A DNA stretch of 64,000 nucleotides, from positions 437,801 through 501,800 of the forward strand of contig LN554847.1 in assembly GCA_000953695.1 (NCBI GenBank), read 5' to 3'. Source of the stretch: Aliivibrio wodanis. Its GTDB lineage: Bacteria > Pseudomonadota > Gammaproteobacteria > Enterobacterales > Vibrionaceae. The notes beneath the pieces were generated by a model. That model saw nothing but the letters and a program-made list of their open reading frames with translations. It was not told the DNA's origin and did no database searches. Each line of letters opens with the position of its first letter. Position 1 is the first letter of the stretch. Position numbers and translations under genes: made by a program. This document shows positions 1 to 64,000 of this stretch, piece by piece.

Positions 1-249
1 GATTTTGAAATCACAGTAAAAGAAGTTGATGCCCTCGTTGATATCGTTAAAAACGTGATTGGTACCGAAGGCGGCGTTCGTATGACCGGTGGTGGTTTTG
101 GTGGCTGCATCGTTGCTTTAGTGCCACCAGTATTAGTGGATGAGGTTAAAGCCGCAGTTGAAGAGCTATATGAAACAGCAACAGGCTTAAAAGAATCAAT
201 TTATGTGTGCCAAGCAAAAAATGGCGCAGGTTTAGTGGAAGTGCTGTAA
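1..249 (+). CDS. galK: Galactokinase, C-terminal end (partial)
   Basis: This is the last 82 codons of galactokinase, the enzyme that phosphorylates galactose with ATP to galactose-1-phosphate in the Leloir pathway. The reading frame is open from base 1, so the gene starts outside the window. The GHMP-kinase third motif is visible as the glycine-rich stretch [14 protein letters not shown] around codons 27-40, which helps shape the active site, and the C-terminus ([10 protein letters not shown]) fits GalK. It ends 9 bases before galM in the same direction, as in a galETKM operon. Identification is secure although only the tail is visible. Confidence 0.93.
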
Positions 250-258
250 GGAATACAC

Positions 259-1317
259 ATGACAGAACAATCAACCTTGTTCGAAACCATGACAAAGGAG
301 GTGGCCAGCGATGGTCGCCTTGCTCAGTTATTCGAACTTAAAAATGAAAACGGAATGCGCGCCGTATTTATGGATATCGGTGCGACGTGGTTAAGCTGTA
401 AAGTGCCAGTAAAAGGTCAACTACGCGAAGTATTGCTGGGTCAATCATCAATGGCTGACTTCTTAAATCAGCAGAGTTATATGGGCGTTACCGTAGGTCG
501 TTACGCCAATCGAATTGCTAATGGTAAATTTAAAATTGATGGTACTAAATATCAAGTAGATACCAACCAAGAAGGTAATACACTTCATGGTGGTACTGAA
601 GGATTTAATCAACGACGTTGGTCAGTGATTGAAGAAACCCCGAATAGTGTTGAATTTAACCTAGTCTCTCCTGATGGCGATCAAGGGTTTCCTGGTGAAT
701 TAACTGTTAACGTAAAATACCTGCTCACTGATGATAATCAAGTTGTGATCAGTTATAACGGACGAACCACTAAATCAACACCAGTTAACTTAACCAATCA
801 TGCGTATTTTAATTTACTTGGGGCAGACAATGAATATCTCGCTCTTGACCATATCTTGAGTATCAATGCCAGTGAGTATGTTCCAACAACAGACGTTGGC
901 ATACCAAAAGGGTTATGGAAAAAAGTAAAAGACACAAATTTTGATTTTTCTGATCCAAAAGTGATCTCACAAGACTTCATGCTCGATAAAGATCAAGGTA
1001 ACGCCAAAGGTTACGATCACTCATTTGTGCTAGATAAAACCTGCACAAAAGGGGAGTGTGCGGCAAGCTTAACCTCTCCTGATAGCTTAGTCACAATGCA
1101 TGTGGTGACCACAAAACCAGCGATGCAGTTGTATACCGGAAATTGGCTTGCAGGAACACCGAATCGAGTTGGTGGTGAATATCAAGATTATTCAGGTATC
1201 GCATTAGAAACCCAATTCTTGCCAGATGCACCAAATCATCCAGAGTGGGATCACCCTAATTCATTTTTAACCCCAGAAGAAACCTATAGGCATAGTACAT
1301 GCTACCAGTTTATTTAA
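259..1317 (+). CDS. galM: Aldose 1-epimerase (galactose mutarotase)
   Basis: GalM interconverts the alpha and beta anomers of galactose so that GalK receives its alpha substrate; it acts in the cytoplasm. The 352-residue product has the usual length. Family landmarks are the VGRYANRIANGKF segment near residue 79, the catalytic-histidine region NLTNHAYFNL near residue 178, and the ALETQFLPDAPNHP segment near residue 314, which holds the catalytic glutamate. The ATG follows a TAAGGA ribosome site that overlaps the galK stop, so it is the distal gene of the gal operon and is probably translated together with galK. A weak inverted repeat (1344-1350 with 1368-1374) lies downstream. Confidence 0.95.
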   Translation: MTEQSTLFETMTKEVASDGRLAQLFELKNENGMRAVFMDIGATWLSCKVPVKGQLREVLLGQSSMADFLNQQSYMGVTVGRYANRIANGKFKIDGTKYQVDTNQEGNTLHGGTEGFNQRRWSVIEETPNSVEFNLVSPDGDQGFPGELTVNVKYLLTDDNQVVISYNGRTTKSTPVNLTNHAYFNLLGADNEYLALDHILSINASEYVPTTDVGIPKGLWKKVKDTNFDFSDPKVISQDFMLDKDQGNAKGYDHSFVLDKTCTKGECAASLTSPDSLVTMHVVTTKPAMQLYTGNWLAGTPNRVGGEYQDYSGIALETQFLPDAPNHPEWDHPNSFLTPEETYRHSTCYQFI

Positions 1318-1508
1318 TCTAATTTTCGGTATTACTTTAATTGATAACCCTTATCATTATTTGATTTGGGTTATATTATTTTATGAGCTATTCTAAAATA
1401 CAATGTGCTTTAAGTCATAATTCACTGCTTTTTTAACGATTAATTATCCTATGCTACTTATACTTAGTTGATATACTAAAAAATTAGTCAGTGAGTGGTG
1501 GAGAGTTT

Positions 1509-4100
1509 ATGAGTAACCATATGTCATTAAAGAAGAAAAGCATTCTTGCTTTAGGCGGGTATGTTTGCTTTCTTATTACGCTTATTGCAAGTATCACTTA
1601 TTTTGTTGCCGAGCCCCCGATCCGTGAAAATCTTGAGAATAATCTTACATTAAGAACTCAACTTTTATCTCAAGAAGTTGTAGAGCCATTAAACAGATCA
1701 TTAGGTACATTAAATAGCTTGGTAGGGATTGCTAATAGTAGTTATTCATCAGATGTTTTGAGGGATATGATTTTTTCTGTATTTGAAGCAAGTGAAGGCA
1801 TTATTATCAGTGGTGGTATTTGGCCTGAACCGAATACATTATTACCAGAAAAAAAATTAGCGAGCTTGTTTTTCTTTAGGAATTCTGATGGAAAAATACA
1901 GCAAGTACATGAATACAATCATTCGAATGATTTTCCTTACCAAGAAGAGTCGTGGTACACCTCTGTTTCTCACCAAAATAAAAAATTACTTTCTTGGTCT
2001 GAGGTTTATATTGATCCTTTTACTCAGCAAACGATGATCACAGCGTCAATACCCTATTTTCATGCTGAGCAATTTGTTGGTGTTGCAACCATAGATATTT
2101 CTTTAGAAGGGTTAACTAACCTAATTGAATCCCATGCTGAAAAGCACAAGTTGGGTATAAGCATACATAATGGAACTAATACCTTGGCAGAATATAAATT
2201 TGTCGTACTAGAAGGGATGTATGTTGTTGAAAGTAATATTGAAGGATTTAACTGGAAAGTAAAAGTCATCAATTCACATCGTACGGTAGCTGATGAGATT
2301 TACTCACAGATATTATCAGTAGAAATGAGTATTGTTCCTCTTCTTTTATTATGTGTAATCATGGGCTACTATATTATTAATCGCAGTTTAATCAGCCCTA
2401 TTGTACGTATATCAAAAGGGATCCATGACACGTATTCTGGTGGTTTAATTGATATTAACTACCGTTATAATGATGAAATAGGCGACCTTATCTCTTCTTT
2501 TAATAGGAAAACAGAATATTTAGAGATAGAAAAGGTTAGAGCTCAGTCAGCAACAAAAGCAAAAAGTTCATTTTTAGCCAATATGTCGCATGAGATCCGT
2601 ACTCCGTTGAATGGTATTATTGGAATGTCAGATATTTTAGCTGATACTAATTTAACCCCTGTTCAGTCTGAGTATCTACAAACGATAGATGTTTCCTCTC
2701 AAGCCCTTTTACTATTAATTAATGACATTTTAGATCTATCTAAGATTGAATCTGGAAATTTGGTGTTAGTTCCTCAGCGCTCTAATATTGCTGAAGTTGC
2801 CTATGATACGGTTACGGTAGTATTAAGTAAGGCAACAAAGAAAGAATTAGAGCTTAATATTGACCTTGATATTAATTTGCCAAAGTACGTAATGTTAGAT
2901 GAGCATCGCTTACGCCAGGTTATAATGAATTTAATGTCTAATGCTGTGAAATTCACTCACGAGGGCAGTGTTGTTCTATCAATAAAATATCAGCCAAAAG
3001 CAGCTCAAAGTGGGGTGCTTTATTTCTCCGTTAAAGATTCAGGTATTGGTATTTCAGACAGCCAACATCAACAGATCTTTGAACCCTTTACGCAAGAAGA
3101 TGGCTCGATTACTCGTCAATTTGGAGGAACAGGCTTAGGTTTAACTATATGCCGCCAGCTAGTTGAGCTATTAGGTGGAGAGATACAACTTGATTCAGTG
3201 AAAGGTAAAGGTTGTGATTTTTACTTCTCTTTACATGTAGAAGTCGAGAAAGAAGATAACCTCCCTAAAAATGCTAAATTTCAAAACTTAAGCACTGCTA
3301 TTTTGGGTTCTTCACAAGAGGATTGTATGTTGTTAGGGAAAGAGTGTCGCCGTTGGGGAGTCTCTTTTGATTATATAGAACTGAATTCAGCAACTTACGA
3401 ATCATTATCTAATAACTATGATATTATTTTTTACTGTCAATCTATATTGTTACCCTGCAATGAAGATGCTGCATTATTAAATAAACTTTCGGCGACAACG
3501 GCAGTTGTGGTATGTCAGCATCAGAAAGATCAGACGATTCATTTAAATCATGAGCCTGATGGTGTACTGATATTGCCTATATTAGGAAAAAGATTTGAGA
3601 ATACTGTAAAGCAAGCAGCAGAATCAACCGATAGAAAACGTATCAATTTGATTGGTAGTGAAAAATATAATTTTAAGCCTTTAGTAATAGTACCTCCTTC
3701 TGAAAATGAAGAGAAAAAGAAACATATATTGGTAGTTGAAGATAATGCGATCAATCAAAAAGTAGTTATGCTGATCCTTAAAAAATCAGGATATGACGTG
3801 TCATTAGCTACTGATGGAAAAGAAGCACTCGATATGTTCGAAGATCATTTAAATCAGTTCGATTTAGTTTTAATGGACTGTATGATGCCAGTTATGGACG
3901 GGTTTGTAGCGACAGAGAAAATCCGTCAATATGAAGTATCACAAGGTGCTTCTCCGATACCAATTATAGCACTAACAGCCAGTGTCTTTACTGAAGATAT
4001 TGATAAATGCTATCAGGTAGGTATGGATGATTATTTAGCAAAACCAATTAATAAGTCTCTAATTTTAGATAAAATAATGGACTATCTTAAGGTAGAGTAA
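1509..4100 (+). CDS. Hybrid sensor histidine kinase with receiver domain
   Basis: A membrane sensor kinase of 863 residues. Order: TM1 (about 8-28), a periplasmic sensor region of about 240 residues that looks like a Cache/PDC fold, TM2 (about 275-295), HAMP-like linker, HisKA dimerisation helix with the [10 protein letters not shown] box (phosphorylated His about 361), HATPase with N box [10 protein letters not shown]1 box DSGIGI and G2 box GGTGLGL, a degenerate receiver-like spacer, and a C-terminal receiver (HILVVEDN, phospho-acceptor Asp about 790 in LMDCMMP). No HPt domain is visible, so phosphate must pass to a separate HPt protein or be used locally. I prefer the ATG at 1509 (GGAG six bases upstream) over the in-frame GTG at 1491. 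The ligand and partner are unknown; proximity to gal genes does not prove a sugar role. Confidence 0.9.
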
Positions 4101-4110
4101 AGCTTTAGCG

Positions 4111-4143
4111 ACTTGCCGCAACAATAAATTAGCGGCGGCAAGT
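4111..4143. terminator. Bidirectional hairpin between convergent genes
   Basis: A perfect 9-bp inverted repeat (ACTTGCCGC at 4111-4119, GCGGCAAGT at 4135-4143) sits in the 51-base gap between the kinase and the converging galR. No strong T-tract follows, so termination efficiency is uncertain. Confidence 0.55.
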
Positions 4144-4151
4144 TACATTTA

Positions 4152-5150
4152 TTATAAGTGAGTAACTGAATTTCTCTCAACTAATGTAGGAGTGAAAATA
4201 TCACCCTTACTGTCATTTAGCTCGCCTTTAGCTAATGCTAAGGATAAATTTGCTGCTAATTGAGCCATATCTTGAATAGGATATTGAATAGTACTTAATT
4301 TAGGGTGTAAATATTTTGCAATTATCCCATCATCAAACCCCATAATTGATACTGTTTGAGGAACTAAAATTTTCGCTTTTTCTAATGCAGAAATAGCACC
4401 TGCCGCCATGTAATCGTTGTAACAAATCACACCAGTAAAGGGAATATTCTTATTCAGTAATTCATTCATTGCTCTTTCTCCGCCTTTATCTGTCGGATCG
4501 CCTTCAACAATTAATGATTCATTGATTACTACATTGTGTATTTGTAATGCTTTTCTGTACCCAGAACGGCGGTGGTGGCAATCATCAATATTTTGGTTAG
4601 AGTTAATATATGCTAAGTGTTGATGCCCATGATTAATAATGTGCTCAGTTGCTATTTGAGAGCCTAATTCATTATTAAGGGAAATACAGCGTTTAGCGAG
4701 TTCTGGAACATGACGATTAATGATGACCAGCCCTGGTACTTCCTCGGCAAAATAACATAATTCTTTATCTGTTAAGCCTTTAGAATGAATAATGAGAGAG
4801 TCACATTGGCTATTCATCAAAAGCTCAATCGCATCTTTTTCTGTTTTTGCATCATGGTATCCATTACCAATTAATAAATGCTTATTGTTTTTTCGAGCAA
4901 CAATATCAACTGCTTTGATCAAAGCACCAAAAAATGGATCGGAGACATCGGCAACTAAAACGCCAATTGTATTGGTACTTTTATTGACTAACGCCCGTGC
5001 ATTTGCATTAGGGCGATAGCTTAATTTTTTCATTGCAGCATTAACCGATTCGATAGCAGCTTTACTTGCTTTAGGCGATTTATTTACCACTCTAGAAACG
5101 GTGGCAACAGATACCCCTGCTTCTTTTGCAACATCTTTAATAGTTGCCAT
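4152..5150 (-). CDS. galR: LacI-family repressor, GalR/GalS type
   Basis: A 332-residue DNA-binding repressor. The N-terminal helix-turn-helix (TIKDVAKEAGVSVATVSRVV, residues 3-22) and hinge (YRPNANARAL) are typical LacI family. The sugar-binding core has the GalR/GalS landmarks DVSDPFFGA, LLIGNGYH, CYNDYMAAGA and a C-terminal TPTLVERNSV. In enteric bacteria GalR and GalS repress galactose transport and utilisation genes and are induced by galactose. Its place beside galK-galM supports that role here. A gal-operator-like palindrome lies about 105 bases upstream of its start, so it may regulate itself. GalR versus GalS cannot be separated from sequence alone. Confidence 0.88.
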   Translation of the reverse strand: MATIKDVAKEAGVSVATVSRVVNKSPKASKAAIESVNAAMKKLSYRPNANARALVNKSTNTIGVLVADVSDPFFGALIKAVDIVARKNNKHLLIGNGYHDAKTEKDAIELLMNSQCDSLIIHSKGLTDKELCYFAEEVPGLVIINRHVPELAKRCISLNNELGSQIATEHIINHGHQHLAYINSNQNIDDCHHRRSGYRKALQIHNVVINESLIVEGDPTDKGGERAMNELLNKNIPFTGVICYNDYMAAGAISALEKAKILVPQTVSIMGFDDGIIAKYLHPKLSTIQYPIQDMAQLAANLSLALAKGELNDSKGDIFTPTLVERNSVTHL

Positions 5151-5254
5151 AATATGTTCAATCCTGTGATGTGGTCGAAATAAAATATTTGATCGGGTTA
5201 AAATTTTAGTAAATATTTAGTGTTATTTACTTGCTCAGTAGCATATTGCTGTTA

Positions 5255-5270
5255 ATGTAAACGTTAACAC
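5255..5270. promoter_or_regulatory. Candidate GalR operator
   Basis: The 16-base sequence ATGTAAACGTTAACAC reads GTGTTAACGTTTACAT on the other strand and fits the classical gal operator pattern GTGNAANCGNTTNCAC at most fixed positions. It lies between the divergent galR and ygjH genes. Probably an autoregulatory site; inferred from pattern only. Confidence 0.55.
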
Positions 5271-5290
5271 TAATTTAAAGCTAAGGATAA

Positions 5291-5629
<339 letters not shown>

Positions 5630-5869
5630 ATAATAGTAATTCAAATAATTGTTTGATCACGAGTTAATAATATTGCTCTTAATTTCTACTTATTTTAAGC
5701 ATAATCGATTTCATGGTAGTTAAAATTTCAAATTAATTGAATTTCAAACAATTGAATTCTATACATAAGGTTATATATTGTGAAATAAATCATCTTATTT
5801 CTTTGATAAAGAAGACATAGCTTCCTACTATAATTAACAATCAGTTAACACTATGGAAGGGTGAAAGGT

Positions 5870-7438
5870 ATGGATTCTAATTATGTATCGAAGAAGGAAG
5901 TAAGATACTCATCAAGTTATAATTTACTATCAGTAACAAAACCAAGTAGCCATATTACCTATGCAAGTAAAGAGTTTTGTGAGGTGGCTGGGTATTCTCA
6001 AGAAGAGTTATTAGGGCAGCCTCATAATATTTTAAGGCACCCTGAGATGCCAAAAGAAGCATTTGCTAATATGTGGAGTTATTTAAAGAAAAACCAATCA
6101 TGGATGGGAATGGTTAAAAATCGCTGTGCCAATGGTGATTATTACTGGGTAGATGCTTTTGTTTCCCCGATCACTGAAAACGGGAAGGTAATTGAATATC
6201 AATCAGTTAGAACTTGTCCTGAAAGGAAGCATGTTGATCATGCTGAAAAGGTTTATGCTGATATTAATGCGGGTAAAACTCCTTTTAGATTAAAACTTCC
6301 TCGAACTCGTTTATGGCAGCGTGTATCAGTATGTTTTATATTAGCTGCTTTAATCTCATTTACATTTGAACAGTTTATTCAGAATTCAGGTGTACCATTA
6401 TTACTTATTCTTTCTATTTTTTCTGTTTATATAATGACTCGTCGTTTAGAATCTTTGGCACAATCGGCTCGTAAAGTTTTTGACAATCCATTAATGGAGT
6501 TTGTTTATAACAAAAGAGTGGATGATATTTCAGAAATTACATTAGCGATGAAAATGTGTCATTCAGAAACTAATGCAGTATCAGGGCGGATCCAAGATTC
6601 GAACGAACAAGTAACGGGAGCTGTTGAAGATTCATTTGATAATTTAAAAAACATGTCAATTCAACTTGATTCTCAAGCGATGGAAGTAGATCAAGTTGCC
6701 GCTGCGATTAATGAAATGCACGCTACTGCTCATGAGGTTACAAGAAATGCTCAAAATACAGCAACAACCACTGATAAAGCGAAAGTAGCAGTTCAAGAAG
6801 GGATGACTGAGGTCACATCTACATTAAAGGCTGTAGATATATTAGCAACTCAACTAAAGCAAACTTCTCTCTCGGTTCGAGAATTTGAGCTACAAACGAA
6901 TATGATTGAGAAAGTATTAACTATTATTCAGGGAGTTTCTGAGCAAACAAACTTACTGGCTTTAAATGCAGCAATTGAAGCAGCAAGAGCTGGCGAACAA
7001 GGTCGTGGTTTTGCTGTTGTAGCAGATGAAGTTCGTCAATTAGCTCAAAAAAGTCATGAGTCAACTGCTGAGATCCAAACCGTGATTAGTTTAATTCGTA
7101 ATGGTACAACAGATATTGTGAGCTCTATTGAAGAAGGTGAGAGATTATCTAGTGGTTGTATTGATAGTGCTAAGATTTCAGCAGATAAATTAAATCAATT
7201 ATTAACTGAAATTACAGATATCTCTGAACAAAATATGCAAATAGCGACGGCAGTTGAAGAAATGAGTAATGTATCAAATGATATGAATAATAACGTTCAG
7301 TCCATTAGTCAATCTACTCAGGAGCTATCAACGTCAACGTCGATTTTGGTCAATGAAAGCCAAGCAGAGAATGGGGGGCTAATGAGTAATTTAATTTCTC
7401 AGATTAAACTCGCTGAACAATTTAGGAAGCTAGGTTAA
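5870..7438 (+). CDS. Aer-like PAS-domain chemoreceptor (aerotaxis type)
   Basis: A methyl-accepting-type receptor of 522 residues with a cytoplasmic N-terminal PAS domain, not a periplasmic sensor. The PAS has the Aer landmarks [37 protein letters not shown] and a [12 protein letters not shown] strand; in E. coli Aer this domain binds FAD and senses redox or oxygen. A hydrophobic hairpin (about residues 145-190) anchors it in the inner membrane. The C-terminal signalling tip carries [32 protein letters not shown], here cited in two parts around residues 355-390, which contacts CheA and CheW. I prefer ATG 5870, nine bases after GGAAGG, over GTG 5861. Vibrios encode several Aer paralogues, so I give no gene symbol. 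Confidence 0.88.
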
Positions 7439-7464
7439 AGATACTATCTTGAGGCTTAGTTTGA

Positions 7465-7497
7465 TAACAAAATAAACTGCTGCTGTTTATTTTGTTA
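7465..7497 (+). terminator. Intrinsic terminator after the Aer-like gene
   Basis: A perfect 13-bp stem (7465-7477 with 7485-7497) encloses the loop TGCTGCT. The stem is AT-rich and is followed by T-rich sequence. Confidence 0.6.
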
Positions 7498-7655
7498 TTA
7501 GATTTTAATTTTAATATTTAGAGTGTTTTTAATGATTAAGTGCTTTGATTCACACTTTTCTATCTTCAAGAAAGGTTGTTGTTAACTTGCTGTTAAATTT
7601 TACTGTATGGTTGGTTAAATAATAAACCAACTTCATAAACTAAAAAGGATTTTAT

Positions 7656-9158
7656 ATGCAAGGTATCGTTGATTTTCTCAATGGAATAATTTGGAGTCCA
7701 GTACTGATTTATCTCTGCTTGGGTTCTGGTTTGTTTTATTCTATACAAACTCGATTTGTTCAAATTCGTCATTTTAAAGAAATGTGTCGTTTATTGTTAT
7801 CAAATAAAGAATCAAGTAAGGGGATCAGTTCATTCCAAGCATTAGCAGTATCACTGTCTGGCCGTGTTGGTACGGGTAATATTGCTGGTGTTGCGGCGGC
7901 TATTGGTTTTGGTGGGCCTGGTGCTGTGTTCTGGATGTGGGTTGTTGCCTTCTTAGGTGCAGCAACGGCTTACGCTGAATCAACGTTAGCGCAAATCTAT
8001 AAAGAAGAAGATGAAGGCCAGTTCCGTGGTGGTCCGGCTTACTATATTGAAAAAGCTATGGGTCAAAAATGGTACGCGTGGATCTTTGCCATTGCGACTA
8101 TCTTTGCGTGTGGTGTGTTACTTCCGGGTGTGCAATCAAACAGTATCGGTAATGCAGTTGAAACCGCGTTTGGTACAGGTGGCATGATTGATACGGGTAT
8201 TGGTGTGTTCAGTTTTGCAAAAATTCTTACTGGTGCGGTTATTTCTGTCATCCTTGGTTTTATCATCTTTGGTGGTGTTAAACGTATTGCTCACTTTACT
8301 CAAATTGTTGTGCCGTTCATGGCATTAGCATATATCATTCTTGCATTCGTTATCATTCTACTTAACATATCAGAAGTACCAACTATCTTTGGTATGATCA
8401 TCGGTGATGCATTTACGCCTATGGCTGGCTTTGGTGCGGCGATTGGTTGGGGGGTAAAACGTGGTGTTTACTCTAATGAAGCGGGTCAAGGTACGGGTCC
8501 TCATGCGGCAGCAGCTGCAAATGTTGATCACCCTGCGCAGCAAGGTTTAGTTCAATCATTCTCTATCTACATTGATACATTATTGGTTTGTTCTGCTACG
8601 GCGTTTATGATCCTTATTACAGGTACATATAATGTTCATGGTGGTGGCGAAGGTGTATTCTTAGTTCAAAATATTTCTGAGACGATTGGTGCGAATGGCC
8701 CAATGTTCACTCAAATGGCGATTGAAAGCACAATGCCGGGTATTGGTAAAATCTTCATTGCTTTTGCACTGTTCTTCTTTGCCTTTACAACGATTCTTGC
8801 TTACTACTATATTGCAGAAACCAACATCGCTTATATCCGTCGTACACTGAAAATTGATGGCATGATGTTTATTCTTAAACTGGTATTAATGGCAGCGGTA
8901 TTCTATGGCACCATCAAAACGGCCAACATGGCATGGGCAATGGGTGATGTTGGCGTAGGCTTAATGGCGTGGTTAAACATTATCGGTATCTTGATTATCT
9001 TCTTTATGTCTAAACCTGCACTTAAAGCGCTGAAAGATTATGAAGATCAGCAAAAGCGTGGCGTAACAAACTACACGTTTGACCCAGTAAAACTAGGCAT
9101 TAAAGGTGCAACATATTGGGAAGGCAAGCTAGAGCGAAACAAATCGAAAGAGAATTAA
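7656..9158 (+). CDS. AGCS-family sodium/amino-acid symporter
   Basis: A 500-residue inner-membrane carrier of the alanine or glycine:cation symporter family (AGCS/SAF, the AlsT/DagA type), which imports alanine, glycine or related amino acids with Na+. About 10-11 hydrophobic segments are visible. Family landmarks are the N-terminal LSGRVGTGNIAGVAAAIGFGGPGAVFWMW block (residues about 67-95, quoted in part: GRVGTGNIAGVA), AYAESTLAQIYK, and the conserved GVKRGVYSNEAGQGTGPHAA segment near residue 267. The ATG follows AAAAAGGAT. It is flanked by its own terminator and is monocistronic. The exact substrate cannot be read from the sequence. Confidence 0.93.
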   Translation: MQGIVDFLNGIIWSPVLIYLCLGSGLFYSIQTRFVQIRHFKEMCRLLLSNKESSKGISSFQALAVSLSGRVGTGNIAGVAAAIGFGGPGAVFWMWVVAFLGAATAYAESTLAQIYKEEDEGQFRGGPAYYIEKAMGQKWYAWIFAIATIFACGVLLPGVQSNSIGNAVETAFGTGGMIDTGIGVFSFAKILTGAVISVILGFIIFGGVKRIAHFTQIVVPFMALAYIILAFVIILLNISEVPTIFGMIIGDAFTPMAGFGAAIGWGVKRGVYSNEAGQGTGPHAAAAANVDHPAQQGLVQSFSIYIDTLLVCSATAFMILITGTYNVHGGGEGVFLVQNISETIGANGPMFTQMAIESTMPGIGKIFIAFALFFFAFTTILAYYYIAETNIAYIRRTLKIDGMMFILKLVLMAAVFYGTIKTANMAWAMGDVGVGLMAWLNIIGILIIFFMSKPALKALKDYEDQQKRGVTNYTFDPVKLGIKGATYWEGKLERNKSKEN

Positions 9159-9182
9159 CTAATCTAGTTTGATAATGATAAG

Positions 9183-9213
9183 AAAACGCCATCCATTGTG
9201 ATGGCGTTTTTTT
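9183..9213 (+). terminator. Rho-independent terminator after the AGCS symporter gene
   Basis: Perfect 11-bp stem AAAACGCCATC / GATGGCGTTTT (9183-9193 with 9200-9210), 6-base loop, then a run of seven T overall. Confidence 0.9.
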
Positions 9214-9342
9214 ATAAAGAAAGTATGGCGAAATAAGATGCTGTTCTGGTAACCTGTACGGAATTAATAGACGAATCACTTTTGGTTGTTGGTAGGTTAT
9301 ATTCAGCTTGTTTGGTGGGTATGGAGAAAGTGAGAGGTATAA

Positions 9343-9645
9343 ATGTCAGAATTAATAGCGATTTCCGCATCCTTGATTGCTCTATTGTCCGCATTATATG
9401 CTCGTTGGACTTGGAATGAGGCTCGAAAATCCAATAAAATAGCTAGGTTAAATATATTGCTTACCTTAAAGCAACATTATGCAGATCAAATGCTCAATGA
9501 ACTGGATAAGTCTCGTGCTTGGGGGAAAGATGATAGTTACACTAAGGCATGCAATAAGAGTTATGCTGACTATCAAACCAAGCACCATGAAGTTGCAGCC
9601 GAAATTGAAAAACATCATAAAAATATCGTCGAAAACAAAATATAA
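9343..9645 (+). CDS. Hypothetical 100-residue protein with N-terminal membrane segment
   Basis: I do not recognise a family. The product starts with a hydrophobic segment (ELIAISASLIALLSALYARWTW, residues about 3-24; quoted only in part elsewhere) and continues as a charged, helical cytoplasmic tail rich in Lys, Glu and His. That layout resembles small 'MSE..AI.S..IA..SA' membrane-anchored proteins often found as integron cassette products. A GAGAGG-like ribosome site precedes the ATG. The stop codon overlaps the start of an attC-like sequence, which is the geometry of an integron cassette. Confidence 0.6.
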   Translation: MSELIAISASLIALLSALYARWTWNEARKSNKIARLNILLTLKQHYADQMLNELDKSRAWGKDDSYTKACNKSYADYQTKHHEVAAEIEKHHKNIVENKI

Positions 9646-9710
9646 CAAAGCAATCAACACTATTTAGAACATTCTCTATTTGCCGAGTGTTTTTAGCTTT
9701 AAGGCGTCAA
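9642..9710 (+). repeat. attC-like sequence 1 (possible integron cassette relic)
   Basis: It starts ATAACAAAGCAATCAACAC directly at the stop codon of the 9343-9645 gene and ends AAGGCGTCAA. The internal pair AACACT (from 9656) and AGTGTT (from 9686) can form the central stem. A second copy with the same start (ATAACAAGCAATCAACAC) and a similar end (TTAGGCGTTAA) follows the DUF3465 gene. Both are also followed by a related GCAT-GTAG-AACGTGTTA string. No integron integrase is in the window, so this would be a stranded or decayed site. Confidence 0.45.
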
Positions 9711-9762
9711 TTTTAAATATGAGTGCATAGTAGTAACGTGTTAATGCGGCGCTGCGGATCCC

Positions 9763-9924
9763 TTAATCATTTTCCCAGTCCAGCGTTGTATGTGAGACAT
9801 TGAGAATCATTGATTTGATACCGCCGATGGCGTCGAACTTCCCGCCCAAGTCGAGGTATGGAGAGGACTCTTCGGTATTTGATACTGTTAGCTTGAAAAT
9901 CAAAGTGCCATTTTGCTTGAACGG
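9763..9924 (-). pseudogene. Reverse-strand C-terminal gene fragment
   Basis: Read on the minus strand, this stretch is an open frame of 53 codons that looks like real protein (segments TVSNTEESSPYLDLGGKFD and GIKSMILNVSHTTLDWEND) ending in TAA. Directly upstream is an in-frame TAG with no plausible start, so only the 3' end of a gene remains. I do not recognise the family. The rest of 9711-10187 shows no gene on either strand. Confidence 0.4.
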
Positions 9925-10187
9925 CTATTAAGTTGTTCTACCACCCTGTATTTAGCAAGTATTAGAGAATTAAGATGTTTTTTGTGAATTGTAGGGCATT
10001 GGTTCTGAATGGTTTGGTGTAGAATCTGAATATAGCTCATCGTACCGTCCAATTGATTAAAATGTGTGTTTGGCGGTATTAATTAGATCAAAGATATCGA
10101 TACGCATCTACCTTATTGTTTCTGTGGGAGATTATGAGGAGATTCGTAAGATGCAAACGTTATGTGAAAATAGAGGATTTTGAGTAA

Positions 10188-10583
10188 ATGAAACGTTTTA
10201 TAGTTCTTTTAATAGCTGTATTCAGCATTATTTCTTTCAATGCACAAGCTAATGATTCCCAACTTAAGCAAGCATTTGAAAATCATCAAAGTGATCTTCA
10301 GATTAAAGGGCAAGGTAAAGTTGTTCATATTTTACCTGATGATAATAAAGGATCGAGACACCAACGATTTTTATTAAAGCTCGATAATCAGCAAACGTTG
10401 TTGGTAGCTCATAATATTGATTTAGCTCCGAGAATACCTAACTTAAATGTTGGTGACAATGTTCAATTTTACGGTGAATATGAATGGAATAAAAAAGGTG
10501 GCGTGATTCATTGGACTCATAAAGATCCACGAAATAGACATGTTCATGGTTGGTTAAAGCACAATGGCCGAGTATACGAGTAA
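10188..10583 (+). CDS. DUF3465 family secreted protein
   Basis: A 131-residue exported protein with a clear Sec signal peptide (MKRFIVLLIAVFSIISFNAQA, cleavage about residue 21). The mature part has the DUF3465 signature: GQGKVVHILPDDNKGSRHQRF, then a beta-rich OB-like core with LLVAHNIDLAPRIP, GDNVQFYGEYEWN, VIHWTHKDPRNRH and HGWLKHNGRVYE (cited in parts). Proteins of this family are small periplasmic or secreted proteins of unknown function, common as vibrio integron cassettes. An attC-like sequence begins 8 bases after its stop. The ATG follows GAGGATTTTGAGTAA. Confidence 0.8.
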   Translation: MKRFIVLLIAVFSIISFNAQANDSQLKQAFENHQSDLQIKGQGKVVHILPDDNKGSRHQRFLLKLDNQQTLLVAHNIDLAPRIPNLNVGDNVQFYGEYEWNKKGGVIHWTHKDPRNRHVHGWLKHNGRVYE

Positions 10584-10591
10584 AATTTTAC

Positions 10592-10664
10592 ATAACAAGC
10601 AATCAACACGATTTACTACATCGGCAGTGTAGGTTTGCCTTTAGTTTCAGTAATTAGGCGTTAA
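10592..10664 (+). repeat. attC-like sequence 2 (possible integron cassette relic)
   Basis: It starts ATAACAAGCAATCAACACG just after the DUF3465 gene and ends TTAGGCGTTAA, matching the expected AAC and GTT outer core ends of attC sites, over about 73 bases. It shares its beginning and end with the copy at 9642-9710. Outer ends are convincing; the inner L boxes are degenerate. Confidence 0.5.
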
Positions 10665-10681
10665 AATTCAGCTAAGTCTGC

Positions 10682-10909
10682 ATGGTAGCAAACGTGTTAT
10701 GCAGAAGCTATAAGATCTATACTTTTGATACATTTGAAGTTGCGAAAGCAAAAGGGTACGAAAAATTATTTGCTTATGTTCGTGGTGACAATGAACGAGC
10801 GTTAGCTGCCTATGTAAAGCAAGGTTTCGAAGTTGTAGGTATTGCTAAAAAGCACGCAAAAGTAGGTGATGTCTATATTGATGAAACTCTAATTGAGAAG
10901 TTATTGTAA
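10682..10909 (+). pseudogene. GNAT acetyltransferase, C-terminal fragment
   Basis: The last about 58 codons encode the C-terminal half of a GNAT N-acetyltransferase: AKAKGYEKLFAYVRGDN, then ERALAAYVKQGFEVVGIAKK and GDVYIDETLIEKLL, typical of strands and helices 5-7 of the fold. The acetyl-CoA binding loop (Q/RxxGxG/A) and the whole N-terminal half are missing. The first about 18 codons come from the repeat-like sequence after attC-like site 2. A full-length enzyme would be about 150-170 residues. Most likely a truncated cassette gene and non-functional. Confidence 0.7.
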
Positions 10910-10959
10910 GCTTTTCAGTAGTAGAAGTTAACAAACGATGATGTTGAGGCTTTAACTAG

Positions 10960-11124
10960 CATCAAGAGGGAAAGATAATCCGAAGCCCAATTGTTGCTTT
11001 AGATAATGGTAAATTGGTCGGTGGTTTAGTGTTTATTCATATACCTGTATTGTATTCAAACCTACAATGGAAGATCATTGAAACGTATGATATAGAGAAA
11101 ATTTTAGCGCTTCGTGCAGGTTAA
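10960..11124 (+). pseudogene. Short gene remnant, GNAT-like
   Basis: An open frame with no credible start (in-frame TAG at 10957) encodes SPIVALDNGKLVGGLVFIHIP and ends in LALRAG. The 'ALDNGKLVGG' strand-turn-strand resembles the N-terminal half of GNAT acetyltransferases, but the next part does not continue the fold, so it looks internally deleted. It lies between the GNAT C-terminal fragment and the DUF924 gene. Confidence 0.4.
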
Positions 11125-11157
11125 AATTGTGATTTTGTAATTAAAAAGGAAGGGCAT

Positions 11158-11694
11158 ATGTATCAGGACGTCATAAATTTTTGGTTTAACGAGCTTGAAC
11201 CAAAGCAGTGGTGGCAAAAAGACTTAGAGCTTGATGCTGTGATAAAGGCGCGTTTTAGTGCGCTGCATAGACAAGCACAGGCCGGTGAGTTATCTCAATG
11301 GCGTGAAACTGCACTAGGCAGCCTTGCTGAAATCATTCTTTTAGATCAATTCTCTCGCAATATTTATCGTGATACGCCTGAGTCATTTGCTAGTGATCCT
11401 TTGTCTTTGGCTCTTGCTCAATTTGCCATATCAAAAGGCTTTGATACTGAACTTTCTCAAGCTGAGCGAAGCTTTTTGTATCTGCCATTCATGCACAGTG
11501 AATCGAAAATTGTTCATAGCGAGGCGGTGACGCTTTTTGAGCAGCTAGGAAATACCTACAATTTAGAGTTTGAGCATAAGCACAAAGACATTATTGATCG
11601 CTTTGGTCGCTACCCACATAGAAATGCCATTTTAGGGCGAGAATCAACAGAAGAAGAAATTGAGTTCTTAACGCAACCAAATTCAAGCTTTTAA
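11158..11694 (+). CDS. DUF924 family protein
   Basis: A 178-residue soluble protein of the DUF924 family (all-helical, TPR-like fold, unknown function). Landmarks: VINFWFNELEPKQWWQKD at the start, ALGSLAEIILLDQFSRNIYRDTP near residue 58 (quoted: LAEIILLDQFSRNIYR), FLYLPFMHSES near residue 105, and the C-terminal DRFGRYPHRNAILGRESTEE. Length is normal. The ATG follows AAAAAGGAAGGGCAT. It is an ordinary chromosomal gene at the right edge of the decayed cassette patch and has its own terminator. Confidence 0.88.
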   Translation: MYQDVINFWFNELEPKQWWQKDLELDAVIKARFSALHRQAQAGELSQWRETALGSLAEIILLDQFSRNIYRDTPESFASDPLSLALAQFAISKGFDTELSQAERSFLYLPFMHSESKIVHSEAVTLFEQLGNTYNLEFEHKHKDIIDRFGRYPHRNAILGRESTEEEIEFLTQPNSSF

Positions 11695-11714
11695 ATTAAT
11701 AATGTGATTTTTAT

Positions 11715-11745
11715 ACACTCGATAATCTATTTATCGAGTGTTTTT
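11715..11745 (+). terminator. Rho-independent terminator after the DUF924 gene
   Basis: Perfect 11-bp stem ACACTCGATAA / TTATCGAGTGT (11715-11725 with 11731-11741), then TTTT. The remaining bases up to 11967 hold no gene that I can see; they are AT-rich and probably contain the next promoter. Confidence 0.88.
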
Positions 11746-11967
11746 ATAGTATATTGAATTAACCGAACATCTCATTATATAGAGGGCTGTATATAGATAT
11801 TTCTCGTATCTACTCATCCAAAGAACTATCTACAATGTAAGGTTTATGTTGCGGGTATTATTAATTAACTTAAATTTGATATGTATCATTATAAATTAAC
11901 AGTGATAAGTAAATAATCGTAGGGGTGATATTTATAAATGATATGCAATGTAATATAAGGATATATT

Positions 11968-13464
11968 ATGAAGGTTACAGATGTTAGTTTTTTATCAGTG
12001 TTAAATCGAAATCTATTATCATTAAGGTATAGTTCATTAGTATTTAGTGTTTCAAAAATTAGAATATACCTGTTGCTTGTTATCTTATGTTCATTATCTT
12101 CAGTATCTATTTCTTCGGAGATAGACTCCTATAGTGGTATTTATAGAGAGAATTCAGAAAGCAAACCTTATCTTCTTATTAAAGAACATAATGGTCGATA
12201 TTTTGGGAGTGCAACTTCTGGTTCAGTCGAATTATTTATTTATGATAATGGTAAATTTAGGGCTAGAGATATTACTATTGATATAAATGGGTATTTTCAA
12301 GATAAAATTAAAGGAAAATATCAGAAACAAATTGTTAACTTGTTTGGTTCTCACTCAGTATATGAACGTGTAGACATCCCAAAGGAAAAATTCATATCAG
12401 TGCTATATAATTCAGACAAGAAAATGGCAGACTTTAGTACTTCAAAGGTAGATGTTTGTAAGGATAGCTATCCGATCACTTCATTAGATAACGTTACTGA
12501 TACATATGAAAATATTGATACGCTTATTTCTAAAATTGAAATTGGAAGACATGTTTACAAGAATATTAATAGCTTACTTATTTTGAAAGATGATAAATTA
12601 GTTGTAGAGCGTTACTTTAATGGATGGAATGCTGATGAGCCACATATGATTCAATCAGTAAGTAAAAGTTTAACATCATTATTAGTTGGCTCAGCTATTA
12701 AAGAAAACAAAATAGTAGATATAAAGCAAACACTTCCACTGCTACTACCAAATTATAAAGAATACCTTAATGGAGGAAGAGAAAAAATAACATTACAGAA
12801 TCTTCTTACTATGTCGGCAGGACTTCATTGGAATGAATGGGATACCTCTTATTCTAATCCTGAAAATATTCGTTATAAAGAAATATTTAGCGAAGACTCT
12901 GTAGTATTTACTCTTGAGCAGTCTCTTATTGAAAAACCAGGTGATAGATTTAATTATAGTGGTGGTTTTGTCTCTGTTGTCGGAGAGGTTATAAGCCAAG
13001 CAACAAATCAATCACCGATGAGTGACTATGCTAAGAATGGTCCACTTTCGGCGCTCTGTTTTAAGAATGCTTATTGGCTTAAGCAAAATGATGATCGTAC
13101 AAACGTAGCTGGTGGTGCTTTTTTAAGGCCAAGAGATATGCTGAAAATAGGACAACTCGTGCTTAATGATGGTAATTGGAATGGTAAACAACTTGTAGAT
13201 AAAAATTATCTTATTGAATCAACTGAGCCTATTATGGATACAAATTTAACAGGGAAAAAATATGGTTATTTTTGGTGGAATACAACCTTTTATGTAAACG
13301 GTAAAAAATACCCTGCAATTTTAGCGCAAGGTTATGGTGGGCAAGATATTGTCATTATTAAAGAGTTAAATTTAGTTGTTGTTAAAACGGCCTCTAACTT
13401 TAATTTCCCTTCTCTTATTGGGAAAATTATGAGTGTACATGTTATTCCTGAATTTAAGAATTAA
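11968..13464 (+). CDS. Serine hydrolase, beta-lactamase/penicillin-binding fold (class C-like)
   Basis: A 498-residue exported hydrolase of the beta-lactamase-related (AmpC/esterase/6-aminohexanoate-dimer hydrolase) group. The N-terminus has a late hydrophobic segment (about 31-50) acting as signal anchor or signal peptide, then a domain of about 110 residues, then the catalytic domain. The catalytic SxxK is SVSK with Ser230 and Lys233, the second motif is Tyr330-Ser-Gly, and a GYGGQ turn near the C-terminus replaces the usual KTG/HxG. WN and FWWN segments are typical of the EstB/NylB-like branch. The substrate is unknown; beta-lactam resistance should not be assumed. It is followed 9 bases later by a membrane-protein gene, with no shared family link known to me. 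Confidence 0.82.
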   Translation: MKVTDVSFLSVLNRNLLSLRYSSLVFSVSKIRIYLLLVILCSLSSVSISSEIDSYSGIYRENSESKPYLLIKEHNGRYFGSATSGSVELFIYDNGKFRARDITIDINGYFQDKIKGKYQKQIVNLFGSHSVYERVDIPKEKFISVLYNSDKKMADFSTSKVDVCKDSYPITSLDNVTDTYENIDTLISKIEIGRHVYKNINSLLILKDDKLVVERYFNGWNADEPHMIQSVSKSLTSLLVGSAIKENKIVDIKQTLPLLLPNYKEYLNGGREKITLQNLLTMSAGLHWNEWDTSYSNPENIRYKEIFSEDSVVFTLEQSLIEKPGDRFNYSGGFVSVVGEVISQATNQSPMSDYAKNGPLSALCFKNAYWLKQNDDRTNVAGGAFLRPRDMLKIGQLVLNDGNWNGKQLVDKNYLIESTEPIMDTNLTGKKYGYFWWNTTFYVNGKKYPAILAQGYGGQDIVIIKELNLVVVKTASNFNFPSLIGKIMSVHVIPEFKN

Positions 13465-13473
13465 AAATAATCA

Positions 13474-14034
13474 ATGTGTCGCACTTTGGTATTTTACTTG
13501 CTGATAAGTTTTTTGATCGTAAACAGTTTAGTGATAAAGTGGACTTTTTACGATCTGAAGAGAACTATTTTGAAAAGATATCCATATAAGATAAATACAA
13601 GGTTAAGAAATATAGTTTCATCAGTTTTAATGATGATCGCTATATTATTGTTTACGTTATTTTCATCATCTGGAGATATGCTAGGGATATGTGTAGGGCT
13701 AGTCGTATTTATTATTATTGGCGGTTTTGGATATTCATGTTATAAAGAAAATAAAGTTGAACAACAGGTCTTAGATAAAGATCATTATATTGAGGTTTTT
13801 GATGGTGGAGTCTTATTTCACATTGAAGATCCTATAAATCATCACTACTTTGATAATGTGAAATATTCATGGGAAGAAATATTAGACATCGAGATTAGTA
13901 ATTATCGCTCTGGGACTAACTTGGTTTTTAAGCTTAACAAAGGAAAGATTTTTATTTGTTTTACTAATGTATTGAATGCTAAAAAGCTATATGAAGATGT
14001 AGAAAATAGCCTGTTTGATAAAAATAACAAATAG
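13474..14034 (+). CDS. Small membrane protein of unknown function
   Basis: I do not recognise a family. The 186-residue product has three hydrophobic segments (about residues 4-22, 46-63 and 69-88), followed by a charged soluble tail containing a beta-rich pattern (IEVFDGGVLFHIEDP, YSWEEILDIEISNYRSGT, LVFKLNKGKIFICF) reminiscent of PH-like bPH domains of small bacterial membrane proteins. It starts 9 bases after the serine hydrolase stop and probably shares its transcript. The ribosome site is weak, so translation may depend on coupling. Confidence 0.65.
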   Translation: MCRTLVFYLLISFLIVNSLVIKWTFYDLKRTILKRYPYKINTRLRNIVSSVLMMIAILLFTLFSSSGDMLGICVGLVVFIIIGGFGYSCYKENKVEQQVLDKDHYIEVFDGGVLFHIEDPINHHYFDNVKYSWEEILDIEISNYRSGTNLVFKLNKGKIFICFTNVLNAKKLYEDVENSLFDKNNK

Positions 14035-14081
14035 CTTAAATATTTATGTAGATTATTTTAAACTTTGACAAAGGCAATTTA

Positions 14082-14171
14082 ATGCGAAAATGGTTATCAT
14101 TATCTACTTTTTTCTGTTCTTTATTTTTGTATGGTAATAATTTTTCTTTCGAGCTTCTAATACAGTTTTAG
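14082..14171 (+). other. Possible truncated secreted-protein start (29 codons)
   Basis: After an AAAGGCAATTTA ribosome site, an ATG opens 29 codons (MRKWLSLSTFFCSLFLYG...) that look like a signal peptide and then stop at TAG. Either a very short peptide or the surviving 5' end of a lost exported-protein gene. The 19 bases 14086-14104 inside it also match the Fur-box consensus at 16 positions. Nothing else is evident between 14172 and the brnQ leader at 14339. Confidence 0.3.
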
Positions 14172-14338
14172 GGAGGGCATAGCATAAGTTATATACCTTA
14201 ACTGGTTTTTTTGATTACTACTTCTTTTTTAGAAATTATCAGCACAGAGCAATAATTAACAATTTTATAATTAAGCTTTACAATCCTCGGTAATTCCTTT
14301 AGCTTAAGGACAATTATTTTTTCTAGAGTGTGTAAGTT

Positions 14339-14434
14339 ATGTCTACAGGCATCAAACAACATCAAGCAGGTTTACTCACTGCTTCTAAGCGTAATGCTTA
14401 TGCACTCGTCTCTGTCGTCGTTGTCATTTACTGA
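14339..14434 (+). CDS. brnQ leader peptide (candidate attenuator peptide)
   Basis: A 31-codon open frame that starts ATGTCTACA and ends in the codons Leu-Val-Ser-Val-Val-Val-Val-Ile-Tyr-stop. Such a run of branched-chain codons just before a hairpin is the signature of leader peptides that sense Val/Leu/Ile-tRNA charging, as in ilvL of the ilvGMEDA operon. Its last codons form the 5' arm of an intrinsic terminator (14415-14450), and the next gene is the branched-chain amino acid carrier brnQ. The ribosome site (AGTGTGTAAGTT) is weak. Function is inferred from arrangement. Confidence 0.72.
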   Translation: MSTGIKQHQAGLLTASKRNAYALVSVVVVIY

Positions 14435-14450
14435 TACTGACGATTTTTTT
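14415..14450 (+). terminator. Attenuator terminator upstream of brnQ
   Basis: 5' arm TCGTCGTTGTCA (14415-14426), loop TTTAC, 3' arm TGATACTGACGA (14432-14443), then seven T (14444-14450). The stem has one T/C mismatch and two G-U pairs. The 3' arm can also pair perfectly with TCGTCAGT at 14453-14460 (ACTGACGA at 14436-14443), giving a mutually exclusive hairpin. A ribosome stalled on the Val codons would cover the 5' arm and should allow readthrough into brnQ. The mechanism is inferred. Confidence 0.68.
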
Positions 14451-14544
14451 ATTCGTCAGTTAGGCTGGCGGATAGATAAGACCCTTTCTTTATAATCTTC
14501 TAGCCAAATTGACACCCTGTTTTAATTTATAAAAGGTATGTCGT

Positions 14545-15861
14545 TTGAACAGAAGAGATCTCGCCGCTATCGGCTTTATGACATTTGCACTCTTTCTTGG
14601 TGCAGGTAACTTAATTTATCCACCCTTGATGGCACAACAAGCTGGCGATAATTGGCTTATTGCTATTGGTGGTTTTCTATTAACTGCTGTTGGTCTGCCT
14701 GCAATCACTTTGGTCGTATTAGGCCGTTTATCTTCTGCAGATAAGTTGACATCAGCCTTACCAAAATGGATGGATCGTTCATTCTGGTTCTTGGTATTAA
14801 CCACATTGGGCCCTGCGTTTGTATTGCCTCGTGCAGTTACCGTAGCTTATGAGATGGGCATTAAGCCTTTCTATTCAGGTAATGGGCTAATGGTATTCTC
14901 TGCGTTATTCTGTGCTCTAACGTTATGGTTAGCATTGAAACCGGGTAAGTTAATTGATTACATTGGTAAAATCATGACACCAGCGTTGATCGCTATGTTA
15001 ACGATATTAGTCGTAGCGGCATTGCTAAACCCATTAGGCTCTCCAAGCCAAGCTATTGAGATTTACGAGCAAGCACCTGCGGTAAATGGATTAATTCAAG
15101 GTTACATGACATTAGATGCAATCGCAGCGGTCGCCTTTGGTTGGGTTATAATTCAAACCATTCGTAGCAAAGGTGTGGAGAGTAAAAAAGCCATCTCTTA
15201 CTACACATTACGCATTGCCGTTATCTACTCAGTACTGATGTCATTATGTTACTTAGCAATGGGCTATTTAGGTTCAACATCGTCTGAGATTGCACCAAGT
15301 GCCAGTAATGGTGGCGAGATCTTAACGCGTTATGCGGCAGGGGAGTTTGGGGTATTAGGTCAACTTCTATTGGCTGCAATTACCTTAATGGCGTGTTTAA
15401 CCACTACAATAGGTCTAACCAATGCGAACTCTGAATACTATAAAAATACTTACGGCATCACGTTTAAAGTGAGTGCTACCGTTATAATGGTATTAACGGC
15501 GATCATTTCAAACGTAGGATTAGAGACGATCATAGAGGTGAGCTTGCCTGCCATTCTGATCTTATGTCCGATTGCGATTGCGCTTATCATTGCGATGATC
15601 TTGATGCCAGAGAAAACAAGCACAGAGAAACCTGCGATTTCAATGAGCCACACTACGGTAGTATGTATTGCTGCTCTGTTTGGTACGATTGATGCGCTGC
15701 ATATTTTGGATAAATTACCAGGGGGCATGAATGCGTTTTGTGAGCAATGGTTGCCGTTGTATGCTTCTCATACTTCTTGGTTGCTTCCTGTATTTATTAC
15801 TATTTTTGTTAATAAAGCCTTCAGTAAAGCAATGCCAAAGCGTGTGGTGATAAACAATTAA
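14545..15861 (+). CDS. brnQ: Branched-chain amino acid:cation symporter BrnQ
   Basis: A 438-residue inner-membrane carrier of the LIVCS family that imports leucine, isoleucine and valine with Na+ or H+. About 12 hydrophobic segments are present. Landmarks: RDLAAIGFMTFALFLGAGNLIYPP at the N-terminus (quoted part: GFMTFALFLGAGNLIYPP), GPAFVLPRAVTVAYEMG near residue 90, and TTTIGLTNANSEYY near residue 285. The start is TTG at 14545, eight bases after AAAAGG; it gives the conserved N-terminus, whereas the ATG at 14538 is out of frame. A Val-rich leader and terminator upstream suggest control by amino-acid supply. Confidence 0.93.
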   Translation: MNRRDLAAIGFMTFALFLGAGNLIYPPLMAQQAGDNWLIAIGGFLLTAVGLPAITLVVLGRLSSADKLTSALPKWMDRSFWFLVLTTLGPAFVLPRAVTVAYEMGIKPFYSGNGLMVFSALFCALTLWLALKPGKLIDYIGKIMTPALIAMLTILVVAALLNPLGSPSQAIEIYEQAPAVNGLIQGYMTLDAIAAVAFGWVIIQTIRSKGVESKKAISYYTLRIAVIYSVLMSLCYLAMGYLGSTSSEIAPSASNGGEILTRYAAGEFGVLGQLLLAAITLMACLTTTIGLTNANSEYYKNTYGITFKVSATVIMVLTAIISNVGLETIIEVSLPAILILCPIAIALIIAMILMPEKTSTEKPAISMSHTTVVCIAALFGTIDALHILDKLPGGMNAFCEQWLPLYASHTSWLLPVFITIFVNKAFSKAMPKRVVINN

Positions 15862-15897
15862 GTTTTAGACAGAGAGTTCCCTCTTGTGTATTGATAG

Positions 15898-15927
15898 AGA
15901 GCAGCCATAATAGCTGCTCTTTTTTTA
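15898..15927 (+). terminator. Rho-independent terminator after brnQ
   Basis: Perfect 8-bp stem AGAGCAGC / GCTGCTCT (15898-15905 with 15913-15920), 7-base loop, then seven T. Confidence 0.92.
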
Positions 15928-15951
15928 TTTTTAGAATAGGGCTACTTGGTC

Positions 15952-16854
15952 ATGTTGCCGTTAATTTATCATCCAATTTACTCGCAATTAGATCTTCCTG
16001 AAGGACATCGCTATCCTATTCAAAAATATCAGCGTTTATACCAAGCGATTCAATCCCATTATTCAAATGCACCTCTCTGTTATTTTGAGCCAACGGCACT
16101 TACAGTTGATGCGATTAAACAAGTGCATGATAAAGACTATATTGATGCGTTAGTCTCTGGAACGTTACCTGCCGCTAAAATGCGACGCATTGGTTTCCCG
16201 TGGAGTGAGTCGTTAATTCAAAGAACATTAACCTCAACAGCAGGCACCTGTTTAACCGTAGATAAGGCGTTAGAGTATGGAGCTGCGGTGCATTTAAGTG
16301 GTGGTTATCACCATGCTCATTACGATTTTGGTAGTGGTTTTTGTTTGGTGAATGATTTAGCGATGGCAGCCCATCATGCATTACAGCAAGAGGGGATCGA
16401 TAAAGTATTAATTATTGATAGCGATGTGCATCATGGTGATGGAACTGCAACGCTGTGTGCGGATCGCGACGACATTATTACGCTCTCTTTTCATTGCGAT
16501 AAAAACTTCCCTGCGCGTAAACCTACCTCTGATTACGATGTGCCATTATCTATAGGAACACAAGATGCTGAGTTCTTAGAAGCCTTTCAACAAGTGGTTG
16601 AAATGGCAGTGAATCATCATCAACCTGATCTTATTATTTATGATGCGGGGGTAGATATTCACATTGATGATGAACTAGGTTATTTGGATGTATCAACTGA
16701 AGGTTTATATCAACGAGATCGTTGGATGAGATCGTTTACCAAACAAAAAGACATTCCTATTGCCTGCGTGGTTGGTGGAGGATATCGAAGTAACCATCAA
16801 GATTTGGTTGAACCTCATTTGCAGCTAATTCGAGCCTTTTTGGATTGTATGTAA
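15952..16854 (+). CDS. Histone-deacetylase-like zinc amidohydrolase
   Basis: A 300-residue cytoplasmic member of the arginase/deacetylase superfamily (HDAC, AcuC, acetylpolyamine amidohydrolase). Active-site landmarks: LSGGYHHAHYDFGSGFC (tandem His pair), the zinc ligands Asp and His in IDSDVHHGDGT, and the third zinc-ligand region IIYDAGVDIHIDDELG, followed by VVGGGYRSNH. These enzymes remove acetyl groups from lysine or polyamines; the natural substrate here is unknown. The ORF also has TTG at 15946; I prefer ATG 15952, though the AGGG ribosome site fits either. It converges on the PTS gene with a 4-base gap. Confidence 0.88.
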   Translation: MLPLIYHPIYSQLDLPEGHRYPIQKYQRLYQAIQSHYSNAPLCYFEPTALTVDAIKQVHDKDYIDALVSGTLPAAKMRRIGFPWSESLIQRTLTSTAGTCLTVDKALEYGAAVHLSGGYHHAHYDFGSGFCLVNDLAMAAHHALQQEGIDKVLIIDSDVHHGDGTATLCADRDDIITLSFHCDKNFPARKPTSDYDVPLSIGTQDAEFLEAFQQVVEMAVNHHQPDLIIYDAGVDIHIDDELGYLDVSTEGLYQRDRWMRSFTKQKDIPIACVVGGGYRSNHQDLVEPHLQLIRAFLDCM

Positions 16855-16858
16855 ACGA

Positions 16859-18730
16859 TTACTTCGTTTTATGTGACTTAAGTAGTGCCTCACCATTATA
16901 CATTGCTTCTTTAGTGCTGATATCTAGAGTACGTTTGCCTGCAAATCTAAGCGGTTCTTTTATTGCTACATCATGAGCAAAAATAACCAATTTAGCGTTT
17001 TTAATATCTAATGGGGTAATGCGGTTATTAATGCCATCTGCCCCTTGAGTTTCTACCTTTATTTTAATGCCTAATCGTTGTGCGGCTTTTTCTAAACTCT
17101 TGGCAGCAAGGAAGGTATGAGCAACTCCTGATGGGCAGGCTGTCACCGCTAATACATCCGCTTCGCCTTCATTTTTTACGGCAGTTAAGATCAGTTCACG
17201 GATCTCTTTATCCTCATCTTCTACGGCATTTTTCTTCAATGAAATAACAATGAGTGCCGTGGTTAATGCACCCAGCAGCGTACCAACCACATAACCAAAT
17301 TTCCCATCAACAACCGGTAATACAATCCAGCCACCCCATGGCGCATGATTTAATACGTTAAACAAAAATCCAGTTACGTTGCCAACAATACCACCGGCAA
17401 CAATGGCTGGGATAACACGAGCAGGATCGGCTGCAGCGAATGGAATTGCGCCCTCAGTAATGCCTATCATCCCCATAATGCCTGCCGCTTTGCCTGCTTC
17501 GCGTTCTTCTCGCTTGAATTTTTTAGGTGATAAGAAGGTCGCTAGCGCCATGCCTAATGGTGGAGTACAAATCGCAATGCCGACACCACCCATTAACCAA
17601 GGTTGCGTATTCACTTGAGTTTGAGCAAATAGGGTAGCGACTTTATTGATTGGGCCTCCCATATCAAAGGCCGCCATTGCACCAAGAATTGCGCCTAAAA
17701 CCACTTTTCCTGAACCTGCCATACTTGCAAGCCACTCATTTAGCAGCGTCATGGTATTAGCGATTGGTGCGCCAATTACCCACATGACAGCAGCGCAAGT
17801 GATGAAGGTACCGATAAGCGGATAGATAAAAATTGAGCCGAGGGAGGTCATGCTTTCTGGTAGCTTAATTTGCTTTAATGTACGAACGACAAACCCTGCA
17901 AAAAAACCAATGATGATAGCCCCTAAAAATCCAGTGTTGTACTGCTGAACAGCGATCCAAGAACCAATCATTCCCGGGGCTAATCCTGGTTTATCAGCAA
18001 TGGAATAAGCGATGTAGCCGCCAAGCACCACGGTAAATAAGGTTAATCCGGCAATGCCCATTTGTGCTATGTCAGCCAATATCCCTTCAGTTGGTACGGC
18101 GCCATGGCCTGAGATCATGACAGATAAAGAGAGCAAAACCCCACCGGCGACAATAAAGGGGATCATGTGTGAGGTGCCAAAGAGTAGGTGTTCTTTAGCG
18201 CGACCTAAACCACGAGAGAGTTCACTTTTTTCAGCTTGTGGTTCAGTTATGGTCGTTGAAGTCAGGGCTTCTTCTGGTTGAATTGAATCAGTAAATAAGG
18301 CTAAAGCTTCTTCTTTATTTTGTACGGTTTTTAATTTGTCGGTAAAGCCGTCTTCAATTAATCGAATGGATATTTGTGATAATGCTTCGATGTGTTGATT
18401 GTCGTCACCATCTGTTGATGCAAGCATAAAAAAGACATCAGATGGAAGACCATCCTCAGCACCATAATCAATACCTGTGCGGCTAATACCAATAGCGACA
18501 GAGGGCGTAATGACAGCGGTACTTTTGGCGTGAGGGATCGCAATACCGTCTTCAAAACCCGTATTCCCTATCTCTTCTCGCGCCCAAACATCAGAGAGAA
18601 ATTGTTGTTTATTCGATAGTTTTCCTGCATCGTTTAGTATATTAACCATCTCTTCAAGAATGCTTTCTTTAGACGTCGATTTGAGGTCTAAACAAATAAC
18701 ATTAGTATCAATAAGAGAGGTGATATTCAT
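16859..18730 (-). CDS. PTS fructose-family permease, EIIA-EIIC-EIIB fusion
   Basis: A three-domain phosphotransferase permease of about 623 residues that imports and phosphorylates a sugar at the inner membrane. Order: EIIA (1-145) with phospho-His about 67 in DGIAIPHAKS; EIIC (about 185-515) with FGTSHMIPFIVAGGVLL, FDMGGPINKVATLF and EGAIPFAAADP; and C-terminal EIIB with the active Cys in VTACPSGVAHTF. The A-C-B order differs from the A-B-C order of the second permease at 21416. I choose ATG 18730 (GGA six bases upstream, MNITSLID aligning with the paralogues) over 18766. The sugar is unknown; context suggests mannose or a related hexose. A shared 39-bp element lies upstream. Confidence 0.9.
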   Translation of the reverse strand: MNITSLIDTNVICLDLKSTSKESILEEMVNILNDAGKLSNKQQFLSDVWAREEIGNTGFEDGIAIPHAKSTAVITPSVAIGISRTGIDYGAEDGLPSDVFFMLASTDGDDNQHIEALSQISIRLIEDGFTDKLKTVQNKEEALALFTDSIQPEEALTSTTITEPQAEKSELSRGLGRAKEHLLFGTSHMIPFIVAGGVLLSLSVMISGHGAVPTEGILADIAQMGIAGLTLFTVVLGGYIAYSIADKPGLAPGMIGSWIAVQQYNTGFLGAIIIGFFAGFVVRTLKQIKLPESMTSLGSIFIYPLIGTFITCAAVMWVIGAPIANTMTLLNEWLASMAGSGKVVLGAILGAMAAFDMGGPINKVATLFAQTQVNTQPWLMGGVGIAICTPPLGMALATFLSPKKFKREEREAGKAAGIMGMIGITEGAIPFAAADPARVIPAIVAGGIVGNVTGFLFNVLNHAPWGGWIVLPVVDGKFGYVVGTLLGALTTALIVISLKKNAVEDEDKEIRELILTAVKNEGEADVLAVTACPSGVAHTFLAAKSLEKAAQRLGIKIKVETQGADGINNRITPLDIKNAKLVIFAHDVAIKEPLRFAGKRTLDISTKEAMYNGEALLKSHKTK

Positions 18731-18806
18731 AACGATTCCATTTTCTATCGGTAATTTGTTAGTCATGTTAGTGGATCTTTGAGTTTTAATAACTGGATAA
18801 AAAAGA

Positions 18807-18845
18807 CATTTACTGGATTATTGTACCCTCTGTGGCAAAGTGTGA
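18807..18845 (-). promoter_or_regulatory. 39-bp PTS-locus operator, copy 1
   Basis: On the plus strand it starts CATTTACTGGATTATTGTAC and ends CAAAGTGTGA. It matches copies at 23399-23437 and 24753-24791 without gaps, mainly in CATTTACTGGA, TTGTA, CC and AAGTGTGA. It lies 77 bases upstream of the EIIACB start and in the gap shared with the divergent EIIB gene. The TGTGA end could be half of a CRP site. Probable target of the AraC regulator at 23607. Confidence 0.75.
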
Positions 18846-18977
18846 GTTTGCTCCTTATTAATTGATGCTAAAGCACTTTATGATAAATGAGAGAGAAATA
18901 GCCAGTGTATTATTATTCAAATTAGTATCTTGTGAATACATTGAGTTATTTGAATTTTTACCAGTTAAGAGTAAATC

Positions 18978-19277
18978 ATGAAAATTGTGGCAGTAACAGC
19001 GTGTCCAACCGGAATTGCACACACTTACATGGCAGCAGATGTGCTTAAAAAGGCGGCTGCGAAATTGGGAGTGTCAATCAAAGTGGAAACTCAAGGCGCA
19101 ATGGGTGTTGAAGAAGTTCTCACATCTGTTGATATTGTGAATGCAGATCTTGTTATCATCGCATCGGATATCGAAATTGAAAATAAAAGTCGTTTTTTAG
19201 GCATTAATACTAAGCAATACAGTATTGAATCCATACTGACTGATGTAGACACTATTTTGAGAAAACACCTTTCATAA
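18978..19277 (+). CDS. PTS fructose-type EIIB, stand-alone
   Basis: A 99-residue free EIIB domain. The phospho-cysteine is Cys9 in VTACPTGIAHTYMAAD, followed by IKVETQGAMG, the usual fructose EIIB landmarks. It accepts phosphate from an EIIA and passes it to sugar bound by an EIIC. No EIIC is encoded with it, so it may serve a neighbouring permease or act in regulation. Its stop overlaps the start of the next gene (TAATG). It is divergent from the EIIACB permease gene, sharing a 247-base gap that holds operator copy 1. Confidence 0.9.
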   Translation: MKIVAVTACPTGIAHTYMAADVLKKAAAKLGVSIKVETQGAMGVEEVLTSVDIVNADLVIIASDIEIENKSRFLGINTKQYSIESILTDVDTILRKHLS

Positions 19278-20062
19278 TGGTATCGACAATTATCGATTAT
19301 CGCATTACCTTCTTTGTAAAAGAGCAAGGCTTGCCACCTCAAGTGGCGAGTCAGCTCACTCGACTTGCTAAAAAGTTTAAGAGCCTTGTTTATATTGATA
19401 ATATTACTCAAAACCTCAGTAGTGATGCAGCAAGTCCGCTCGGTTTACTAAAAGTAGGATTGAGGCCGGGAGATTTTTGTCAATTGGTGACCGTAGGAAT
19501 GGATGCGGAGTGGGCTAACTTTGTTCTGACTGACTTACTTGCTTCCACCTTTGATTTTGTTGCTTCGGATAAACTGTGTGATTTCTCAGAAACTATTGTT
19601 AATACCCGTCCGCAATTAACCCCTAACTGCGAAGTTGATTTTCATTACGTTAAAGCGCAAGCCGTCTTATCTAAATTCGAGATTTTAAAAGGCTTGTCAC
19701 AGCTGATTTACCCACAAGAGTCTGATGAATTGTTGTTGTCTTTGATAAAGCGAGAAGAACGCTCATCAACGGCAATGGCAAAACAAATCGCTTTACCTCA
19801 TGTTATTTCTCCTTATGTTGAGAAGCCGACCATAGCGATCATTCGTAGTGATTATTCGGTGGATTGGGCATCAAAAATGGGGGAGGTAAACTTGATTATT
19901 GCCTTAGTTCTGCCTGAGAAACCAAGTAAACCTATGATACTCGCTGCGACTTATTTAACTCGTAATATGTTGTCTGAGGAGTTTAGCCAACGTTTGGTAA
20001 ATACGAGACAACCAAAAGGGTTGCAGGCGTTGATTTTATACGCCATGTGTCAGTTGTTATAA
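19277..20062 (+). CDS. Degenerate HPr domain fused to fructose-type EIIA
   Basis: A 261-residue two-domain protein. Residues about 6-92 align with HPr: YRITFFVKEQGLPPQVASQL, then SPLGLLKVGLRPGDFCQL and a final MDAEWANFVLTDLLAS helix. The HPr active-site His in LHxRPA is replaced (LPPQVA, His to Pro and Arg to Gln), so this half should not carry phosphate. Residues about 120-261 are a fructose/mannitol-type EIIA with a phospho-His at about 175 in KQIALPHVIS. FruB proteins have the opposite order (EIIA first). It is translationally coupled to the EIIB gene. It may act as an accessory phosphodonor or a regulator; function not established from sequence. Confidence 0.75.
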   Translation: MVSTIIDYRITFFVKEQGLPPQVASQLTRLAKKFKSLVYIDNITQNLSSDAASPLGLLKVGLRPGDFCQLVTVGMDAEWANFVLTDLLASTFDFVASDKLCDFSETIVNTRPQLTPNCEVDFHYVKAQAVLSKFEILKGLSQLIYPQESDELLLSLIKREERSSTAMAKQIALPHVISPYVEKPTIAIIRSDYSVDWASKMGEVNLIIALVLPEKPSKPMILAATYLTRNMLSEEFSQRLVNTRQPKGLQALILYAMCQLL

Positions 20063-20069
20063 TTAAAAA

Positions 20070-20097
20070 GCTGACTCAACAACAAGGCTAAGTCAGC
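20070..20097. terminator. Hairpin between convergent EIIA fusion and manA
   Basis: 7-bp stem GCTGACT / AGTCAGC (20070-20076 with 20091-20097) in the 60-base gap between converging genes; A and T runs flank it, so it may work in both directions. Confidence 0.6.
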
Positions 20098-20122
20098 GTA
20101 TTTCTATCTTTATATCTAAGCG

Positions 20123-21322
20123 TTAGTTATACGCTCTTGCCACTTTCCCACTTGATTTTAGTGTGTATTGGTGTGCGTAAGCTGGAACAAAAATAGAATG
20201 CCCTTTAGGTACATTGACCGTTTCACCTGTTGAGTGATGCAATGTCATGTCACCATCAATCGCAAATAAAATCTCGGCACTGTGCGTTTCTAGTGGTAGA
20301 TCATCAACTGATGCAAATACTGAGAATTTAAAATCGCTCACAGGGATAGGGTAATTCATCCCTCCATTAATAATGTTAGGTTGCATAATCAATGATTCAG
20401 TAGAAATACTAACAAACTCTGTGCAATCCATAAGCTCATCAATATCCATGAATTTTGGGGTTAACCCTGCGCGCAGTACATTGTCTGAATTTGCCATTAT
20501 CTCTAGTCCAGTGCCATTAATGTAAGCATGAGGCGTACAAGCGTTTAAGTACATGGCTTCACCCGGTTGCAGAGTAATGACATTAAGTATTAATGGAGTA
20601 AATAAACCAATGTCATTTGGGTACTGAGTTGATAAATCATCAATTAAAGCAAATAGAGCATTTTGTTTATTATTGTTGGCGAAGTGACCTAGATCGGTTA
20701 ATGCCGACTCTTTTGCATTATCAGTTAATGAAAGAATATCTTTAAAGAAGCATTTTAACCCTTGTGAGTTTGGCTGTTGTTCAAAACTTGTGATGATTTC
20801 TTCAAGAGAAGGCAGCGCCATTTGGTTAAATAGGGCAATGATCTCGTTATATTCTCTAAAACCATTCATCGCTTTGTAAGGTGTTAACGCGTATACCAAT
20901 TCTGGTTTGTGGTTATTGTCTTTATAGTTACGATTAAATGCATTCAGCTCTATTCCTGATTGCTCTTCTTTATCGTAGCCTGCCATCGCTTGTTGTTTAT
21001 TAGGATGAACCTGAATAGAGAGTGCTTTTTCTGCTGCTAATACTTTGAATAAATATGGTAATTCACCAAAGTGATCTGCCGTTAACGAAGATAAATAGGC
21101 GGTTTGATCTTGATTGATTAGCTCAGATAATAAGGTTGGTTGGCCATTCATAGTAACGGTAGAACAACCATTTGGGTGAGCGCCCATCCATAATTCTGCT
21201 TGTGGCTTATTGCTGGTGTTTTTTATATCAAATAAGGCTTCGATAGAGGTGAAGCTTCCCCATGCATAATCTTGAATTACATTGGTCATAGGGTAAAAGA
21301 ATTGTTGAGTTGATTTATTCAT
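20123..21322 (-). CDS. manA: Mannose-6-phosphate isomerase, class I
   Basis: ManA converts mannose-6-phosphate to fructose-6-phosphate and needs zinc; it is cytoplasmic. The 399-residue length is normal. Zinc-ligand and signature regions are LSIQVHPNKQQA near residue 99, the HKPELVYAL segment near residue 137, and the class I signature NACTPHAYINGTGLEIMANSDN-VLRAGLTPKF around residues 263-293 (quoted in parts). It is downstream of the EIIABC permease gene on the same strand with a 93-base gap, so the permease is likely to make mannose-6-phosphate or a convertible sugar phosphate. Confidence 0.95.
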   Translation of the reverse strand: MNKSTQQFFYPMTNVIQDYAWGSFTSIEALFDIKNTSNKPQAELWMGAHPNGCSTVTMNGQPTLLSELINQDQTAYLSSLTADHFGELPYLFKVLAAEKALSIQVHPNKQQAMAGYDKEEQSGIELNAFNRNYKDNNHKPELVYALTPYKAMNGFREYNEIIALFNQMALPSLEEIITSFEQQPNSQGLKCFFKDILSLTDNAKESALTDLGHFANNNKQNALFALIDDLSTQYPNDIGLFTPLILNVITLQPGEAMYLNACTPHAYINGTGLEIMANSDNVLRAGLTPKFMDIDELMDCTEFVSISTESLIMQPNIINGGMNYPIPVSDFKFSVFASVDDLPLETHSAEILFAIDGDMTLHHSTGETVNVPKGHSIFVPAYAHQYTLKSSGKVARAYN

Positions 21323-21350
21323 AATGCACTCGATGTCATCAATGGAAAGC

Positions 21351-21407
21351 TTCTCCAGTGCGTTTCAAATCTTGTTTTACTGAATCAAGAGAGAAAACAC
21401 TGGAGAA
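21351..21407 (-). other. Intercistronic hairpin between EIIABC gene and manA
   Basis: Perfect 10-bp stem TTCTCCAGTG / CACTGGAGAA (21351-21360 with 21398-21407) with a 37-base loop and no T-tract. It may stabilise or attenuate the polycistronic message. Confidence 0.5.
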
Positions 21408-21415
21408 AGAGAAGG

Positions 21416-23317
21416 TTAAGCTGCCGCTACAGAAAATGATTTCGCTTGGCGAGCTTTTTTAATAGAAACACAAACCAATGCGGTTACGGTTGCGCCCGCT
21501 GCCATGCAAGCCAGTGCTAATACCGGTTTATTCATTGCACCAAGTAGAGCAACAACAGGACCACCGTGAGCAACGCTGTTTGTTATGCCAAATGAGAACG
21601 CCATTACTGCGGCAACCATAGAACCAAGGATATTGGCAGGGATAACTGAGATAGGATCTTGCGCTGCAAATGGAATGGCACCTTCAGAGATTCCCACCAG
21701 ACCCATGGCACCAGAGGCTTTACCTGCTTCAATTTCAGACTCTTCAAAGATATTGAATTTGCGACCAATAACCGTTGCTAATGACATACCTAGTGGAGCG
21801 ACAGGAATTGCACACGCCATCGCGCCCATGAATTGAGTTTGACCACTCGCAATCATGCCGACAGAGAATAGGAAGGCGACTTTATTGAATGGACCACCCA
21901 TATCAAAGCCAGCCATGCCACCTAGAACGATACCAAGTAGAACAACGTTACCTGTGCTCATGTTGGTTAGTAGTACGTTTAGTGAATCCATCAAATCAGC
22001 AATCGGCGCACCAATAACAAAAATGAATAATGAAGCGATGAATAGTGAACCTGTAATAGGTGCAATAACGATAGGCACAAGAGGTTGAATGAACTTGTGG
22101 TAGTTGATGTTAACGATGAATTTAACAAAATAGCCCACTAGCAGACCGGCGATAATGGCACCGATAAAACCAGTACCTGCATCAGCACCATAAAATGAGC
22201 CGTTATTGGCAATCCAACCACCAATAAGGCCAGGAGTTAACGCTGGACGATCAGCAATCGCATAAGCAATGTAACCCGCAAGAATTGGGATCATTAAGGT
22301 AAAAGCGACAACACCAACATCGAGCACTTTGTTCCATAAACTACCTGGAGGAATAGCCATACCGCTTTCAGTTGGTTGACCACCCAGAGCAAGTGCCAGT
22401 GCGATTAATAAACCGCCAGTGACAACAAATGGGATCATGTGTGATACGCCATTCATTAGGTAACGATAAATATCTGAGCGGGTTTGAGACGAACTGCCTT
22501 TGTTATCTGAGCTTGATTTAGTTGTATCAGCAACAAAAGGAGGTTGTGTAAGAGATTGAGTAATTAAGCCTTTTGCATCTTTAATCGGTGCTTTAACGTT
22601 GGTTTGAATCAGCTTTTTACCTGCGAAGCGAGTCAGATCTACTTGTTTGTCACATGCGACGATAATCGCTTCTGCTTTTTCAATTTCTTCTGCGGTAGGG
22701 CTGTTTTTAACGCCAATAGAGCCGTTAGTTTCTACCTTGATGGTGTAGCCTAATTCTGCCGCGCCTTTTTCTAGTGCTTCAGAAGCTAAGTAGGTGTGGG
22801 CAATACCTGCAGGGCAACCAGTGACACCAATTAAAAAGCCATTAGTTGCTTCAACTGCGTTGGTGTTTTCTGTTTTTTCAAGTAGTAGCGCTAACGCCAT
22901 TTTTGGTGATGTTGCGGCTAAGAATTTTTCAATAAATCCATCTTCAATGAGTTTACAAGACAGTTCAGCCAGTACTTCAATGTGATGATCTGCACCGTTT
23001 TCAGGGGAGGCAATCATAAAGAATAATTTAGATGGTAGCCCATCTTCAGCGCCATATTCGATACCTTGCTTGCTGATACCAATCATGACTGCAGGGGAGA
23101 TAACCGCCGAGCTTTTCGCATGTGGTAGTGCGACGCCTTCTTCAAAGCCTGTATTTCCTAATTCTTCTCTTGCGTAGATATCATTAAGAAATACCTGTTT
23201 GTCATTGATTCGACCTTGTTGCAGAAGATGTTCTGCCATTTCAGAAAAAACGTCGTCTTTGGTTTTTGCTGCAAGATCTAAGCAAATTAGCTGTTCGTTG
23301 ATTAAGTCAGTAATCAT
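21416..23317 (-). CDS. PTS fructose/mannose-family permease, EIIA-EIIB-EIIC fusion
   Basis: A 633-residue PTS permease. Order: EIIA with phospho-His 66 in GVALPHAKSS; EIIB (about 160-260) with Cys168 in IGVTGCPAGIAHTYLAS; a linker; EIIC (about 290-620) with MNGVSHMIPFVVTGGLL, GFDMGGPFNKVAFLF and EGAIPFAAQDP. The A-B-C order is that of MngA/HrsA and of the vibrio mannose permease group. ManA lies directly downstream on the same strand, so mannose is the best guess for substrate; fructose or a mannoside is possible. The ATG follows GGGAATAACTT. Operator copy 2 lies 82 bases upstream. Confidence 0.9.
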   Translation of the reverse strand: MITDLINEQLICLDLAAKTKDDVFSEMAEHLLQQGRINDKQVFLNDIYAREELGNTGFEEGVALPHAKSSAVISPAVMIGISKQGIEYGAEDGLPSKLFFMIASPENGADHHIEVLAELSCKLIEDGFIEKFLAATSPKMALALLLEKTENTNAVEATNGFLIGVTGCPAGIAHTYLASEALEKGAAELGYTIKVETNGSIGVKNSPTAEEIEKAEAIIVACDKQVDLTRFAGKKLIQTNVKAPIKDAKGLITQSLTQPPFVADTTKSSSDNKGSSSQTRSDIYRYLMNGVSHMIPFVVTGGLLIALALALGGQPTESGMAIPPGSLWNKVLDVGVVAFTLMIPILAGYIAYAIADRPALTPGLIGGWIANNGSFYGADAGTGFIGAIIAGLLVGYFVKFIVNINYHKFIQPLVPIVIAPITGSLFIASLFIFVIGAPIADLMDSLNVLLTNMSTGNVVLLGIVLGGMAGFDMGGPFNKVAFLFSVGMIASGQTQFMGAMACAIPVAPLGMSLATVIGRKFNIFEESEIEAGKASGAMGLVGISEGAIPFAAQDPISVIPANILGSMVAAVMAFSFGITNSVAHGGPVVALLGAMNKPVLALACMAAGATVTALVCVSIKKARQAKSFSVAAA

Positions 23318-23398
23318 AAGTTATTCCCATTTGGGTGGATGTCTTGTGTGGGAATAGTGTGATTCTGATGAGATAGATTGGTAAGTGTGCGAGAAATG

Positions 23399-23437
23399 CA
23401 TTTACTGGATTTTTGTATCCTCTAAAGCCAAGTGTGA
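23399..23437 (-). promoter_or_regulatory. 39-bp PTS-locus operator, copy 2
   Basis: Starts CATTTACTGGATTTTTGTAT and ends CCAAGTGTGA on the plus strand; aligns gap-free with copies 1 and 3. It lies between the EIIABC gene and the divergent AraC-family gene. The bases 23433-23448 read TGTGATTCAGCTCTGA, close to the CRP pattern TGTGA-N6-TCACA. Confidence 0.77.
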
Positions 23438-23606
23438 TTCAGCTCTGATTTTTATAAATCCAAAAAGCTATAATGCACAAGTCAAAAAAGTACTTAATAA
23501 ATAATGACTTACATTGTTGTTTTTATGTAATTATTGATGGGTTATTTATCAATAACGTCCTGATTTTGATGGGGTTGGTGGATAAAAGTGTGGTTAATTT
23601 TAGTAA

Positions 23607-24473
23607 GTGATGAGCATGGGTTTAGTATTTAATACTGTTTTAGAGGCGCTACTGTCAGAAAGAGAAAGCTTTAATCAGATCTGGTTTGCAGGCGATAAAG
23701 TGACGCCTCCCTCATGTTGTTACCAAGTTAACTTTCCCCGTTTAGAGCTAGTGATTAGCGGTGAGTACCTAAATCAGATCGAAGATCCAGACATTGGGAT
23801 TACTGAAGTTAAAATCATGGCGGGAGACGCGCTCTATATCCCACCAAACTGCTGGAATAAACCTAATTGGAGTGAGGATTGTTCTGTACTGAGCTTACTT
23901 TTTGGTCGCAGACAAGTGGGGTTCAGTTTAGTGAGTAAGCGTAAGGGCGAAGAGGGTTTCTATGATGTGCAAAAGTACAGTATTCAAACTCGAACTGGCC
24001 ATGCGATTGATAACATTTTAGAAGCGCTAAATGCTCTCGCTCGTGAACCTAATAAAAACCAGATTGATGAGTATCTACTTTTGGCATTGTTGAGTTATAG
24101 CAAAACAATGTTAGGGGAGCCAAATGATGTCATCTCTCCTAAAAAGCGCAGTGAAGATCTTTATCAAGGGATATGCATTTATATCCAAGAAAACTTCCAT
24201 CGTAGTATTGATAGAAATAATATCGCTAGTCGTTTTAATATTTCGCCAAACCATTTGTCTCGTATGTTTAGGCAGCAAGGGCATATGACGCTAGCAGATT
24301 ATATTACTTGGGTGCGTATTGAACGTGCCAAATTTATGTTGAAGAAATATACCTTCCGTTTAACTGAAGTCGCTACGCGTTGTGGTTTTCAAGACGTGAA
24401 TTATTTTTATCGAGTATTTAAAAAGAAGACCAGTTATACCCCATCAGACTATCGAACTATGGTTAAAATATAG
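23607..24473 (+). CDS. AraC-family regulator of the PTS locus
   Basis: A regulator of about 288 residues. Residues about 1-160 form a cupin-like AraC N-terminal domain (GDALYIPPNCWNKPNW). The C-terminal 100 residues hold two helix-turn-helix motifs: NIASRFNISPNHLSRMFRQQ and LTEVATRCGFQDVNYFYRVF, with the family ending KKTSYTPSDYR. AraC-type activators bind asymmetric sites upstream of promoters. It is divergent from the EIIABC-manA unit and central to the PTS cluster, so the three 39-bp elements are its likely targets. A similar arrangement (AraC regulator beside a mannose-type EIIABC and manA) occurs in Vibrio cholerae. GTG 23607, ATG 23610 and ATG 23616 are all possible starts. Confidence 0.88.
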   Translation: MMSMGLVFNTVLEALLSERESFNQIWFAGDKVTPPSCCYQVNFPRLELVISGEYLNQIEDPDIGITEVKIMAGDALYIPPNCWNKPNWSEDCSVLSLLFGRRQVGFSLVSKRKGEEGFYDVQKYSIQTRTGHAIDNILEALNALAREPNKNQIDEYLLLALLSYSKTMLGEPNDVISPKKRSEDLYQGICIYIQENFHRSIDRNNIASRFNISPNHLSRMFRQQGHMTLADYITWVRIERAKFMLKKYTFRLTEVATRCGFQDVNYFYRVFKKKTSYTPSDYRTMVKI

Positions 24474-24752
24474 TTTTTATTAATTACTATATAATAAAGC
24501 TAAATGAAAACCCTATCGTAAAGATCATATTCAGTATTTTTTCTAAATAACCATGTTGAATGACACATATTTAACGTGGTTTCCCCCTCTTATTGTTAAA
24601 AATTTCTCCACCATATTTTTGTGATCTATCACTCTTAAAGTCAGTCTTTTATTGGTTTTAACTTTAAGTTGTTGTTATTAATCGCTTTGTGATTTGTTTT
24701 TCTATGTGTTCTATCCTTTCTATCTTTTTTTAACACATAATTGTTACTGTCA

Positions 24753-24791
24753 TCACACTTTGATTTTGCGGGTACAAAAGTCCAGTAAATG
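24753..24791 (+). promoter_or_regulatory. 39-bp PTS-locus operator, copy 3
   Basis: Plus strand starts TCACACTTTGATTTTGCGGG and ends TCCAGTAAATG; its reverse complement aligns gap-free with copies 1 and 2. It is 102 bases upstream of the EIIA gene and in the same orientation relative to its gene as the other two. It is the only feature I can support in the 24474-24892 gap, which is otherwise AT-rich and non-coding. Confidence 0.77.
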
Positions 24792-24892
24792 CTTTAAATA
24801 TCAACTTACCAAATGCCACTTTAATTCATATTATTCCCTCATCAACTTAATGCAGTTTGAATTAAGTAAAAATTCTTATTAAGGGAAATACC

Positions 24893-25324
24893 ATGATCAC
24901 TACATTAGTAAATACCAACTTAATTAAATTGAACTTAGAAGCGACAACGAAAGATGGCGTATTTTCTGAGTTAGCTGAAATGTTATTAAAAAATAACCGT
25001 ATCGATAATAAAGAAAACTTTTTAGCGGGTATTTATGAGCGTGAAGCGCAGTGTGTGACTTCTGATATGGGAATTGCTTACCCTCATACAAAAAATGCCG
25101 CGGTTATTGAACCAGCTATTGCGATTGGCGTATCAAAAACGGCGATTGAATACGGTGCTGATGATGACCAACCAACCGTATTTTTTATGATTGCCTCACC
25201 AGAAAGCGGCGATCACCACATTTATGCACTACAAGCGTTATTTGAAAAATTCGGTGATGATCTAATTGCAGATATGCAAAAAGCGACGACCGAGCAAGAC
25301 ATTTTAGATTTACTGATTAATTAA
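24893..25324 (+). CDS. PTS fructose-type EIIA, stand-alone
   Basis: A 143-residue free EIIA domain. The N-terminus (MITTLVNTNLIKLNLEATTK) is clearly paralogous to those of the two large permeases, and the phospho-His is His65 in GIAYPHTKNA. It would take phosphate from HPr (or from a diphosphoryl carrier) and give it to an EIIB, most likely the C-terminal EIIB of the EIICB permease encoded next. The ATG follows AAGGGAAATACC. The two genes are separated by a palindromic repeat of about 160 bases. Confidence 0.92.
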   Translation: MITTLVNTNLIKLNLEATTKDGVFSELAEMLLKNNRIDNKENFLAGIYEREAQCVTSDMGIAYPHTKNAAVIEPAIAIGVSKTAIEYGADDDQPTVFFMIASPESGDHHIYALQALFEKFGDDLIADMQKATTEQDILDLLIN

Positions 25325-25486
25325 TACCAATCGTAGTAAATAACTGGTCATCCTAGCTGGTTAAAAGACTTGATAACTGCGTTAGAATTTTTGATTGTAG
25401 AATAACTACTTATCGAAAAATTCTGCCTTGTTTTCAAGCCTTTTTCCTTCGCTATTTCTGAACACTTACTTACTGTGATTGGCATA
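25325..25486. repeat. Palindromic MITE-like repeat
   Basis: The ends are imperfect inverted repeats: AATACCAATCGTAGTAA at the left and TTACTGTGATTGGCATA at the right. Inside, AGAATTTTT and AAAAATTCT form a second pair. The sequence TACCAATC...CATCCTAGCTGGTTAAA...ATTCTGCCTTGTTTT has the look of the abundant vibrio palindromic elements. It carries no gene. It sits within an operon between EIIA and EIICB genes and could act as an mRNA hairpin. Confidence 0.65.
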
Positions 25487-25519
25487 ACTTTTAGTTTTAC
25501 TCACTTTAGGATTACTTTT

Positions 25520-26920
25520 ATGTCAACGATGACTGCAACAACTCAACCATCTGGTGATTGGAAACAAACACTATCCAAATTAAAAGGACACTTGCTTTTT
25601 GGTACATCTCACATGCTTCCGTTCGTGGTTGCAGGTGGGGTACTTTTAGCTCTAGCAGTAATGGCTACGGGTAAAGGTGCAGTTCCTGATACGGGTATTC
25701 TAGCGGATATTTCAACTATCGCGATTAAAGGTCTTGTACTTTTCCCAATCATTCTTGGTGGCTTTATTGGTTATTCTATTGCGGATAAACCAGCATTAGC
25801 GCCTGCATTTATTGCATCAGGTATTATGGCTGATTTAGGTGGTGGCTTCCTTGGTTGTATCGTTGCTGGTTTCATTGCTGGCGGTGTGGTTCTTCAACTT
25901 AAGAGATTGCCTATCCCAGCACATTTAAGCGCACTAGGCGTTTACTTTATTTATCCTCTTGTTGGTACGCTAGTTTCTGCTGGTATCGTAATGTGGGGCT
26001 TAGGTGCAGCTATCTCTTCTTTCATGATTGCGATGAATGAATTCCTAGCGTCAATGGCGGGTTCTTCTAAAGCGGTTCTAGGTGCGATTCTTGGTGGTAT
26101 GACGGCGTTTGATATGGGTGGCCCAATCAACAAAGTAGCAACACTATTCGCTCAAACACAAGTAAATACACAACCATGGCTAATGGGTGGCGTTGGTATC
26201 GCGATTTGTACTCCACCACTAGGTATGGCACTTGCAACATTCATGTTTAAGAAGAAATTCTCTAAAGAAGAGCAAGAAGCAGGTAAAGCAGCGGCAATCA
26301 TGGGTTCAATTGGTATCTCTGAAGGGGCTATCCCGTTCGCAGCAAATGACCCAATGCGTGTTCTTCCATCTATCGTAATTGGCGGCATGGTTGGTTGTGT
26401 GTTTGGCTTCATGACTGATGTATTACTTCATGCACCTTGGGGCGGTTTAATTACAGCACCTGTCTCTAGCAACATCCCAATGTATGTTGTAGGTATTGCA
26501 CTAGGTTCATTAACAACAGCGCTAATTGTTGGCTTCTGGAAACCAGTAGTTGTAGAAGATGAAACAGCAGTAGCAACACCAGTACAAGCTCAAGCGGCAC
26601 CAGTTGCTGGCGAAGGTGAGTATGATGTTCTAGCGGTTACATGTTGTCCTTCAGGTGTAGCACACACGTTCATGGCAGCAAAAGCACTAGAGAAAGCAGC
26701 CGCAGCAGCAGGCATCAAGATTAAAGTTGAGACTCAAGGTTCTAACGGCTTAGTGAACAAACTGACAGCAAAAGACGTAGCGAACGCTAAGTTCATTATC
26801 CTTGCTCATGATATTCCAGTAAAAGAATCAGATCGTTTTGCTAACATTCGTCAAGTTGAATGTTCAACCAAAGGCGCAATGAAAACGGCATTATCATTGA
26901 TTCAAGACAATATAAAATAA
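25520..26920 (+). CDS. PTS fructose-family permease, EIIC-EIIB fusion
   Basis: A 466-residue permease with EIIC first (about 20-345: LLFGTSHMLPFVVAGGVLL, FDMGGPINKVATLFAQTQVN, EGAIPFAANDP) and EIIB last (active Cys about 376 in VTCCPSGVAHTF). It is closely similar to the EIIC and EIIB parts of the permease at 16859, including the shared segment GPINKVATLFAQTQVN, so the two arose by duplication. It lacks its own EIIA and probably uses the one encoded at 24893. The ATG at 25520 follows AGGATTACTTTT; the upstream in-frame GTG lies in the repeat and is not used. Confidence 0.92.
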   Translation: MSTMTATTQPSGDWKQTLSKLKGHLLFGTSHMLPFVVAGGVLLALAVMATGKGAVPDTGILADISTIAIKGLVLFPIILGGFIGYSIADKPALAPAFIASGIMADLGGGFLGCIVAGFIAGGVVLQLKRLPIPAHLSALGVYFIYPLVGTLVSAGIVMWGLGAAISSFMIAMNEFLASMAGSSKAVLGAILGGMTAFDMGGPINKVATLFAQTQVNTQPWLMGGVGIAICTPPLGMALATFMFKKKFSKEEQEAGKAAAIMGSIGISEGAIPFAANDPMRVLPSIVIGGMVGCVFGFMTDVLLHAPWGGLITAPVSSNIPMYVVGIALGSLTTALIVGFWKPVVVEDETAVATPVQAQAAPVAGEGEYDVLAVTCCPSGVAHTFMAAKALEKAAAAAGIKIKVETQGSNGLVNKLTAKDVANAKFIILAHDIPVKESDRFANIRQVECSTKGAMKTALSLIQDNIK

Positions 26921-26925
26921 TACAT

Positions 26926-26956
26926 AAAGCGCGGTGTAATTACATCGCGCTTTTTA
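26926..26956 (+). terminator. Rho-independent terminator between EIICB and GH92 genes
   Basis: Stem AAAGCGCG / CGCGCTTT (26926-26933 with 26946-26953), extended by a weaker inner stem, then TTTTT. It may only partly separate the permease and mannosidase transcripts, because the GH92 start follows within 25 bases. Confidence 0.8.
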
Positions 26957-26976
26957 TTAAAATTAAGGATGAATTC

Positions 26977-28271
26977 ATGAAACTTTTTAAACCAACAATG
27001 ATTGCTTTTTCCATTGCGATAACACTTTCAGGTTGTAACGACGAAACCATTAATAACTATTACCCTGAAACTCCAGGGGTTGAAGTTCCTGATGTGGAGC
27101 ACCCTCAAGATGGTGCTGATATTGTCGTTGACCAATCACTACTGAAGTTTGTAAATCCAATGATTGGTACCGCAGCAAGTGGCCATACTTTTGCTGGTGC
27201 GGTGGTTCCTTCTGGTATGGTTCAATTATCACCAGATACGTTTAAAGGCACAAACCAAGATACAGAAGCGGGACAAAACCCATGGCATTCCGCTTCTGGT
27301 TATTGGGATGCAAGTGACTATGAAAAAGGTGATATTTTTGATACCGATTTAAATATCTACGGTTTCTCGCATACCCATTTATCAGGAACAGGAGCGACAG
27401 ATTTAGGAGATATTCTCGTTCTGCCTTATTCAAATGATGCAGACAGTGAAAATAATACCTTTGATAAGAAAAATGAACAAGCTACAGCAGGTTATTACTC
27501 AGTCACATTGAATGAAGGTGCAATTAAAGCCGAGCTAACAGCAACAACGCGAGTGGGCATCCATCGTTATACTTTTGCGGAAGGTGCAGACCGTAAAGTT
27601 AAGATTGACCTTGCTCATACATTGGCGGCTAATAACGGTGAATCATTACAAAACCGTGTCGAGTTAGTTGATGAGTATACGCTTCGTGGTCGTCGCAAAT
27701 CAACGGGTTGGTTCCAAGGGCAAGAAATTTTCTTTTACGCTAAGTTTAGTCAGCCTGTGACTAGTGCCATGATTGCTCGTGATGGTGGTTCTGCTGCTTC
27801 AATGCAAATGGGTGCGGTATATGGATCTATTAATGTGCCGAATAAAGAGCAAATTACCTACCTAGATTTTGGTAAAGGCGAAACACCAATTGAAATGCGA
27901 GTTGGCTTGTCACCTGTGAGTTGGGAAGGAGCAGAAAAGAACTTAAAAGCTGAGGCTCCAACGTATGACTTTGAAAAAGTAAAATCTAACGCTGAACAAT
28001 TATGGGCGAAAGAGCTATCTACTATCAAAGTTGAAGGTGGTACAGACGATGAAAAAACTATTTTCTATACAGGGATTTATCACGCACTAATTGCCCCTGC
28101 TGAGTTTCAAGATGTTGATGGCACATACCGTGATATGTTAGGAGTAGAGCGTAAAGCTGATAACACGAAGAACTTCTCAATTTATTCAACGTGGGATAGC
28201 TTCCGTGCAGTTCACCCTTTGTTAACGATTATCAAGCCTCAACGTGCAACAGATTATGCGAATGCTAGATC
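26977..28271 (+). pseudogene. GH92 alpha-mannosidase lipoprotein, 5' part (interrupted by IS)
   Basis: The first 431 codons of a glycoside hydrolase family 92 exo-alpha-mannosidase, a calcium-dependent inverting enzyme that trims mannose from N-glycans or mannans outside the cytoplasm. A lipoprotein signal is clear (lipobox LSGC, Cys20). Landmarks: VNPMIGTAASGHTFAGAVVPSGMVQLSPDT (quoted in part: PMIGTAASGHTF), YGFSHTHLSGTGATDLGD near residue 128, and IYSTWDSFRAVHPLL near residue 405. An IS30-family element cuts the frame after base 28271. Removing the IS and one 4-bp duplication restores a single frame of 814 residues, a normal GH92 length. The ATG follows AAGGATGAATTC. Confidence 0.9.
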
Positions 28272-29221
28272 GTAACAATAACCGACACACGCTTACCGCT
28301 TAAAAACTCACTCGGACTCAGAAAATTTAATGCCTTTCTAGGTCTCGAATTAATCAAAAACTCTGCCTGTTTAACCTCTTTTGCAGCAAGTTCTCCAATG
28401 GCCATTCCCTTTGGGAAAAAACGCCTTAGTAAACCATTGGTATTTTCATTCAAACCTCGTTGCCAGGAATGGTAAGGTTTAGCAAAATAAATGTCACAGT
28501 TCAGATGCTTAGCTATCTTAGCATGACCCGCAAACTCTCCGCCATTATCAAATGTGATTGTTTTGCAAAGTTCTTTAAAGGGCTTCATCATGCGATTTAT
28601 CCCACGAGTGACTGCTTTTTTAGACTTGCTACGTACTTTGCAAGTAACTAATAGCTTAGATACTCGCTCTACCATAGTGACTAAATACCCATCTTGACCA
28701 TAAACAGTATCACCTTCCCAGTGGCCAATTTCTGAGTTATCGTCAACAATAGCAGGCCGGAGAGAGATATCAGCGCGGTTGGGAATTAGTCTTGCTCCAG
28801 CTTCTACACCTTTACGCTGTTTGTATTTTTTACCTTTTCGAGCAAGCATTCTTTGCCAATGCTCTCTTTTAACTACATTGTAAATAGTACTGCAACATAT
28901 TGTATTTTCTATTTTTTCTTTATGCATTCGTCCAGATATTTGCTCTGGGCTCCAACCAAGTTGTAGGTATATTTGAATTATTTTCTTATTCTTTTGGCCA
29001 CACTTTGTGTGCTTAATTGAAAGTGTTCTTTTTTGAAAAGCATGTTTATGCGCTTGCTCGGCAGAATAACTTCCAACAGGACAGCGTCGTAATTCCCTTG
29101 AAATGGAGCCATTGCTCCGTTTTAATTTTTGTCCTATTTCCCGAGCAGAAATACTATGTGTATTCCAAGCTTCAATCTGGTATCTTTCACTTAGTGTCAG
29201 TTGCTTATATTGGTGTCCCAT
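28265..29221 (-). CDS. IS30-family transposase
   Basis: A 318-residue DDE transposase. The N-terminal helix-turn-helix has the IS30 signature LTLSERYQIEAW and SAREIGQKLKRSNGSISREL. The catalytic core shows IGHWEGDTVYG (first Asp), TITFDNGGEFAGH (second Asp) and LNENTNGLLRRFFPKG (Glu). Length is normal for the family, and the frame is intact, so it may be active. The stop codon TAG lies outside the element, in the GH92 target sequence: the last two codons of the frame run across the left IS end. Confidence 0.93.
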   Translation of the reverse strand: MGHQYKQLTLSERYQIEAWNTHSISAREIGQKLKRSNGSISRELRRCPVGSYSAEQAHKHAFQKRTLSIKHTKCGQKNKKIIQIYLQLGWSPEQISGRMHKEKIENTICCSTIYNVVKREHWQRMLARKGKKYKQRKGVEAGARLIPNRADISLRPAIVDDNSEIGHWEGDTVYGQDGYLVTMVERVSKLLVTCKVRSKSKKAVTRGINRMMKPFKELCKTITFDNGGEFAGHAKIAKHLNCDIYFAKPYHSWQRGLNENTNGLLRRFFPKGMAIGELAAKEVKQAEFLINSRPRKALNFLSPSEFLSGKRVSVIVTI

Positions 29222-29309
29222 GTGGTTACCTTAGTTGATTGTGTGAGAGCTTGAAGCTTATAGGCAACTGACTCTCTAATCTATACCAAAGTGTGTCGGT
29301 TATTCTTGG
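28272..29309 (-). mobile_element. IS30-family insertion sequence
   Basis: A 1038-base element with inverted ends (left GTAACAATAACCGACACAC; right, read inward, CCAAGAATAACCGACACAC) and one DDE transposase gene on the minus strand. GATC occurs on both sides (28268-28271 and 29310-29313), the expected target duplication; the exact outer 2-3 bases are uncertain because the extreme ends do not match. It disrupts the GH92 gene. Confidence 0.87.
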
Positions 29310-30463
29310 GATCTAGGAATGACTTACTGCGTAAATCTGATGAGTTTGGTTTACTTCCAAAATGGGAGGGCGGAGGTAAAGAAACAGGTACAATGATTGG
29401 TTATCCATCGACAGCAATTGTTGGAGATGCGGTAGTTAAAGGGCTAGAAGTCGATGCTAAACATGCACTCGAAGCCGCGAAAAAATCAGCATATTATCGA
29501 CCTTATGACTTCCCTCAAATTCCAGACCATACTTTACAAGCGGTAATGGCAGGACAGCTGAGTTATCATGAAAAAGAGCAATGTGTGCGTTTCCCTAATT
29601 GGAATTCAGTTTCTTACTCGCTAGAATTTTCTTACTACGATTGGACGATTGGTGAAATCGCGAAAGTGGCAGGTGATATGGGGGCGTATGCTGAATTTAA
29701 CGAGCGTTCATATTATTCACTGAATCATTGGGATAAGGAAACTGGTTTCTTTGTACCAACAATTCAAGAAAACGGTGATAATTGTGCTCTAAAATATGCA
29801 GAAGGAGAGTTTGACCCGTATAAAGCAGATGCTTACTATTTCACAGAAGGTAATGCATGGCAGTGGCAATGGTCGTTTATGCAAGACATGGATAAACTCA
29901 CTGAAATTATGGGCGGCACGGCAGGACTTAATCAAAAGCTGAATAACCTATTTGCGGCTAACTCTAATGAAGGTGATCAACACCAAGATATGACTGGCTA
30001 CATTGGTCAGTATATTCATGGTAATGAGCCATCTCATCACGTTATTTACCTGTATAATCGTACTGAAGAGTCTTTTAAGGTACAAGAGTATTTAGATAAG
30101 GTATACAAAGAGTTCTATAAAAACCGTGCAGATGGCATCATAGGTAATGAAGATGTGGGGCAAATGTCGGCGTGGTATATCATGTCAGCAATGGGTTTTT
30201 ATCAAGTAACCCCGACAGATCCAACTTATACTATTGGTCGTCCAATCTTTGATAAAGTGGTGATGAACATTGGTAAAGGTGAGTTTACGGTAACGGCTGA
30301 AAATAATAGTTCAGAAAATATGTACGTTGAGTCAGTGACTATCAATGGAAAACCGTTAAATATGTTTAATACCTTTGAGCATGAAGAAATTAAAGCGAGT
30401 GGCAAATTACACTTTGTAATGACTGGTGATAAATCAAAAGCAATGAAAGCCAATATTAAATAA
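29310..30463 (+). pseudogene. GH92 alpha-mannosidase, 3' part (interrupted by IS)
   Basis: The last about 383 codons of the same GH92 gene, resuming in frame at RNDLLRKSDEFGLLPKWEGG. Landmarks: KETGTMIGYPSTAIVGDA, YYFTEGNAWQWQWSFMQD, GNEPSHHVIYLYN, and IGNEDVGQMSAWYIMSAMGF, which contains the Glu regarded as general acid in GH92 enzymes. No other frame damage is visible, so loss of function rests on the IS alone. This part has no start or signal peptide and should not give an exported enzyme. Confidence 0.9.
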
Positions 30464-30485
30464 ATATAAGATACCTTCCTAATAC

Positions 30486-30518
30486 AAAGCCTCTTAATCC
30501 CCCTAAGAGGCTTTTTTT
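30486..30518 (+). terminator. Rho-independent terminator after the GH92 gene
   Basis: Perfect 11-bp stem AAAGCCTCTTA / TAAGAGGCTTT (30486-30496 with 30504-30514), 7-base loop, then a run of T. Confidence 0.93.
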
Positions 30519-30637
30519 ATTTATTATGAATAGAATTTGTGTGTAAATTAAGGTTTGTAGAAACAATTTAAGAGCATAAAATCAGATCCAGTTTTTATGT
30601 ATCCATTTGTATTCTTTTTAACAGTAAGGGCAAGAAA

Positions 30638-31903
30638 TTGATAGAAGACCATCTTCGTAACTATATAGTGAGTAAATTAAGTACGCTTGGCATTAATACC
30701 GATCCCTATGGTGCAGAGCTTACGGTGGTATTTATTATAGCTGTTATTGGTGTGGCAATTATCTGTGATCTTGTGACTCGTCATATTATTGCTCGAACCA
30801 TCAGAAATCTTCTACATCGAACCAACCAAACTCTTGGAGAAGCTTTCGCAACGTATAAAGTTCTTGAAAAGTTGACCCTTCTTGTACCTATTATGGTGCT
30901 GAATTTACTGATACCACTTGCACTTGAAAATTACTCTGTTGTTTCAAGCGTTGTTGATAAGGTGCTAAGTATTTCAATTTTGGTTATCTTTATTTGGATG
31001 TTATTTTCATTACTTGATGCCTTAAATGATGTGGCAACGGTTAGAGGGATCACTCGCCGAATGCCAATAAAGAGCTTTGTTCAACTAATTAAGCTTTTCA
31101 CCTTCTTTGTCGGTGTTTTGGTATCAATGTCAATTTTAGCCAATGAGTCCCCAGTTATTTTCTTAAGTGGGTTAGGGGTGGCAACCGGGTTTGTTATGTT
31201 GGTATTTAAAGACACTATTTTGGGTTTTGTTGCCGGTATTCAGCTATCCGCTAACCGTATGATCAGCTTGAATGATTGGATTGAAATGGATACGTTTAAA
31301 GCAAATGGCACAGTAGAAGAGATCTCATTAACAACAGTAAAAGTCCGAAATTTTGATAATACTCTTAGTATGATCCCCGCATATGCCTTAGTTCAAAATG
31401 CCTTTGTTAACTGGCAAGGAATGTCTGATTCTGGTGGTCGACGTATTAAACGTTCGGTGAACATTGATGTTAATTCGATCCGCTTTATGACAGATGAAGA
31501 GATCGAGTCACTAAAAGACATTCGAATTCTTAGAGAGTACCTGTTTGAAAAAACAAAAGAGATAAAAACATTTAATGATGAATTGGATGATATTCCTCAT
31601 TTAGGAAACACTCGACAAATGACTAACGTGGGTATTTTCCGTGCTTATTTAGCCGCTTACTTACGCACCAATAAAGATATTCACTCTTATATGATGTTTA
31701 TGGTGCGTCAGCTAGAACCAACCCCAGAGGGTTTACCATTACAAATCTATGCGTTTACCAATAATACAGATTGGGTATTCTACGAAGGGGTACAAGCCGA
31801 CATCTTTGATCATATTTACTCCATCATGCCATTATTTGATTTACGCCCTTACCAAGCGTTAAGTGGTCACGATGTTGCAATGATTGGTAAATCGAAGGGG
31901 TAG
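30638..31903 (+). CDS. ybdG: MscS-family mechanosensitive channel, YbdG/MscM type
   Basis: A 421-residue inner-membrane channel of the small-conductance mechanosensitive family, involved in response to osmotic downshock. It has about five hydrophobic segments, then the MscS pore helix and beta domain: IFLSGLGVATGFVMLVFKDT, GFVAGIQLSANRMISLNDWIEM (cited in part), TTVKVRNFDNTLSMIPAY, and the YbdG-specific SGGRRIKRSVNIDVNSIRF and YAFTNNTDWVFYE. These match E. coli YbdG along its length. The start is TTG at 30638 after AAGGGCAAGAAA. The gene ends 4 bases before the leftmost island att repeat, so it marks the chromosome-island border. Confidence 0.9.
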   Translation: MIEDHLRNYIVSKLSTLGINTDPYGAELTVVFIIAVIGVAIICDLVTRHIIARTIRNLLHRTNQTLGEAFATYKVLEKLTLLVPIMVLNLLIPLALENYSVVSSVVDKVLSISILVIFIWMLFSLLDALNDVATVRGITRRMPIKSFVQLIKLFTFFVGVLVSMSILANESPVIFLSGLGVATGFVMLVFKDTILGFVAGIQLSANRMISLNDWIEMDTFKANGTVEEISLTTVKVRNFDNTLSMIPAYALVQNAFVNWQGMSDSGGRRIKRSVNIDVNSIRFMTDEEIESLKDIRILREYLFEKTKEIKTFNDELDDIPHLGNTRQMTNVGIFRAYLAAYLRTNKDIHSYMMFMVRQLEPTPEGLPLQIYAFTNNTDWVFYEGVQADIFDHIYSIMPLFDLRPYQALSGHDVAMIGKSKG

Positions 31904-31906
31904 AGT

Positions 31907-31948
31907 GTGGCGGAGGGATAGGGATTTGAATGCTACACCTATCAACTA
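31907..31948. repeat. Outer island attachment repeat (tRNA-Ser 3'-end copy A)
   Basis: The first 23 bases copy the tRNA-Ser(TGA) 3' end with one C/T change. All 42 bases match 42529-42570 with that one difference. It marks the left junction of the composite island, just past ybdG. The sequence from here to hsdR (32152) is non-coding and AT-rich. Confidence 0.88.
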
Positions 31949-32151
31949 ACAAATCTAACTCACTTTTGGTGTGTTGATTACGAGTGATATCAGAGCAACA
32001 AAGAGAGATCATATATAAGTTAAATTTATTACTGATTGTAATCAATATTGTCCTCTTACTTATTAATTTTATTGATTATTCCACATTTTTCGTTAGCTAC
32101 TTATGATAAAGTCGCCACGTAGTTCAGTTTATAGCTAGGTTGAGGGAAATC

Positions 32152-34599
32152 ATGTCATCGGGTTCAATAAATAAAAAAAATCTAACCGAAACAGACATCA
32201 TTACAAAATTCATCATGCCATCCATCAAAAGTGCTGGGTGGGATGACATGAGTCAGATACGTCAAGAAGTGGCCCTGCGAGATGGTAAAGTTATCGTTCG
32301 TGGTCAAGTGGGTATGCGTAAAACGGTAAAAAAAGCCGATATCGTGCTTTATCATAAACCAAGCATGCCGTTAGCCGTCGTAGAGGCAAAAGCCAATAAA
32401 CACCAAGTGGGTAAAGGAATTCAACAGGGGCTAGATTACGCTCGCTTATTGGATATACCGTTTATTTTCTCGTCTAATGGTGATGGTTATATTTTTCATG
32501 ATAAAACCAAACTGGGCACTTCTGAAGACAATCAGTTAGAAAGCCAAATTCGATTAGAAGATTTCCCAAGCCCAGATGAGTTATGGAAAAAATTCTGTAT
32601 CTGGAAAGGTTATACTGAAGCTCAACTGCCAATTATTACGCAAGATTATTATGATGATGGCAGTGGCAAATCTCCTCGTTACTATCAATTACAAGCTATT
32701 AATAAAACGGTAGAAGCCATTTCTGCTGGCAAAAATCGTGCGTTATTAGTGATGGCGACAGGTACGGGTAAAACGTATACCGCCTTTCAAATTATTTGGC
32801 GTTTATGGAAAGCAAAAGCGAAAAAGCGCATTCTTTTCTTGGCAGACCGAAACATATTAGTAGACCAAACTCGTCTTAATGATTTTCAACCTTTTGATAC
32901 GGCGATGACTAAGATTACTGGTCGAACGGTTGATCCCTCTTTTGAAATTCATTTGGCACTTTATCAAGCATTAACAGGGCCAGAAGAAAGTCAAAAAGCT
33001 TATAAACAAGTCGATCCTAACTTCTTTGATTTAATCATCATTGACGAATGTCACCGTGGTAGTGCAGCAGAAAACAGTGCATGGCGTGAAATTTTAGAAT
33101 ACTTTAAATCAGCAGCACAGGTTGGTTTAACCGCAACCCCTAAAGAAACCGATGAAGTCTCCAATTCCGATTACTTTGGAGATCCAGTCTATACCTACTC
33201 ATTAAAAGAGGGGATAGAAGATGGATTTTTAGCGCCGTACAAAGTTGTTCGTGTAGATTTAGACGTTGATTTACAGGGTTGGCGACCAACCAAAGACCAA
33301 ACGGATAATAACGGTGAGTTGATTCAAGACCGTATTTATAACCAAAAAGATTTTGATCGCACAATGGTGATTGATGAGCGCACCGAGCTTGTCGCTAAAA
33401 CCATTACAGACTATTTAAAGCGTACAGACCCAATGTCGAAAACCATCGTGTTTTGTAACGATATTGACCATGCAGAGCGTATGCGTAGAGCCATTGCCAA
33501 CCTTAATCCTGAGCAAATGGCAAAAAATGACAAATATGTAATGAAGATCACGGGGGATGATGAGCTAGGAAAAGGGCAGCTAGATAACTTTATTAACCCT
33601 AAAAAAGCCTACCCAGTGATAGCGACAACCTCAGAGTTAATGACAACAGGCGTTGATGCGAAGACCTGTAAATTGGTTGTGCTTGATCAAAACATTAAAT
33701 CCATGACCAAGTTTAAGCAAATTATTGGTCGTGGAACTCGTATTGATGACCGCTACGGTAAGCTGTGGTTCACCATTCTTGATTTTAAAAAAGCGACAGA
33801 GTTATTTGCAGATGAACGCTTTGATGGAACTCCTGAGAAGGTGATTAAAACCACGCCTGAAATCATTGAAGATGAAACCGTTGATTTAGAAGAAATGGAA
33901 ACAGAAGCAAGCACGGAAGAATCAGGTGAGATTTCTGGTGCTGAATCAGAAGAACAAACGGGTGAGATAAATGATCCAACAGGCATTTATGAGCCAAAAG
34001 GCGATGGTGAGTGGGAAGACGAAACACCAAAAATGGTGAAGTACCACGTATCTGGTGTGAGTGTCAGTAAGATTGCAGAGCGTGTTCAATATTATGATAG
34101 TGACGGTAAATTAGTCACAGAATCATTCAAAGATTACACTCGTAAAACCATGCATAAGCAATTTAGTTCATTAGATGCGTTTGTAAAACGTTGGAATGAG
34201 GCCGACCGTAAAGAAGCGGTGATTAAAGAGCTAGAATTAGCGGGTATTATTTGGTCTGCGCTAGAAGATGAAGTAGGCAAAGAGATGGACCCGTTTGATC
34301 TTATTTGCCATGTGGTTTACGACCAGCCACCACTTACACGTAAAGAACGTGTTGAGAATGTAAAGAAGCGCAATTACTTCACTAAATACTCAGAGACTGC
34401 ACAACAAGTATTAGGCAATTTATTAGTTAAATATGCCGATGAAGGCGTACAAGAAATTGAAAATATCCAAGTGCTTAAAGTAAAACCATTTGATGAAATG
34501 GGTAGACCTCTTGAGATCATCAAAAAAGGATTTGGTGATAAAAATGGTTACTTACAAGCGGTAAGTGAATTAGAACAAGAGATTTACCAATCCGCCTAA
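32152..34599 (+). CDS. hsdR: Type I restriction enzyme, R subunit
   Basis: The 815-residue motor and nuclease subunit of a type I restriction-modification system. Order: N-terminal PD-(D/E)xK nuclease ([11 protein letters not shown]; catalytic EAK about residue 79), SF2 helicase with Walker A ATGTGKT (about 202) and DECH box in [11 protein letters not shown] (about 298), motif [12 protein letters not shown], motif [11 protein letters not shown], a very acidic linker (about 575-625), and a C-terminal assembly domain. Length and layout resemble type IB enzymes such as EcoAI/EcoEI. I choose ATG 32152 (GAGGG six bases upstream) over TTG 32140. First gene of the outer-island cargo. Confidence 0.93.
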
Positions 34600-34667
34600 T
34601 CTAACTCGCAATATTAGAGCCTGTGGTTGACTAGAGCGTTATTTTCTATAATACTAAACCCAATAGT

Positions 34668-34724
34668 GCCCAGTCCCCTGTCTTTGAAGTTACTTAAGAA
34701 ATAACTTTGGAGTCAAGGCTGGGC
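34668..34724. other. Possible hairpin between hsdR and the Abi gene
   Basis: GCCCAG (34668-34673) pairs with CTGGGC (34719-34724), with partial inner pairing around TTACTTAAGAAATAA. It may end or slow the hsdR transcript. No T-tract. Confidence 0.35.
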
Positions 34725-34775
34725 GTTCTCGTTTATGGACACTAAGAAATGTAAGCCTAGGAACTAAGGATGGTT

Positions 34776-35768
34776 ATGGCACTTATCCCACCAAAAGAAT
34801 TCAAACACTATGAAGAACTGGTTGATATTTTATCTCAACGAGGAATGCATATTGAAGATGGCGAACGAGCGAAGCGAAAATTAGCTCAAGTTGGTTATTA
34901 TCGATTAAGTGGCTTTTGGTATCCTGCAAGAGTTATAGAGCGAGATGAACATGGGACTGCGATTGAATGCCCTCATTTAAAGCATCCTAAACGTCTTAAT
35001 GAATTTTTACCAAATACAAATTTTAATGATGTTTGTAATCTCTATTTGCTTGATAAAAAACTTCGTATTGCTATGTTAGATGGGTTAGAACGCATCGAAA
35101 TCTATGTTCGTAGTGTGATTGCTCATGAACTAGGAAGAGGAAAAACGAAGGAAGCAGGGACAGGTAAAGAGATCCCAGAGCCACTAGCGTGGAAAGATCC
35201 TGACTATATCAACGGAAAGTTCTTAAAAAAGCGTGGTCATAAACCTAGTTTATGGGAAGAGTGGCAAAATAAGCATGGAAAACTTATTGAACGAAGTCAT
35301 GAAGATTGTATTGTTTGGCATAAGCGTAATGATAGAGAAATGCCTTTTTGGGTAGTGATTGAGGCTTGGGACTTCGGCACCATGTCTAAGTATTACGGTA
35401 TGCTTAATAATAAATATCGCCAGCGCATTTGTTCTCGTCTAGGGATCACTGATAAGAAAGAGACGAATGTTTTACAATCTTGGCTGATGGAAATGAATAT
35501 TCTCCGTAACCGATGCGCTCACCATACTCGAATTTGGAATCAACCATCTTCAAAAATTCTGGCTTTACCTTCTCATGAAATGTTTGATGATATTAAAGGT
35601 AATCACAATACGCTTACTCGCTTATATGGCGTAATTAGAGCAATGTGGTTTTTGATTGAACAAATAGGCCCAAGCTCATGTTGGTTGAAAGAGGTGGAAT
35701 TGCTAATTGCTGAATTTCCAACAATACCTGGTTGTCATCCGTCATCAATGGGATTGCTTTCGAAATAA
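34776..35768 (+). CDS. Abi_2 (AbiD/AbiF-like) abortive-infection protein
   Basis: A 330-residue protein of the Abi_2 family, known from lactococcal AbiD/AbiF phage-abortive systems and related to HEPN ribonucleases. Landmarks: the N-terminal HYEELVDILSQRGM, KRKLAQVGYYRLSGFWYPAR, LDKKLRIAMLDGLERIEIYVRS (cited in part), MPFWVVIEAWDFGTMS, and the HEPN-like catalytic signature RNRCAHHTRIWN near residue 244 (R-x4-H type). HEPN nucleases often cut tRNA when triggered by phage. It lies between hsdR and hsdM, a usual place for anti-phage inserts that may sense failure of restriction. ATG 34776 has AAGG six bases upstream; ATG 34770 is less likely. Confidence 0.85.
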   Translation: MALIPPKEFKHYEELVDILSQRGMHIEDGERAKRKLAQVGYYRLSGFWYPARVIERDEHGTAIECPHLKHPKRLNEFLPNTNFNDVCNLYLLDKKLRIAMLDGLERIEIYVRSVIAHELGRGKTKEAGTGKEIPEPLAWKDPDYINGKFLKKRGHKPSLWEEWQNKHGKLIERSHEDCIVWHKRNDREMPFWVVIEAWDFGTMSKYYGMLNNKYRQRICSRLGITDKKETNVLQSWLMEMNILRNRCAHHTRIWNQPSSKILALPSHEMFDDIKGNHNTLTRLYGVIRAMWFLIEQIGPSSCWLKEVELLIAEFPTIPGCHPSSMGLLSK

Positions 35769-35858
35769 ATTCCCTTAAAAAGACAGATGCGACTAATTCT
35801 AACTGCTGAATTGCGTTATAATCTTCTACAATTTTCAGTTAGTTATAAGTAGAAAACT

Positions 35859-37355
35859 ATGTCAATCAGTTCAGTTATTAAATCCATTCAAGACATTATG
35901 CGTAAAGATGCAGGTATCGATGGCGATGCACAGCGTCTTGGTCAAATGTCATGGTTACTTTTCTTAAAAGTGTTTGATGCACAAGAAGAAGAGCTAGAGT
36001 TAGAAATGGATGACTACCGTGAGCCAATTCCAGAAGCTTTTTTATGGCGTAATTGGGCGCAAAATGCCGAAGGTATTACAGGTGATGAACTGCTTGAATT
36101 TGTTAATGATAAACTTTTCCCGCAACTGAAAAATCTAACAGCACCAATCAACCTTAACCCTCGTGGTTATGTAGTGAAATCCGCATTCAGTGATGCGTTT
36201 AACTACATGAAAAACGGTACGCTGCTGCGTCAAGTGATCAACAAGCTGAATGAAATTGATTTTACAGACTCAAACGAGCGCCATCTGTTTGGTGATATTT
36301 ACGAGCAAATCCTAAAAGATCTACAAAGCGCGGGTAACTCGGGCGAGTTCTACACCCCTCGTGCCATTACTAAATTTATTGTAAAAGTTGCTGATCCTAA
36401 ATTGGGTGAATCCATCATGGACCCAGCTTGTGGTACAGGTGGTTTCTTAGCGTGTTCGTTTGATCACGTAAAAGAGAACTACGTAAACACTTCAACCGAT
36501 CATGAAACGCTGCAAAAGCAAATTCACGGGGTAGAGAAAAAACAACTGCCGCACTTACTTTGTACCACCAACATGATGTTGCATGGCATTGAAGTACCAG
36601 TACAAATTAAACACGGTAATACGCTAAACAAGCCACTTTCAAGTTGGGATGACGAAATTGACGTTATCGTAACTAACCCTCCGTTCGGTGGCACAGAAGA
36701 AGATGGGATTGAAAAGAACTTCCCATCAGAAATGCAAACCCGTGAAACGGCGGATCTGTTCTTACAACTTATCATTGAAGTGCTCGCTGCGCCTGTAAAT
36801 GGCAAACAAGGTGGCCGAGCTGCGGTAGTTCTGCCTGATGGCACATTATTTGGTGAAGGCGTAAAAACCAAAATCAAAAAAATGCTAACCGAAGAGTGTA
36901 ACCTTCACACCATCGTGCGTTTACCTAATGGGGTATTTAACCCATACACAGGCATTAAAACCAATATTCTGTTTTTCACTAAAGGCACACCAACCAAGGA
37001 TGTGTGGTTCTACGAGCATCCGTACCCAGCAGGCGTGACAAACTACAGCAAAACCAAACCAATGAAGTTTGAAGAGTTCCAAACCGAGCTAGATTGGTGG
37101 GGCAATGAAGCTGATGGGTTTGCAAGCCGTGTTGAGAACAACCAAGCGTGGAAAGTATCAATTGATACCATCATTGAGCGTAACTTTAACCTAGATATTA
37201 AAAACCCATATCAGGGTGAAGTTGTAAGCCATGATCCAGAAGAGCTATTGGAAACTTACCAACAACAGCAACAAGAGATCACCGAGCTTCGTAATCAGCT
37301 TAAAGAGATTTTAAGTGCTGCATTGGCATCAAACACAACAGGCGAGGGTAAGTAA
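35859..37355 (+). CDS. hsdM: Type I restriction-modification, M subunit (N6-adenine methylase)
   Basis: The 498-residue methyltransferase subunit. The HsdM N-terminal helical domain (residues about 5-150) precedes the catalytic domain with the AdoMet motif I MDPACGTGGFL (about 187) and motif IV NPPF in VTNPPFGG (about 274), which defines N6-adenine methylases. It works with HsdS as M2S1 for methylation and with HsdR for cleavage. The hsdS start codon overlaps its stop (TAATG), giving tight coupling. A coiled-coil tail (ETYQQQQQEITELRNQLKEI) near the C-terminus fits contact with HsdS. Confidence 0.95.
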   Translation: MSISSVIKSIQDIMRKDAGIDGDAQRLGQMSWLLFLKVFDAQEEELELEMDDYREPIPEAFLWRNWAQNAEGITGDELLEFVNDKLFPQLKNLTAPINLNPRGYVVKSAFSDAFNYMKNGTLLRQVINKLNEIDFTDSNERHLFGDIYEQILKDLQSAGNSGEFYTPRAITKFIVKVADPKLGESIMDPACGTGGFLACSFDHVKENYVNTSTDHETLQKQIHGVEKKQLPHLLCTTNMMLHGIEVPVQIKHGNTLNKPLSSWDDEIDVIVTNPPFGGTEEDGIEKNFPSEMQTRETADLFLQLIIEVLAAPVNGKQGGRAAVVLPDGTLFGEGVKTKIKKMLTEECNLHTIVRLPNGVFNPYTGIKTNILFFTKGTPTKDVWFYEHPYPAGVTNYSKTKPMKFEEFQTELDWWGNEADGFASRVENNQAWKVSIDTIIERNFNLDIKNPYQGEVVSHDPEELLETYQQQQQEITELRNQLKEILSAALASNTTGEGK

Positions 37356-39049
37356 TGTCTGTTGAACGTTTAATTACTGATAATATTGATGTATGGACAT
37401 CAACGGTTAAAACAAAATCAGCCTCTGGTCGTGGTTCAAGTAAAAAGATAGATCTGTATGGCATTAAAAAGCTGCGTGAGCTGATTTTAGAGTTAGCGGT
37501 GCGCGGTAAGTTAGTGCCTCAAGATCCAACGGATGAGCCTGCGTCTGTACTGCTTGAGCGAATTAGAGAGGAAAGACGAGCAGAAGCAAAAAATGGAAAA
37601 TTAAACATATTAAAACCAATCTCCGATAGCGAGTTTCCATGTCAATTGCCAATTAATTGGACGTTTGTTCGTTTAGAAGAAATCATTCAAATTTCATCAG
37701 GGAAGAATTTAACAGCCAAGAAAATGGATTCTAGCGGGGAAATACCTGTATATGGTGGGAACGGTGTTACAGGCTTTCATAGTGAATGGAATGTATCAAA
37801 AAAAACAATAGTTATCGGTCGTGTTGGCTTTTATTGTGGCTCTGTGCACTTGACTCCAGATAGTGCTTGGGTAACAGATAATGCGTTTATTACTAAGTAT
37901 TCTAATACAAACTTAGAAGAAGGTTTTTTGGTTTGGTTACTTAAAGCGACTAACTTGAATGAGAATGATAGTGCAACAGCGCAACCAGTAATTTCAGGTA
38001 GAAAAGTATATCCAATCGTTATTGCATTACCACCTAAAAAAGAGCAACAGTTAATTGTTGAAAAAGTCGATGAACTAATGTCACTGTGCGACCAACTAGA
38101 GCAGCAAACTGAAACCAGTATTGAAGCACATCAAACCTTAGTTGAAGTGCTATTAAACACATTAACATCAAGTGCAGATGCACAAGAGTTAATGCAAAAC
38201 TGGCAGCGTATCAGTGAGCACTTTGATGCTTTATTTACCACAGAAAAAAGTATTGATACGCTAAAGAAAACTATTCTGCAATTGGCAGTCATGGGTAAGT
38301 TGGTACCACAAGATCTAACTGATGAACCTGCGGCGAAGCTGTTAGAGCGTATTGCAGAAGAAAAAGCACAGTTAATCAAAGATAAGAAGATTAAGAAGCA
38401 AAAAGCATTGTCAGAGATTACTGAGGATGAGAAGCCGTTTGCTCTGCCGAGTGGGTGGGAGTGGGAACGTATAGGTAATTTATCTCATTTTATTGAGTAT
38501 GGTTCTTCTCAAAAAACAGTTGAAAGCTTACCTAATGGTGTGCCTGTATTGAAAATGGGTGATATTCAGAATGGTAAGTTGATTTTAGGTGAGCATAAGG
38601 TAATGAGTTCAGATGTTGATGAACTTCCAAATCTATATGTGAAGAATAATGACGTACTTTATAACCGAACTAACAGTGCTGAATTAGTTGGGAAAACAGG
38701 TATTTTTAAAGGGGTAGATGACAAATATTCTTTTGCATCTTATTTGATCAGAATTCGTTGCAATCAAGAGAGCATATTTCCTGATTACCTTAATTTATCT
38801 ATGAATACTCCGCAGTTTCGAATTAGTCAAATCGAGCCTCATATTAAAAAACAATGTGGGCAAGCGAACGTAAACGGAACTTTAATGAAATCAATGTTGG
38901 TATCTCTTCCTCCTCTGAAAGAACAAAAACGTATCTTTAATAAAGTTAATGAATTGATAATGATGTGCGACCAACTCAAAGCTAGCTTAAAAGAGTCTCA
39001 AACCACTCAACTTCACCTCACCGACGCCATCATAGATAAAGCGCTTTAA
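37355..39049 (+). CDS. hsdS: Type I restriction-modification, S (specificity) subunit
   Basis: The 564-residue DNA-recognition subunit. It has two target-recognition domains (about 95-225 and 360-545), each followed by a conserved helix (VEKVDELMSLCDQLE near 230 and NKVNELIMMCDQLK near 530). Two related conserved repeats precede them: ELAVRGKLVPQDPTDEPAS near residue 45 and QLAVMGKLVPQDLTDEPAAK near residue 310. The DNA site is bipartite but cannot be read from sequence. The first TRD shows QISSGKNLTAKKMDSSGEIP, the second EYGSSQKTV. Genes of this type switch specificity by TRD exchange; no partner hsdS fragment is present in the window. Confidence 0.94.
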   Translation: MSVERLITDNIDVWTSTVKTKSASGRGSSKKIDLYGIKKLRELILELAVRGKLVPQDPTDEPASVLLERIREERRAEAKNGKLNILKPISDSEFPCQLPINWTFVRLEEIIQISSGKNLTAKKMDSSGEIPVYGGNGVTGFHSEWNVSKKTIVIGRVGFYCGSVHLTPDSAWVTDNAFITKYSNTNLEEGFLVWLLKATNLNENDSATAQPVISGRKVYPIVIALPPKKEQQLIVEKVDELMSLCDQLEQQTETSIEAHQTLVEVLLNTLTSSADAQELMQNWQRISEHFDALFTTEKSIDTLKKTILQLAVMGKLVPQDLTDEPAAKLLERIAEEKAQLIKDKKIKKQKALSEITEDEKPFALPSGWEWERIGNLSHFIEYGSSQKTVESLPNGVPVLKMGDIQNGKLILGEHKVMSSDVDELPNLYVKNNDVLYNRTNSAELVGKTGIFKGVDDKYSFASYLIRIRCNQESIFPDYLNLSMNTPQFRISQIEPHIKKQCGQANVNGTLMKSMLVSLPPLKEQKRIFNKVNELIMMCDQLKASLKESQTTQLHLTDAIIDKAL

Positions 39050-39056
39050 ACCAACC

Positions 39057-39085
39057 AACGCCAATCATCATTCATGATTGGCGTT
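39057..39085 (+). terminator. Hairpin after hsdS
   Basis: Perfect 12-bp stem AACGCCAATCAT / ATGATTGGCGTT (39057-39068 with 39074-39085), 5-base loop, no T-tract after it. It probably separates the hsd operon from the DUF262 pair, at least partly. Confidence 0.6.
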
Positions 39086-39139
39086 GTGCTAACTAGGCTA
39101 GCCCGTTACATAAAATAAAAACGACAAAGGTAAATATAC

Positions 39140-40465
39140 ATGGCTATTAAAAATATGGCAGTGTTATCAGTACAAAAGATACTGGCACTTCCATTGAGCA
39201 TTCCCGATTATCAACGCCCTTATAAATGGAGTGCGAAACACGTAAACCAATTGCTTGATGATGTTATTCACCATCGCCACAAAGCGCATTATCGCCTAGG
39301 TACGGTGGTGTTTCATGATGATGAAGAGACTAAAAAACAATACAGCATTGTAGATGGGCAGCAACGTTTACTCACCTTAACCTTACTTTGCCATTTTTTA
39401 AATGAAGAAGACCAAGCGTCATTATCTCTAACCTTATTAGAGCATTCGTTTGAATCACCGATTAGCCTTAAAAACATAGAGCACAATGCCGCCATTATTG
39501 AAAGCCGATTAAAGCAACTGGATAGCTCGATACGTCACGCATTGGCTAAATTTGTATTCACCCAATGTGAGCTAATTTACGTTCAGTTGGATGATCTTAA
39601 TGAAGCGTTTCAGTTTTTTGATTCCCAAAATGCGAGAGGTAAATCCTTAGCCCCATATGATTTATTGAAAGCCTTTCACCTGCGAGAGATGGAGCATAAT
39701 ACCGAGCAACAAAGAATGGCGTCTGTTGCCAGTTGGGAGCAAGCGGTTAGCCCTGATGATGCCACGCCTAATCTCTCTTTCATTATGAGTGACATGTTGT
39801 TTCGATTGCGTCGTTGGAGTGATGGAGAATCAGGCAAATATTTCACCCGTCATCATATTGATGTATTTAAGGGCGTGAATTTATCCGATGCCACTTACCG
39901 TTATGCCGAGCCACTAAGAGCCATGAGCTATTTGGTTGATAGTTACAACAGCGACAGCCAAAGAGGGTGGGATCAACAGCAGCGCCGTTATCCTTTTATG
40001 GTTGACCAAGTGATGATCAACGGACAGCGATTCTTTGAATACATTGAGCATTACACCCAAATTTACAAAGCGTTATTTATTGAAGATAAACCCCAACTCG
40101 CCGAGGTGAAAAAACTGCTTAACCACTATGATGGGCGACACAGAGTGGGGGATCATTATGTTCGTAATCTGTTCCAATGTGCGGTGATGTATTATTACGA
40201 TAAGTTTGGTGATGCAGAGTTAGAGCAAGTGGCATGGAAGTGCTTTTTCTGGAGTTATCGTGTTCGCCTTAGTTTATCGCGCGTGGTGATTGAATCCATC
40301 GATAATTGTGCAACAGAAAAGTACAGTTTGATTCGTATCATCAAAAAGGCATTGCACCCTCATGATGTTTTGTCGTTTTCAATTACGCCGCTGAATAAAG
40401 TGAATGCGACAAAAGTGGAATCATTAGAAAACAAATTTAAAGAGCTAGGGTACATCCATGACTAA
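39140..40465 (+). CDS. DUF262-domain protein (no visible nuclease domain)
   Basis: A 441-residue protein with an N-terminal DUF262 domain, a ParB/sulfiredoxin-like fold found in GmrSD, SspE, BrxU and RloF-type defence proteins. Landmarks are LALPLSIPDYQRPYKW at residues 16-31 and the YSIVDGQQRLLTLTLL box near residue 73, which contributes the nucleotide-hydrolysis DGQQR motif, and FQFFDSQNARGKSLAPYDLL near residue 157. The helical remainder lacks a DUF1524-type HNH motif. Its last 8 bases overlap the next gene, another DUF262 protein that does carry the nuclease domain, so the two are likely to work together. Confidence 0.85.
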   Translation: MAIKNMAVLSVQKILALPLSIPDYQRPYKWSAKHVNQLLDDVIHHRHKAHYRLGTVVFHDDEETKKQYSIVDGQQRLLTLTLLCHFLNEEDQASLSLTLLEHSFESPISLKNIEHNAAIIESRLKQLDSSIRHALAKFVFTQCELIYVQLDDLNEAFQFFDSQNARGKSLAPYDLLKAFHLREMEHNTEQQRMASVASWEQAVSPDDATPNLSFIMSDMLFRLRRWSDGESGKYFTRHHIDVFKGVNLSDATYRYAEPLRAMSYLVDSYNSDSQRGWDQQQRRYPFMVDQVMINGQRFFEYIEHYTQIYKALFIEDKPQLAEVKKLLNHYDGRHRVGDHYVRNLFQCAVMYYYDKFGDAELEQVAWKCFFWSYRVRLSLSRVVIESIDNCATEKYSLIRIIKKALHPHDVLSFSITPLNKVNATKVESLENKFKELGYIHD

Positions 40466-42326
40466 TAAAAATAAAGAATGCATTACCCCTTTGTCGGTGG
40501 TTAATTTATTCAAACAAGACCACTATATTATTCCTATTTATCAACGTAATTACGCATGGGGTGAGGCTGAAATTGAGCAATTTTTGCAAGATATTTGGGA
40601 CGAAGCGAAGAAATCAACCGATAAAAAGAGCGCTTATTACATTGGCAGCCTAGTGGCGGATCAACGTGTACCTCATGTGTTTGAAACCATTGATGGTCAG
40701 CAACGTCATACCACGCTTAGCATTATACTTTCGGTATTAAAAAATGAATTTTCAGTCACACTTGATGACATTGATCATCTAAACTTGGGGTTTGATAGCC
40801 GCCCTAAATCCTCACACACATTAGATAATTTATTTAATAATAAGAGTGATGAAGCAGAAGAGAGCACCATCCGTTCAGCTTACAATATTGCAAAGCGATT
40901 TATTGCTAGCACGATTAAGCCTGAAAACGTAAACACATTCAGTGTGTATCTATTAAATGAGGTTCAGATTTTACGAGTGGTGGTACCAAAAGAGACAGAT
41001 CTTAATCATTACTTTGAAATTATGAATAATCGCGGCGAGCAACTTGAAAAGCATGAGGTACTCAAAGCACGCTTAATGAATGAATTAGCGAATGATGCTG
41101 ATGGCAGTAAGAAGTTTGCCTTTGCAACCATTTGGGATGCCTGTGCAGACATGACTCGTTATGTTCAGCTTGGAGTTTCAACGGCATATCGTGATCACGT
41201 GTTTTCATCTGATTGGAATCAGCTACCTACGAAGTTTGAGGTGTTATGTGAAAACATGCAAAAAACCTCAGAAAAGAAAGAGGAAAAGCATACTTTAGCG
41301 GCGATCATTAAAGGGTGTAAATTTCATTCAGATCTGAATAAAACAGAAAAAAATGAAGGCAAAGTCAGCGCATTTGGTTCTGTGATTAATTTTTCTAACT
41401 TCTTACTCCATGTATTAAAAATTGCTACGTCGAGCGAAGAGGTGTCATTAGATGATAAGCAATTATTAAAAGCCTTTGATGGTGCTATCAACCGTAAGAA
41501 CATTACAGCAGAAGAGTTTATTGTTGATTTACTGAAAATCAGAATGTTATTTGATCGCTATATTATTAAGCGTGAAAATGAAGAAAGCTGGAGTTTAAGT
41601 ACGCTAAAACCGTATCGTAATCAAAAACCACTTACCTTTAGTTACGTGAATTCATTTGAAGATTCGGTAAAAGGGGAGCAATTGAAAATGTTGCTTTCTA
41701 TGTTTCATGTTTCTTATCCTACCTTGGTGTATAAACGATGGTTGAATGCTGCGTTAAAGGCATTAACTGATCAATATAATCATAACCAAAGCATTGATGT
41801 GGATTTATACATCAATCAATTAGAATCACTATCTGATGAATATTTCTTTGAAGATTATAAAGATAACAAAGAAGCGCTTAATGAAGGTACTGCCGTTAAA
41901 AACTTTGTATTTAACCGCCTAGATTACTTGTTGTGGAAAGCGTTACGTGATGAACCGTCATTTGGTGAAGGTAGTGGTGTGGATATAAAGTATGTCAGAA
42001 AACGTGCGGAACATTTTCAATTCGCATACCGCACTTCTGTAGAGCATTATTTTCCACAAACCAATCCGTGGGGAGAGGAAGAGATGGATCTCGTCGATCG
42101 TTTTGGCAATTTATGTTTAATAACACCAAGCACCAATTCCAAGTTGAGCAATTATTCTCCTGCCGATAAAAAAACGTATTTTGAGAATAAAAAAGAGAGT
42201 GAAAGTGTAAAACAAATCTTTATGATGAGTTATCAAGAATGGGGAAAAACGTCAGCTGGTATGGGGAATATTGAGCATCACGAAACAGAGATGTTGAATG
42301 TACTATATAAACGATTATCGTCATAG
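40458..42326 (+). CDS. DUF262-DUF1524 fusion, GmrSD/SspE-like nuclease
   Basis: A 622-residue protein. The N-terminal DUF262 domain has YIIPIYQRNYAWGEAEIEQF and ETIDGQQRHTTLSIIL, the middle is helical, and the C-terminus is DUF1524 with the His-Me-finger pattern SVEHYFPQTNPWG, then DRFGNLCLITPSTNSKLSN (about residues 540-575). In GmrSD and SspE the DUF262 part hydrolyses nucleotide and DUF1524 cuts DNA, in response to modified DNA or phosphorothioation. What triggers this pair is unknown; RM-associated DUF262 proteins (RloF type) are also known. ATG 40458 overlaps the previous gene by 8 bases. Confidence 0.87.
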   Translation: MTNKNKECITPLSVVNLFKQDHYIIPIYQRNYAWGEAEIEQFLQDIWDEAKKSTDKKSAYYIGSLVADQRVPHVFETIDGQQRHTTLSIILSVLKNEFSVTLDDIDHLNLGFDSRPKSSHTLDNLFNNKSDEAEESTIRSAYNIAKRFIASTIKPENVNTFSVYLLNEVQILRVVVPKETDLNHYFEIMNNRGEQLEKHEVLKARLMNELANDADGSKKFAFATIWDACADMTRYVQLGVSTAYRDHVFSSDWNQLPTKFEVLCENMQKTSEKKEEKHTLAAIIKGCKFHSDLNKTEKNEGKVSAFGSVINFSNFLLHVLKIATSSEEVSLDDKQLLKAFDGAINRKNITAEEFIVDLLKIRMLFDRYIIKRENEESWSLSTLKPYRNQKPLTFSYVNSFEDSVKGEQLKMLLSMFHVSYPTLVYKRWLNAALKALTDQYNHNQSIDVDLYINQLESLSDEYFFEDYKDNKEALNEGTAVKNFVFNRLDYLLWKALRDEPSFGEGSGVDIKYVRKRAEHFQFAYRTSVEHYFPQTNPWGEEEMDLVDRFGNLCLITPSTNSKLSNYSPADKKTYFENKKESESVKQIFMMSYQEWGKTSAGMGNIEHHETEMLNVLYKRLSS

Positions 42327-42495
42327 GATGATGGGCTGTAGTTGTTTGTGATTGTAGAGAACTTGTAGTCCGCACTTATTGAACTGTAGGCGAACAGTAT
42401 CGCGCAAAGTAAAACTATCTCGAGCTTGGGGCACGAAAAAGGTGCATTGTCTCAGTCAATCCTATGTGATGACTTAATACCGCCCCAAAAACAAA

Positions 42496-42520
42496 AAAGC
42501 CCCAGCATTTCTGCTAGGGC
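42496..42520 (-). terminator. Terminator beside island repeat B
   Basis: Stem AAGCCCCAGC / GCTAGGGCTT-type with one mismatch (about 42498-42506 with 42513-42521). Read on the minus strand it is followed by TTTTTTGTTTTT. Its place right after a copy of the tRNA-Ser 3' end, on the side where a tRNA terminator would lie, suggests it is a former tRNA terminator displaced when the second unit inserted. The 42327-42495 stretch shows no gene. Confidence 0.6.
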
Positions 42521-42528
42521 TTAGAATG

Positions 42529-42570
42529 TGGTGGAGGGATAGGGATTTGAATGCTACACCTATCAACTAA
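42529..42570. repeat. Inner island attachment repeat (tRNA-Ser 3'-end copy B)
   Basis: Its first 23 bases are identical to the tRNA-Ser(TGA) 3' end (48739-48761), and all 42 bases match copy A with one difference. It separates the restriction unit (31907-42528) from the integrase-KAP unit (42529-48738). Confidence 0.9.
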
Positions 42571-42770
42571 AAGCGCTGTAATTACAATGGGTTATCTGTT
42601 TTTTATCAAAAATCAATTTAACCGTATGTCTAGTACATATTAATAGCGATAAAATAGTTAACCGTCAAGGAAATCGGATTATTTATCTGATGTTTGCAGC
42701 TTTATGGGTAAATGAGGGAAAATGATAATTGTTTGTCTTGTATGTTTGGGGAACCATTGTTCAATGTTTA

Positions 42771-42832
42771 GTTTGTTAGTTTGTTAGTTTGTTAGTTTGT
42801 TAGTTTGTTAGTAATAAACATTACTAACAAAC
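42771..42832. repeat. Five tandem 8-bp repeats ending in a hairpin
   Basis: GTTTGTTA is repeated exactly five times (42771-42810). The last unit continues into a perfect 13-bp hairpin (GTTTGTTAGTAAT at 42803-42815, loop AAAC, ATTACTAACAAAC at 42820-42832). It lies just beyond the 3' end of the minus-strand KAP gene. It may be a slippage-prone tract. The rest of 42571-42868 is AT-rich with no gene seen. Confidence 0.85.
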
Positions 42833-42868
42833 GGTTCAATACCAAAAATAATCCATTTATAATGTTAT

Positions 42869-45800
42869 TTAATACTTAATTAACATACCTATTTTCCTTG
42901 CCTTCTCATCAGTAGCTAATTTTTGAAGTTCACTTAATTTTTTGTTAATGCCCGACTCTCTAGTTAATTTTTTAATCTTCAACCATTCTTTCAATTTTTG
43001 TAATGTATTAAAATCTGTATTGATATCACAAGCATCGATAAAGTGACCTTTGATCACATTTAAAATAGAAGATGAGCTATTTAGTTGTAATTTGAATTTA
43101 TCAATTAAATCAAGTGAAAGGGTTTTATTATCCATATTATCTTTCAATAGTTCTGTGAGTAGTTTTTCAAACTCACTTTCAATTTCAAGAATATTAAAAT
43201 TGCCAATAATGTTGTTGTCTAAAGAGTTAATGAAAGAGGCTTTAGCGAAATCGAGGATTTCTGCAACGTGGCTTACTGAACGTTTGCTGATATCAGTCCA
43301 ATCAAGGTATGAAGATGTTTTATCATGCACTTCCGTAATTAACCTTTTATCTTGCTGTTCAACTATTAAGTATTCGATAAATGTTTCGTATTTGCCTGTT
43401 TCATTATTAATGTTATTTAATATCAATTCCCATTGATCAGAATCTGAAATGATATTTATAGCTTTATACATATCGGGATTTTCAAAAAATGAAATATTAT
43501 TTGCTAAAAGTTTAATTAGCTCAGGGTATTCATCGGCAGACCAAAGTAACAAGTCGTTATATGATTTTTGTTCAGATTCCACTTCAAAAGGCAACAAATT
43601 AGCTAATATTTTAACGATATATTTTTTACAGTCTCCTTTGAAATAGCTTTCTTTGTGAGAAATATTAGTGAAAATATATTGACCAACATTTGTTTTCAGG
43701 GAATCTATTGAATTATCGATTAAGGCTATTTTATCAAGCCATTGCCACGCGAGTAAAACATAGGTTTCATTACCAGGATAACTTGTAATTAATGAGTAGA
43801 AAACTGATATCATTTGAGTGAGGTATTCTTGGGATAGATCATTTTTTACCAAATCTATTATGTTCAAATAATCTCGATAACTTGCTAGTGAATTGTTATT
43901 TGCTACTAATTTAAGGTTTGCACTCTCAATCCATTTAGCAAGTCCCTTATTAACATTTTCTGCTCCATTTAGAATGTTTATAAATTCAAATAGCGCAGCA
44001 GAAGTTTCTGTGTTTGCTTTATTTTGATTAATATGGGTCTGCATTTGTTTCAATAAAAGATGTATTAACTCTGACGAACTATCGTTATTCTCTTTAATTA
44101 AATTTCCTCTAACGATAAAGTTAGCAAGTATCTTACTTTTCTCAAATTCAACCGAACTAATGGACTTATTAATTAAATTATTTTTAATGAATAGGGTAAT
44201 TGCATCAAACAAATGACTAAGATAAGTATAGTTGGCAACTGTTTCTTGAGTATAAATAAAATCAAAAAGGAACTCTAAAAACTCAACACTTGCATCAGCG
44301 ATATGCTTTTTATATAAAGCTAATAAACTATGGTATTCATCTGTATTTTTAGACGTGAAATTATGAAATGCATATGAGTCTAACTGAGCAAATTGAGTAA
44401 TTGCATTGATGAGTAGTTCCTTATTATCTGTAAAATCTTCCTCAGTTAAATATACGTCAAATATCTGTTCTTTAATCAATTTAGTAACTGTTAGTAAGGA
44501 ATTTTTTTCTTTAAAATACTCTTGATAACATTGTACTAACTCAATGAACCAGAACTCTAATTCATCTTCTTTATACTGGGATATTTGATTAATGGCTTTA
44601 ATTGTAGTTACTTTATCAACTTCAATAAATATTTCAATTAATTCATTAATCACCTTTTTTGATTTTTCTTGATCATTACAGTATTTAAGGTAATTATCTA
44701 AATCGTCCGTAAAGCGAAGAAGTAGCTTTGCTGAAAATAGATTTGTGATCGTTACTTTATCAAGGGTAGTTATGACTTCAATATATCGTTCTCGTTGTAG
44801 GAACTCATTATTTTCATTAGAAGGAATATTAACAAAGTCTTTGAGAATTTCGATAGTCGTGGTATCTACATAATTGCAATCCTTATCTATATTTTGAATT
44901 AACATTAGAACAATTTCAAATAATCGCTCTGGTGAACAATAATCACTTATTGATTCTTGCTCATTACTTAAAACATTAAAATATCGTTTTTTTGCTTTAT
45001 GTACATTAACGTTCGCTATAGAAAAAACGTCACCTATTATTTCAGGTTCAAAAGTATACAAAGTTGCTTTGTTAATTCTGTCAAAGTGCTCAATAATGAA
45101 TTTCACTATTTTTCTTTGGTACTGAGGGGAAATTAATGGAGTTAACTCCACGAGACTTGGAATAAAAGTGGTAAAATCAGAACTGTAACTTAAGTTATCT
45201 GTGATTTTACTAATGACTTCAGATATTTCATCTTTCTCTTCCCCAATAAAGCTATTTAACGCTATCATGTTTCTAGCTTTTATAGCGTTTGACACCTTGT
45301 TATAAATTTCATTGCCAACTACACCACTGTAAGATATTTCATCTAAGTAAATAAAAGCTTTAATTAATGGTGAGTCATAAATCTCTGTTCGGCTGACAAA
45401 TTCCTCAACTTCTAAATTTACAACACCATTTTTAATTAACCCTTTAAAATATTGATGTGCATATTTAGGAATGTTGTCACCCAAGTCTATAGTGACTGCT
45501 TCTGGGTCTACCAACTCGAAGTGGTTTGTTCTTGTTCTAAAGTAATTAACAATCCAAGTTGGAAGTTCTGGGAATTTTAGCAGGTCTTTTTCTAGTCCAT
45601 AATTGATGGATAACATATATACACGAGCATAAGGCAAAATATTTTTTGAAATTGTACCCGCTTTTAATCTTCTTTCTTTTTTTTCTAATTTTAAAGCATG
45701 TTCAAGCTGTAGTGTAAAACGATTGAATATATTGATAGCTTCACGAGGAGTCTTTATTGAACTAACAAGTAATATATCAATTAATGACTCTAGCTCATTA

Positions 45801-46969
45801 GTAGTTTCTAAAATTTTATTTAAAGGGTGACATTCACTTTCATTATTGATCTTTGCAATCAAAAACTCTCTCAAATCTAACTGACTTTGTGGTGGAACAC
45901 TTATAGTATGTGAGAATATTTTTGAACAAAAATCTTTTGCTTTCCATTGAACTTCTTTTTCATCTATACCTTCGGATTTATCAATTGCAGATTCATAAAA
46001 AGCGCGTTGAATATTGTTTAAATCGCATGGGATAATAAATATAGCCTTACCTAGGTCGATGAATGTTCGCAATTCATTTAAAGTATCAATGATTTCATTG
46101 TTATGTTTTCTATCAACATCTTCAATAACAATAACTAAATTTTGACAATCAGGGTTCCCATTATGCTTACTTAAAATATTTCTAAATACTGATTGCAATT
46201 GCTCTGTATTAGAAATAGAAGGAAGTGAAATTGATTTCTCTGAGGGCGAGATATGAAATTTAAAAAGTGTAGGTAAGTTTTTGAAAATGTTTTTTGAAAA
46301 GAAAGAGCATATTGTTGTAGAGGTAAACAACAAAAGAAATATTTTTACCGCTGTTATGATGCTGTCACTGGTATTTCTATCAATTATAAAATCAATTAAT
46401 CCAGATAGCGAACCAATGACTAAACTTCCCAAAAACACAACTTTTATAATCCCCCAAGTTAACAAGCTAGTATACTTAGGTAGCTCTTGTATGAAGTTTG
46501 AAAGACCTTCATCAAGCTTTTTTTGATTGACTTCTTTTTTGGTGAAGCTTGAATATACTAAATCACTGAAACTTTCGTCTAATGATGAAATTTCATCTTC
46601 GTAGACTAACGTCTCTAAAAACTTTTTGTCTCTAAAATCTTTATTATTTTTATTTTTCAAAGCATAAAATACATTACGAAACAAAGCATAATATGTATTT
46701 TCTTTTTCATGTCTCCAAATATTAAAATGAATAACTTTTTTATTTGTAGAACCATTCCACCTTTCAAATAACAAATTTGTAATGGTTGACTTACCACTAC
46801 CGTATTCACCATTCAAACATATACAGCTAGGAATATTATCTTCTTTAAATAGAGCATCAATTTTTTCATCTAATAATTCAGAAATAACATCATGGGATAA
46901 TTTATCATCATCAACCGTTGAAACTGGTACAGTCTTGATTTGCCAACTACTTATAAGCCTATTATTCAT
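42869..46969 (-). CDS. Very large KAP-family P-loop NTPase, probable defence gene
   Basis: A 1366-residue protein of the KAP family (named for Kidins220/ARMS and PifA). Walker A is NGEYGSGKSTI (about residues 53-63) and Walker B NLVIVIEDVDRK (about 275-286). As in many KAP proteins, membrane segments are inserted between the two motifs (two hydrophobic runs about 165-190 and 205-225). After the NTPase core comes about 850 residues of alpha-helical sequence without a recognisable domain, possibly a HEAT/TPR-like superhelix. PifA of the F plasmid excludes phage T7. Its island position suggests defence, but function is inferred. ATG 46969 follows GAGTGAG; GTG 46981 is possible. A+T is high. Confidence 0.82.
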   Translation of the reverse strand: MNNRLISSWQIKTVPVSTVDDDKLSHDVISELLDEKIDALFKEDNIPSCICLNGEYGSGKSTITNLLFERWNGSTNKKVIHFNIWRHEKENTYYALFRNVFYALKNKNNKDFRDKKFLETLVYEDEISSLDESFSDLVYSSFTKKEVNQKKLDEGLSNFIQELPKYTSLLTWGIIKVVFLGSLVIGSLSGLIDFIIDRNTSDSIITAVKIFLLLFTSTTICSFFSKNIFKNLPTLFKFHISPSEKSISLPSISNTEQLQSVFRNILSKHNGNPDCQNLVIVIEDVDRKHNNEIIDTLNELRTFIDLGKAIFIIPCDLNNIQRAFYESAIDKSEGIDEKEVQWKAKDFCSKIFSHTISVPPQSQLDLREFLIAKINNESECHPLNKILETTNELESLIDILLVSSIKTPREAINIFNRFTLQLEHALKLEKKERRLKAGTISKNILPYARVYMLSINYGLEKDLLKFPELPTWIVNYFRTRTNHFELVDPEAVTIDLGDNIPKYAHQYFKGLIKNGVVNLEVEEFVSRTEIYDSPLIKAFIYLDEISYSGVVGNEIYNKVSNAIKARNMIALNSFIGEEKDEISEVISKITDNLSYSSDFTTFIPSLVELTPLISPQYQRKIVKFIIEHFDRINKATLYTFEPEIIGDVFSIANVNVHKAKKRYFNVLSNEQESISDYCSPERLFEIVLMLIQNIDKDCNYVDTTTIEILKDFVNIPSNENNEFLQRERYIEVITTLDKVTITNLFSAKLLLRFTDDLDNYLKYCNDQEKSKKVINELIEIFIEVDKVTTIKAINQISQYKEDELEFWFIELVQCYQEYFKEKNSLLTVTKLIKEQIFDVYLTEEDFTDNKELLINAITQFAQLDSYAFHNFTSKNTDEYHSLLALYKKHIADASVEFLEFLFDFIYTQETVANYTYLSHLFDAITLFIKNNLINKSISSVEFEKSKILANFIVRGNLIKENNDSSSELIHLLLKQMQTHINQNKANTETSAALFEFINILNGAENVNKGLAKWIESANLKLVANNNSLASYRDYLNIIDLVKNDLSQEYLTQMISVFYSLITSYPGNETYVLLAWQWLDKIALIDNSIDSLKTNVGQYIFTNISHKESYFKGDCKKYIVKILANLLPFEVESEQKSYNDLLLWSADEYPELIKLLANNISFFENPDMYKAINIISDSDQWELILNNINNETGKYETFIEYLIVEQQDKRLITEVHDKTSSYLDWTDISKRSVSHVAEILDFAKASFINSLDNNIIGNFNILEIESEFEKLLTELLKDNMDNKTLSLDLIDKFKLQLNSSSSILNVIKGHFIDACDINTDFNTLQKLKEWLKIKKLTRESGINKKLSELQKLATDEKARKIGMLIKY

Positions 46970-47215
46970 TGATATACTCACTCAGAAGAGATAAAAAAAT
47001 ATAAGTCACTATAAATCATGCACTTATAAAATACTACAACTAGTAAGGATTTATGTCAGTCATCAACAAATTTTCTTGTGAAAAATGACACTGTCAAATC
47101 ATATTATAATTAAAATATGATTTGACAACTTGGTTGGTCAAAAACGCATGAACAGAATGTGTTCTAATTTTATACTAACAAAGAATAACGTAAAAGCGAG
47201 CTAGAAAATGCCACC

Positions 47216-47332
47216 AGCCCATCTTGATGGGCTAGGAGTCAAGAGGATTTCCTCTTGCCCGCAGCTATCGTGCATCTTTTGCGTAGCAAAAGTGTGACGA
47301 TAGCGCAGCGGGTTGCATTGTCGTCACACTTT
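47216..47332. other. Cluster of perfect hairpins between KAP and integrase genes
   Basis: Two 8-bp hairpins with TT loops (AGCCCATC/GATGGGCT at 47216-47233; CAAGAGGA/TCCTCTTG at 47240-47257) precede a long hairpin: GCTATCGT (47264-47271) with ACGATAGC (47297-47304), enclosing CTTTTGC GTA GCAAAAG (47276-47292). A 12-bp alternative pair (47289-47300 with 47321-47332) excludes the long hairpin. Candidates: origin of transfer, integrase arm sites, or structured RNA. The rest of 46970-47369 holds no gene. Confidence 0.6.
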
Positions 47333-47369
47333 CAGTGAACGCCTATCTCGAGGTTGTCCCCAATATCAT

Positions 47370-48653
47370 TTATGCATTTAAGCTGATATCTATGTCGTCT
47401 AAACGAAATAGATTGACGGCCTCTACAAGCTGCTCAGGCTCCAGTCGTTTACCATATCTACCGTAGGTCATGTTTTGATGTTTATGGCCTACAATTTCAG
47501 ACACTACATGCTCTTCGACATTCGCTCGTTTTAACTCATCAATAAAAGTATGACGGAATGAATAGGCGGTAGCTCGTTGTCCTGCTTTAAATCCCACGTC
47601 ATTAAGAATGTTGCCGAAGGTCTTTCTATAATCTTTTGACCAATCATTATCTGCACCGCGAGGCTTTACATTAAAGAGCTGTGTTTCTTTTGCTCGCTGG
47701 CGAGCTTTCACAAAGGCTAAGAAGCCCATCTCTAACAATGTTTGATGAATGGGTACGGTTCGATTAGATAACTGGTTTTTCAGCTTCTGAGCGTCACCAG
47801 AGTCCGAGAACTGAATGCAAGGCAGTTCGCCTTGTTTGATATCCCGAACTTGAAGTTGACAAGCTTCTGACGGCCTGCAACCTTGATAAAGCATCAATAA
47901 GGTTATCCACTTAAAGTCTGTGTTTTGTTTGCGATAAGCGTCGTTTGAGAATAGCTTCTGTAAATCCTCATTTTTCCAACGTTGTCGCTGCTCTTGAGCA
48001 CTCTTTGCATTTTTAGAGGATGTTTTGACGACAGCGAATGGATTAGCTGTAATAAGCTCATGAGCCAAACACCAATTAAAAAACTGTCTATTTGCCGCAA
48101 TGTAGTCTTTTAATGTTTTGCTGCTTAATTTTCGTTTGAGTAATCGGTCTCGATAGTGCATTGCTATGCTATTGGTGGGCTTATCTGCATTTAATTCTTT
48201 TAGATAGCCTAAAAAATCATTACACCGTTGCTCTAACTGAGTAAGGGTGAGTTGTGTTACACCTTCTAATTTCTTAGATTGGATAAATTCAGTGAGTGTA
48301 CTTGACGTAATAACAGGTAAGGGTGTAGAGATTTTTATTTTTGGTGAAGGATCTACCACAAGCTTAGGGGCTTTGGTTTGAGTTTCAGGTTGTGCGCTAT
48401 AAGCGGCTCGTAGGGTGTTAATCGACTCAGCCAGTTCAGTTTTAAACTCGACAAGCGTTAAAGAGAGCGCAATGGCTTTCTCAAACAATGCATGAAGTAA
48501 TTGAACTTGCTCAACATTTCGACGATAAGCGGTTTTACGCTCACGAGTAAGTAGGGAGAATTTTAGTTCGTTAGGATAACCACTTTCACGGAGTGAAACT
48601 GGAGTAGCGATACGAGTATAGTACACGCTATTTGGGAGTCTTAATAAGTACAT
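47370..48653 (-). CDS. Tyrosine recombinase (island integrase)
   Basis: A 427-residue phage-type integrase. An N-terminal arm-binding region and SAM-like core-binding domain (about 160-270) lead to the catalytic domain: Arg in YQGCRPSEACQLQ, the R-H pair in AYSFRHTFIDEL, the GHKHQN segment, and the nucleophile Tyr in YGRYGKRLEP. I choose ATG 48653, with AAAGG eight bases upstream; the longer frame to 48815 would read through the tRNA terminator and into the tRNA gene. It sits 86 bases from the tRNA-Ser 3' end, the usual place for an integrase using that tRNA as attB. The outer island unit has no integrase, so this one may serve both. Confidence 0.92.
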   Translation of the reverse strand: MYLLRLPNSVYYTRIATPVSLRESGYPNELKFSLLTRERKTAYRRNVEQVQLLHALFEKAIALSLTLVEFKTELAESINTLRAAYSAQPETQTKAPKLVVDPSPKIKISTPLPVITSSTLTEFIQSKKLEGVTQLTLTQLEQRCNDFLGYLKELNADKPTNSIAMHYRDRLLKRKLSSKTLKDYIAANRQFFNWCLAHELITANPFAVVKTSSKNAKSAQEQRQRWKNEDLQKLFSNDAYRKQNTDFKWITLLMLYQGCRPSEACQLQVRDIKQGELPCIQFSDSGDAQKLKNQLSNRTVPIHQTLLEMGFLAFVKARQRAKETQLFNVKPRGADNDWSKDYRKTFGNILNDVGFKAGQRATAYSFRHTFIDELKRANVEEHVVSEIVGHKHQNMTYGRYGKRLEPEQLVEAVNLFRLDDIDISLNA

Positions 48654-48696
48654 CTGTGCCACCTTTCTGTGCAAGGTGATTTTCGATAGTACAGAT

Positions 48697-48726
48697 ACAA
48701 AAAAACCGCTGTAAAAACAGCGGTTT
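48697..48726 (-). terminator. tRNA-Ser terminator
   Basis: Read on the minus strand: perfect 10-bp stem AAACCGCTGT / ACAGCGGTTT (48703-48712 with 48717-48726) followed by a T-run. It ends transcription of the tRNA gene before the integrase gene. Confidence 0.9.
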
Positions 48727-48738
48727 AATCTTTTAATT

Positions 48739-48829
48739 TGGTGGAGGGATAGGGATTTGAACCCTAGAACCGCTATTAACGGTTGCCGGTTTTCAAGACC
48801 GGTGCTTTCGACCACTCAGCCATCCCTCC
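48739..48829 (-). tRNA. tRNA-Ser, anticodon TGA
   Basis: A 91-base gene including CCA. The acceptor arms are GGAGGGA and TCCCTCC with discriminator A. The D arm reads GCTGAGTGGTCGAAAGC, the anticodon loop CTTGAAA sits between CCGGT and ACCGG, a long serine-type variable arm follows, and the T loop is GGTTCAAATCC. The gene is complete, so island insertion rebuilt its 3' end. It is the attB target of the island. Confidence 0.96.
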
Positions 48830-49116
48830 AATGCCGTGAATAATACGTATATTCATCGTTAGTGTAAAGTATAAAAATGCAATAAAAGTCCGTTTGGCGG
48901 TTTTTTATTCTGCATGTTTGTTTTTTATACGTATTATTTTGAAGTGGAAAGTTTTACTTACTAAATATCAATAAAATTAACGCTCTGCTTACACTTATTG
49001 TGAAATTTAAATTTCTAAAAATAACCTTAATTCTTCGACTATACTCAAATGTAGCTAACATATTGAATCGTTGTAGTTTCGTTAATGGACGATTCTGGTT
49101 CTCATAAGGAAATAGA

Positions 49117-52100
49117 ATGAAGCATAGAGTAAACGCTTTTGGCGCTAGACTGATTTCCATTCGATTTACGGTAGGTGGCTTATTTATTTTAGCTACATTA
49201 TTGACTGCCTTTATCGCGATTAGCTTTCAATGTTACTTTAGTAAGAAGATAGCAAAAGAGAGCACTTTATCTCAGTATGCAGAGATGTCTCAAACCGTTA
49301 GACGCTTTATTCAAAATATAGATGATGATGCTATAGCGACAACTTCGCTGCTTGCCAAAATTGGTGGGAAGGGAAATTTCGATTTAGTAAGTAATGAAAC
49401 GGAAGTACTGCAAATATTTTCAGAAGCAATGAGACACCATTCCAACTTTTATAGTATATATATTGCGGATCCTGAAGATAATTTCTTTCAATTACTCAAC
49501 TTAGAATCATCTTCAATTGTACGTAAAAACATAAATGCTACACCAGAAGATCGTTGGGTAGTCATTAAAGTATTCACAAAAGATGATCAACGTATTAAGC
49601 ATCAATATTATTTTAAAGATGATTTTACGCTTCGATTAAAAAAAGAAGCTATGAGTAACTATTATCCAACGAAACGACCATGGTATTCAACTGCGGGTCA
49701 TAAAAAACCATTTAAAACAGAGCCTTATCTATTTCACCATATAAAAACACCAGGTCAAACGTATTCAATTCATATTCCCAATAGTGATAAAGTTTTGGGA
49801 TTAGATATAGTCTTATCTTCGATTTCAGATGCCTTAAGTAATTCTTCATTAGGAAAGGCTGAAGAAACACAAAAAGAAGCCTTTATTTATAAGAGTACTG
49901 GTGAAGCTATTGCATCAAATCGTGCTCAACGTCTTGATAGCCAAATGACAGAAATATCCTTAATGAAACTAACAGCAGGTGAGAAGCAGTTAATTAATGA
50001 AACAAGAGCTTTAAAAGTATCGAATCAAGCAGATTGGGGACCTGTTGATTATATGGCCTCAGGGAAGCCTCAAGGTTTCGCCATTGACTTATTGAATATA
50101 ATCTCATCCATGACAGGGCTAAAATTCAATTACATTAATGGCTTTTCTTGGCTTGAATTAGTCGAAAAATATAATGAGGGAGAAATAGATGTGCTCCATT
50201 CAGTGGTTGCGACTAAAGAGCGCTCTCGGACTCAAATATTGAGCCAACCATTATATGAATTACCTTTTACGATCTTAAGCAAGGATAACCAGCCTAAAAT
50301 TCAACATATTGATGAATTAAGTAATAAAAAAATCGGTATTTTAGCCGGTTGGGGAATAATCAAGACACTTGAAGATCGTTATCCAAACATGAAAGTTATT
50401 CCCTACCCTAGTATTAAAGACTCACTTAATGCAGTAGTTAATGGAGAAGTCGACGCGGCTATTGAAACAGGGCTAATTGCCGAATATATAATGAAACAAT
50501 ATTTTATTAAGGGGCTACAACTTCAGGATAATGTGAAAGGTTTTTATGATAAAAATGTACCTATGTTTCATATCATGATGAAGAAAAAAGATGCTGCAAT
50601 CATTAATCTAATGAATAAAGCCATAGCCAATATTTCAGAAGAACAAAAGCAGCAACTTATAGAAAAATGGCATAATGTCAGTGATAAAAAAGGAAGTGAT
50701 GAAGATAATGTTGTTCCGTATCTTCCTTTAATTGATCTTGCGAAGACTCCTGAGCTTCAAAATCATTTAATTCAACGCCGTGTTAATGGTCAAGAGAAGT
50801 ATTTTTTTGTATCGGAATTAAATAAGGGGGAGTGGTTCTCTGTGGTAATCCCTCGTGAATTAGTCTTTGATCAGGTGAATCAAAAAATATATTATTCGAT
50901 AGCGGTGACTATACTTTTAATGGCTATGTTATCGCCTTTAGCTTGGATTTTTAGCTCCCCTATCGTTAATCCTATAAGCCTACTTGAGGCTCAAACACTA
51001 AAAATAAAAGCGCGTGATTATGATAATGTACAGCAGGTTGATACTCGCATTAAAGAAGTGTGGGAATTGTCATTATCTATGGTTCTAATGGCTCAAGATC
51101 TTAAAAAGTATGAAAAAGCGCAAGAAGAGTTTGTTGAGGCTTTCATTCAGCTAATCGCGCAAGCTATCGATGATAAATCCCCTTATACCGCAGGGCATTG
51201 TAATCGTGTTCCTGAATTAGGAATGCTGTTAGCTTCAGCAGCAGAAGAGTCAACGAGCGAAGCATTTAAATCATTTAAATTTAAAAATGATGATGAACGA
51301 CGAGAGTTTAGAATTGCAGCTTGGTTGCATGACTGTGGAAAAATTACAACACCAGAGCATATTGTTGACAAAGGAACAAAATTGGAAGCCAATTATAATC
51401 GGATCCATGAAGTACGTATGCGATTTGAAGTGCTATGGAGAGACGCAGAGATTAAATATTTGAAAGCGTTATCTATTAATCCTAATGATAAGGCGAAACT
51501 AAAAATTAAGTTAGAGTCGACACAAAATGAACTACAAGACGATTTCTTATTTGTAGCTGCGGCGAATGTGGGCTCTGAATGCATGAGTGATGATAAAATT
51601 GCTCGAATTCATCAAATAGCAGAGAAAAAGTGGGATCGTTATTTTGATGATAAAGTGGGTTTATCTCCACTTGAAGATCTATCAGTAGTGCGTGATAACG
51701 AAACGTTGCCAGTACAAGAGTACTTACTAAGTGATAAATCGAATCATATTATTAATCGTGAGCGTGATTTTATGATTGACCCTAAGTTTGGAATTAAAAT
51801 GGAAGTTCCTGAGTGCCTTTATAATTTAGGTGAGATTTATAACTTAACAATAAAGCGTGGTACCTTGACTCCTGAAGATCGCTTTAAAATTAATGAGCAT
51901 ATGATCAGCACTATTAAAATGTTAGAAAGCTTACCATTTCCGCAGGAACTAGCTCGCGTGCCTCGCTATGCTTCTACTCACCATGAGACTTTAAAAGGAA
52001 CGGGGTACCCAAGGAAACTCATGGCGAAAGACCTTTCTATCCCAGAGCGTATCTTGGTTCTATCTGATATTTTTGAGGCACTCACTGCAGCAGATCGACC

Positions 52101-52287
52101 ATATAAAAAAGCTAAAACGATCAGTTTAGCGCTCAAGATTATACGTAATATGGTACTTGATGATCATGTCGATAAAGAAGTGTTTAATTTATTTTTACAA
52201 AGTGGAGTGTATTTGGTTTACGCTGAAACGTATTTACAATCAGAGCAAATTGATGAAGTAGATATTGCAGCATTAATGATTGATTAA
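49117..52287 (+). CDS. Cache/solute-binding/HD-GYP transmembrane receptor, copy 1
   Basis: A 1056-residue inner-membrane receptor and probable cyclic-di-GMP phosphodiesterase. Order: TM1 (about 15-38); a Cache domain (about 40-280; RPWYSTAGHKK and GLDIVLSSISDAL landmarks); a periplasmic SBP_bac_3 domain (about 295-530; VSNQADWGPVDYMASGKPQG, EIDVLHSVVATKERS); TM2 (about 590-612); a HAMP-like linker; and HD-GYP with LHDCGKITTPEHI (His738-Asp739) and THHETLKGTGYPRKL (GYP about 963). About 225 residues separate the two metal motifs, much more than in standard HD-GYP proteins. The next gene is a full-length paralogue. The ligand may be an amino acid or other small solute. Confidence 0.85.
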   Translation: MKHRVNAFGARLISIRFTVGGLFILATLLTAFIAISFQCYFSKKIAKESTLSQYAEMSQTVRRFIQNIDDDAIATTSLLAKIGGKGNFDLVSNETEVLQIFSEAMRHHSNFYSIYIADPEDNFFQLLNLESSSIVRKNINATPEDRWVVIKVFTKDDQRIKHQYYFKDDFTLRLKKEAMSNYYPTKRPWYSTAGHKKPFKTEPYLFHHIKTPGQTYSIHIPNSDKVLGLDIVLSSISDALSNSSLGKAEETQKEAFIYKSTGEAIASNRAQRLDSQMTEISLMKLTAGEKQLINETRALKVSNQADWGPVDYMASGKPQGFAIDLLNIISSMTGLKFNYINGFSWLELVEKYNEGEIDVLHSVVATKERSRTQILSQPLYELPFTILSKDNQPKIQHIDELSNKKIGILAGWGIIKTLEDRYPNMKVIPYPSIKDSLNAVVNGEVDAAIETGLIAEYIMKQYFIKGLQLQDNVKGFYDKNVPMFHIMMKKKDAAIINLMNKAIANISEEQKQQLIEKWHNVSDKKGSDEDNVVPYLPLIDLAKTPELQNHLIQRRVNGQEKYFFVSELNKGEWFSVVIPRELVFDQVNQKIYYSIAVTILLMAMLSPLAWIFSSPIVNPISLLEAQTLKIKARDYDNVQQVDTRIKEVWELSLSMVLMAQDLKKYEKAQEEFVEAFIQLIAQAIDDKSPYTAGHCNRVPELGMLLASAAEESTSEAFKSFKFKNDDERREFRIAAWLHDCGKITTPEHIVDKGTKLEANYNRIHEVRMRFEVLWRDAEIKYLKALSINPNDKAKLKIKLESTQNELQDDFLFVAAANVGSECMSDDKIARIHQIAEKKWDRYFDDKVGLSPLEDLSVVRDNETLPVQEYLLSDKSNHIINRERDFMIDPKFGIKMEVPECLYNLGEIYNLTIKRGTLTPEDRFKINEHMISTIKMLESLPFPQELARVPRYASTHHETLKGTGYPRKLMAKDLSIPERILVLSDIFEALTAADRPYKKAKTISLALKIIRNMVLDDHVDKEVFNLFLQSGVYLVYAETYLQSEQIDEVDIAALMID

Positions 52288-52429
52288 CGACTAAGTAAAA
52301 AGGGAATTTTATTTAGATGAATTTTTATTACTTATAACCTTATTTTTCGTAATAAATTAAGCTTATGCTATATTAGAACATGATGGGTTACTAATAGTTT
52401 AGTGGCTAGGAAATATTATTAGGATGATA

Positions 52430-55400
52430 ATGAAGAATAAGAAAAAGGATTTTCATACTAAGCGAGTATCAATACGCTTTACTGTAGGTGGCTTGTTTGT
52501 TATCGCAACGTTATTAACAGCAGCTATAGCAATTGGTTTTCAGTTTTATTTTAGTAAGCAAATAGCAACGGAGAATGCATTAACTACTTATTCTTCAATG
52601 TCAAAAACTGTCAGCCGTTATATCCAAAATATAGACCAAGATGCGATATCTACGACACGTTTATTGGCTCAAATGGGCAGCTCAAGTGTGTTTAAGGGCG
52701 AAAAATCTGAAGAAGACATTCGTTTAATTCTTGCAGAAGCCATGAAAAGTAACCCTCACTTTTATAGTTTGTATTTTGCTTCAGAGAATGATGATTTTTA
52801 CCAGTTAATCAATTTAGAATCGTCTTCTATTGTAAGAGAAAAAATAGAAGCAACACATAGAGACCGATGGGTATTAATTAAAATCTTTAATGATGGTGAT
52901 AAACGAGTTAGGCATGATTATTTTTATCTAGAGGACTTCAAACTTCGTTATAAGAAAGAATCAAAAAGTAATTATTATCCGACACAGAGACCTTGGTTTT
53001 TATCTGCAGGAGAAGGCTACGCATATAAGTCTGCTCCTTATTTATTTCAACATTTAAAGATAACCGGACAAACGTATTCAATTAAAATACCACAAAGAAA
53101 TAAGGTATTAGGTGTCGATATTGTATTGTCTTCAATTTCTTATGCAATGTTAAATTCATCATTAGGTAAGGCTAGTGAAACTCAGCAAGAAGCATTTATT
53201 TATAAAAGAACTGGCGATATTATAGCCTCTAATCAAGGTATTGCTCAATATTCCCCCCTGTTAAACATAGAGCCATTAACATTAACGGATAATGAAAAAA
53301 ATACAGTAGAAAAAAGCCGTTCACTAAAGGTTTCTAATCAATTGTCATGGGGGCCAATTGATTTTACCGTTGCGGGTAAGCCTCAAGGTTATGCGATTGA
53401 CCTTATGAATATAATTTCTGAAAAAACAGGATTAAAATTCGAATATATTAATGGATTCTCTTGGTCTAATTTAGTTGAAAGGTATCACGATGGTAGCTTA
53501 GACATACTTCATTCAGTATTGAAAACTAAAGAGAGAGAAGCGGCTCAACAAGTGAGTGTGCCATTGTATGAATTACCATTTGCAATTGTAACTAAGGCAA
53601 GTGTTAATAATATTAAGAATATAGATGAATTAAAAGATAAAAAAATTGCAATGTTGGAAGGCTGGAGTATTATTCCCATGCTTAAAAAACAGTTTCCCCA
53701 GATAGATATTGTTACTTATCCAACAGTAAAGGAGTTATTGTATGCGGTTAGTATAGATAAAGTATTTGCTGCTATTGAACCTTCGTTAATTATTCAGCAT
53801 GCTATTAAGCAGTATTTTATCGAGGGGTTAAAAATACATCAGGGTATAGAAGGGTTTGATGGTGAGTATTCTCCTGTATTCCATTTAATGATGAAGCAAG
53901 AAGATACTGAAATTGTTAATATTATAAATAGAGCGATAGAGAGTATTACGTTAGAGCAAAGAAAAAGACTTGAAAACAAATGGTATAATATCGATGAAAT
54001 ATCAGTAAGTAACAATGATACCGTTGTTCCATATCTCGCATTGTTTGAATTAGCCCACGCATCAACACTACAAAATAAGTTGGTTAAACGTGAAGTTAAT
54101 GGTAAGGAAAAATATTTCTTTGTTAGCCAACTTAATAATAATGAATTTTTTGCTGTAGTAATTCCATCGAAATTGATTTATTCAAAGGTAACTGAAAAGA
54201 TATATCTATCTATAATAATTACGATGGCTTTAATGGGAGGGTTATTACCTTTAGCATGGAAATTTGGCGCTCCGATAGTTAATCCTATTCGTCAATTAGA
54301 AGAAGAAACAATTAAAATAAAAAATAGAAAATATGATGAAGTTCAGCAGGTGGATAGTCGTATTAAAGAGGTTTGGGAGCTTTCTGCTTCAATTGCTTCT
54401 ATGGCACAAGACTTAAAACAACATGAAAAAACGCAAGAAGAGTTTGTAGAAGCGTTTATTCAACTAATTGCACAAGCAATCGATGATAAATCGCCGTACA
54501 CCGCTGGACATTGTAACCGAGTACCTGAATTAGCTATGATGTTAGCTAATGCTGCGCATGAATCTGAACTTGATGGAATAAAATCATTTAAATTTTTAAA
54601 TAATGATGAACGTCGTGAGTTTAGGATTGCAGCTTGGCTTCATGATTGTGGAAAAATCACAACGCCTGAGCATATCGTAGATAAAGGTTCGAAATTAGAA
54701 ACAAATTACAATCGTATTCATGAGATCCGTATGCGATTTGAAGTATTATGGCGTGATGCAGATATATCATATTACAAATTAATGGCTGAAGAGCCAAACA
54801 ATCAAGAACGTTGGGGGATTGAGCGAGATGAGATCCAGAAAAAGTTAAAAGATGACTTTAACTTTGTCGCAATAGCGAATGTCGGTGGTGAATTCATGAG
54901 TGAAGAGCACCAGAAACGAATTCGTGATATTGCAAATATTCAGTGGGATCGATACTTTGATAATACATTAGGTTTATCTCCAATCGAAGAGTTGAAACTG
55001 AATAACATTACTCAAGAGTATCCAATGAAAGAGAGTCTTTTATCTGATAAGCCTGAGCATATTATTAAGCGAGAACGCGATTTTGTTATTGACTCTAAGT
55101 TTGGTATTAAAATGGATGTACCTGAGCATCAGTATAACCTAGGGGAAATATATAACTTATGTATATCTCGCGGTACCTTAACTAACGAAGACCGTTTCAA
55201 AATTAATGAGCATATGATTAGTACTATTAAAATGCTTGATAGCCTTCCTTTCCCTCCTGAGTTACAACGAGTGCCGCGATATGCATCTACTCACCATGAA
55301 ACATTAAAGGGAACAGGCTATCCAAGAAAACTGTCTGCAGATGATTTATCGCTACCAGAACGGATCTTGGTGCTTTCTGATATTTTTGAAGCCTTAACTG

Positions 55401-55600
55401 CTGCTGATAGACCATATAAAAAAGCAAAGCCAATAAGTTTATCTTTAAAAATTATGCGTAATATGGTGTTAGATGAACATATCGATAAAAATATCTTTAA
55501 TCTGTTTTTACAAAGTAAAACTTATCTAACTTACGCCAAGGAATACTTAAAATCAGAGCAAATTGACGAAGTAGATATTGCAGCATTAATGATTGATTAA
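52430..55600 (+). CDS. Cache/solute-binding/HD-GYP transmembrane receptor, copy 2
   Basis: A tandem paralogue of the preceding gene, of almost equal length (1056 residues from ATG 52430, which has AGGA about six bases upstream; ATG 52424 is too close to it). It has the same order: TM1, Cache (RPWFLSAGEGYAYKSAPYLF, cited in part), SBP_bac_3 (VSNQLSWGPIDFTVAGKPQG), TM2, linker and HD-GYP (WLHDCGKITTPEHI; THHETLKGTGYPRKL). The cytoplasmic halves are nearly identical, while the periplasmic halves differ more, so the pair probably sends the same output for different ligands. Both end in SEQIDEVDIAALMID. A 142-base gap separates them, enough for a separate promoter. Confidence 0.85.
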   Translation: MKNKKKDFHTKRVSIRFTVGGLFVIATLLTAAIAIGFQFYFSKQIATENALTTYSSMSKTVSRYIQNIDQDAISTTRLLAQMGSSSVFKGEKSEEDIRLILAEAMKSNPHFYSLYFASENDDFYQLINLESSSIVREKIEATHRDRWVLIKIFNDGDKRVRHDYFYLEDFKLRYKKESKSNYYPTQRPWFLSAGEGYAYKSAPYLFQHLKITGQTYSIKIPQRNKVLGVDIVLSSISYAMLNSSLGKASETQQEAFIYKRTGDIIASNQGIAQYSPLLNIEPLTLTDNEKNTVEKSRSLKVSNQLSWGPIDFTVAGKPQGYAIDLMNIISEKTGLKFEYINGFSWSNLVERYHDGSLDILHSVLKTKEREAAQQVSVPLYELPFAIVTKASVNNIKNIDELKDKKIAMLEGWSIIPMLKKQFPQIDIVTYPTVKELLYAVSIDKVFAAIEPSLIIQHAIKQYFIEGLKIHQGIEGFDGEYSPVFHLMMKQEDTEIVNIINRAIESITLEQRKRLENKWYNIDEISVSNNDTVVPYLALFELAHASTLQNKLVKREVNGKEKYFFVSQLNNNEFFAVVIPSKLIYSKVTEKIYLSIIITMALMGGLLPLAWKFGAPIVNPIRQLEEETIKIKNRKYDEVQQVDSRIKEVWELSASIASMAQDLKQHEKTQEEFVEAFIQLIAQAIDDKSPYTAGHCNRVPELAMMLANAAHESELDGIKSFKFLNNDERREFRIAAWLHDCGKITTPEHIVDKGSKLETNYNRIHEIRMRFEVLWRDADISYYKLMAEEPNNQERWGIERDEIQKKLKDDFNFVAIANVGGEFMSEEHQKRIRDIANIQWDRYFDNTLGLSPIEELKLNNITQEYPMKESLLSDKPEHIIKRERDFVIDSKFGIKMDVPEHQYNLGEIYNLCISRGTLTNEDRFKINEHMISTIKMLDSLPFPPELQRVPRYASTHHETLKGTGYPRKLSADDLSLPERILVLSDIFEALTAADRPYKKAKPISLSLKIMRNMVLDEHIDKNIFNLFLQSKTYLTYAKEYLKSEQIDEVDIAALMID

Positions 55601-55631
55601 GTTGTAGGAACGAAATAAATACATAGGTGTG

Positions 55632-55668
55632 CCTAGTGGAGGATTTTGTAAGGAAACTTACCACTAGG
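55632..55668. other. Hairpin between receptor copy 2 and rhlE
   Basis: 8-bp stem CCTAGTGG / CCACTAGG (55632-55639 with 55661-55668), with no clear T-run. Either a weak terminator or structure in the rhlE leader. Confidence 0.4.
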
Positions 55669-55724
55669 GGAACCAATACTAATTTGCTACAATCAGCAAA
55701 AATTTTAGTACTTAAAGGTTCGTC

Positions 55725-56981
55725 ATGTCATTTGCGTCATTAGGGTTATCTGAGCAACTTCTTAAAACCGTTTCAGAGTTGGGTTTTAAAGAAGCTACTG
55801 CTGTTCAAGAACAAGCTATACCTCTCGTATTAGAAGGGCATGATGTACTTGCAGGAGCACAAACAGGTACCGGTAAAACAGCCGCATTTGGCTTACCTCT
55901 AATTCAGCGTCTTCTTGAAAATCAGCAACAGCGTAGCGCTAATTCAAAAGTTATTCGCAGTTTAATTTTGACACCAACACGAGAATTAGCACAGCAAGTT
56001 TTTGATAGTTTAGTAAGCTATACCAAAAATACAGAGTTGAAAGTGGTGGTGGCTTATGGCGGTACCAGCATTAATGTGCAAAAAGATAATTTAGTGGGTG
56101 GCGCTGATATTTTAGTGGCAACACCAGGCCGATTATTAGATCTTGTGCATATAGATACGATCATTCTAAATCAAGCTAAATACTTGGTACTAGATGAAGC
56201 TGATCGTATGTTAGATATGGGTTTTATCCCTGATATAAAAAAAATCTTGCGCAAAATGCCAGCAGAGCATCAAACGTTATTTTTCTCAGCGACATTTAGC
56301 AAGAAAGTAAGAGAAATTGCTTACTATATGTTACATAAACCAAAAGAAGTTCAAGTTACACCGACAAATAGTACGGCAGATACGGTTGAGCAAATGGTGT
56401 ATCCAGTAGATAAGCATCGTAAAAGTGAATTACTAGCTTATTTAATCGGTTCACGTAACTGGCAACAAGTTCTTGTGTTTACTAAAACGAAGCAAGGCTC
56501 TGATGATCTAGTTAAAGAGCTGAAAAAAGATGGTATTAAAGCCGCTTCTATTAATGGAGATAAGAGCCAAGGGGCGCGCCTACGTGCATTGGAAGAGTTT
56601 AAAACTGGTAAAGTCCGTGCGTTGATTGCTACTGATGTTGCTGCTCGTGGTCTTGATATTGAGCAATTAGAATGCGTTATCAATTATGAATTACCATTTA
56701 AAGCTGAAGACTATGTTCACCGTATTGGACGTACTGGTCGTGCTGGGAATACGGGTAAAGCGATTTCATTAATGAGTATAGATGAAGAGTACTTGTTAAA
56801 AGCGATTGAAACATTATTGGATTCACGATTACCCCAAGAGTGGTTGAAAGGTTATGAACCAGATCCAAATGCGCCAGTGAGAGATGATCGTCCTAGACAA
56901 AGCCGAGGTCGTTCTTCTGATAAACGCAAAATGAAAGCAAAAATGAAAGTTCATGCAAACCGTGGTAAAAATAAGCGTTAA
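55725..56981 (+). CDS. rhlE: DEAD-box RNA helicase, RhlE group
   Basis: A 418-residue ATP-dependent RNA helicase that helps unwind structured RNA during ribosome assembly and mRNA turnover. Motifs in order: Q motif (FKEATAVQEQAIP), I AGAQTGTGKT, Ia PTRELAQQ, GG, Ib TPGRLL, II DEAD (Asp157 in VLDEADRMLDMGF), III SAT, IV VFTKTK, V ATDVAARGLDI, VI HRIGRTGRAG. The basic, unstructured tail (SRGRSSDKRKMKAKMK) is typical of RhlE. The RhlE assignment rests on overall layout; SrmB or DbpA would have different tails. Confidence 0.88.
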   Translation: MSFASLGLSEQLLKTVSELGFKEATAVQEQAIPLVLEGHDVLAGAQTGTGKTAAFGLPLIQRLLENQQQRSANSKVIRSLILTPTRELAQQVFDSLVSYTKNTELKVVVAYGGTSINVQKDNLVGGADILVATPGRLLDLVHIDTIILNQAKYLVLDEADRMLDMGFIPDIKKILRKMPAEHQTLFFSATFSKKVREIAYYMLHKPKEVQVTPTNSTADTVEQMVYPVDKHRKSELLAYLIGSRNWQQVLVFTKTKQGSDDLVKELKKDGIKAASINGDKSQGARLRALEEFKTGKVRALIATDVAARGLDIEQLECVINYELPFKAEDYVHRIGRTGRAGNTGKAISLMSIDEEYLLKAIETLLDSRLPQEWLKGYEPDPNAPVRDDRPRQSRGRSSDKRKMKAKMKVHANRGKNKR

Positions 56982-56982
56982 T

Positions 56983-57067
56983 TAATACCAATATTCGTAA
57001 ATAGATACCAAATGGCTCGTTTGAGAATGAATGTATTCTCAAGCGAGCCATTTGTATATTGGTATTA
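56983..57067. terminator. Large bidirectional hairpin between rhlE and the chemoreceptor gene
   Basis: The outer pair TAATACCAATAT / ATATTGGTATTA (56983-56994 with 57056-57067) is perfect over 12 bp. Inside, CAAATGGCTCG / CGAGCCATTTG and TTGAGAAT / ATTCTCAA make a long stem. The right end overlaps the chemoreceptor stop codon. It resembles the palindromic repeat at 25325 in its TACCAAT ends and may be the same class of repeat used as a terminator. Confidence 0.75.
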
Positions 57068-59191
57068 TACTTTAAAGTTACCTATTAACTGTTGTTGTTT
57101 TTCAGATAATTGAGACATCTCTTCACTCATTTCTGAAGACGCCTTGGCATCACTATTTAATTCAGTACTAATTTCTCGGATACGCTGAATTGAACTATCT
57201 AATTGTAGTGCTACATCTCGTTGCTCTAAACTTGAGTCAGTAATTTGAGAGTTCATTGAGCGAATTTGCTCTACTTCACGTAAAATCGCTTCTAAGGCTT
57301 CTTCTGCTTGTTGAGAGATTTCATGAACTTGAGTTGCTTTATCATTGCCTGATTGAATAGCAGAAACTACTTTATTTGTTCCTGATTGTAAGGTAGAAAT
57401 CACTTGTTGTATTTGCACGATAGATTCTTGTGTTCGGCTTGCGAGCACTCGTACTTCATCAGCAACAACAGCAAAACCACGGCCACCTTCACCAGCTCTT
57501 GCTGCTTCGATAGCTGCATTTAATGCAAGTAAGTTTGTTTGCTCTGCAATCTGTTGAATTACTTGTAATATTGAGTCAATGTTATCTGAATCTTTTGCTA
57601 GTTGATTCGCAATAGGGACACTTTCAGAGATCTGCTGAGCTAATTGTGAAATCGCTAGTCCTGTTTCTTCTACTACTCTCTTACCACTTTCAGCACTTTC
57701 CTGAGTAACATCGACAGCAATAGAGGCATCATTAGCATAAGTTGCTACCTGCTGTGCAATACTCGACAGATGTGCAGAGCCTGTAGCAACCGCATCAACC
57801 TCATTACCCTGTTTTACTATTTCATCGTGACTGTTATGTGATAGTTTCTGTGTTTTTTTAGCCATAGATCCTGCGTCATTTACATGGGTGACAAGTTGTG
57901 AGATTGTCCCTTGTAAGCGTTCAAGAAATAGGTTGAAACCATCAGCAACAGCGCCTAATTCATCTTTTCGTGTGCTTTCTAGTCGCTGAGTTAAATCTCC
58001 ATCACCATTCGCAATTTCTTGAAAACGACGAGCAAGATTTTGTAGAGGAGAGGCTATTCTTACCCCAATAAACCAACTACTTGTAAAACCAAAAAAGCTG
58101 ACGATTAAAATACTGGTTAGGATAAAGGTTCTACCGCTATCGCGCATTAGTTGGTCAGAAATTGAATCAAGCTTTCCAACATCAGCCAGCACGTAAGATT
58201 TTGGAATATCCAAAACAAGAGTCCATGTTTGATGTTGATTAAGTATAATTTCGCTACCGATAGATAGGCTATCGTCACTCCATGTCGGTGAAAAGGCGGA
58301 TTTATTACTTAAATATTGAGCCAGTTTTGGATATCGAGAATCGAATCGAACGTTAATACCTTGTTGACCTGAGTCGTCAGCGATAATATAACCATCTTCA
58401 TCAACAAGAATAGCGCTGCCTTGCCCTTGAGCAAAATAGTTATCAACTTGAGTAATAAAAGATGCAATTTGATCTAATTTTATGTCGATCCCTACAGTAC
58501 CTATAGCTTTATTATTTTTTAAAATTGGTAAAGTGACAGATGTCATTAACTGTTCTTTACCTGAAATAGTATCGATATAGGGCTGAAGAATACACGCGCT
58601 ACTATAAGTAATACTACACGAATACCAACTATTAACTGGGTGACCATTAGATTCTAATTCAGTATCTAATAGGTCATCTTCAATTAAAATCTCACTGACG
58701 ATCTCACTATTGTCGTGGGCATAATACGTACTAAATCGACCTGATTCATTACTGCCATACTCTGAAAAATTAGCAAAGAATTTATCTTCACCATCTAATT
58801 TATTTGGCTCAAAAACAACATAAATGCCAAGGTAATTTTGCAGGCGTACAGTATGCTTATGTAATAAAGTGACTAAGCTTTCACGTAAAGTATCTGAATC
58901 AATATCATTTTCGTTAAATTGATCTTGCAGGCCATAAATTTGATGCAATATGATTTGAGCATCAACATTTGCACTGTTGAAAACATTATGTACCTTACTT
59001 GCTTGATTTTTCGCAGCAAGTGAAAGTGTTTGTTCTGCTTTACTTGTTAGAATGCTAAGTGCTTCGTTGCTGACTTGTTGTTGCGTCGTAAAGCTAGAGC
59101 GAATAGAAACAAATGCCATGATGCCGGCAACCAACAAAAGTACGCAGCCAGTTATTAAACTTATTTTCCATCGAATTGAATGTAAGATCAT
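57065..59191 (-). CDS. Methyl-accepting chemotaxis protein with dCache sensor
   Basis: A 708-residue transmembrane chemoreceptor. Order: TM1 (about 9-30), a periplasmic dCache_1 sensor (about 35-335; landmarks [21 protein letters not shown] and [26 protein letters not shown]), TM2 (about 350-372), HAMP (about 375-427), and a signalling domain with the CheA/CheW tip [18 protein letters not shown] and [15 protein letters not shown] (about 560-595). dCache receptors usually bind amino acids or other small ligands directly. The ligand is not evident. The gene is alone, with a convergent rhlE on one side. Confidence 0.93.
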
Positions 59192-59428
59192 ATTTGAAGC
59201 TCTTTTAAATTATACTGTCAGTCATTCTATAACTTGGTTGCGTAAATTCCTAGCAGTTATTTATATAATTGAGACAAGGTTAGATGCTTTATTACGCATA
59301 CTTATCGTAAGAACGAGTAATTTTAAGCATATTAGATGAAAAGAGATCTGTACAATTTATTTAATTTTAATTTTACGAAATCAGTTCTATGGAATTAGTT
59401 TTATGAATAAAAATATATGAGAAAAATG
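59192..59428. other. Non-coding leader region of the chemoreceptor gene
   Basis: AT-rich sequence between the minus-strand chemoreceptor start and the terminator at 59429. It should hold the chemoreceptor promoter; I see no gene or clear operator. Confidence 0.5.
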
Positions 59429-59470
59429 AAAGAAGCCCCAGTATGAGACTGGTCATACTGGGGCTTCTTT
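59429..59470. terminator. Terminator after the BCCT gene
   Basis: Perfect 18-bp stem (59429-59446 with 59453-59470) built on AAAGAAGCCCCAGTATGA, loop GACTGG. It lies downstream of the minus-strand BCCT gene. Confidence 0.85.
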
Positions 59471-59523
59471 ATTACCTAACTGTGTTATACATAGATTGGT
59501 GTTATCTACTTAACCTCATGGCT

Positions 59524-61128
59524 CTAAACAATATTTTGTTTTTCAGTTTTAGGAACAGTACCAAATTTCTCAGTACTAAATCCTTTGACTAAACTCACAC
59601 ACATTAATAGAAGTATCAGAGTAAAAGGTAATGCAGTAGAGACTGTACCAGCTTGTAGTGCTTGCATTGCTTCTGTACCACCAACCCATAATAATACGGC
59701 AGCGATAGAGCCCTCAACAGTAGCCCAGAAGATGCGCTGAGGAACAGGCGCATCAACTTTACCGCCAGCTGTAATACTGTCAATCACTAGTGAGCCTGAA
59801 TCAGATGATGTTACGAAGAACACCATAATCAGTACAATAGAAATTACAGATAACACCATACTCATTGGTAATGCGTCGTACATATCAAATAGAGCCATAT
59901 TAATATCAGCAAGACCGTTTGCACCAAGTTCACCGACTTTATTCGTGATCTGATCCATTGCAATACCGCCAAATGAAGACATCCACAATGCCGTTGCAAG
60001 TGTTGGGATAATCATTACAGATAATAGGAACTGACGAACAGTACGGCCTTTAGAGACTCGAGCAATGAACATACCTACAAATGGAGACCAAGAGATCCAC
60101 CAAGCCCAGTAGAATACTGTCCAACCATGCATCCAAGTTTCATCTTCACGACCATGCGGGTTACTTAAAGGAATGATATTTTCAATGTAACCCATGATAG
60201 TAAGTGGTAGTGCATCCATTACTGAAGAAAATCCAGCAATTATAACAAAAGTCAGTAAAGCTGCAGCTACAAGCATATTAATATTGCTAAGTAGTTTTAC
60301 ACCACCATCGATACCACGAATAACAGAAATAATAGCAAGCATTGTAACAAATGCGATTACTCCTATTTGCATGGTAACTCCGCCATCAGTACCAAATACA
60401 TGATTGATGCCACCAGCAGCTTGCTGTGCGCCCAGACCAAGAGATGTAGCTAGGCCAAACAAGGTTGCAAGAACGGTTAATATATCAATGATGTGACCGA
60501 ACCAACCCCATGTTCTGTCACCTAAAATAGGATAAAAAACAGAACGCATAGATAAAGGAAGGCCCTTGTTAAAGGTAAAGAACGCTAATGAAAGAGCTAC
60601 GATACCGTACATAGCCCAAGGGTGAATACCCCAGTGGTACATAGTTGCACCTAATGCAAGTTTCTTTGCCTCTTCTGTAAATGGTTCAACGCCAAGAGGA
60701 GTCCCGTACCAGTCTGTAAAATAGGCTACAGGTTCTGCGACACCGTAAAACATTAATCCAATACCCATCCCGGCAGCAAAAAGCATTGCCATCCAAGAGA
60801 TAGTAGAGTGTTCAGGTTTTGCAGAATCACCACCAATTCGAATTTTACCAAAGGGTGAGACAATTAGGGCTAAGCAGAAAATTAGGAAGATGTTCCCAGA
60901 CCACATAAATAGGCCATCAAAATTGTTGATGATTTGCCACTTAACACCGTCTAGAAGGGATTTTGCTTCTGTTGGATCCATAATAAGAAGCACAGTAAGA
61001 AATAAAATGATAGAGCCTGCGCTAATTCCAAAAACTTGGTTATGAATATCAAAACCCCATTTTTGTACGTTATCTTGGCCTACCTCATAATCAGTACTGT
61101 CAATGCTGTACTTATCCGTAGTACTCAT
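59524..61128 (-). CDS. BCCT-family betaine/choline/carnitine transporter
   Basis: A 534-residue inner-membrane carrier of the betaine-carnitine-choline transporter family, which imports osmoprotectants such as glycine betaine or choline with Na+ or H+. Twelve hydrophobic segments are visible. Landmarks: MDPTEAKSLLDGVKWQI, MLFAAGMGIGLMFYGVAEP, YHWGIHPWAMYGIVAL, and the BCCT signature WTVFYWAWWISWSPFVG near residue 330, followed by FVTSSDSGSLVIDSIT. The short C-terminal tail and normal length fit an osmolyte carrier such as BetT or OpuD types. Substrate cannot be fixed. The gene is monocistronic. Confidence 0.92.
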   Translation of the reverse strand: MSTTDKYSIDSTDYEVGQDNVQKWGFDIHNQVFGISAGSIILFLTVLLIMDPTEAKSLLDGVKWQIINNFDGLFMWSGNIFLIFCLALIVSPFGKIRIGGDSAKPEHSTISWMAMLFAAGMGIGLMFYGVAEPVAYFTDWYGTPLGVEPFTEEAKKLALGATMYHWGIHPWAMYGIVALSLAFFTFNKGLPLSMRSVFYPILGDRTWGWFGHIIDILTVLATLFGLATSLGLGAQQAAGGINHVFGTDGGVTMQIGVIAFVTMLAIISVIRGIDGGVKLLSNINMLVAAALLTFVIIAGFSSVMDALPLTIMGYIENIIPLSNPHGREDETWMHGWTVFYWAWWISWSPFVGMFIARVSKGRTVRQFLLSVMIIPTLATALWMSSFGGIAMDQITNKVGELGANGLADINMALFDMYDALPMSMVLSVISIVLIMVFFVTSSDSGSLVIDSITAGGKVDAPVPQRIFWATVEGSIAAVLLWVGGTEAMQALQAGTVSTALPFTLILLLMCVSLVKGFSTEKFGTVPKTEKQNIV

Positions 61129-61260
61129 GTGTCCTCACATAAAAATTTAATAGCTCCCATTGGAGTCTATCAGAAGCTGTTAACATTTAAGGAACAGCGT
61201 TTTTTCGCGACGAATAATATCAGAGTTAAGAATTAAGTAAAATAATTATTTAAAATGTAA

Positions 61261-61301
61261 AAAAAACAGCACCAAAGTTTATTTCTCTAAGGTGCTGTTT
61301 T
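61261..61301 (-). terminator. Terminator after yiaV
   Basis: Perfect 12-bp stem AAAAACAGCACC / GGTGCTGTTTTT (61261-61272 with 61290-61301); on the minus strand a T-run follows. Confidence 0.88.
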
Positions 61302-61318
61302 TATAAGGTTAATATTTT

Positions 61319-62449
61319 TTAATGATCTAAGTATAGATAATTTTGCCAAGACTTCATGCGAATTAATACTTTACGCATAATTGAAACGTGTTCAAAGCTA
61401 TCTGAATAAACAGATATCTCTGCGTTAGAGCCGGCAGGTAAGTGAAACTCAGATACATCATCAGTTAGTTTTAGTTTTACCAATGCTCGTCCATTTGTTC
61501 GGATTGCATTAGTGCCAAGTAGAGAGCCAGATGCTTGGATCTGACCTTCACCAATAGCGGGGATCACTTCAACAACTTCGCCTTTAAATACTCGACCAGG
61601 AATCGCTCGGAATAAGAATTCAGCTTTAAAACCTTTTTGTAAACGTTGAAGCGAATTCTGACGGAAAGCACCAACAAAATATTGATCTTCTGTGTGAACA
61701 AAAGTCATTACAGGACGAAGAGGAATAGGCACTGCCATCATACCAGGACGAAGAGCCATTTGTGTTACATAGCCATCTGTTGGTGCTCTAACGATGGTTT
61801 CATCTAGATTAAACTGTGCTTGTTCTAACTCAGCGCGCATGCGAGCGACTGTCGTATTCTCCCCATTTATTTCAGACTCTAAAGCCAGTTTTGCTTGTTG
61901 CTCTTGAGCTTGAACGGACTCTACTGTTGCTTTAGCTGCTTTGTAAGTTTGTTTTCTGGTATCAAGTTGTTGGGCTGTGAATGCGCCTTTTTTATAGCCT
62001 TTTTCGTAACGCTTAAACTCACGATACGCTTTATCTTTATCAGCAACAGATTTAATCGTATTAGCTTGAGCTGATTTATAGATAGACTCCAGTTGCAAAG
62101 CCACTTGTTCAGCTTCACTTAATGAGGCTTGTTTTCGGATGACTTCTGCTTTAAATGGAATATCATCAATTTTAAATAAAATATCACCAGCAGAAATAGG
62201 TTGGTTAGGGATCACATTAACTTCAGTTACTTTACCTTTAACGCTAGGAACAATGGGGGTTGTCACATAAAATTGCCCACCAAATTGAGTAAAAGGGTGG
62301 TTATAGTTCATTAATAAAACTAGTGTACCCACTAAAATAACCCCGCCAAGACCAGCGGTAGGAACTGTCCATTTGTTTAAAGGGATCTTAAAGATCTTAA
62401 AAATTGCAATACATAACGCGGTATAAGTAAGAATAAGCAATAAATCCAT
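61319..62449 (-). CDS. yiaV: HlyD-family membrane fusion protein YiaV
   Basis: A 376-residue inner-membrane adaptor protein. It has two N-terminal hydrophobic segments (about 1-18 and 29-47), then biotinyl-lipoyl halves (VTTPIVPSVKGKVTEVNVIP and ETIVRAPTDGYVTQMALRPG) flanking a long alpha-helical hairpin (about 105-205), and a beta-barrel domain. This is the YiaV/YibH type, similar to EmrA-like adaptors, but no exporter gene is next to it. It overlaps yiaW by the sequence TAATG. Its transport partner and substrate are not known. Confidence 0.87.
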   Translation of the reverse strand: MDLLLILTYTALCIAIFKIFKIPLNKWTVPTAGLGGVILVGTLVLLMNYNHPFTQFGGQFYVTTPIVPSVKGKVTEVNVIPNQPISAGDILFKIDDIPFKAEVIRKQASLSEAEQVALQLESIYKSAQANTIKSVADKDKAYREFKRYEKGYKKGAFTAQQLDTRKQTYKAAKATVESVQAQEQQAKLALESEINGENTTVARMRAELEQAQFNLDETIVRAPTDGYVTQMALRPGMMAVPIPLRPVMTFVHTEDQYFVGAFRQNSLQRLQKGFKAEFLFRAIPGRVFKGEVVEVIPAIGEGQIQASGSLLGTNAIRTNGRALVKLKLTDDVSEFHLPAGSNAEISVYSDSFEHVSIMRKVLIRMKSWQNYLYLDH

Positions 62450-62829
62450 TATACTTGCTCCTCTTGAGATGTTTGACTAGGTGGTGATTTTGCTTGGTTC
62501 ACTTCTAGTTGAGACAGTTTTTCAGTTAGTAGCTCAACTTGATCGTTAAGATGGTTAACTCGAGTTTGTAGTTCTAATTGATTGTTTTCAATTTTATGAA
62601 AGCCCCAGCCACGATCTTCACGCCATAATGTTGCCCAGATCCATAAGAATGGCCATAACACATGAAGCGTAAATAAACTAACCCAACCAGCAATGTGTAT
62701 TGCATCTGAATGTGGGTGGTCACGCTTATGGGCAATTTCGTATGGAATATCATGAATAACAATAATTCCGTAAAAAATAACGAGAGCAACAAAAACTAAT
62801 AACCCAAGAGCAAAATAATCTAAAAACAT
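62449..62829 (-). CDS. yiaW: DUF3302 inner-membrane protein YiaW
   Basis: A 126-residue membrane protein of the DUF3302 family, matching E. coli YiaW. Landmarks: MFLDYFALGLLVFVALVIFY (TM1), HDIPYEIAHKRDHPHSDAIH, and GWVSLFTLHVLWPFLWIWATL (TM2), then a coiled-coil tail with ELQTRVNHLNDQVELLTEKL. The start is ATG 62829, seven bases after AAGGA, which gives the conserved N-terminus; the longer frame to 62862 is not used. It is upstream of yiaV and translationally coupled to it, as in enteric bacteria. Function unknown. Confidence 0.88.
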   Translation of the reverse strand: MFLDYFALGLLVFVALVIFYGIIVIHDIPYEIAHKRDHPHSDAIHIAGWVSLFTLHVLWPFLWIWATLWREDRGWGFHKIENNQLELQTRVNHLNDQVELLTEKLSQLEVNQAKSPPSQTSQEEQV

Positions 62830-62939
62830 AAACGTATCCTTGTTTATTGAGAAATTTAACAAAATATATATCTATTAGTAACTTGAGTGTCGCATTGCTT
62901 AGATGAATACGCAAGAAATAATCTAATTGGAAAATAAAA

Positions 62940-62965
62940 AAGCCAACATGAATTCATGTTGGCTT
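62940..62965 (-). terminator. Terminator after the GGDEF gene
   Basis: A 26-base perfect palindrome (AAGCCAACATGAA and its mirror complement); on the minus strand it is followed by TTTTTATTTT. Confidence 0.87.
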
Positions 62966-62998
62966 AAATTGTTATTTCATTTTTACTTATACATAATG

Positions 62999-64000
62999 TT
63001 AGAGGCTAACGCAGTTCCGCCCACCATCTTTAGCTCGGTAGAGTGCAGTATCTGAAGCTTTGATGACTTCTTGTGGTTTTTTAAATTCGGAATTGTCTGC
63101 AACCCCGATACTAATCGTCACGTTAACGACTTTAGTCATGTTGCTTTTACCACGATTTGCTTGTCCTTCTTTTTTATCTTTAGGGCGAGTAGAAGAATCG
63201 CGGATAATCAAGTCATAATTAGCAATATCTTCACGCAGCTCTTCTAAGTACTCAAGGCTTTGTTCTGCGGTTTTTCCTTTGAATAGAACGGTAAACTCTT
63301 CACCGCCATAACGATATACTTTAGCGTTCCCGCCTGTTTCTGCCATGATACTTGCAACTAATTTGAGTACGTCATCACCCGTATCATGCCCGTAGGTATC
63401 ATTAAATTTCTTAAAGTGGTCGACATCTAGCATAGCAATAGTGTAACGACGGCCTAAGTGTTTCATTTCTGACTCGAGTGCACGACGGCCGGGAATGCTA
63501 GTAAGTTGGTCGATAAAAGCCAATTCATGGCTTGCTGAAATAATATAATAAAGCAGTAAAAGCCCTGCGATTGAAAACATGGTACTTGAAATAAAATCAA
63601 CACTAAATAAAGCAAAAGTAAGTGATGAGTAGAGTAAGCAAGTATAAGAGGCTAAATCGGTGCTATTACTGCGTGTTAAAACAAAAATTGCAGAAAGCCC
63701 ACACATGACTATGCTGTAAAGGACGATAAGAATAGGTAAGGGTGATATTTCAGGGATAGCAAGGAGGTATGTTTCCCAAATGTGATTCATATCAGTCTCT
63801 GCAAAATGAGAGACAATGATCCAGCACCAGAAGAACATAAATAATAATATACCAACATACCCAGCACCATATTTTGAAAAAATACGACGCTCAGGGAAAA
63901 TAAAGGTCGCCATCATAGAGATCGGTAGTAGAAAAGCAATTAGCGTAAACTCAATACGTGTTGTCCCTTGAGATAATGGTACTTGCAATCGTTCTTGAAT
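62999..64000 (-). CDS. GGDEF diguanylate cyclase, membrane-bound (5' end outside window)
   Basis: A cyclic-di-GMP synthase. The frame is open to the window edge (codons IQER precede LQVPL), so the start lies outside. The N-terminal part has about six hydrophobic segments (an integral sensory region of MASE-like type). The GGDEF domain begins at LAFIDQLTSIPGRRALE and has the active-site loop YRYGGEEF, the metal-binding LDVDHFKKFNDTYGHDTGDD, and the final ASDTALYRAKDGGRN. The RxxD inhibitory site that usually precedes the loop is absent (GGNAK), so product inhibition is not expected. It also has a lysine-rich insert (RPKDKKEGQANRGKSN). Confidence 0.92.
   Translation of the reverse strand: MQERLQVPLSQGTTRIEFTLIAFLLPISMMATFIFPERRIFSKYGAGYVGILLFMFFWCWIIVSHFAETDMNHIWETYLLAIPEISPLPILIVLYSIVMCGLSAIFVLTRSNSTDLASYTCLLYSSLTFALFSVDFISSTMFSIAGLLLLYYIISASHELAFIDQLTSIPGRRALESEMKHLGRRYTIAMLDVDHFKKFNDTYGHDTGDDVLKLVASIMAETGGNAKVYRYGGEEFTVLFKGKTAEQSLEYLEELREDIANYDLIIRDSSTRPKDKKEGQANRGKSNMTKVVNVTISIGVADNSEFKKPQEVIKASDTALYRAKDGGRNCVSL

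Follow-up and report, generated by a model that had tools for sequence, protein, structure and literature searches.

The window analysed here, 64,000 nucleotides of the genome of Aliivibrio wodanis, carries a cluster of phosphotransferase system (PTS) genes together with manR, which encodes an AraC-family regulator beside manP and manA (Table 1). A PDB sequence search matched only the DNA-binding half of the regulator (AraC 2k9s, SoxS, MarA and others), and its matches to models of AraC, RhaR, RhaS and MelR lie far below their curated cut-offs. The protein is the counterpart of Vibrio cholerae ManR (VC1825), and the published account of VC1820-VC1827 (PMC9392796) describes a region alike in regulator, PTS genes and manA. 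Unlike in V. cholerae, the VC1820-21 pair adjoins manR in the window and is followed by a broken GH92 gene. This gene, which lies beyond the PTS genes of the third element described below, is split by an insertion whose transposase pairs rve with HTH_38, and which we take to be an IS30-like element.

Table 1. Genes, repeated elements and predicted control sites of the locus, in window coordinates
Feature	Position	Strand	Remarks
PTS EIIA-IIC-IIB gene	16859..18766	-	VC1822 counterpart by order and domains; Pfam
Composite operator 1 (copy 1 extended)	18791..18856	-	Read towards IIABC gene; putative CRP-like site 18841-18856, ManR half-site 1 18807-18828, half-site 2 18791-18797 (TCCAGTT)
39-bp element copy 1	18807-18845	+	
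Candidate -10 of divergent IIB promoter	18879..18884	+	TATGAT; CRP centre about -42
PTS EIIB gene	18978..19277	+	VC1823 counterpart by order and domains; Pfam
PTS HPr-like plus EIIA gene	19277..20062	+	VC1824 counterpart by order; Pfam
manA, mannose-6-phosphate isomerase	20123..21322	-	Pfam
manP, PTS EIIA-IIB-IIC	21416..23317	-	VC1826 counterpart; Pfam
Composite operator 2 (copy 2 extended)	23383..23448	-	Upstream of manP; putative CRP-like site 23433-23448, half-site 1 23399-23420, half-site 2 23383-23389 (weak)
39-bp element copy 2	23399-23437	+	
Candidate -10 of divergent manR promoter	23469..23474	+	TATAAT; CRP centre about -41
manR, AraC-family regulator	23607..24473	+	288 aa; Pfam HTH_18 and HTH_AraC
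Composite operator 3 (copy 3 extended)	24742..24807	+	Upstream of IIA-IIBC genes; putative CRP-like site 24742-24757 (left half TGTTA), half-site 1 24770-24791, half-site 2 24801-24807 (weak)
39-bp element copy 3	24753-24791	-	
Candidate forward -10 at copy 3	24829-24834		TATTAT
PTS EIIA gene	24893..25324	+	VC1820 counterpart; Pfam
PTS EIIC-IIB gene	25475..26920	+	VC1821/fdgA counterpart; Pfam, EIIC match below curated cut-off
GH92 alpha-mannosidase gene, interrupted	26860..30463	+	Pfam GH92 on both sides of insertion
Transposase ORF in GH92 gene	28265-29221	-	rve and HTH_38
Inverted repeats of inserted element	28265-28290 and 29291-29316		3/26 mismatched

Three copies of one element beside PTS genes

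A first-pass annotation had described three gap-free copies of a 39-bp element, and our alignment agrees: no gaps are needed, 29 of the 39 columns are identical in all three copies, and pairwise identities are 33/39, 31/39 and 33/39. The claim that all three share one orientation relative to a PTS gene holds as well, and the AraC-family gene placed between them is manR, which sits between copies 2 and 3. The spacing of 77-102 bases to the PTS gene stands for copies 2 and 3 (82 and 102 bases); for copy 1 it is 77 only if an internal Met of the ORF is the start, and otherwise 40-41, counted from the first ATG. The length of 39 bp did not stand, being part of a composite of ~66 bp whose second half-site had been missed. 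A scan of the 4.64-Mb genome, proposed as a check, returned these three copies as the only perfect matches to the shared patterns. TTTACTGGANTNTTGTANCC occurs three times at 0 mismatches, never at 1 and once at 2, in an ORF that looks lptD-like; TCACA-N15-TACA-N4-TCCAGT occurs three times at 0 mismatches, never at 1 and six times at 2; and a control pattern read backwards gave 0 matches at up to 1 mismatch.

The window has three ManR sites, one each in the manR-manP gap, upstream of the IIA-IIBC genes, and in the space separating the IIABC and IIB genes. Likewise, in V. cholerae ManR sites precede manP and VC1820 and a further one lies in the VC1822-VC1823 gap, with a CRP site in the manR-manP gap, where the window has a CRP-like site; that gap has two ManR sites in V. 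cholerae and one in the window (PMC9392796). We considered whether AATCC at about 23458 marks another ManR site in the window, a BS1-like one serving manR, and rejected this, its letters varying among Aliivibrio and the matrix finding one site in the gap.

Layout, conservation and reach of the composite operator

As read from aligned sites, the composite would combine a CRP-like GA-N6-TCACA, spaced like the CRP consensus, with two ManR half-sites: TACAA-N3-TCCAGT after 15 bp, and a weaker one at a distance of exactly 20 bp from the first. This layout was found at 150 distinct sites located with a 22-bp core matrix (identical stretches counted once, sites too near a locus end left out, here and in the half-site and -10 offset averages). 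TCACA stands at one fixed place in 143 of the 150 and TCCAG is present in 130, while the whole GA-N6-TCACA is found in 118 and missing in 32; the left half of this CRP-like site is degenerate. Among 17 core matches that have no query gene start within 450 bases, exact TCACA at that place was found in none. The second half-site scores a mean of 4.61 of 7 letters at +20 in the 150-site average, against 1.77 +/- 0.41 at other offsets. It is clear at copy 1 and weak at copies 2 and 3, and among 16 distinct IIA_20 sites three other offsets outscore +20 (3.25, against 4.19 at +43, the highest). AATCC, the core given in the V. cholerae report (PMC9392796), occurs in copies 1 and 2; since copy 3, whose first half-site has GTCCAG, is without it, as is the V. 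mimicus manR-manP gap, AATCC is on this comparison probably not the ManR core.

Conservation in orthologous loci, predicted from the window alone, proved general among the loci compared (the best 80 of 201; ten, L041-L048, L050 and L051, partly repeat others in the set). A manP match is held by 88 of 91 sequences, and all 88 scorable manP promoters have the site upstream, always in one orientation. The site is also present in 28 of 29 scorable IIABC_22 promoters and 19 of 22 scorable IIA_20 promoters; scoring left out genes with a match starting after residue 40, coverage <30% or a region <200 bases. We rejected manA, IIBC_21 and the HPr-EIIA gene as targets in their own right, because none of their promoters (74, 22 and 85, respectively) has a site scoring more than 9, as expected of genes inside operons. 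Of the 296 Vibrionaceae genomes, 204 encode a manR relative (E<=1e-40). One or more composite sites (<=1 mismatch) occur in 199 of the 204 genomes with manR against 18 of the 92 without it, in a tally read off by eye, and the backwards control pattern in 45 of 204 and 19 of 92. The composition, spacing, conservation and manR co-occurrence of the composite are what genome comparison shows.

Elsewhere in the Vibrionaceae there are examples of the operator upstream of transporter genes and of mannosidase genes of families GH92 and GH2. Twenty extra regions, chosen by eye among the matches listed and mostly away from manP, serve as examples and not as a census. They hold 29 sites (<=1 mismatch), of which those in L137, L144, L145 and L152 were set aside and 25 scored, including two in L138, where a PTS IIABC gene and a transposase gene are neighbours of the sites, and four inside ORFs (one in a predicted 178-aa ORF in L134, two in an 81-aa ORF in L142 and one in an 80-aa ORF in L147). 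At these 25 sites the second half-site again scores 4.52, against 1.80 +/- 0.41 at other offsets, and GA is present in the left CRP half of 12. Where a species has more than one ManR-like protein, as in Photobacterium, the additional operators at mannosidase and PTS genes might belong to a ManR paralogue of the same binding preference rather than to ManR. Several genomes of one genus, taken as Photobacterium, do hold two or three ManR-like genes, and one extra locus has its own AraC-family gene (L133:7355-8194) between two sites. Two genomes of the window's own genus, with one ManR-like gene each, nevertheless have extra sites, one preceding a GH92 gene (L143) and another upstream of an SBP_bac_5 gene (L151), and we consider the paralogue explanation unlikely, though a serious contender.

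Proposed control by ManR and CRP

Most likely, the three elements would let a mannose-sensing ManR and a general hunger signal turn on sugar-uptake genes. We propose, with a probability of about 0.8, that each is a composite promoter-control site for ManR, as a mannose-6-phosphate sensor, and cAMP-CRP. The CRP site would lie ~92 bp upstream of the likely PTS transcript start, followed by the strong half-site TACAA-N3-TCCAGT and, 20 bp on, the weaker half-site beside the -35 region. Mannose entering as mannose-6-phosphate would bring a ManR dimer onto both half-sites and so recruit RNA polymerase, with CRP aiding activation at high cAMP. Occupancy of both half-sites by a dimer, the start sites, the class-II reading given below, recognition of TCACA by CRP and a role in A. 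wodanis itself are what we infer.

AraC-family activators act with CRP at sugar-uptake genes at the E. coli RhaS/RhaR and MelR promoters also, a likeness of general plan. At E. coli araBAD the stronger half-site lies further from the promoter, the regulator gene is divergent, and the half-sites are 21 bp apart, compared with 20 in the ManR operator. The layout found here is similar: as a family average, the half-sites form a direct repeat with a period of about two helical turns, and the one closer to the promoter adjoins the -35, while a CRP-like site, with TCACA fixed in 143/150, lies upstream of the activator site. The araC-araBAD control region (PMC4760080) has an AraC-type protein binding at araI1 and araI2, with a CRP site upstream. 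The ManR operator differs from araBAD in its recognition sequence, and its CRP site may, at class-II distance, also serve a divergent promoter.

As a regulon this is known, having been published for V. cholerae in 2022, since ManR was shown there to bind and activate the promoters of these PTS genes; what is newly worked out, by genome comparison, is the full layout of the operator. That study (PMC9392796) reports EMSA, footprint, lacZ fusion and RNA-seq evidence for ManR, and mannose induction through mannose-6-phosphate; some of the layout may already be visible in its Fig. 4c, where sites for ManR and CRP are marked. Among the papers listed in a literature search and judged by titles and abstract openings, this was the only report on ManR in Vibrio, and none was found on the composite operator or on ManR-controlled mannosidases. 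The suggestion of the first-pass annotation that CRP and the AraC-family protein act together gains support from the V. cholerae ManR and CRP data, from the constant orientation and conservation of the sites and from their co-occurrence with manR.

ManR alone might instead read the whole element, the conserved TCACA being a third ManR contact and not a CRP site. TCACA does keep a fixed distance to the TCCAG box in 143/150 sites, its half of the CRP-like site alone is strong, and 13 of the 25 further sites are without GA in the left half. CRP may in any case matter little: in a V. cholerae crr mutant, added cAMP gave only a slight rise in manP, and the major regulator is said to be ManR (PMC9392796). 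Against this stand the CRP-consensus spacing of GA-N6-TCACA in 118/150 sites, the Aliivibrio -10 boxes at class-II distance from TCACA described below, and the shift of V. cholerae manR-manP DNA by CRP-cAMP in EMSA (PMC9392796). In addition, the V. cholerae CRP ChIP-seq site CGAGATCTAAATCACA at VC1825<>VC1826 (PMC6050953) resembles the manP element of V. mimicus (L110), our stand-in for V. cholerae DNA, having GATCTAAATCACA in common with it; its letters gave two matches among 100 relatives of the V. mimicus genome (G342, of another family, and G148). We judge a ManR-only element improbable and keep to the composite of ManR and CRP. Near-identical copies inside 6 kb and a nearby transposase gene could also suggest a dispersed repeat or transposon end with no regulatory role, a notion we dismiss, along with a chance origin, given exactly three copies in the genome, fixed orientation and promoter-range distance to PTS genes in orthologous loci, sites that track with manR across genomes, and no likeness by eye to the nearby IS ends.

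Candidate forward and divergent -10 boxes

One fixed forward place ranks first for a -10-like hexamer in the three manP-driving sets and in the IIA_20 set, and third in the IIABC_22 set; it is not among the top four offsets of the manR-proximal (BS1) set, and at copy 2 the hexamer there is poor (CACTAT, 3 of 6 letters). In Aliivibrio, the CRP site of copies 1 and 2 would also lie about -40 to -43 from divergent -10 boxes, for IIB and manR, and since this is a class-II distance one element may serve two promoters. Among nine Aliivibrio sequences, which are close relatives, all have exact TATAAT at the manR place and all have TATNAT at the IIB place; by the count of boxes with >=5 of 6 letters both again give 9/9, against a background of 6.8%. 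Class-II CRP promoters for manR and IIB are possible in Aliivibrio. Copy 3 has no divergent target gene and no divergent -10 box there.

Outside Aliivibrio, divergent boxes of at least 5 of 6 letters occur at 7 of 98 manP-side sites, which equals background, and at 7 of 19 IIABC sites; at IIA sites there are none in 16 across all genera. In weighted averages of the IIA_20 set, where there is no query gene on the divergent side, the best reverse offset (idx 7) is near the class-II place, with no single site at 5 of 6. The two-way reading holds, on these sequences, for Aliivibrio only, and is at background for manR elsewhere.

Taken jointly, the ~66-bp ManR-CRP cassette might be a two-way switch, and ManR might govern not just one PTS but a whole programme of foraging on mannose glycans. 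Forwards, the switch would be ManR-dependent and feed the mannose PTS genes; backwards, the same CRP site would drive the regulator or IIB gene at class-II distance, so that hunger alone would prime the sensor ahead of mannose arrival. The wider role, if true, would follow from the cassette standing before alpha- and beta-mannosidases and transporters. We rate this joint reading as tentative and somewhat doubtful, a rating lowered because the backward box is not general outside Aliivibrio. Whether a single CRP site can serve two promoters that diverge from it could be tested clearly on this system. The published V. cholerae manR start puts the CRP centre at about -42, and relative to the V. 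cholerae manP start AATCC lies at -61 to -65 as published, against -58 to -62 from the geometry found here.

The published regulon and its Aliivibrio version

The VC1820-VC1827 regulon of V. cholerae has already been published. Its regulator VC1825 (ManR), with mannose-6-phosphate as ligand, is reported to activate manP-manA and also its own gene; ManR sites are described in the manR-manP gap (two), at the VC1820 promoter and between VC1822 and VC1823, and the manR-manP DNA is bound by CRP-cAMP with little effect on manP (PMC9392796). CRP ChIP-seq lists CGAGATCTAAATCACA for the VC1825/VC1826 gap of the same species (PMC6050953). The window holds the same gene set in another order (manA, manP and manR plus several PTS components of the fructose family), and, given the published regulon, our finding is its Aliivibrio version. 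The window adds a member to this known regulon, and its operator is better defined.

The three 39-bp copies described in the first-pass annotation are borne out: they align without gaps, and all three agree in 29 of 39 columns. In the 4.64-Mb genome (six contigs) exactly three places match the core pattern perfectly, and the same holds for TCACA-N15-TACA-N4-TCCAGT; all of them lie within the window. With up to three mismatches allowed, the latter pattern occurs at 82 places vs 76 for the same pattern read backwards, which is chance level.

ManR relatives (E<=1e-40) are present in 204 of 296 Vibrionaceae genomes; the closest named ones, among the best 80 of 201 loci, are from Aliivibrio (L053-L060, 90-99% ManR identity). 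We surveyed promoters in 91 sequences, comprising these 80 loci, 10 further loci and the window. The site lies upstream of manP in 88/88 scorable cases, of IIABC_22 in 28/29 and of IIA_20 in 19/22, in a single orientation throughout, and none was found at the IIBC_21, manA or HPr-EIIA gene promoters of this sample. Over 1.78 Mb the core matrix (score >=13) gave 172 matches vs 13 with the matrix reversed; of the 172, 155 lie no more than 450 bases from a query gene start. Composite sites (CRP-like box plus ManR site, <=1 mismatch) occur at least once in 199/204 manR-bearing genomes (all except G014, G041, G067, G092 and G185) vs 18/92 without manR; the backwards control gives 45/204 and 19/92, so that the sites in manR-less genomes are at chance level.

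Anatomy of the operator

Among 150 distinct sites from a 22-bp core matrix, TCACA occupies a single fixed position in 143, GA-N6-TCACA is present in 118 and TCCAG in 130. Another TCCAGTA-like box, half-site 2, follows at a downstream distance of exactly 20 bp (mean match 4.61/7 vs 1.77 +/- 0.41 at other offsets). It stands out most in the additional sites that some species have close to manR (TCCAG at +20 in 15/25) and ranks just fourth among offsets in the small IIA_20 set. The box recurs in 25 further sites (4.52 vs 1.80 +/- 0.41 elsewhere), with TCC at +20 in 16 and in at most three at any other offset; 12 of the 25 carry the GA of the left CRP half.

A -10-like hexamer at a fixed place (idx 124 in the numbering used here) ranks first among offsets in four sets (single-manP, far-manP, BS2 and IIA_20) and third in the IIABC_22 set; in BS1 (manR-proximal) it is outside the top four. 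With the start predicted 7 bases past this hexamer, half-site 2 would adjoin the -35 and CRP would lie near -92. The composite shares the plan of E. coli araBAD, with its araI1, araI2 and CRP site (PMC4760080).

The published core, AATCC, does not appear to be the ManR operator core. Copy 3 has GTCCAG at this place. In V. mimicus, which is closely related to V. cholerae, the manR-manP gap contains neither AATCC nor GGATT, yet the manP site scores and another site fitting the composite pattern is visible by eye in this gap.

Possible two-way reading of the CRP box

The proposed joint control by the AraC-family protein (ManR) and CRP is supported, with corrections, its weakest functional link being the role of CRP at manP. 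The most novel point, a possible two-way reading of the CRP box, is so far confined to Aliivibrio. Read in reverse, the box is followed by TATAAT for manR at copy 2 and by TATNAT for IIB at copy 1, in 9/9 Aliivibrio sequences each, at a distance that places CRP at about -40 to -43; the background is 6.8% for at least five of six letters and 0.7% for an exact match. The published V. cholerae manR start places AATCC at -72 to -76 (PMC9392796), which with our operator geometry puts CRP at about -42 of manR.

Beyond Aliivibrio, the divergent box occurs at 7/98 manP-side sites, equal to background, and at 7/19 IIABC sites; in the BS1 set the best averaged reverse offset is idx 4, with weaker letters. 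IIA sites, which have no divergent query gene, show the box (>=5/6) in 0/4 Aliivibrio and 0/12 other-genera cases, although their averaged reverse profile peaks at idx 7, close to the divergent -10 place. Since the nine sequences from Aliivibrio are closely related, this pattern does no more than suggest that one CRP box may serve both the forward genes and manR or IIB.

Possible wider regulon and neighboring genes

Twenty regions were chosen by eye among the composite matches listed. In these, sites adjoin GH92 alpha-mannosidases (L143, L148, L149, L150), GH2 beta-mannosidase-like genes (L133, L135, L139, L140; partial in L142), SBP_bac_5 transporter genes (L136, L151), EI-HPr-EIIA fusions (L134, L141, L146, L147; a small ORF intervenes in some) and PTS IIC/IIB genes (L133, L135, L140, L142, L146, L147). 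ManR paralogues may control some of these extra genes. GH92 is intact in other genomes of the window's genus (L143, L144), and L144 (genome G057) has an unbroken IIA-IIBC-GH92 series after the site, an order shared by the window, where GH92 is split.

Features of the window at and behind the mannose locus
Feature	Position	Details
HPr-like + EIIA protein	19277-20062	~46-50% identity to matches behind Vibrio IIABC/IIB loci; IIB neighbor ~58-66% at the same loci
GH92 alpha-mannosidase gene	26860-30463	broken by an IS30-like element whose 26-bp terminal inverted repeats are imperfect
Type I restriction R and S proteins, Abi_2 gene in between	32140-39049	just behind the mannose locus; possible defense island
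1370-aa protein	42869-46981	KAP-family P-loop NTPase domain

Region L138 has two near-identical operators at 6782 and 8532, 1.75 kb apart, one on each side of a DDE transposase gene; both precede a PTS IIABC gene, an arrangement that looks like a promoter duplicated around an insertion.
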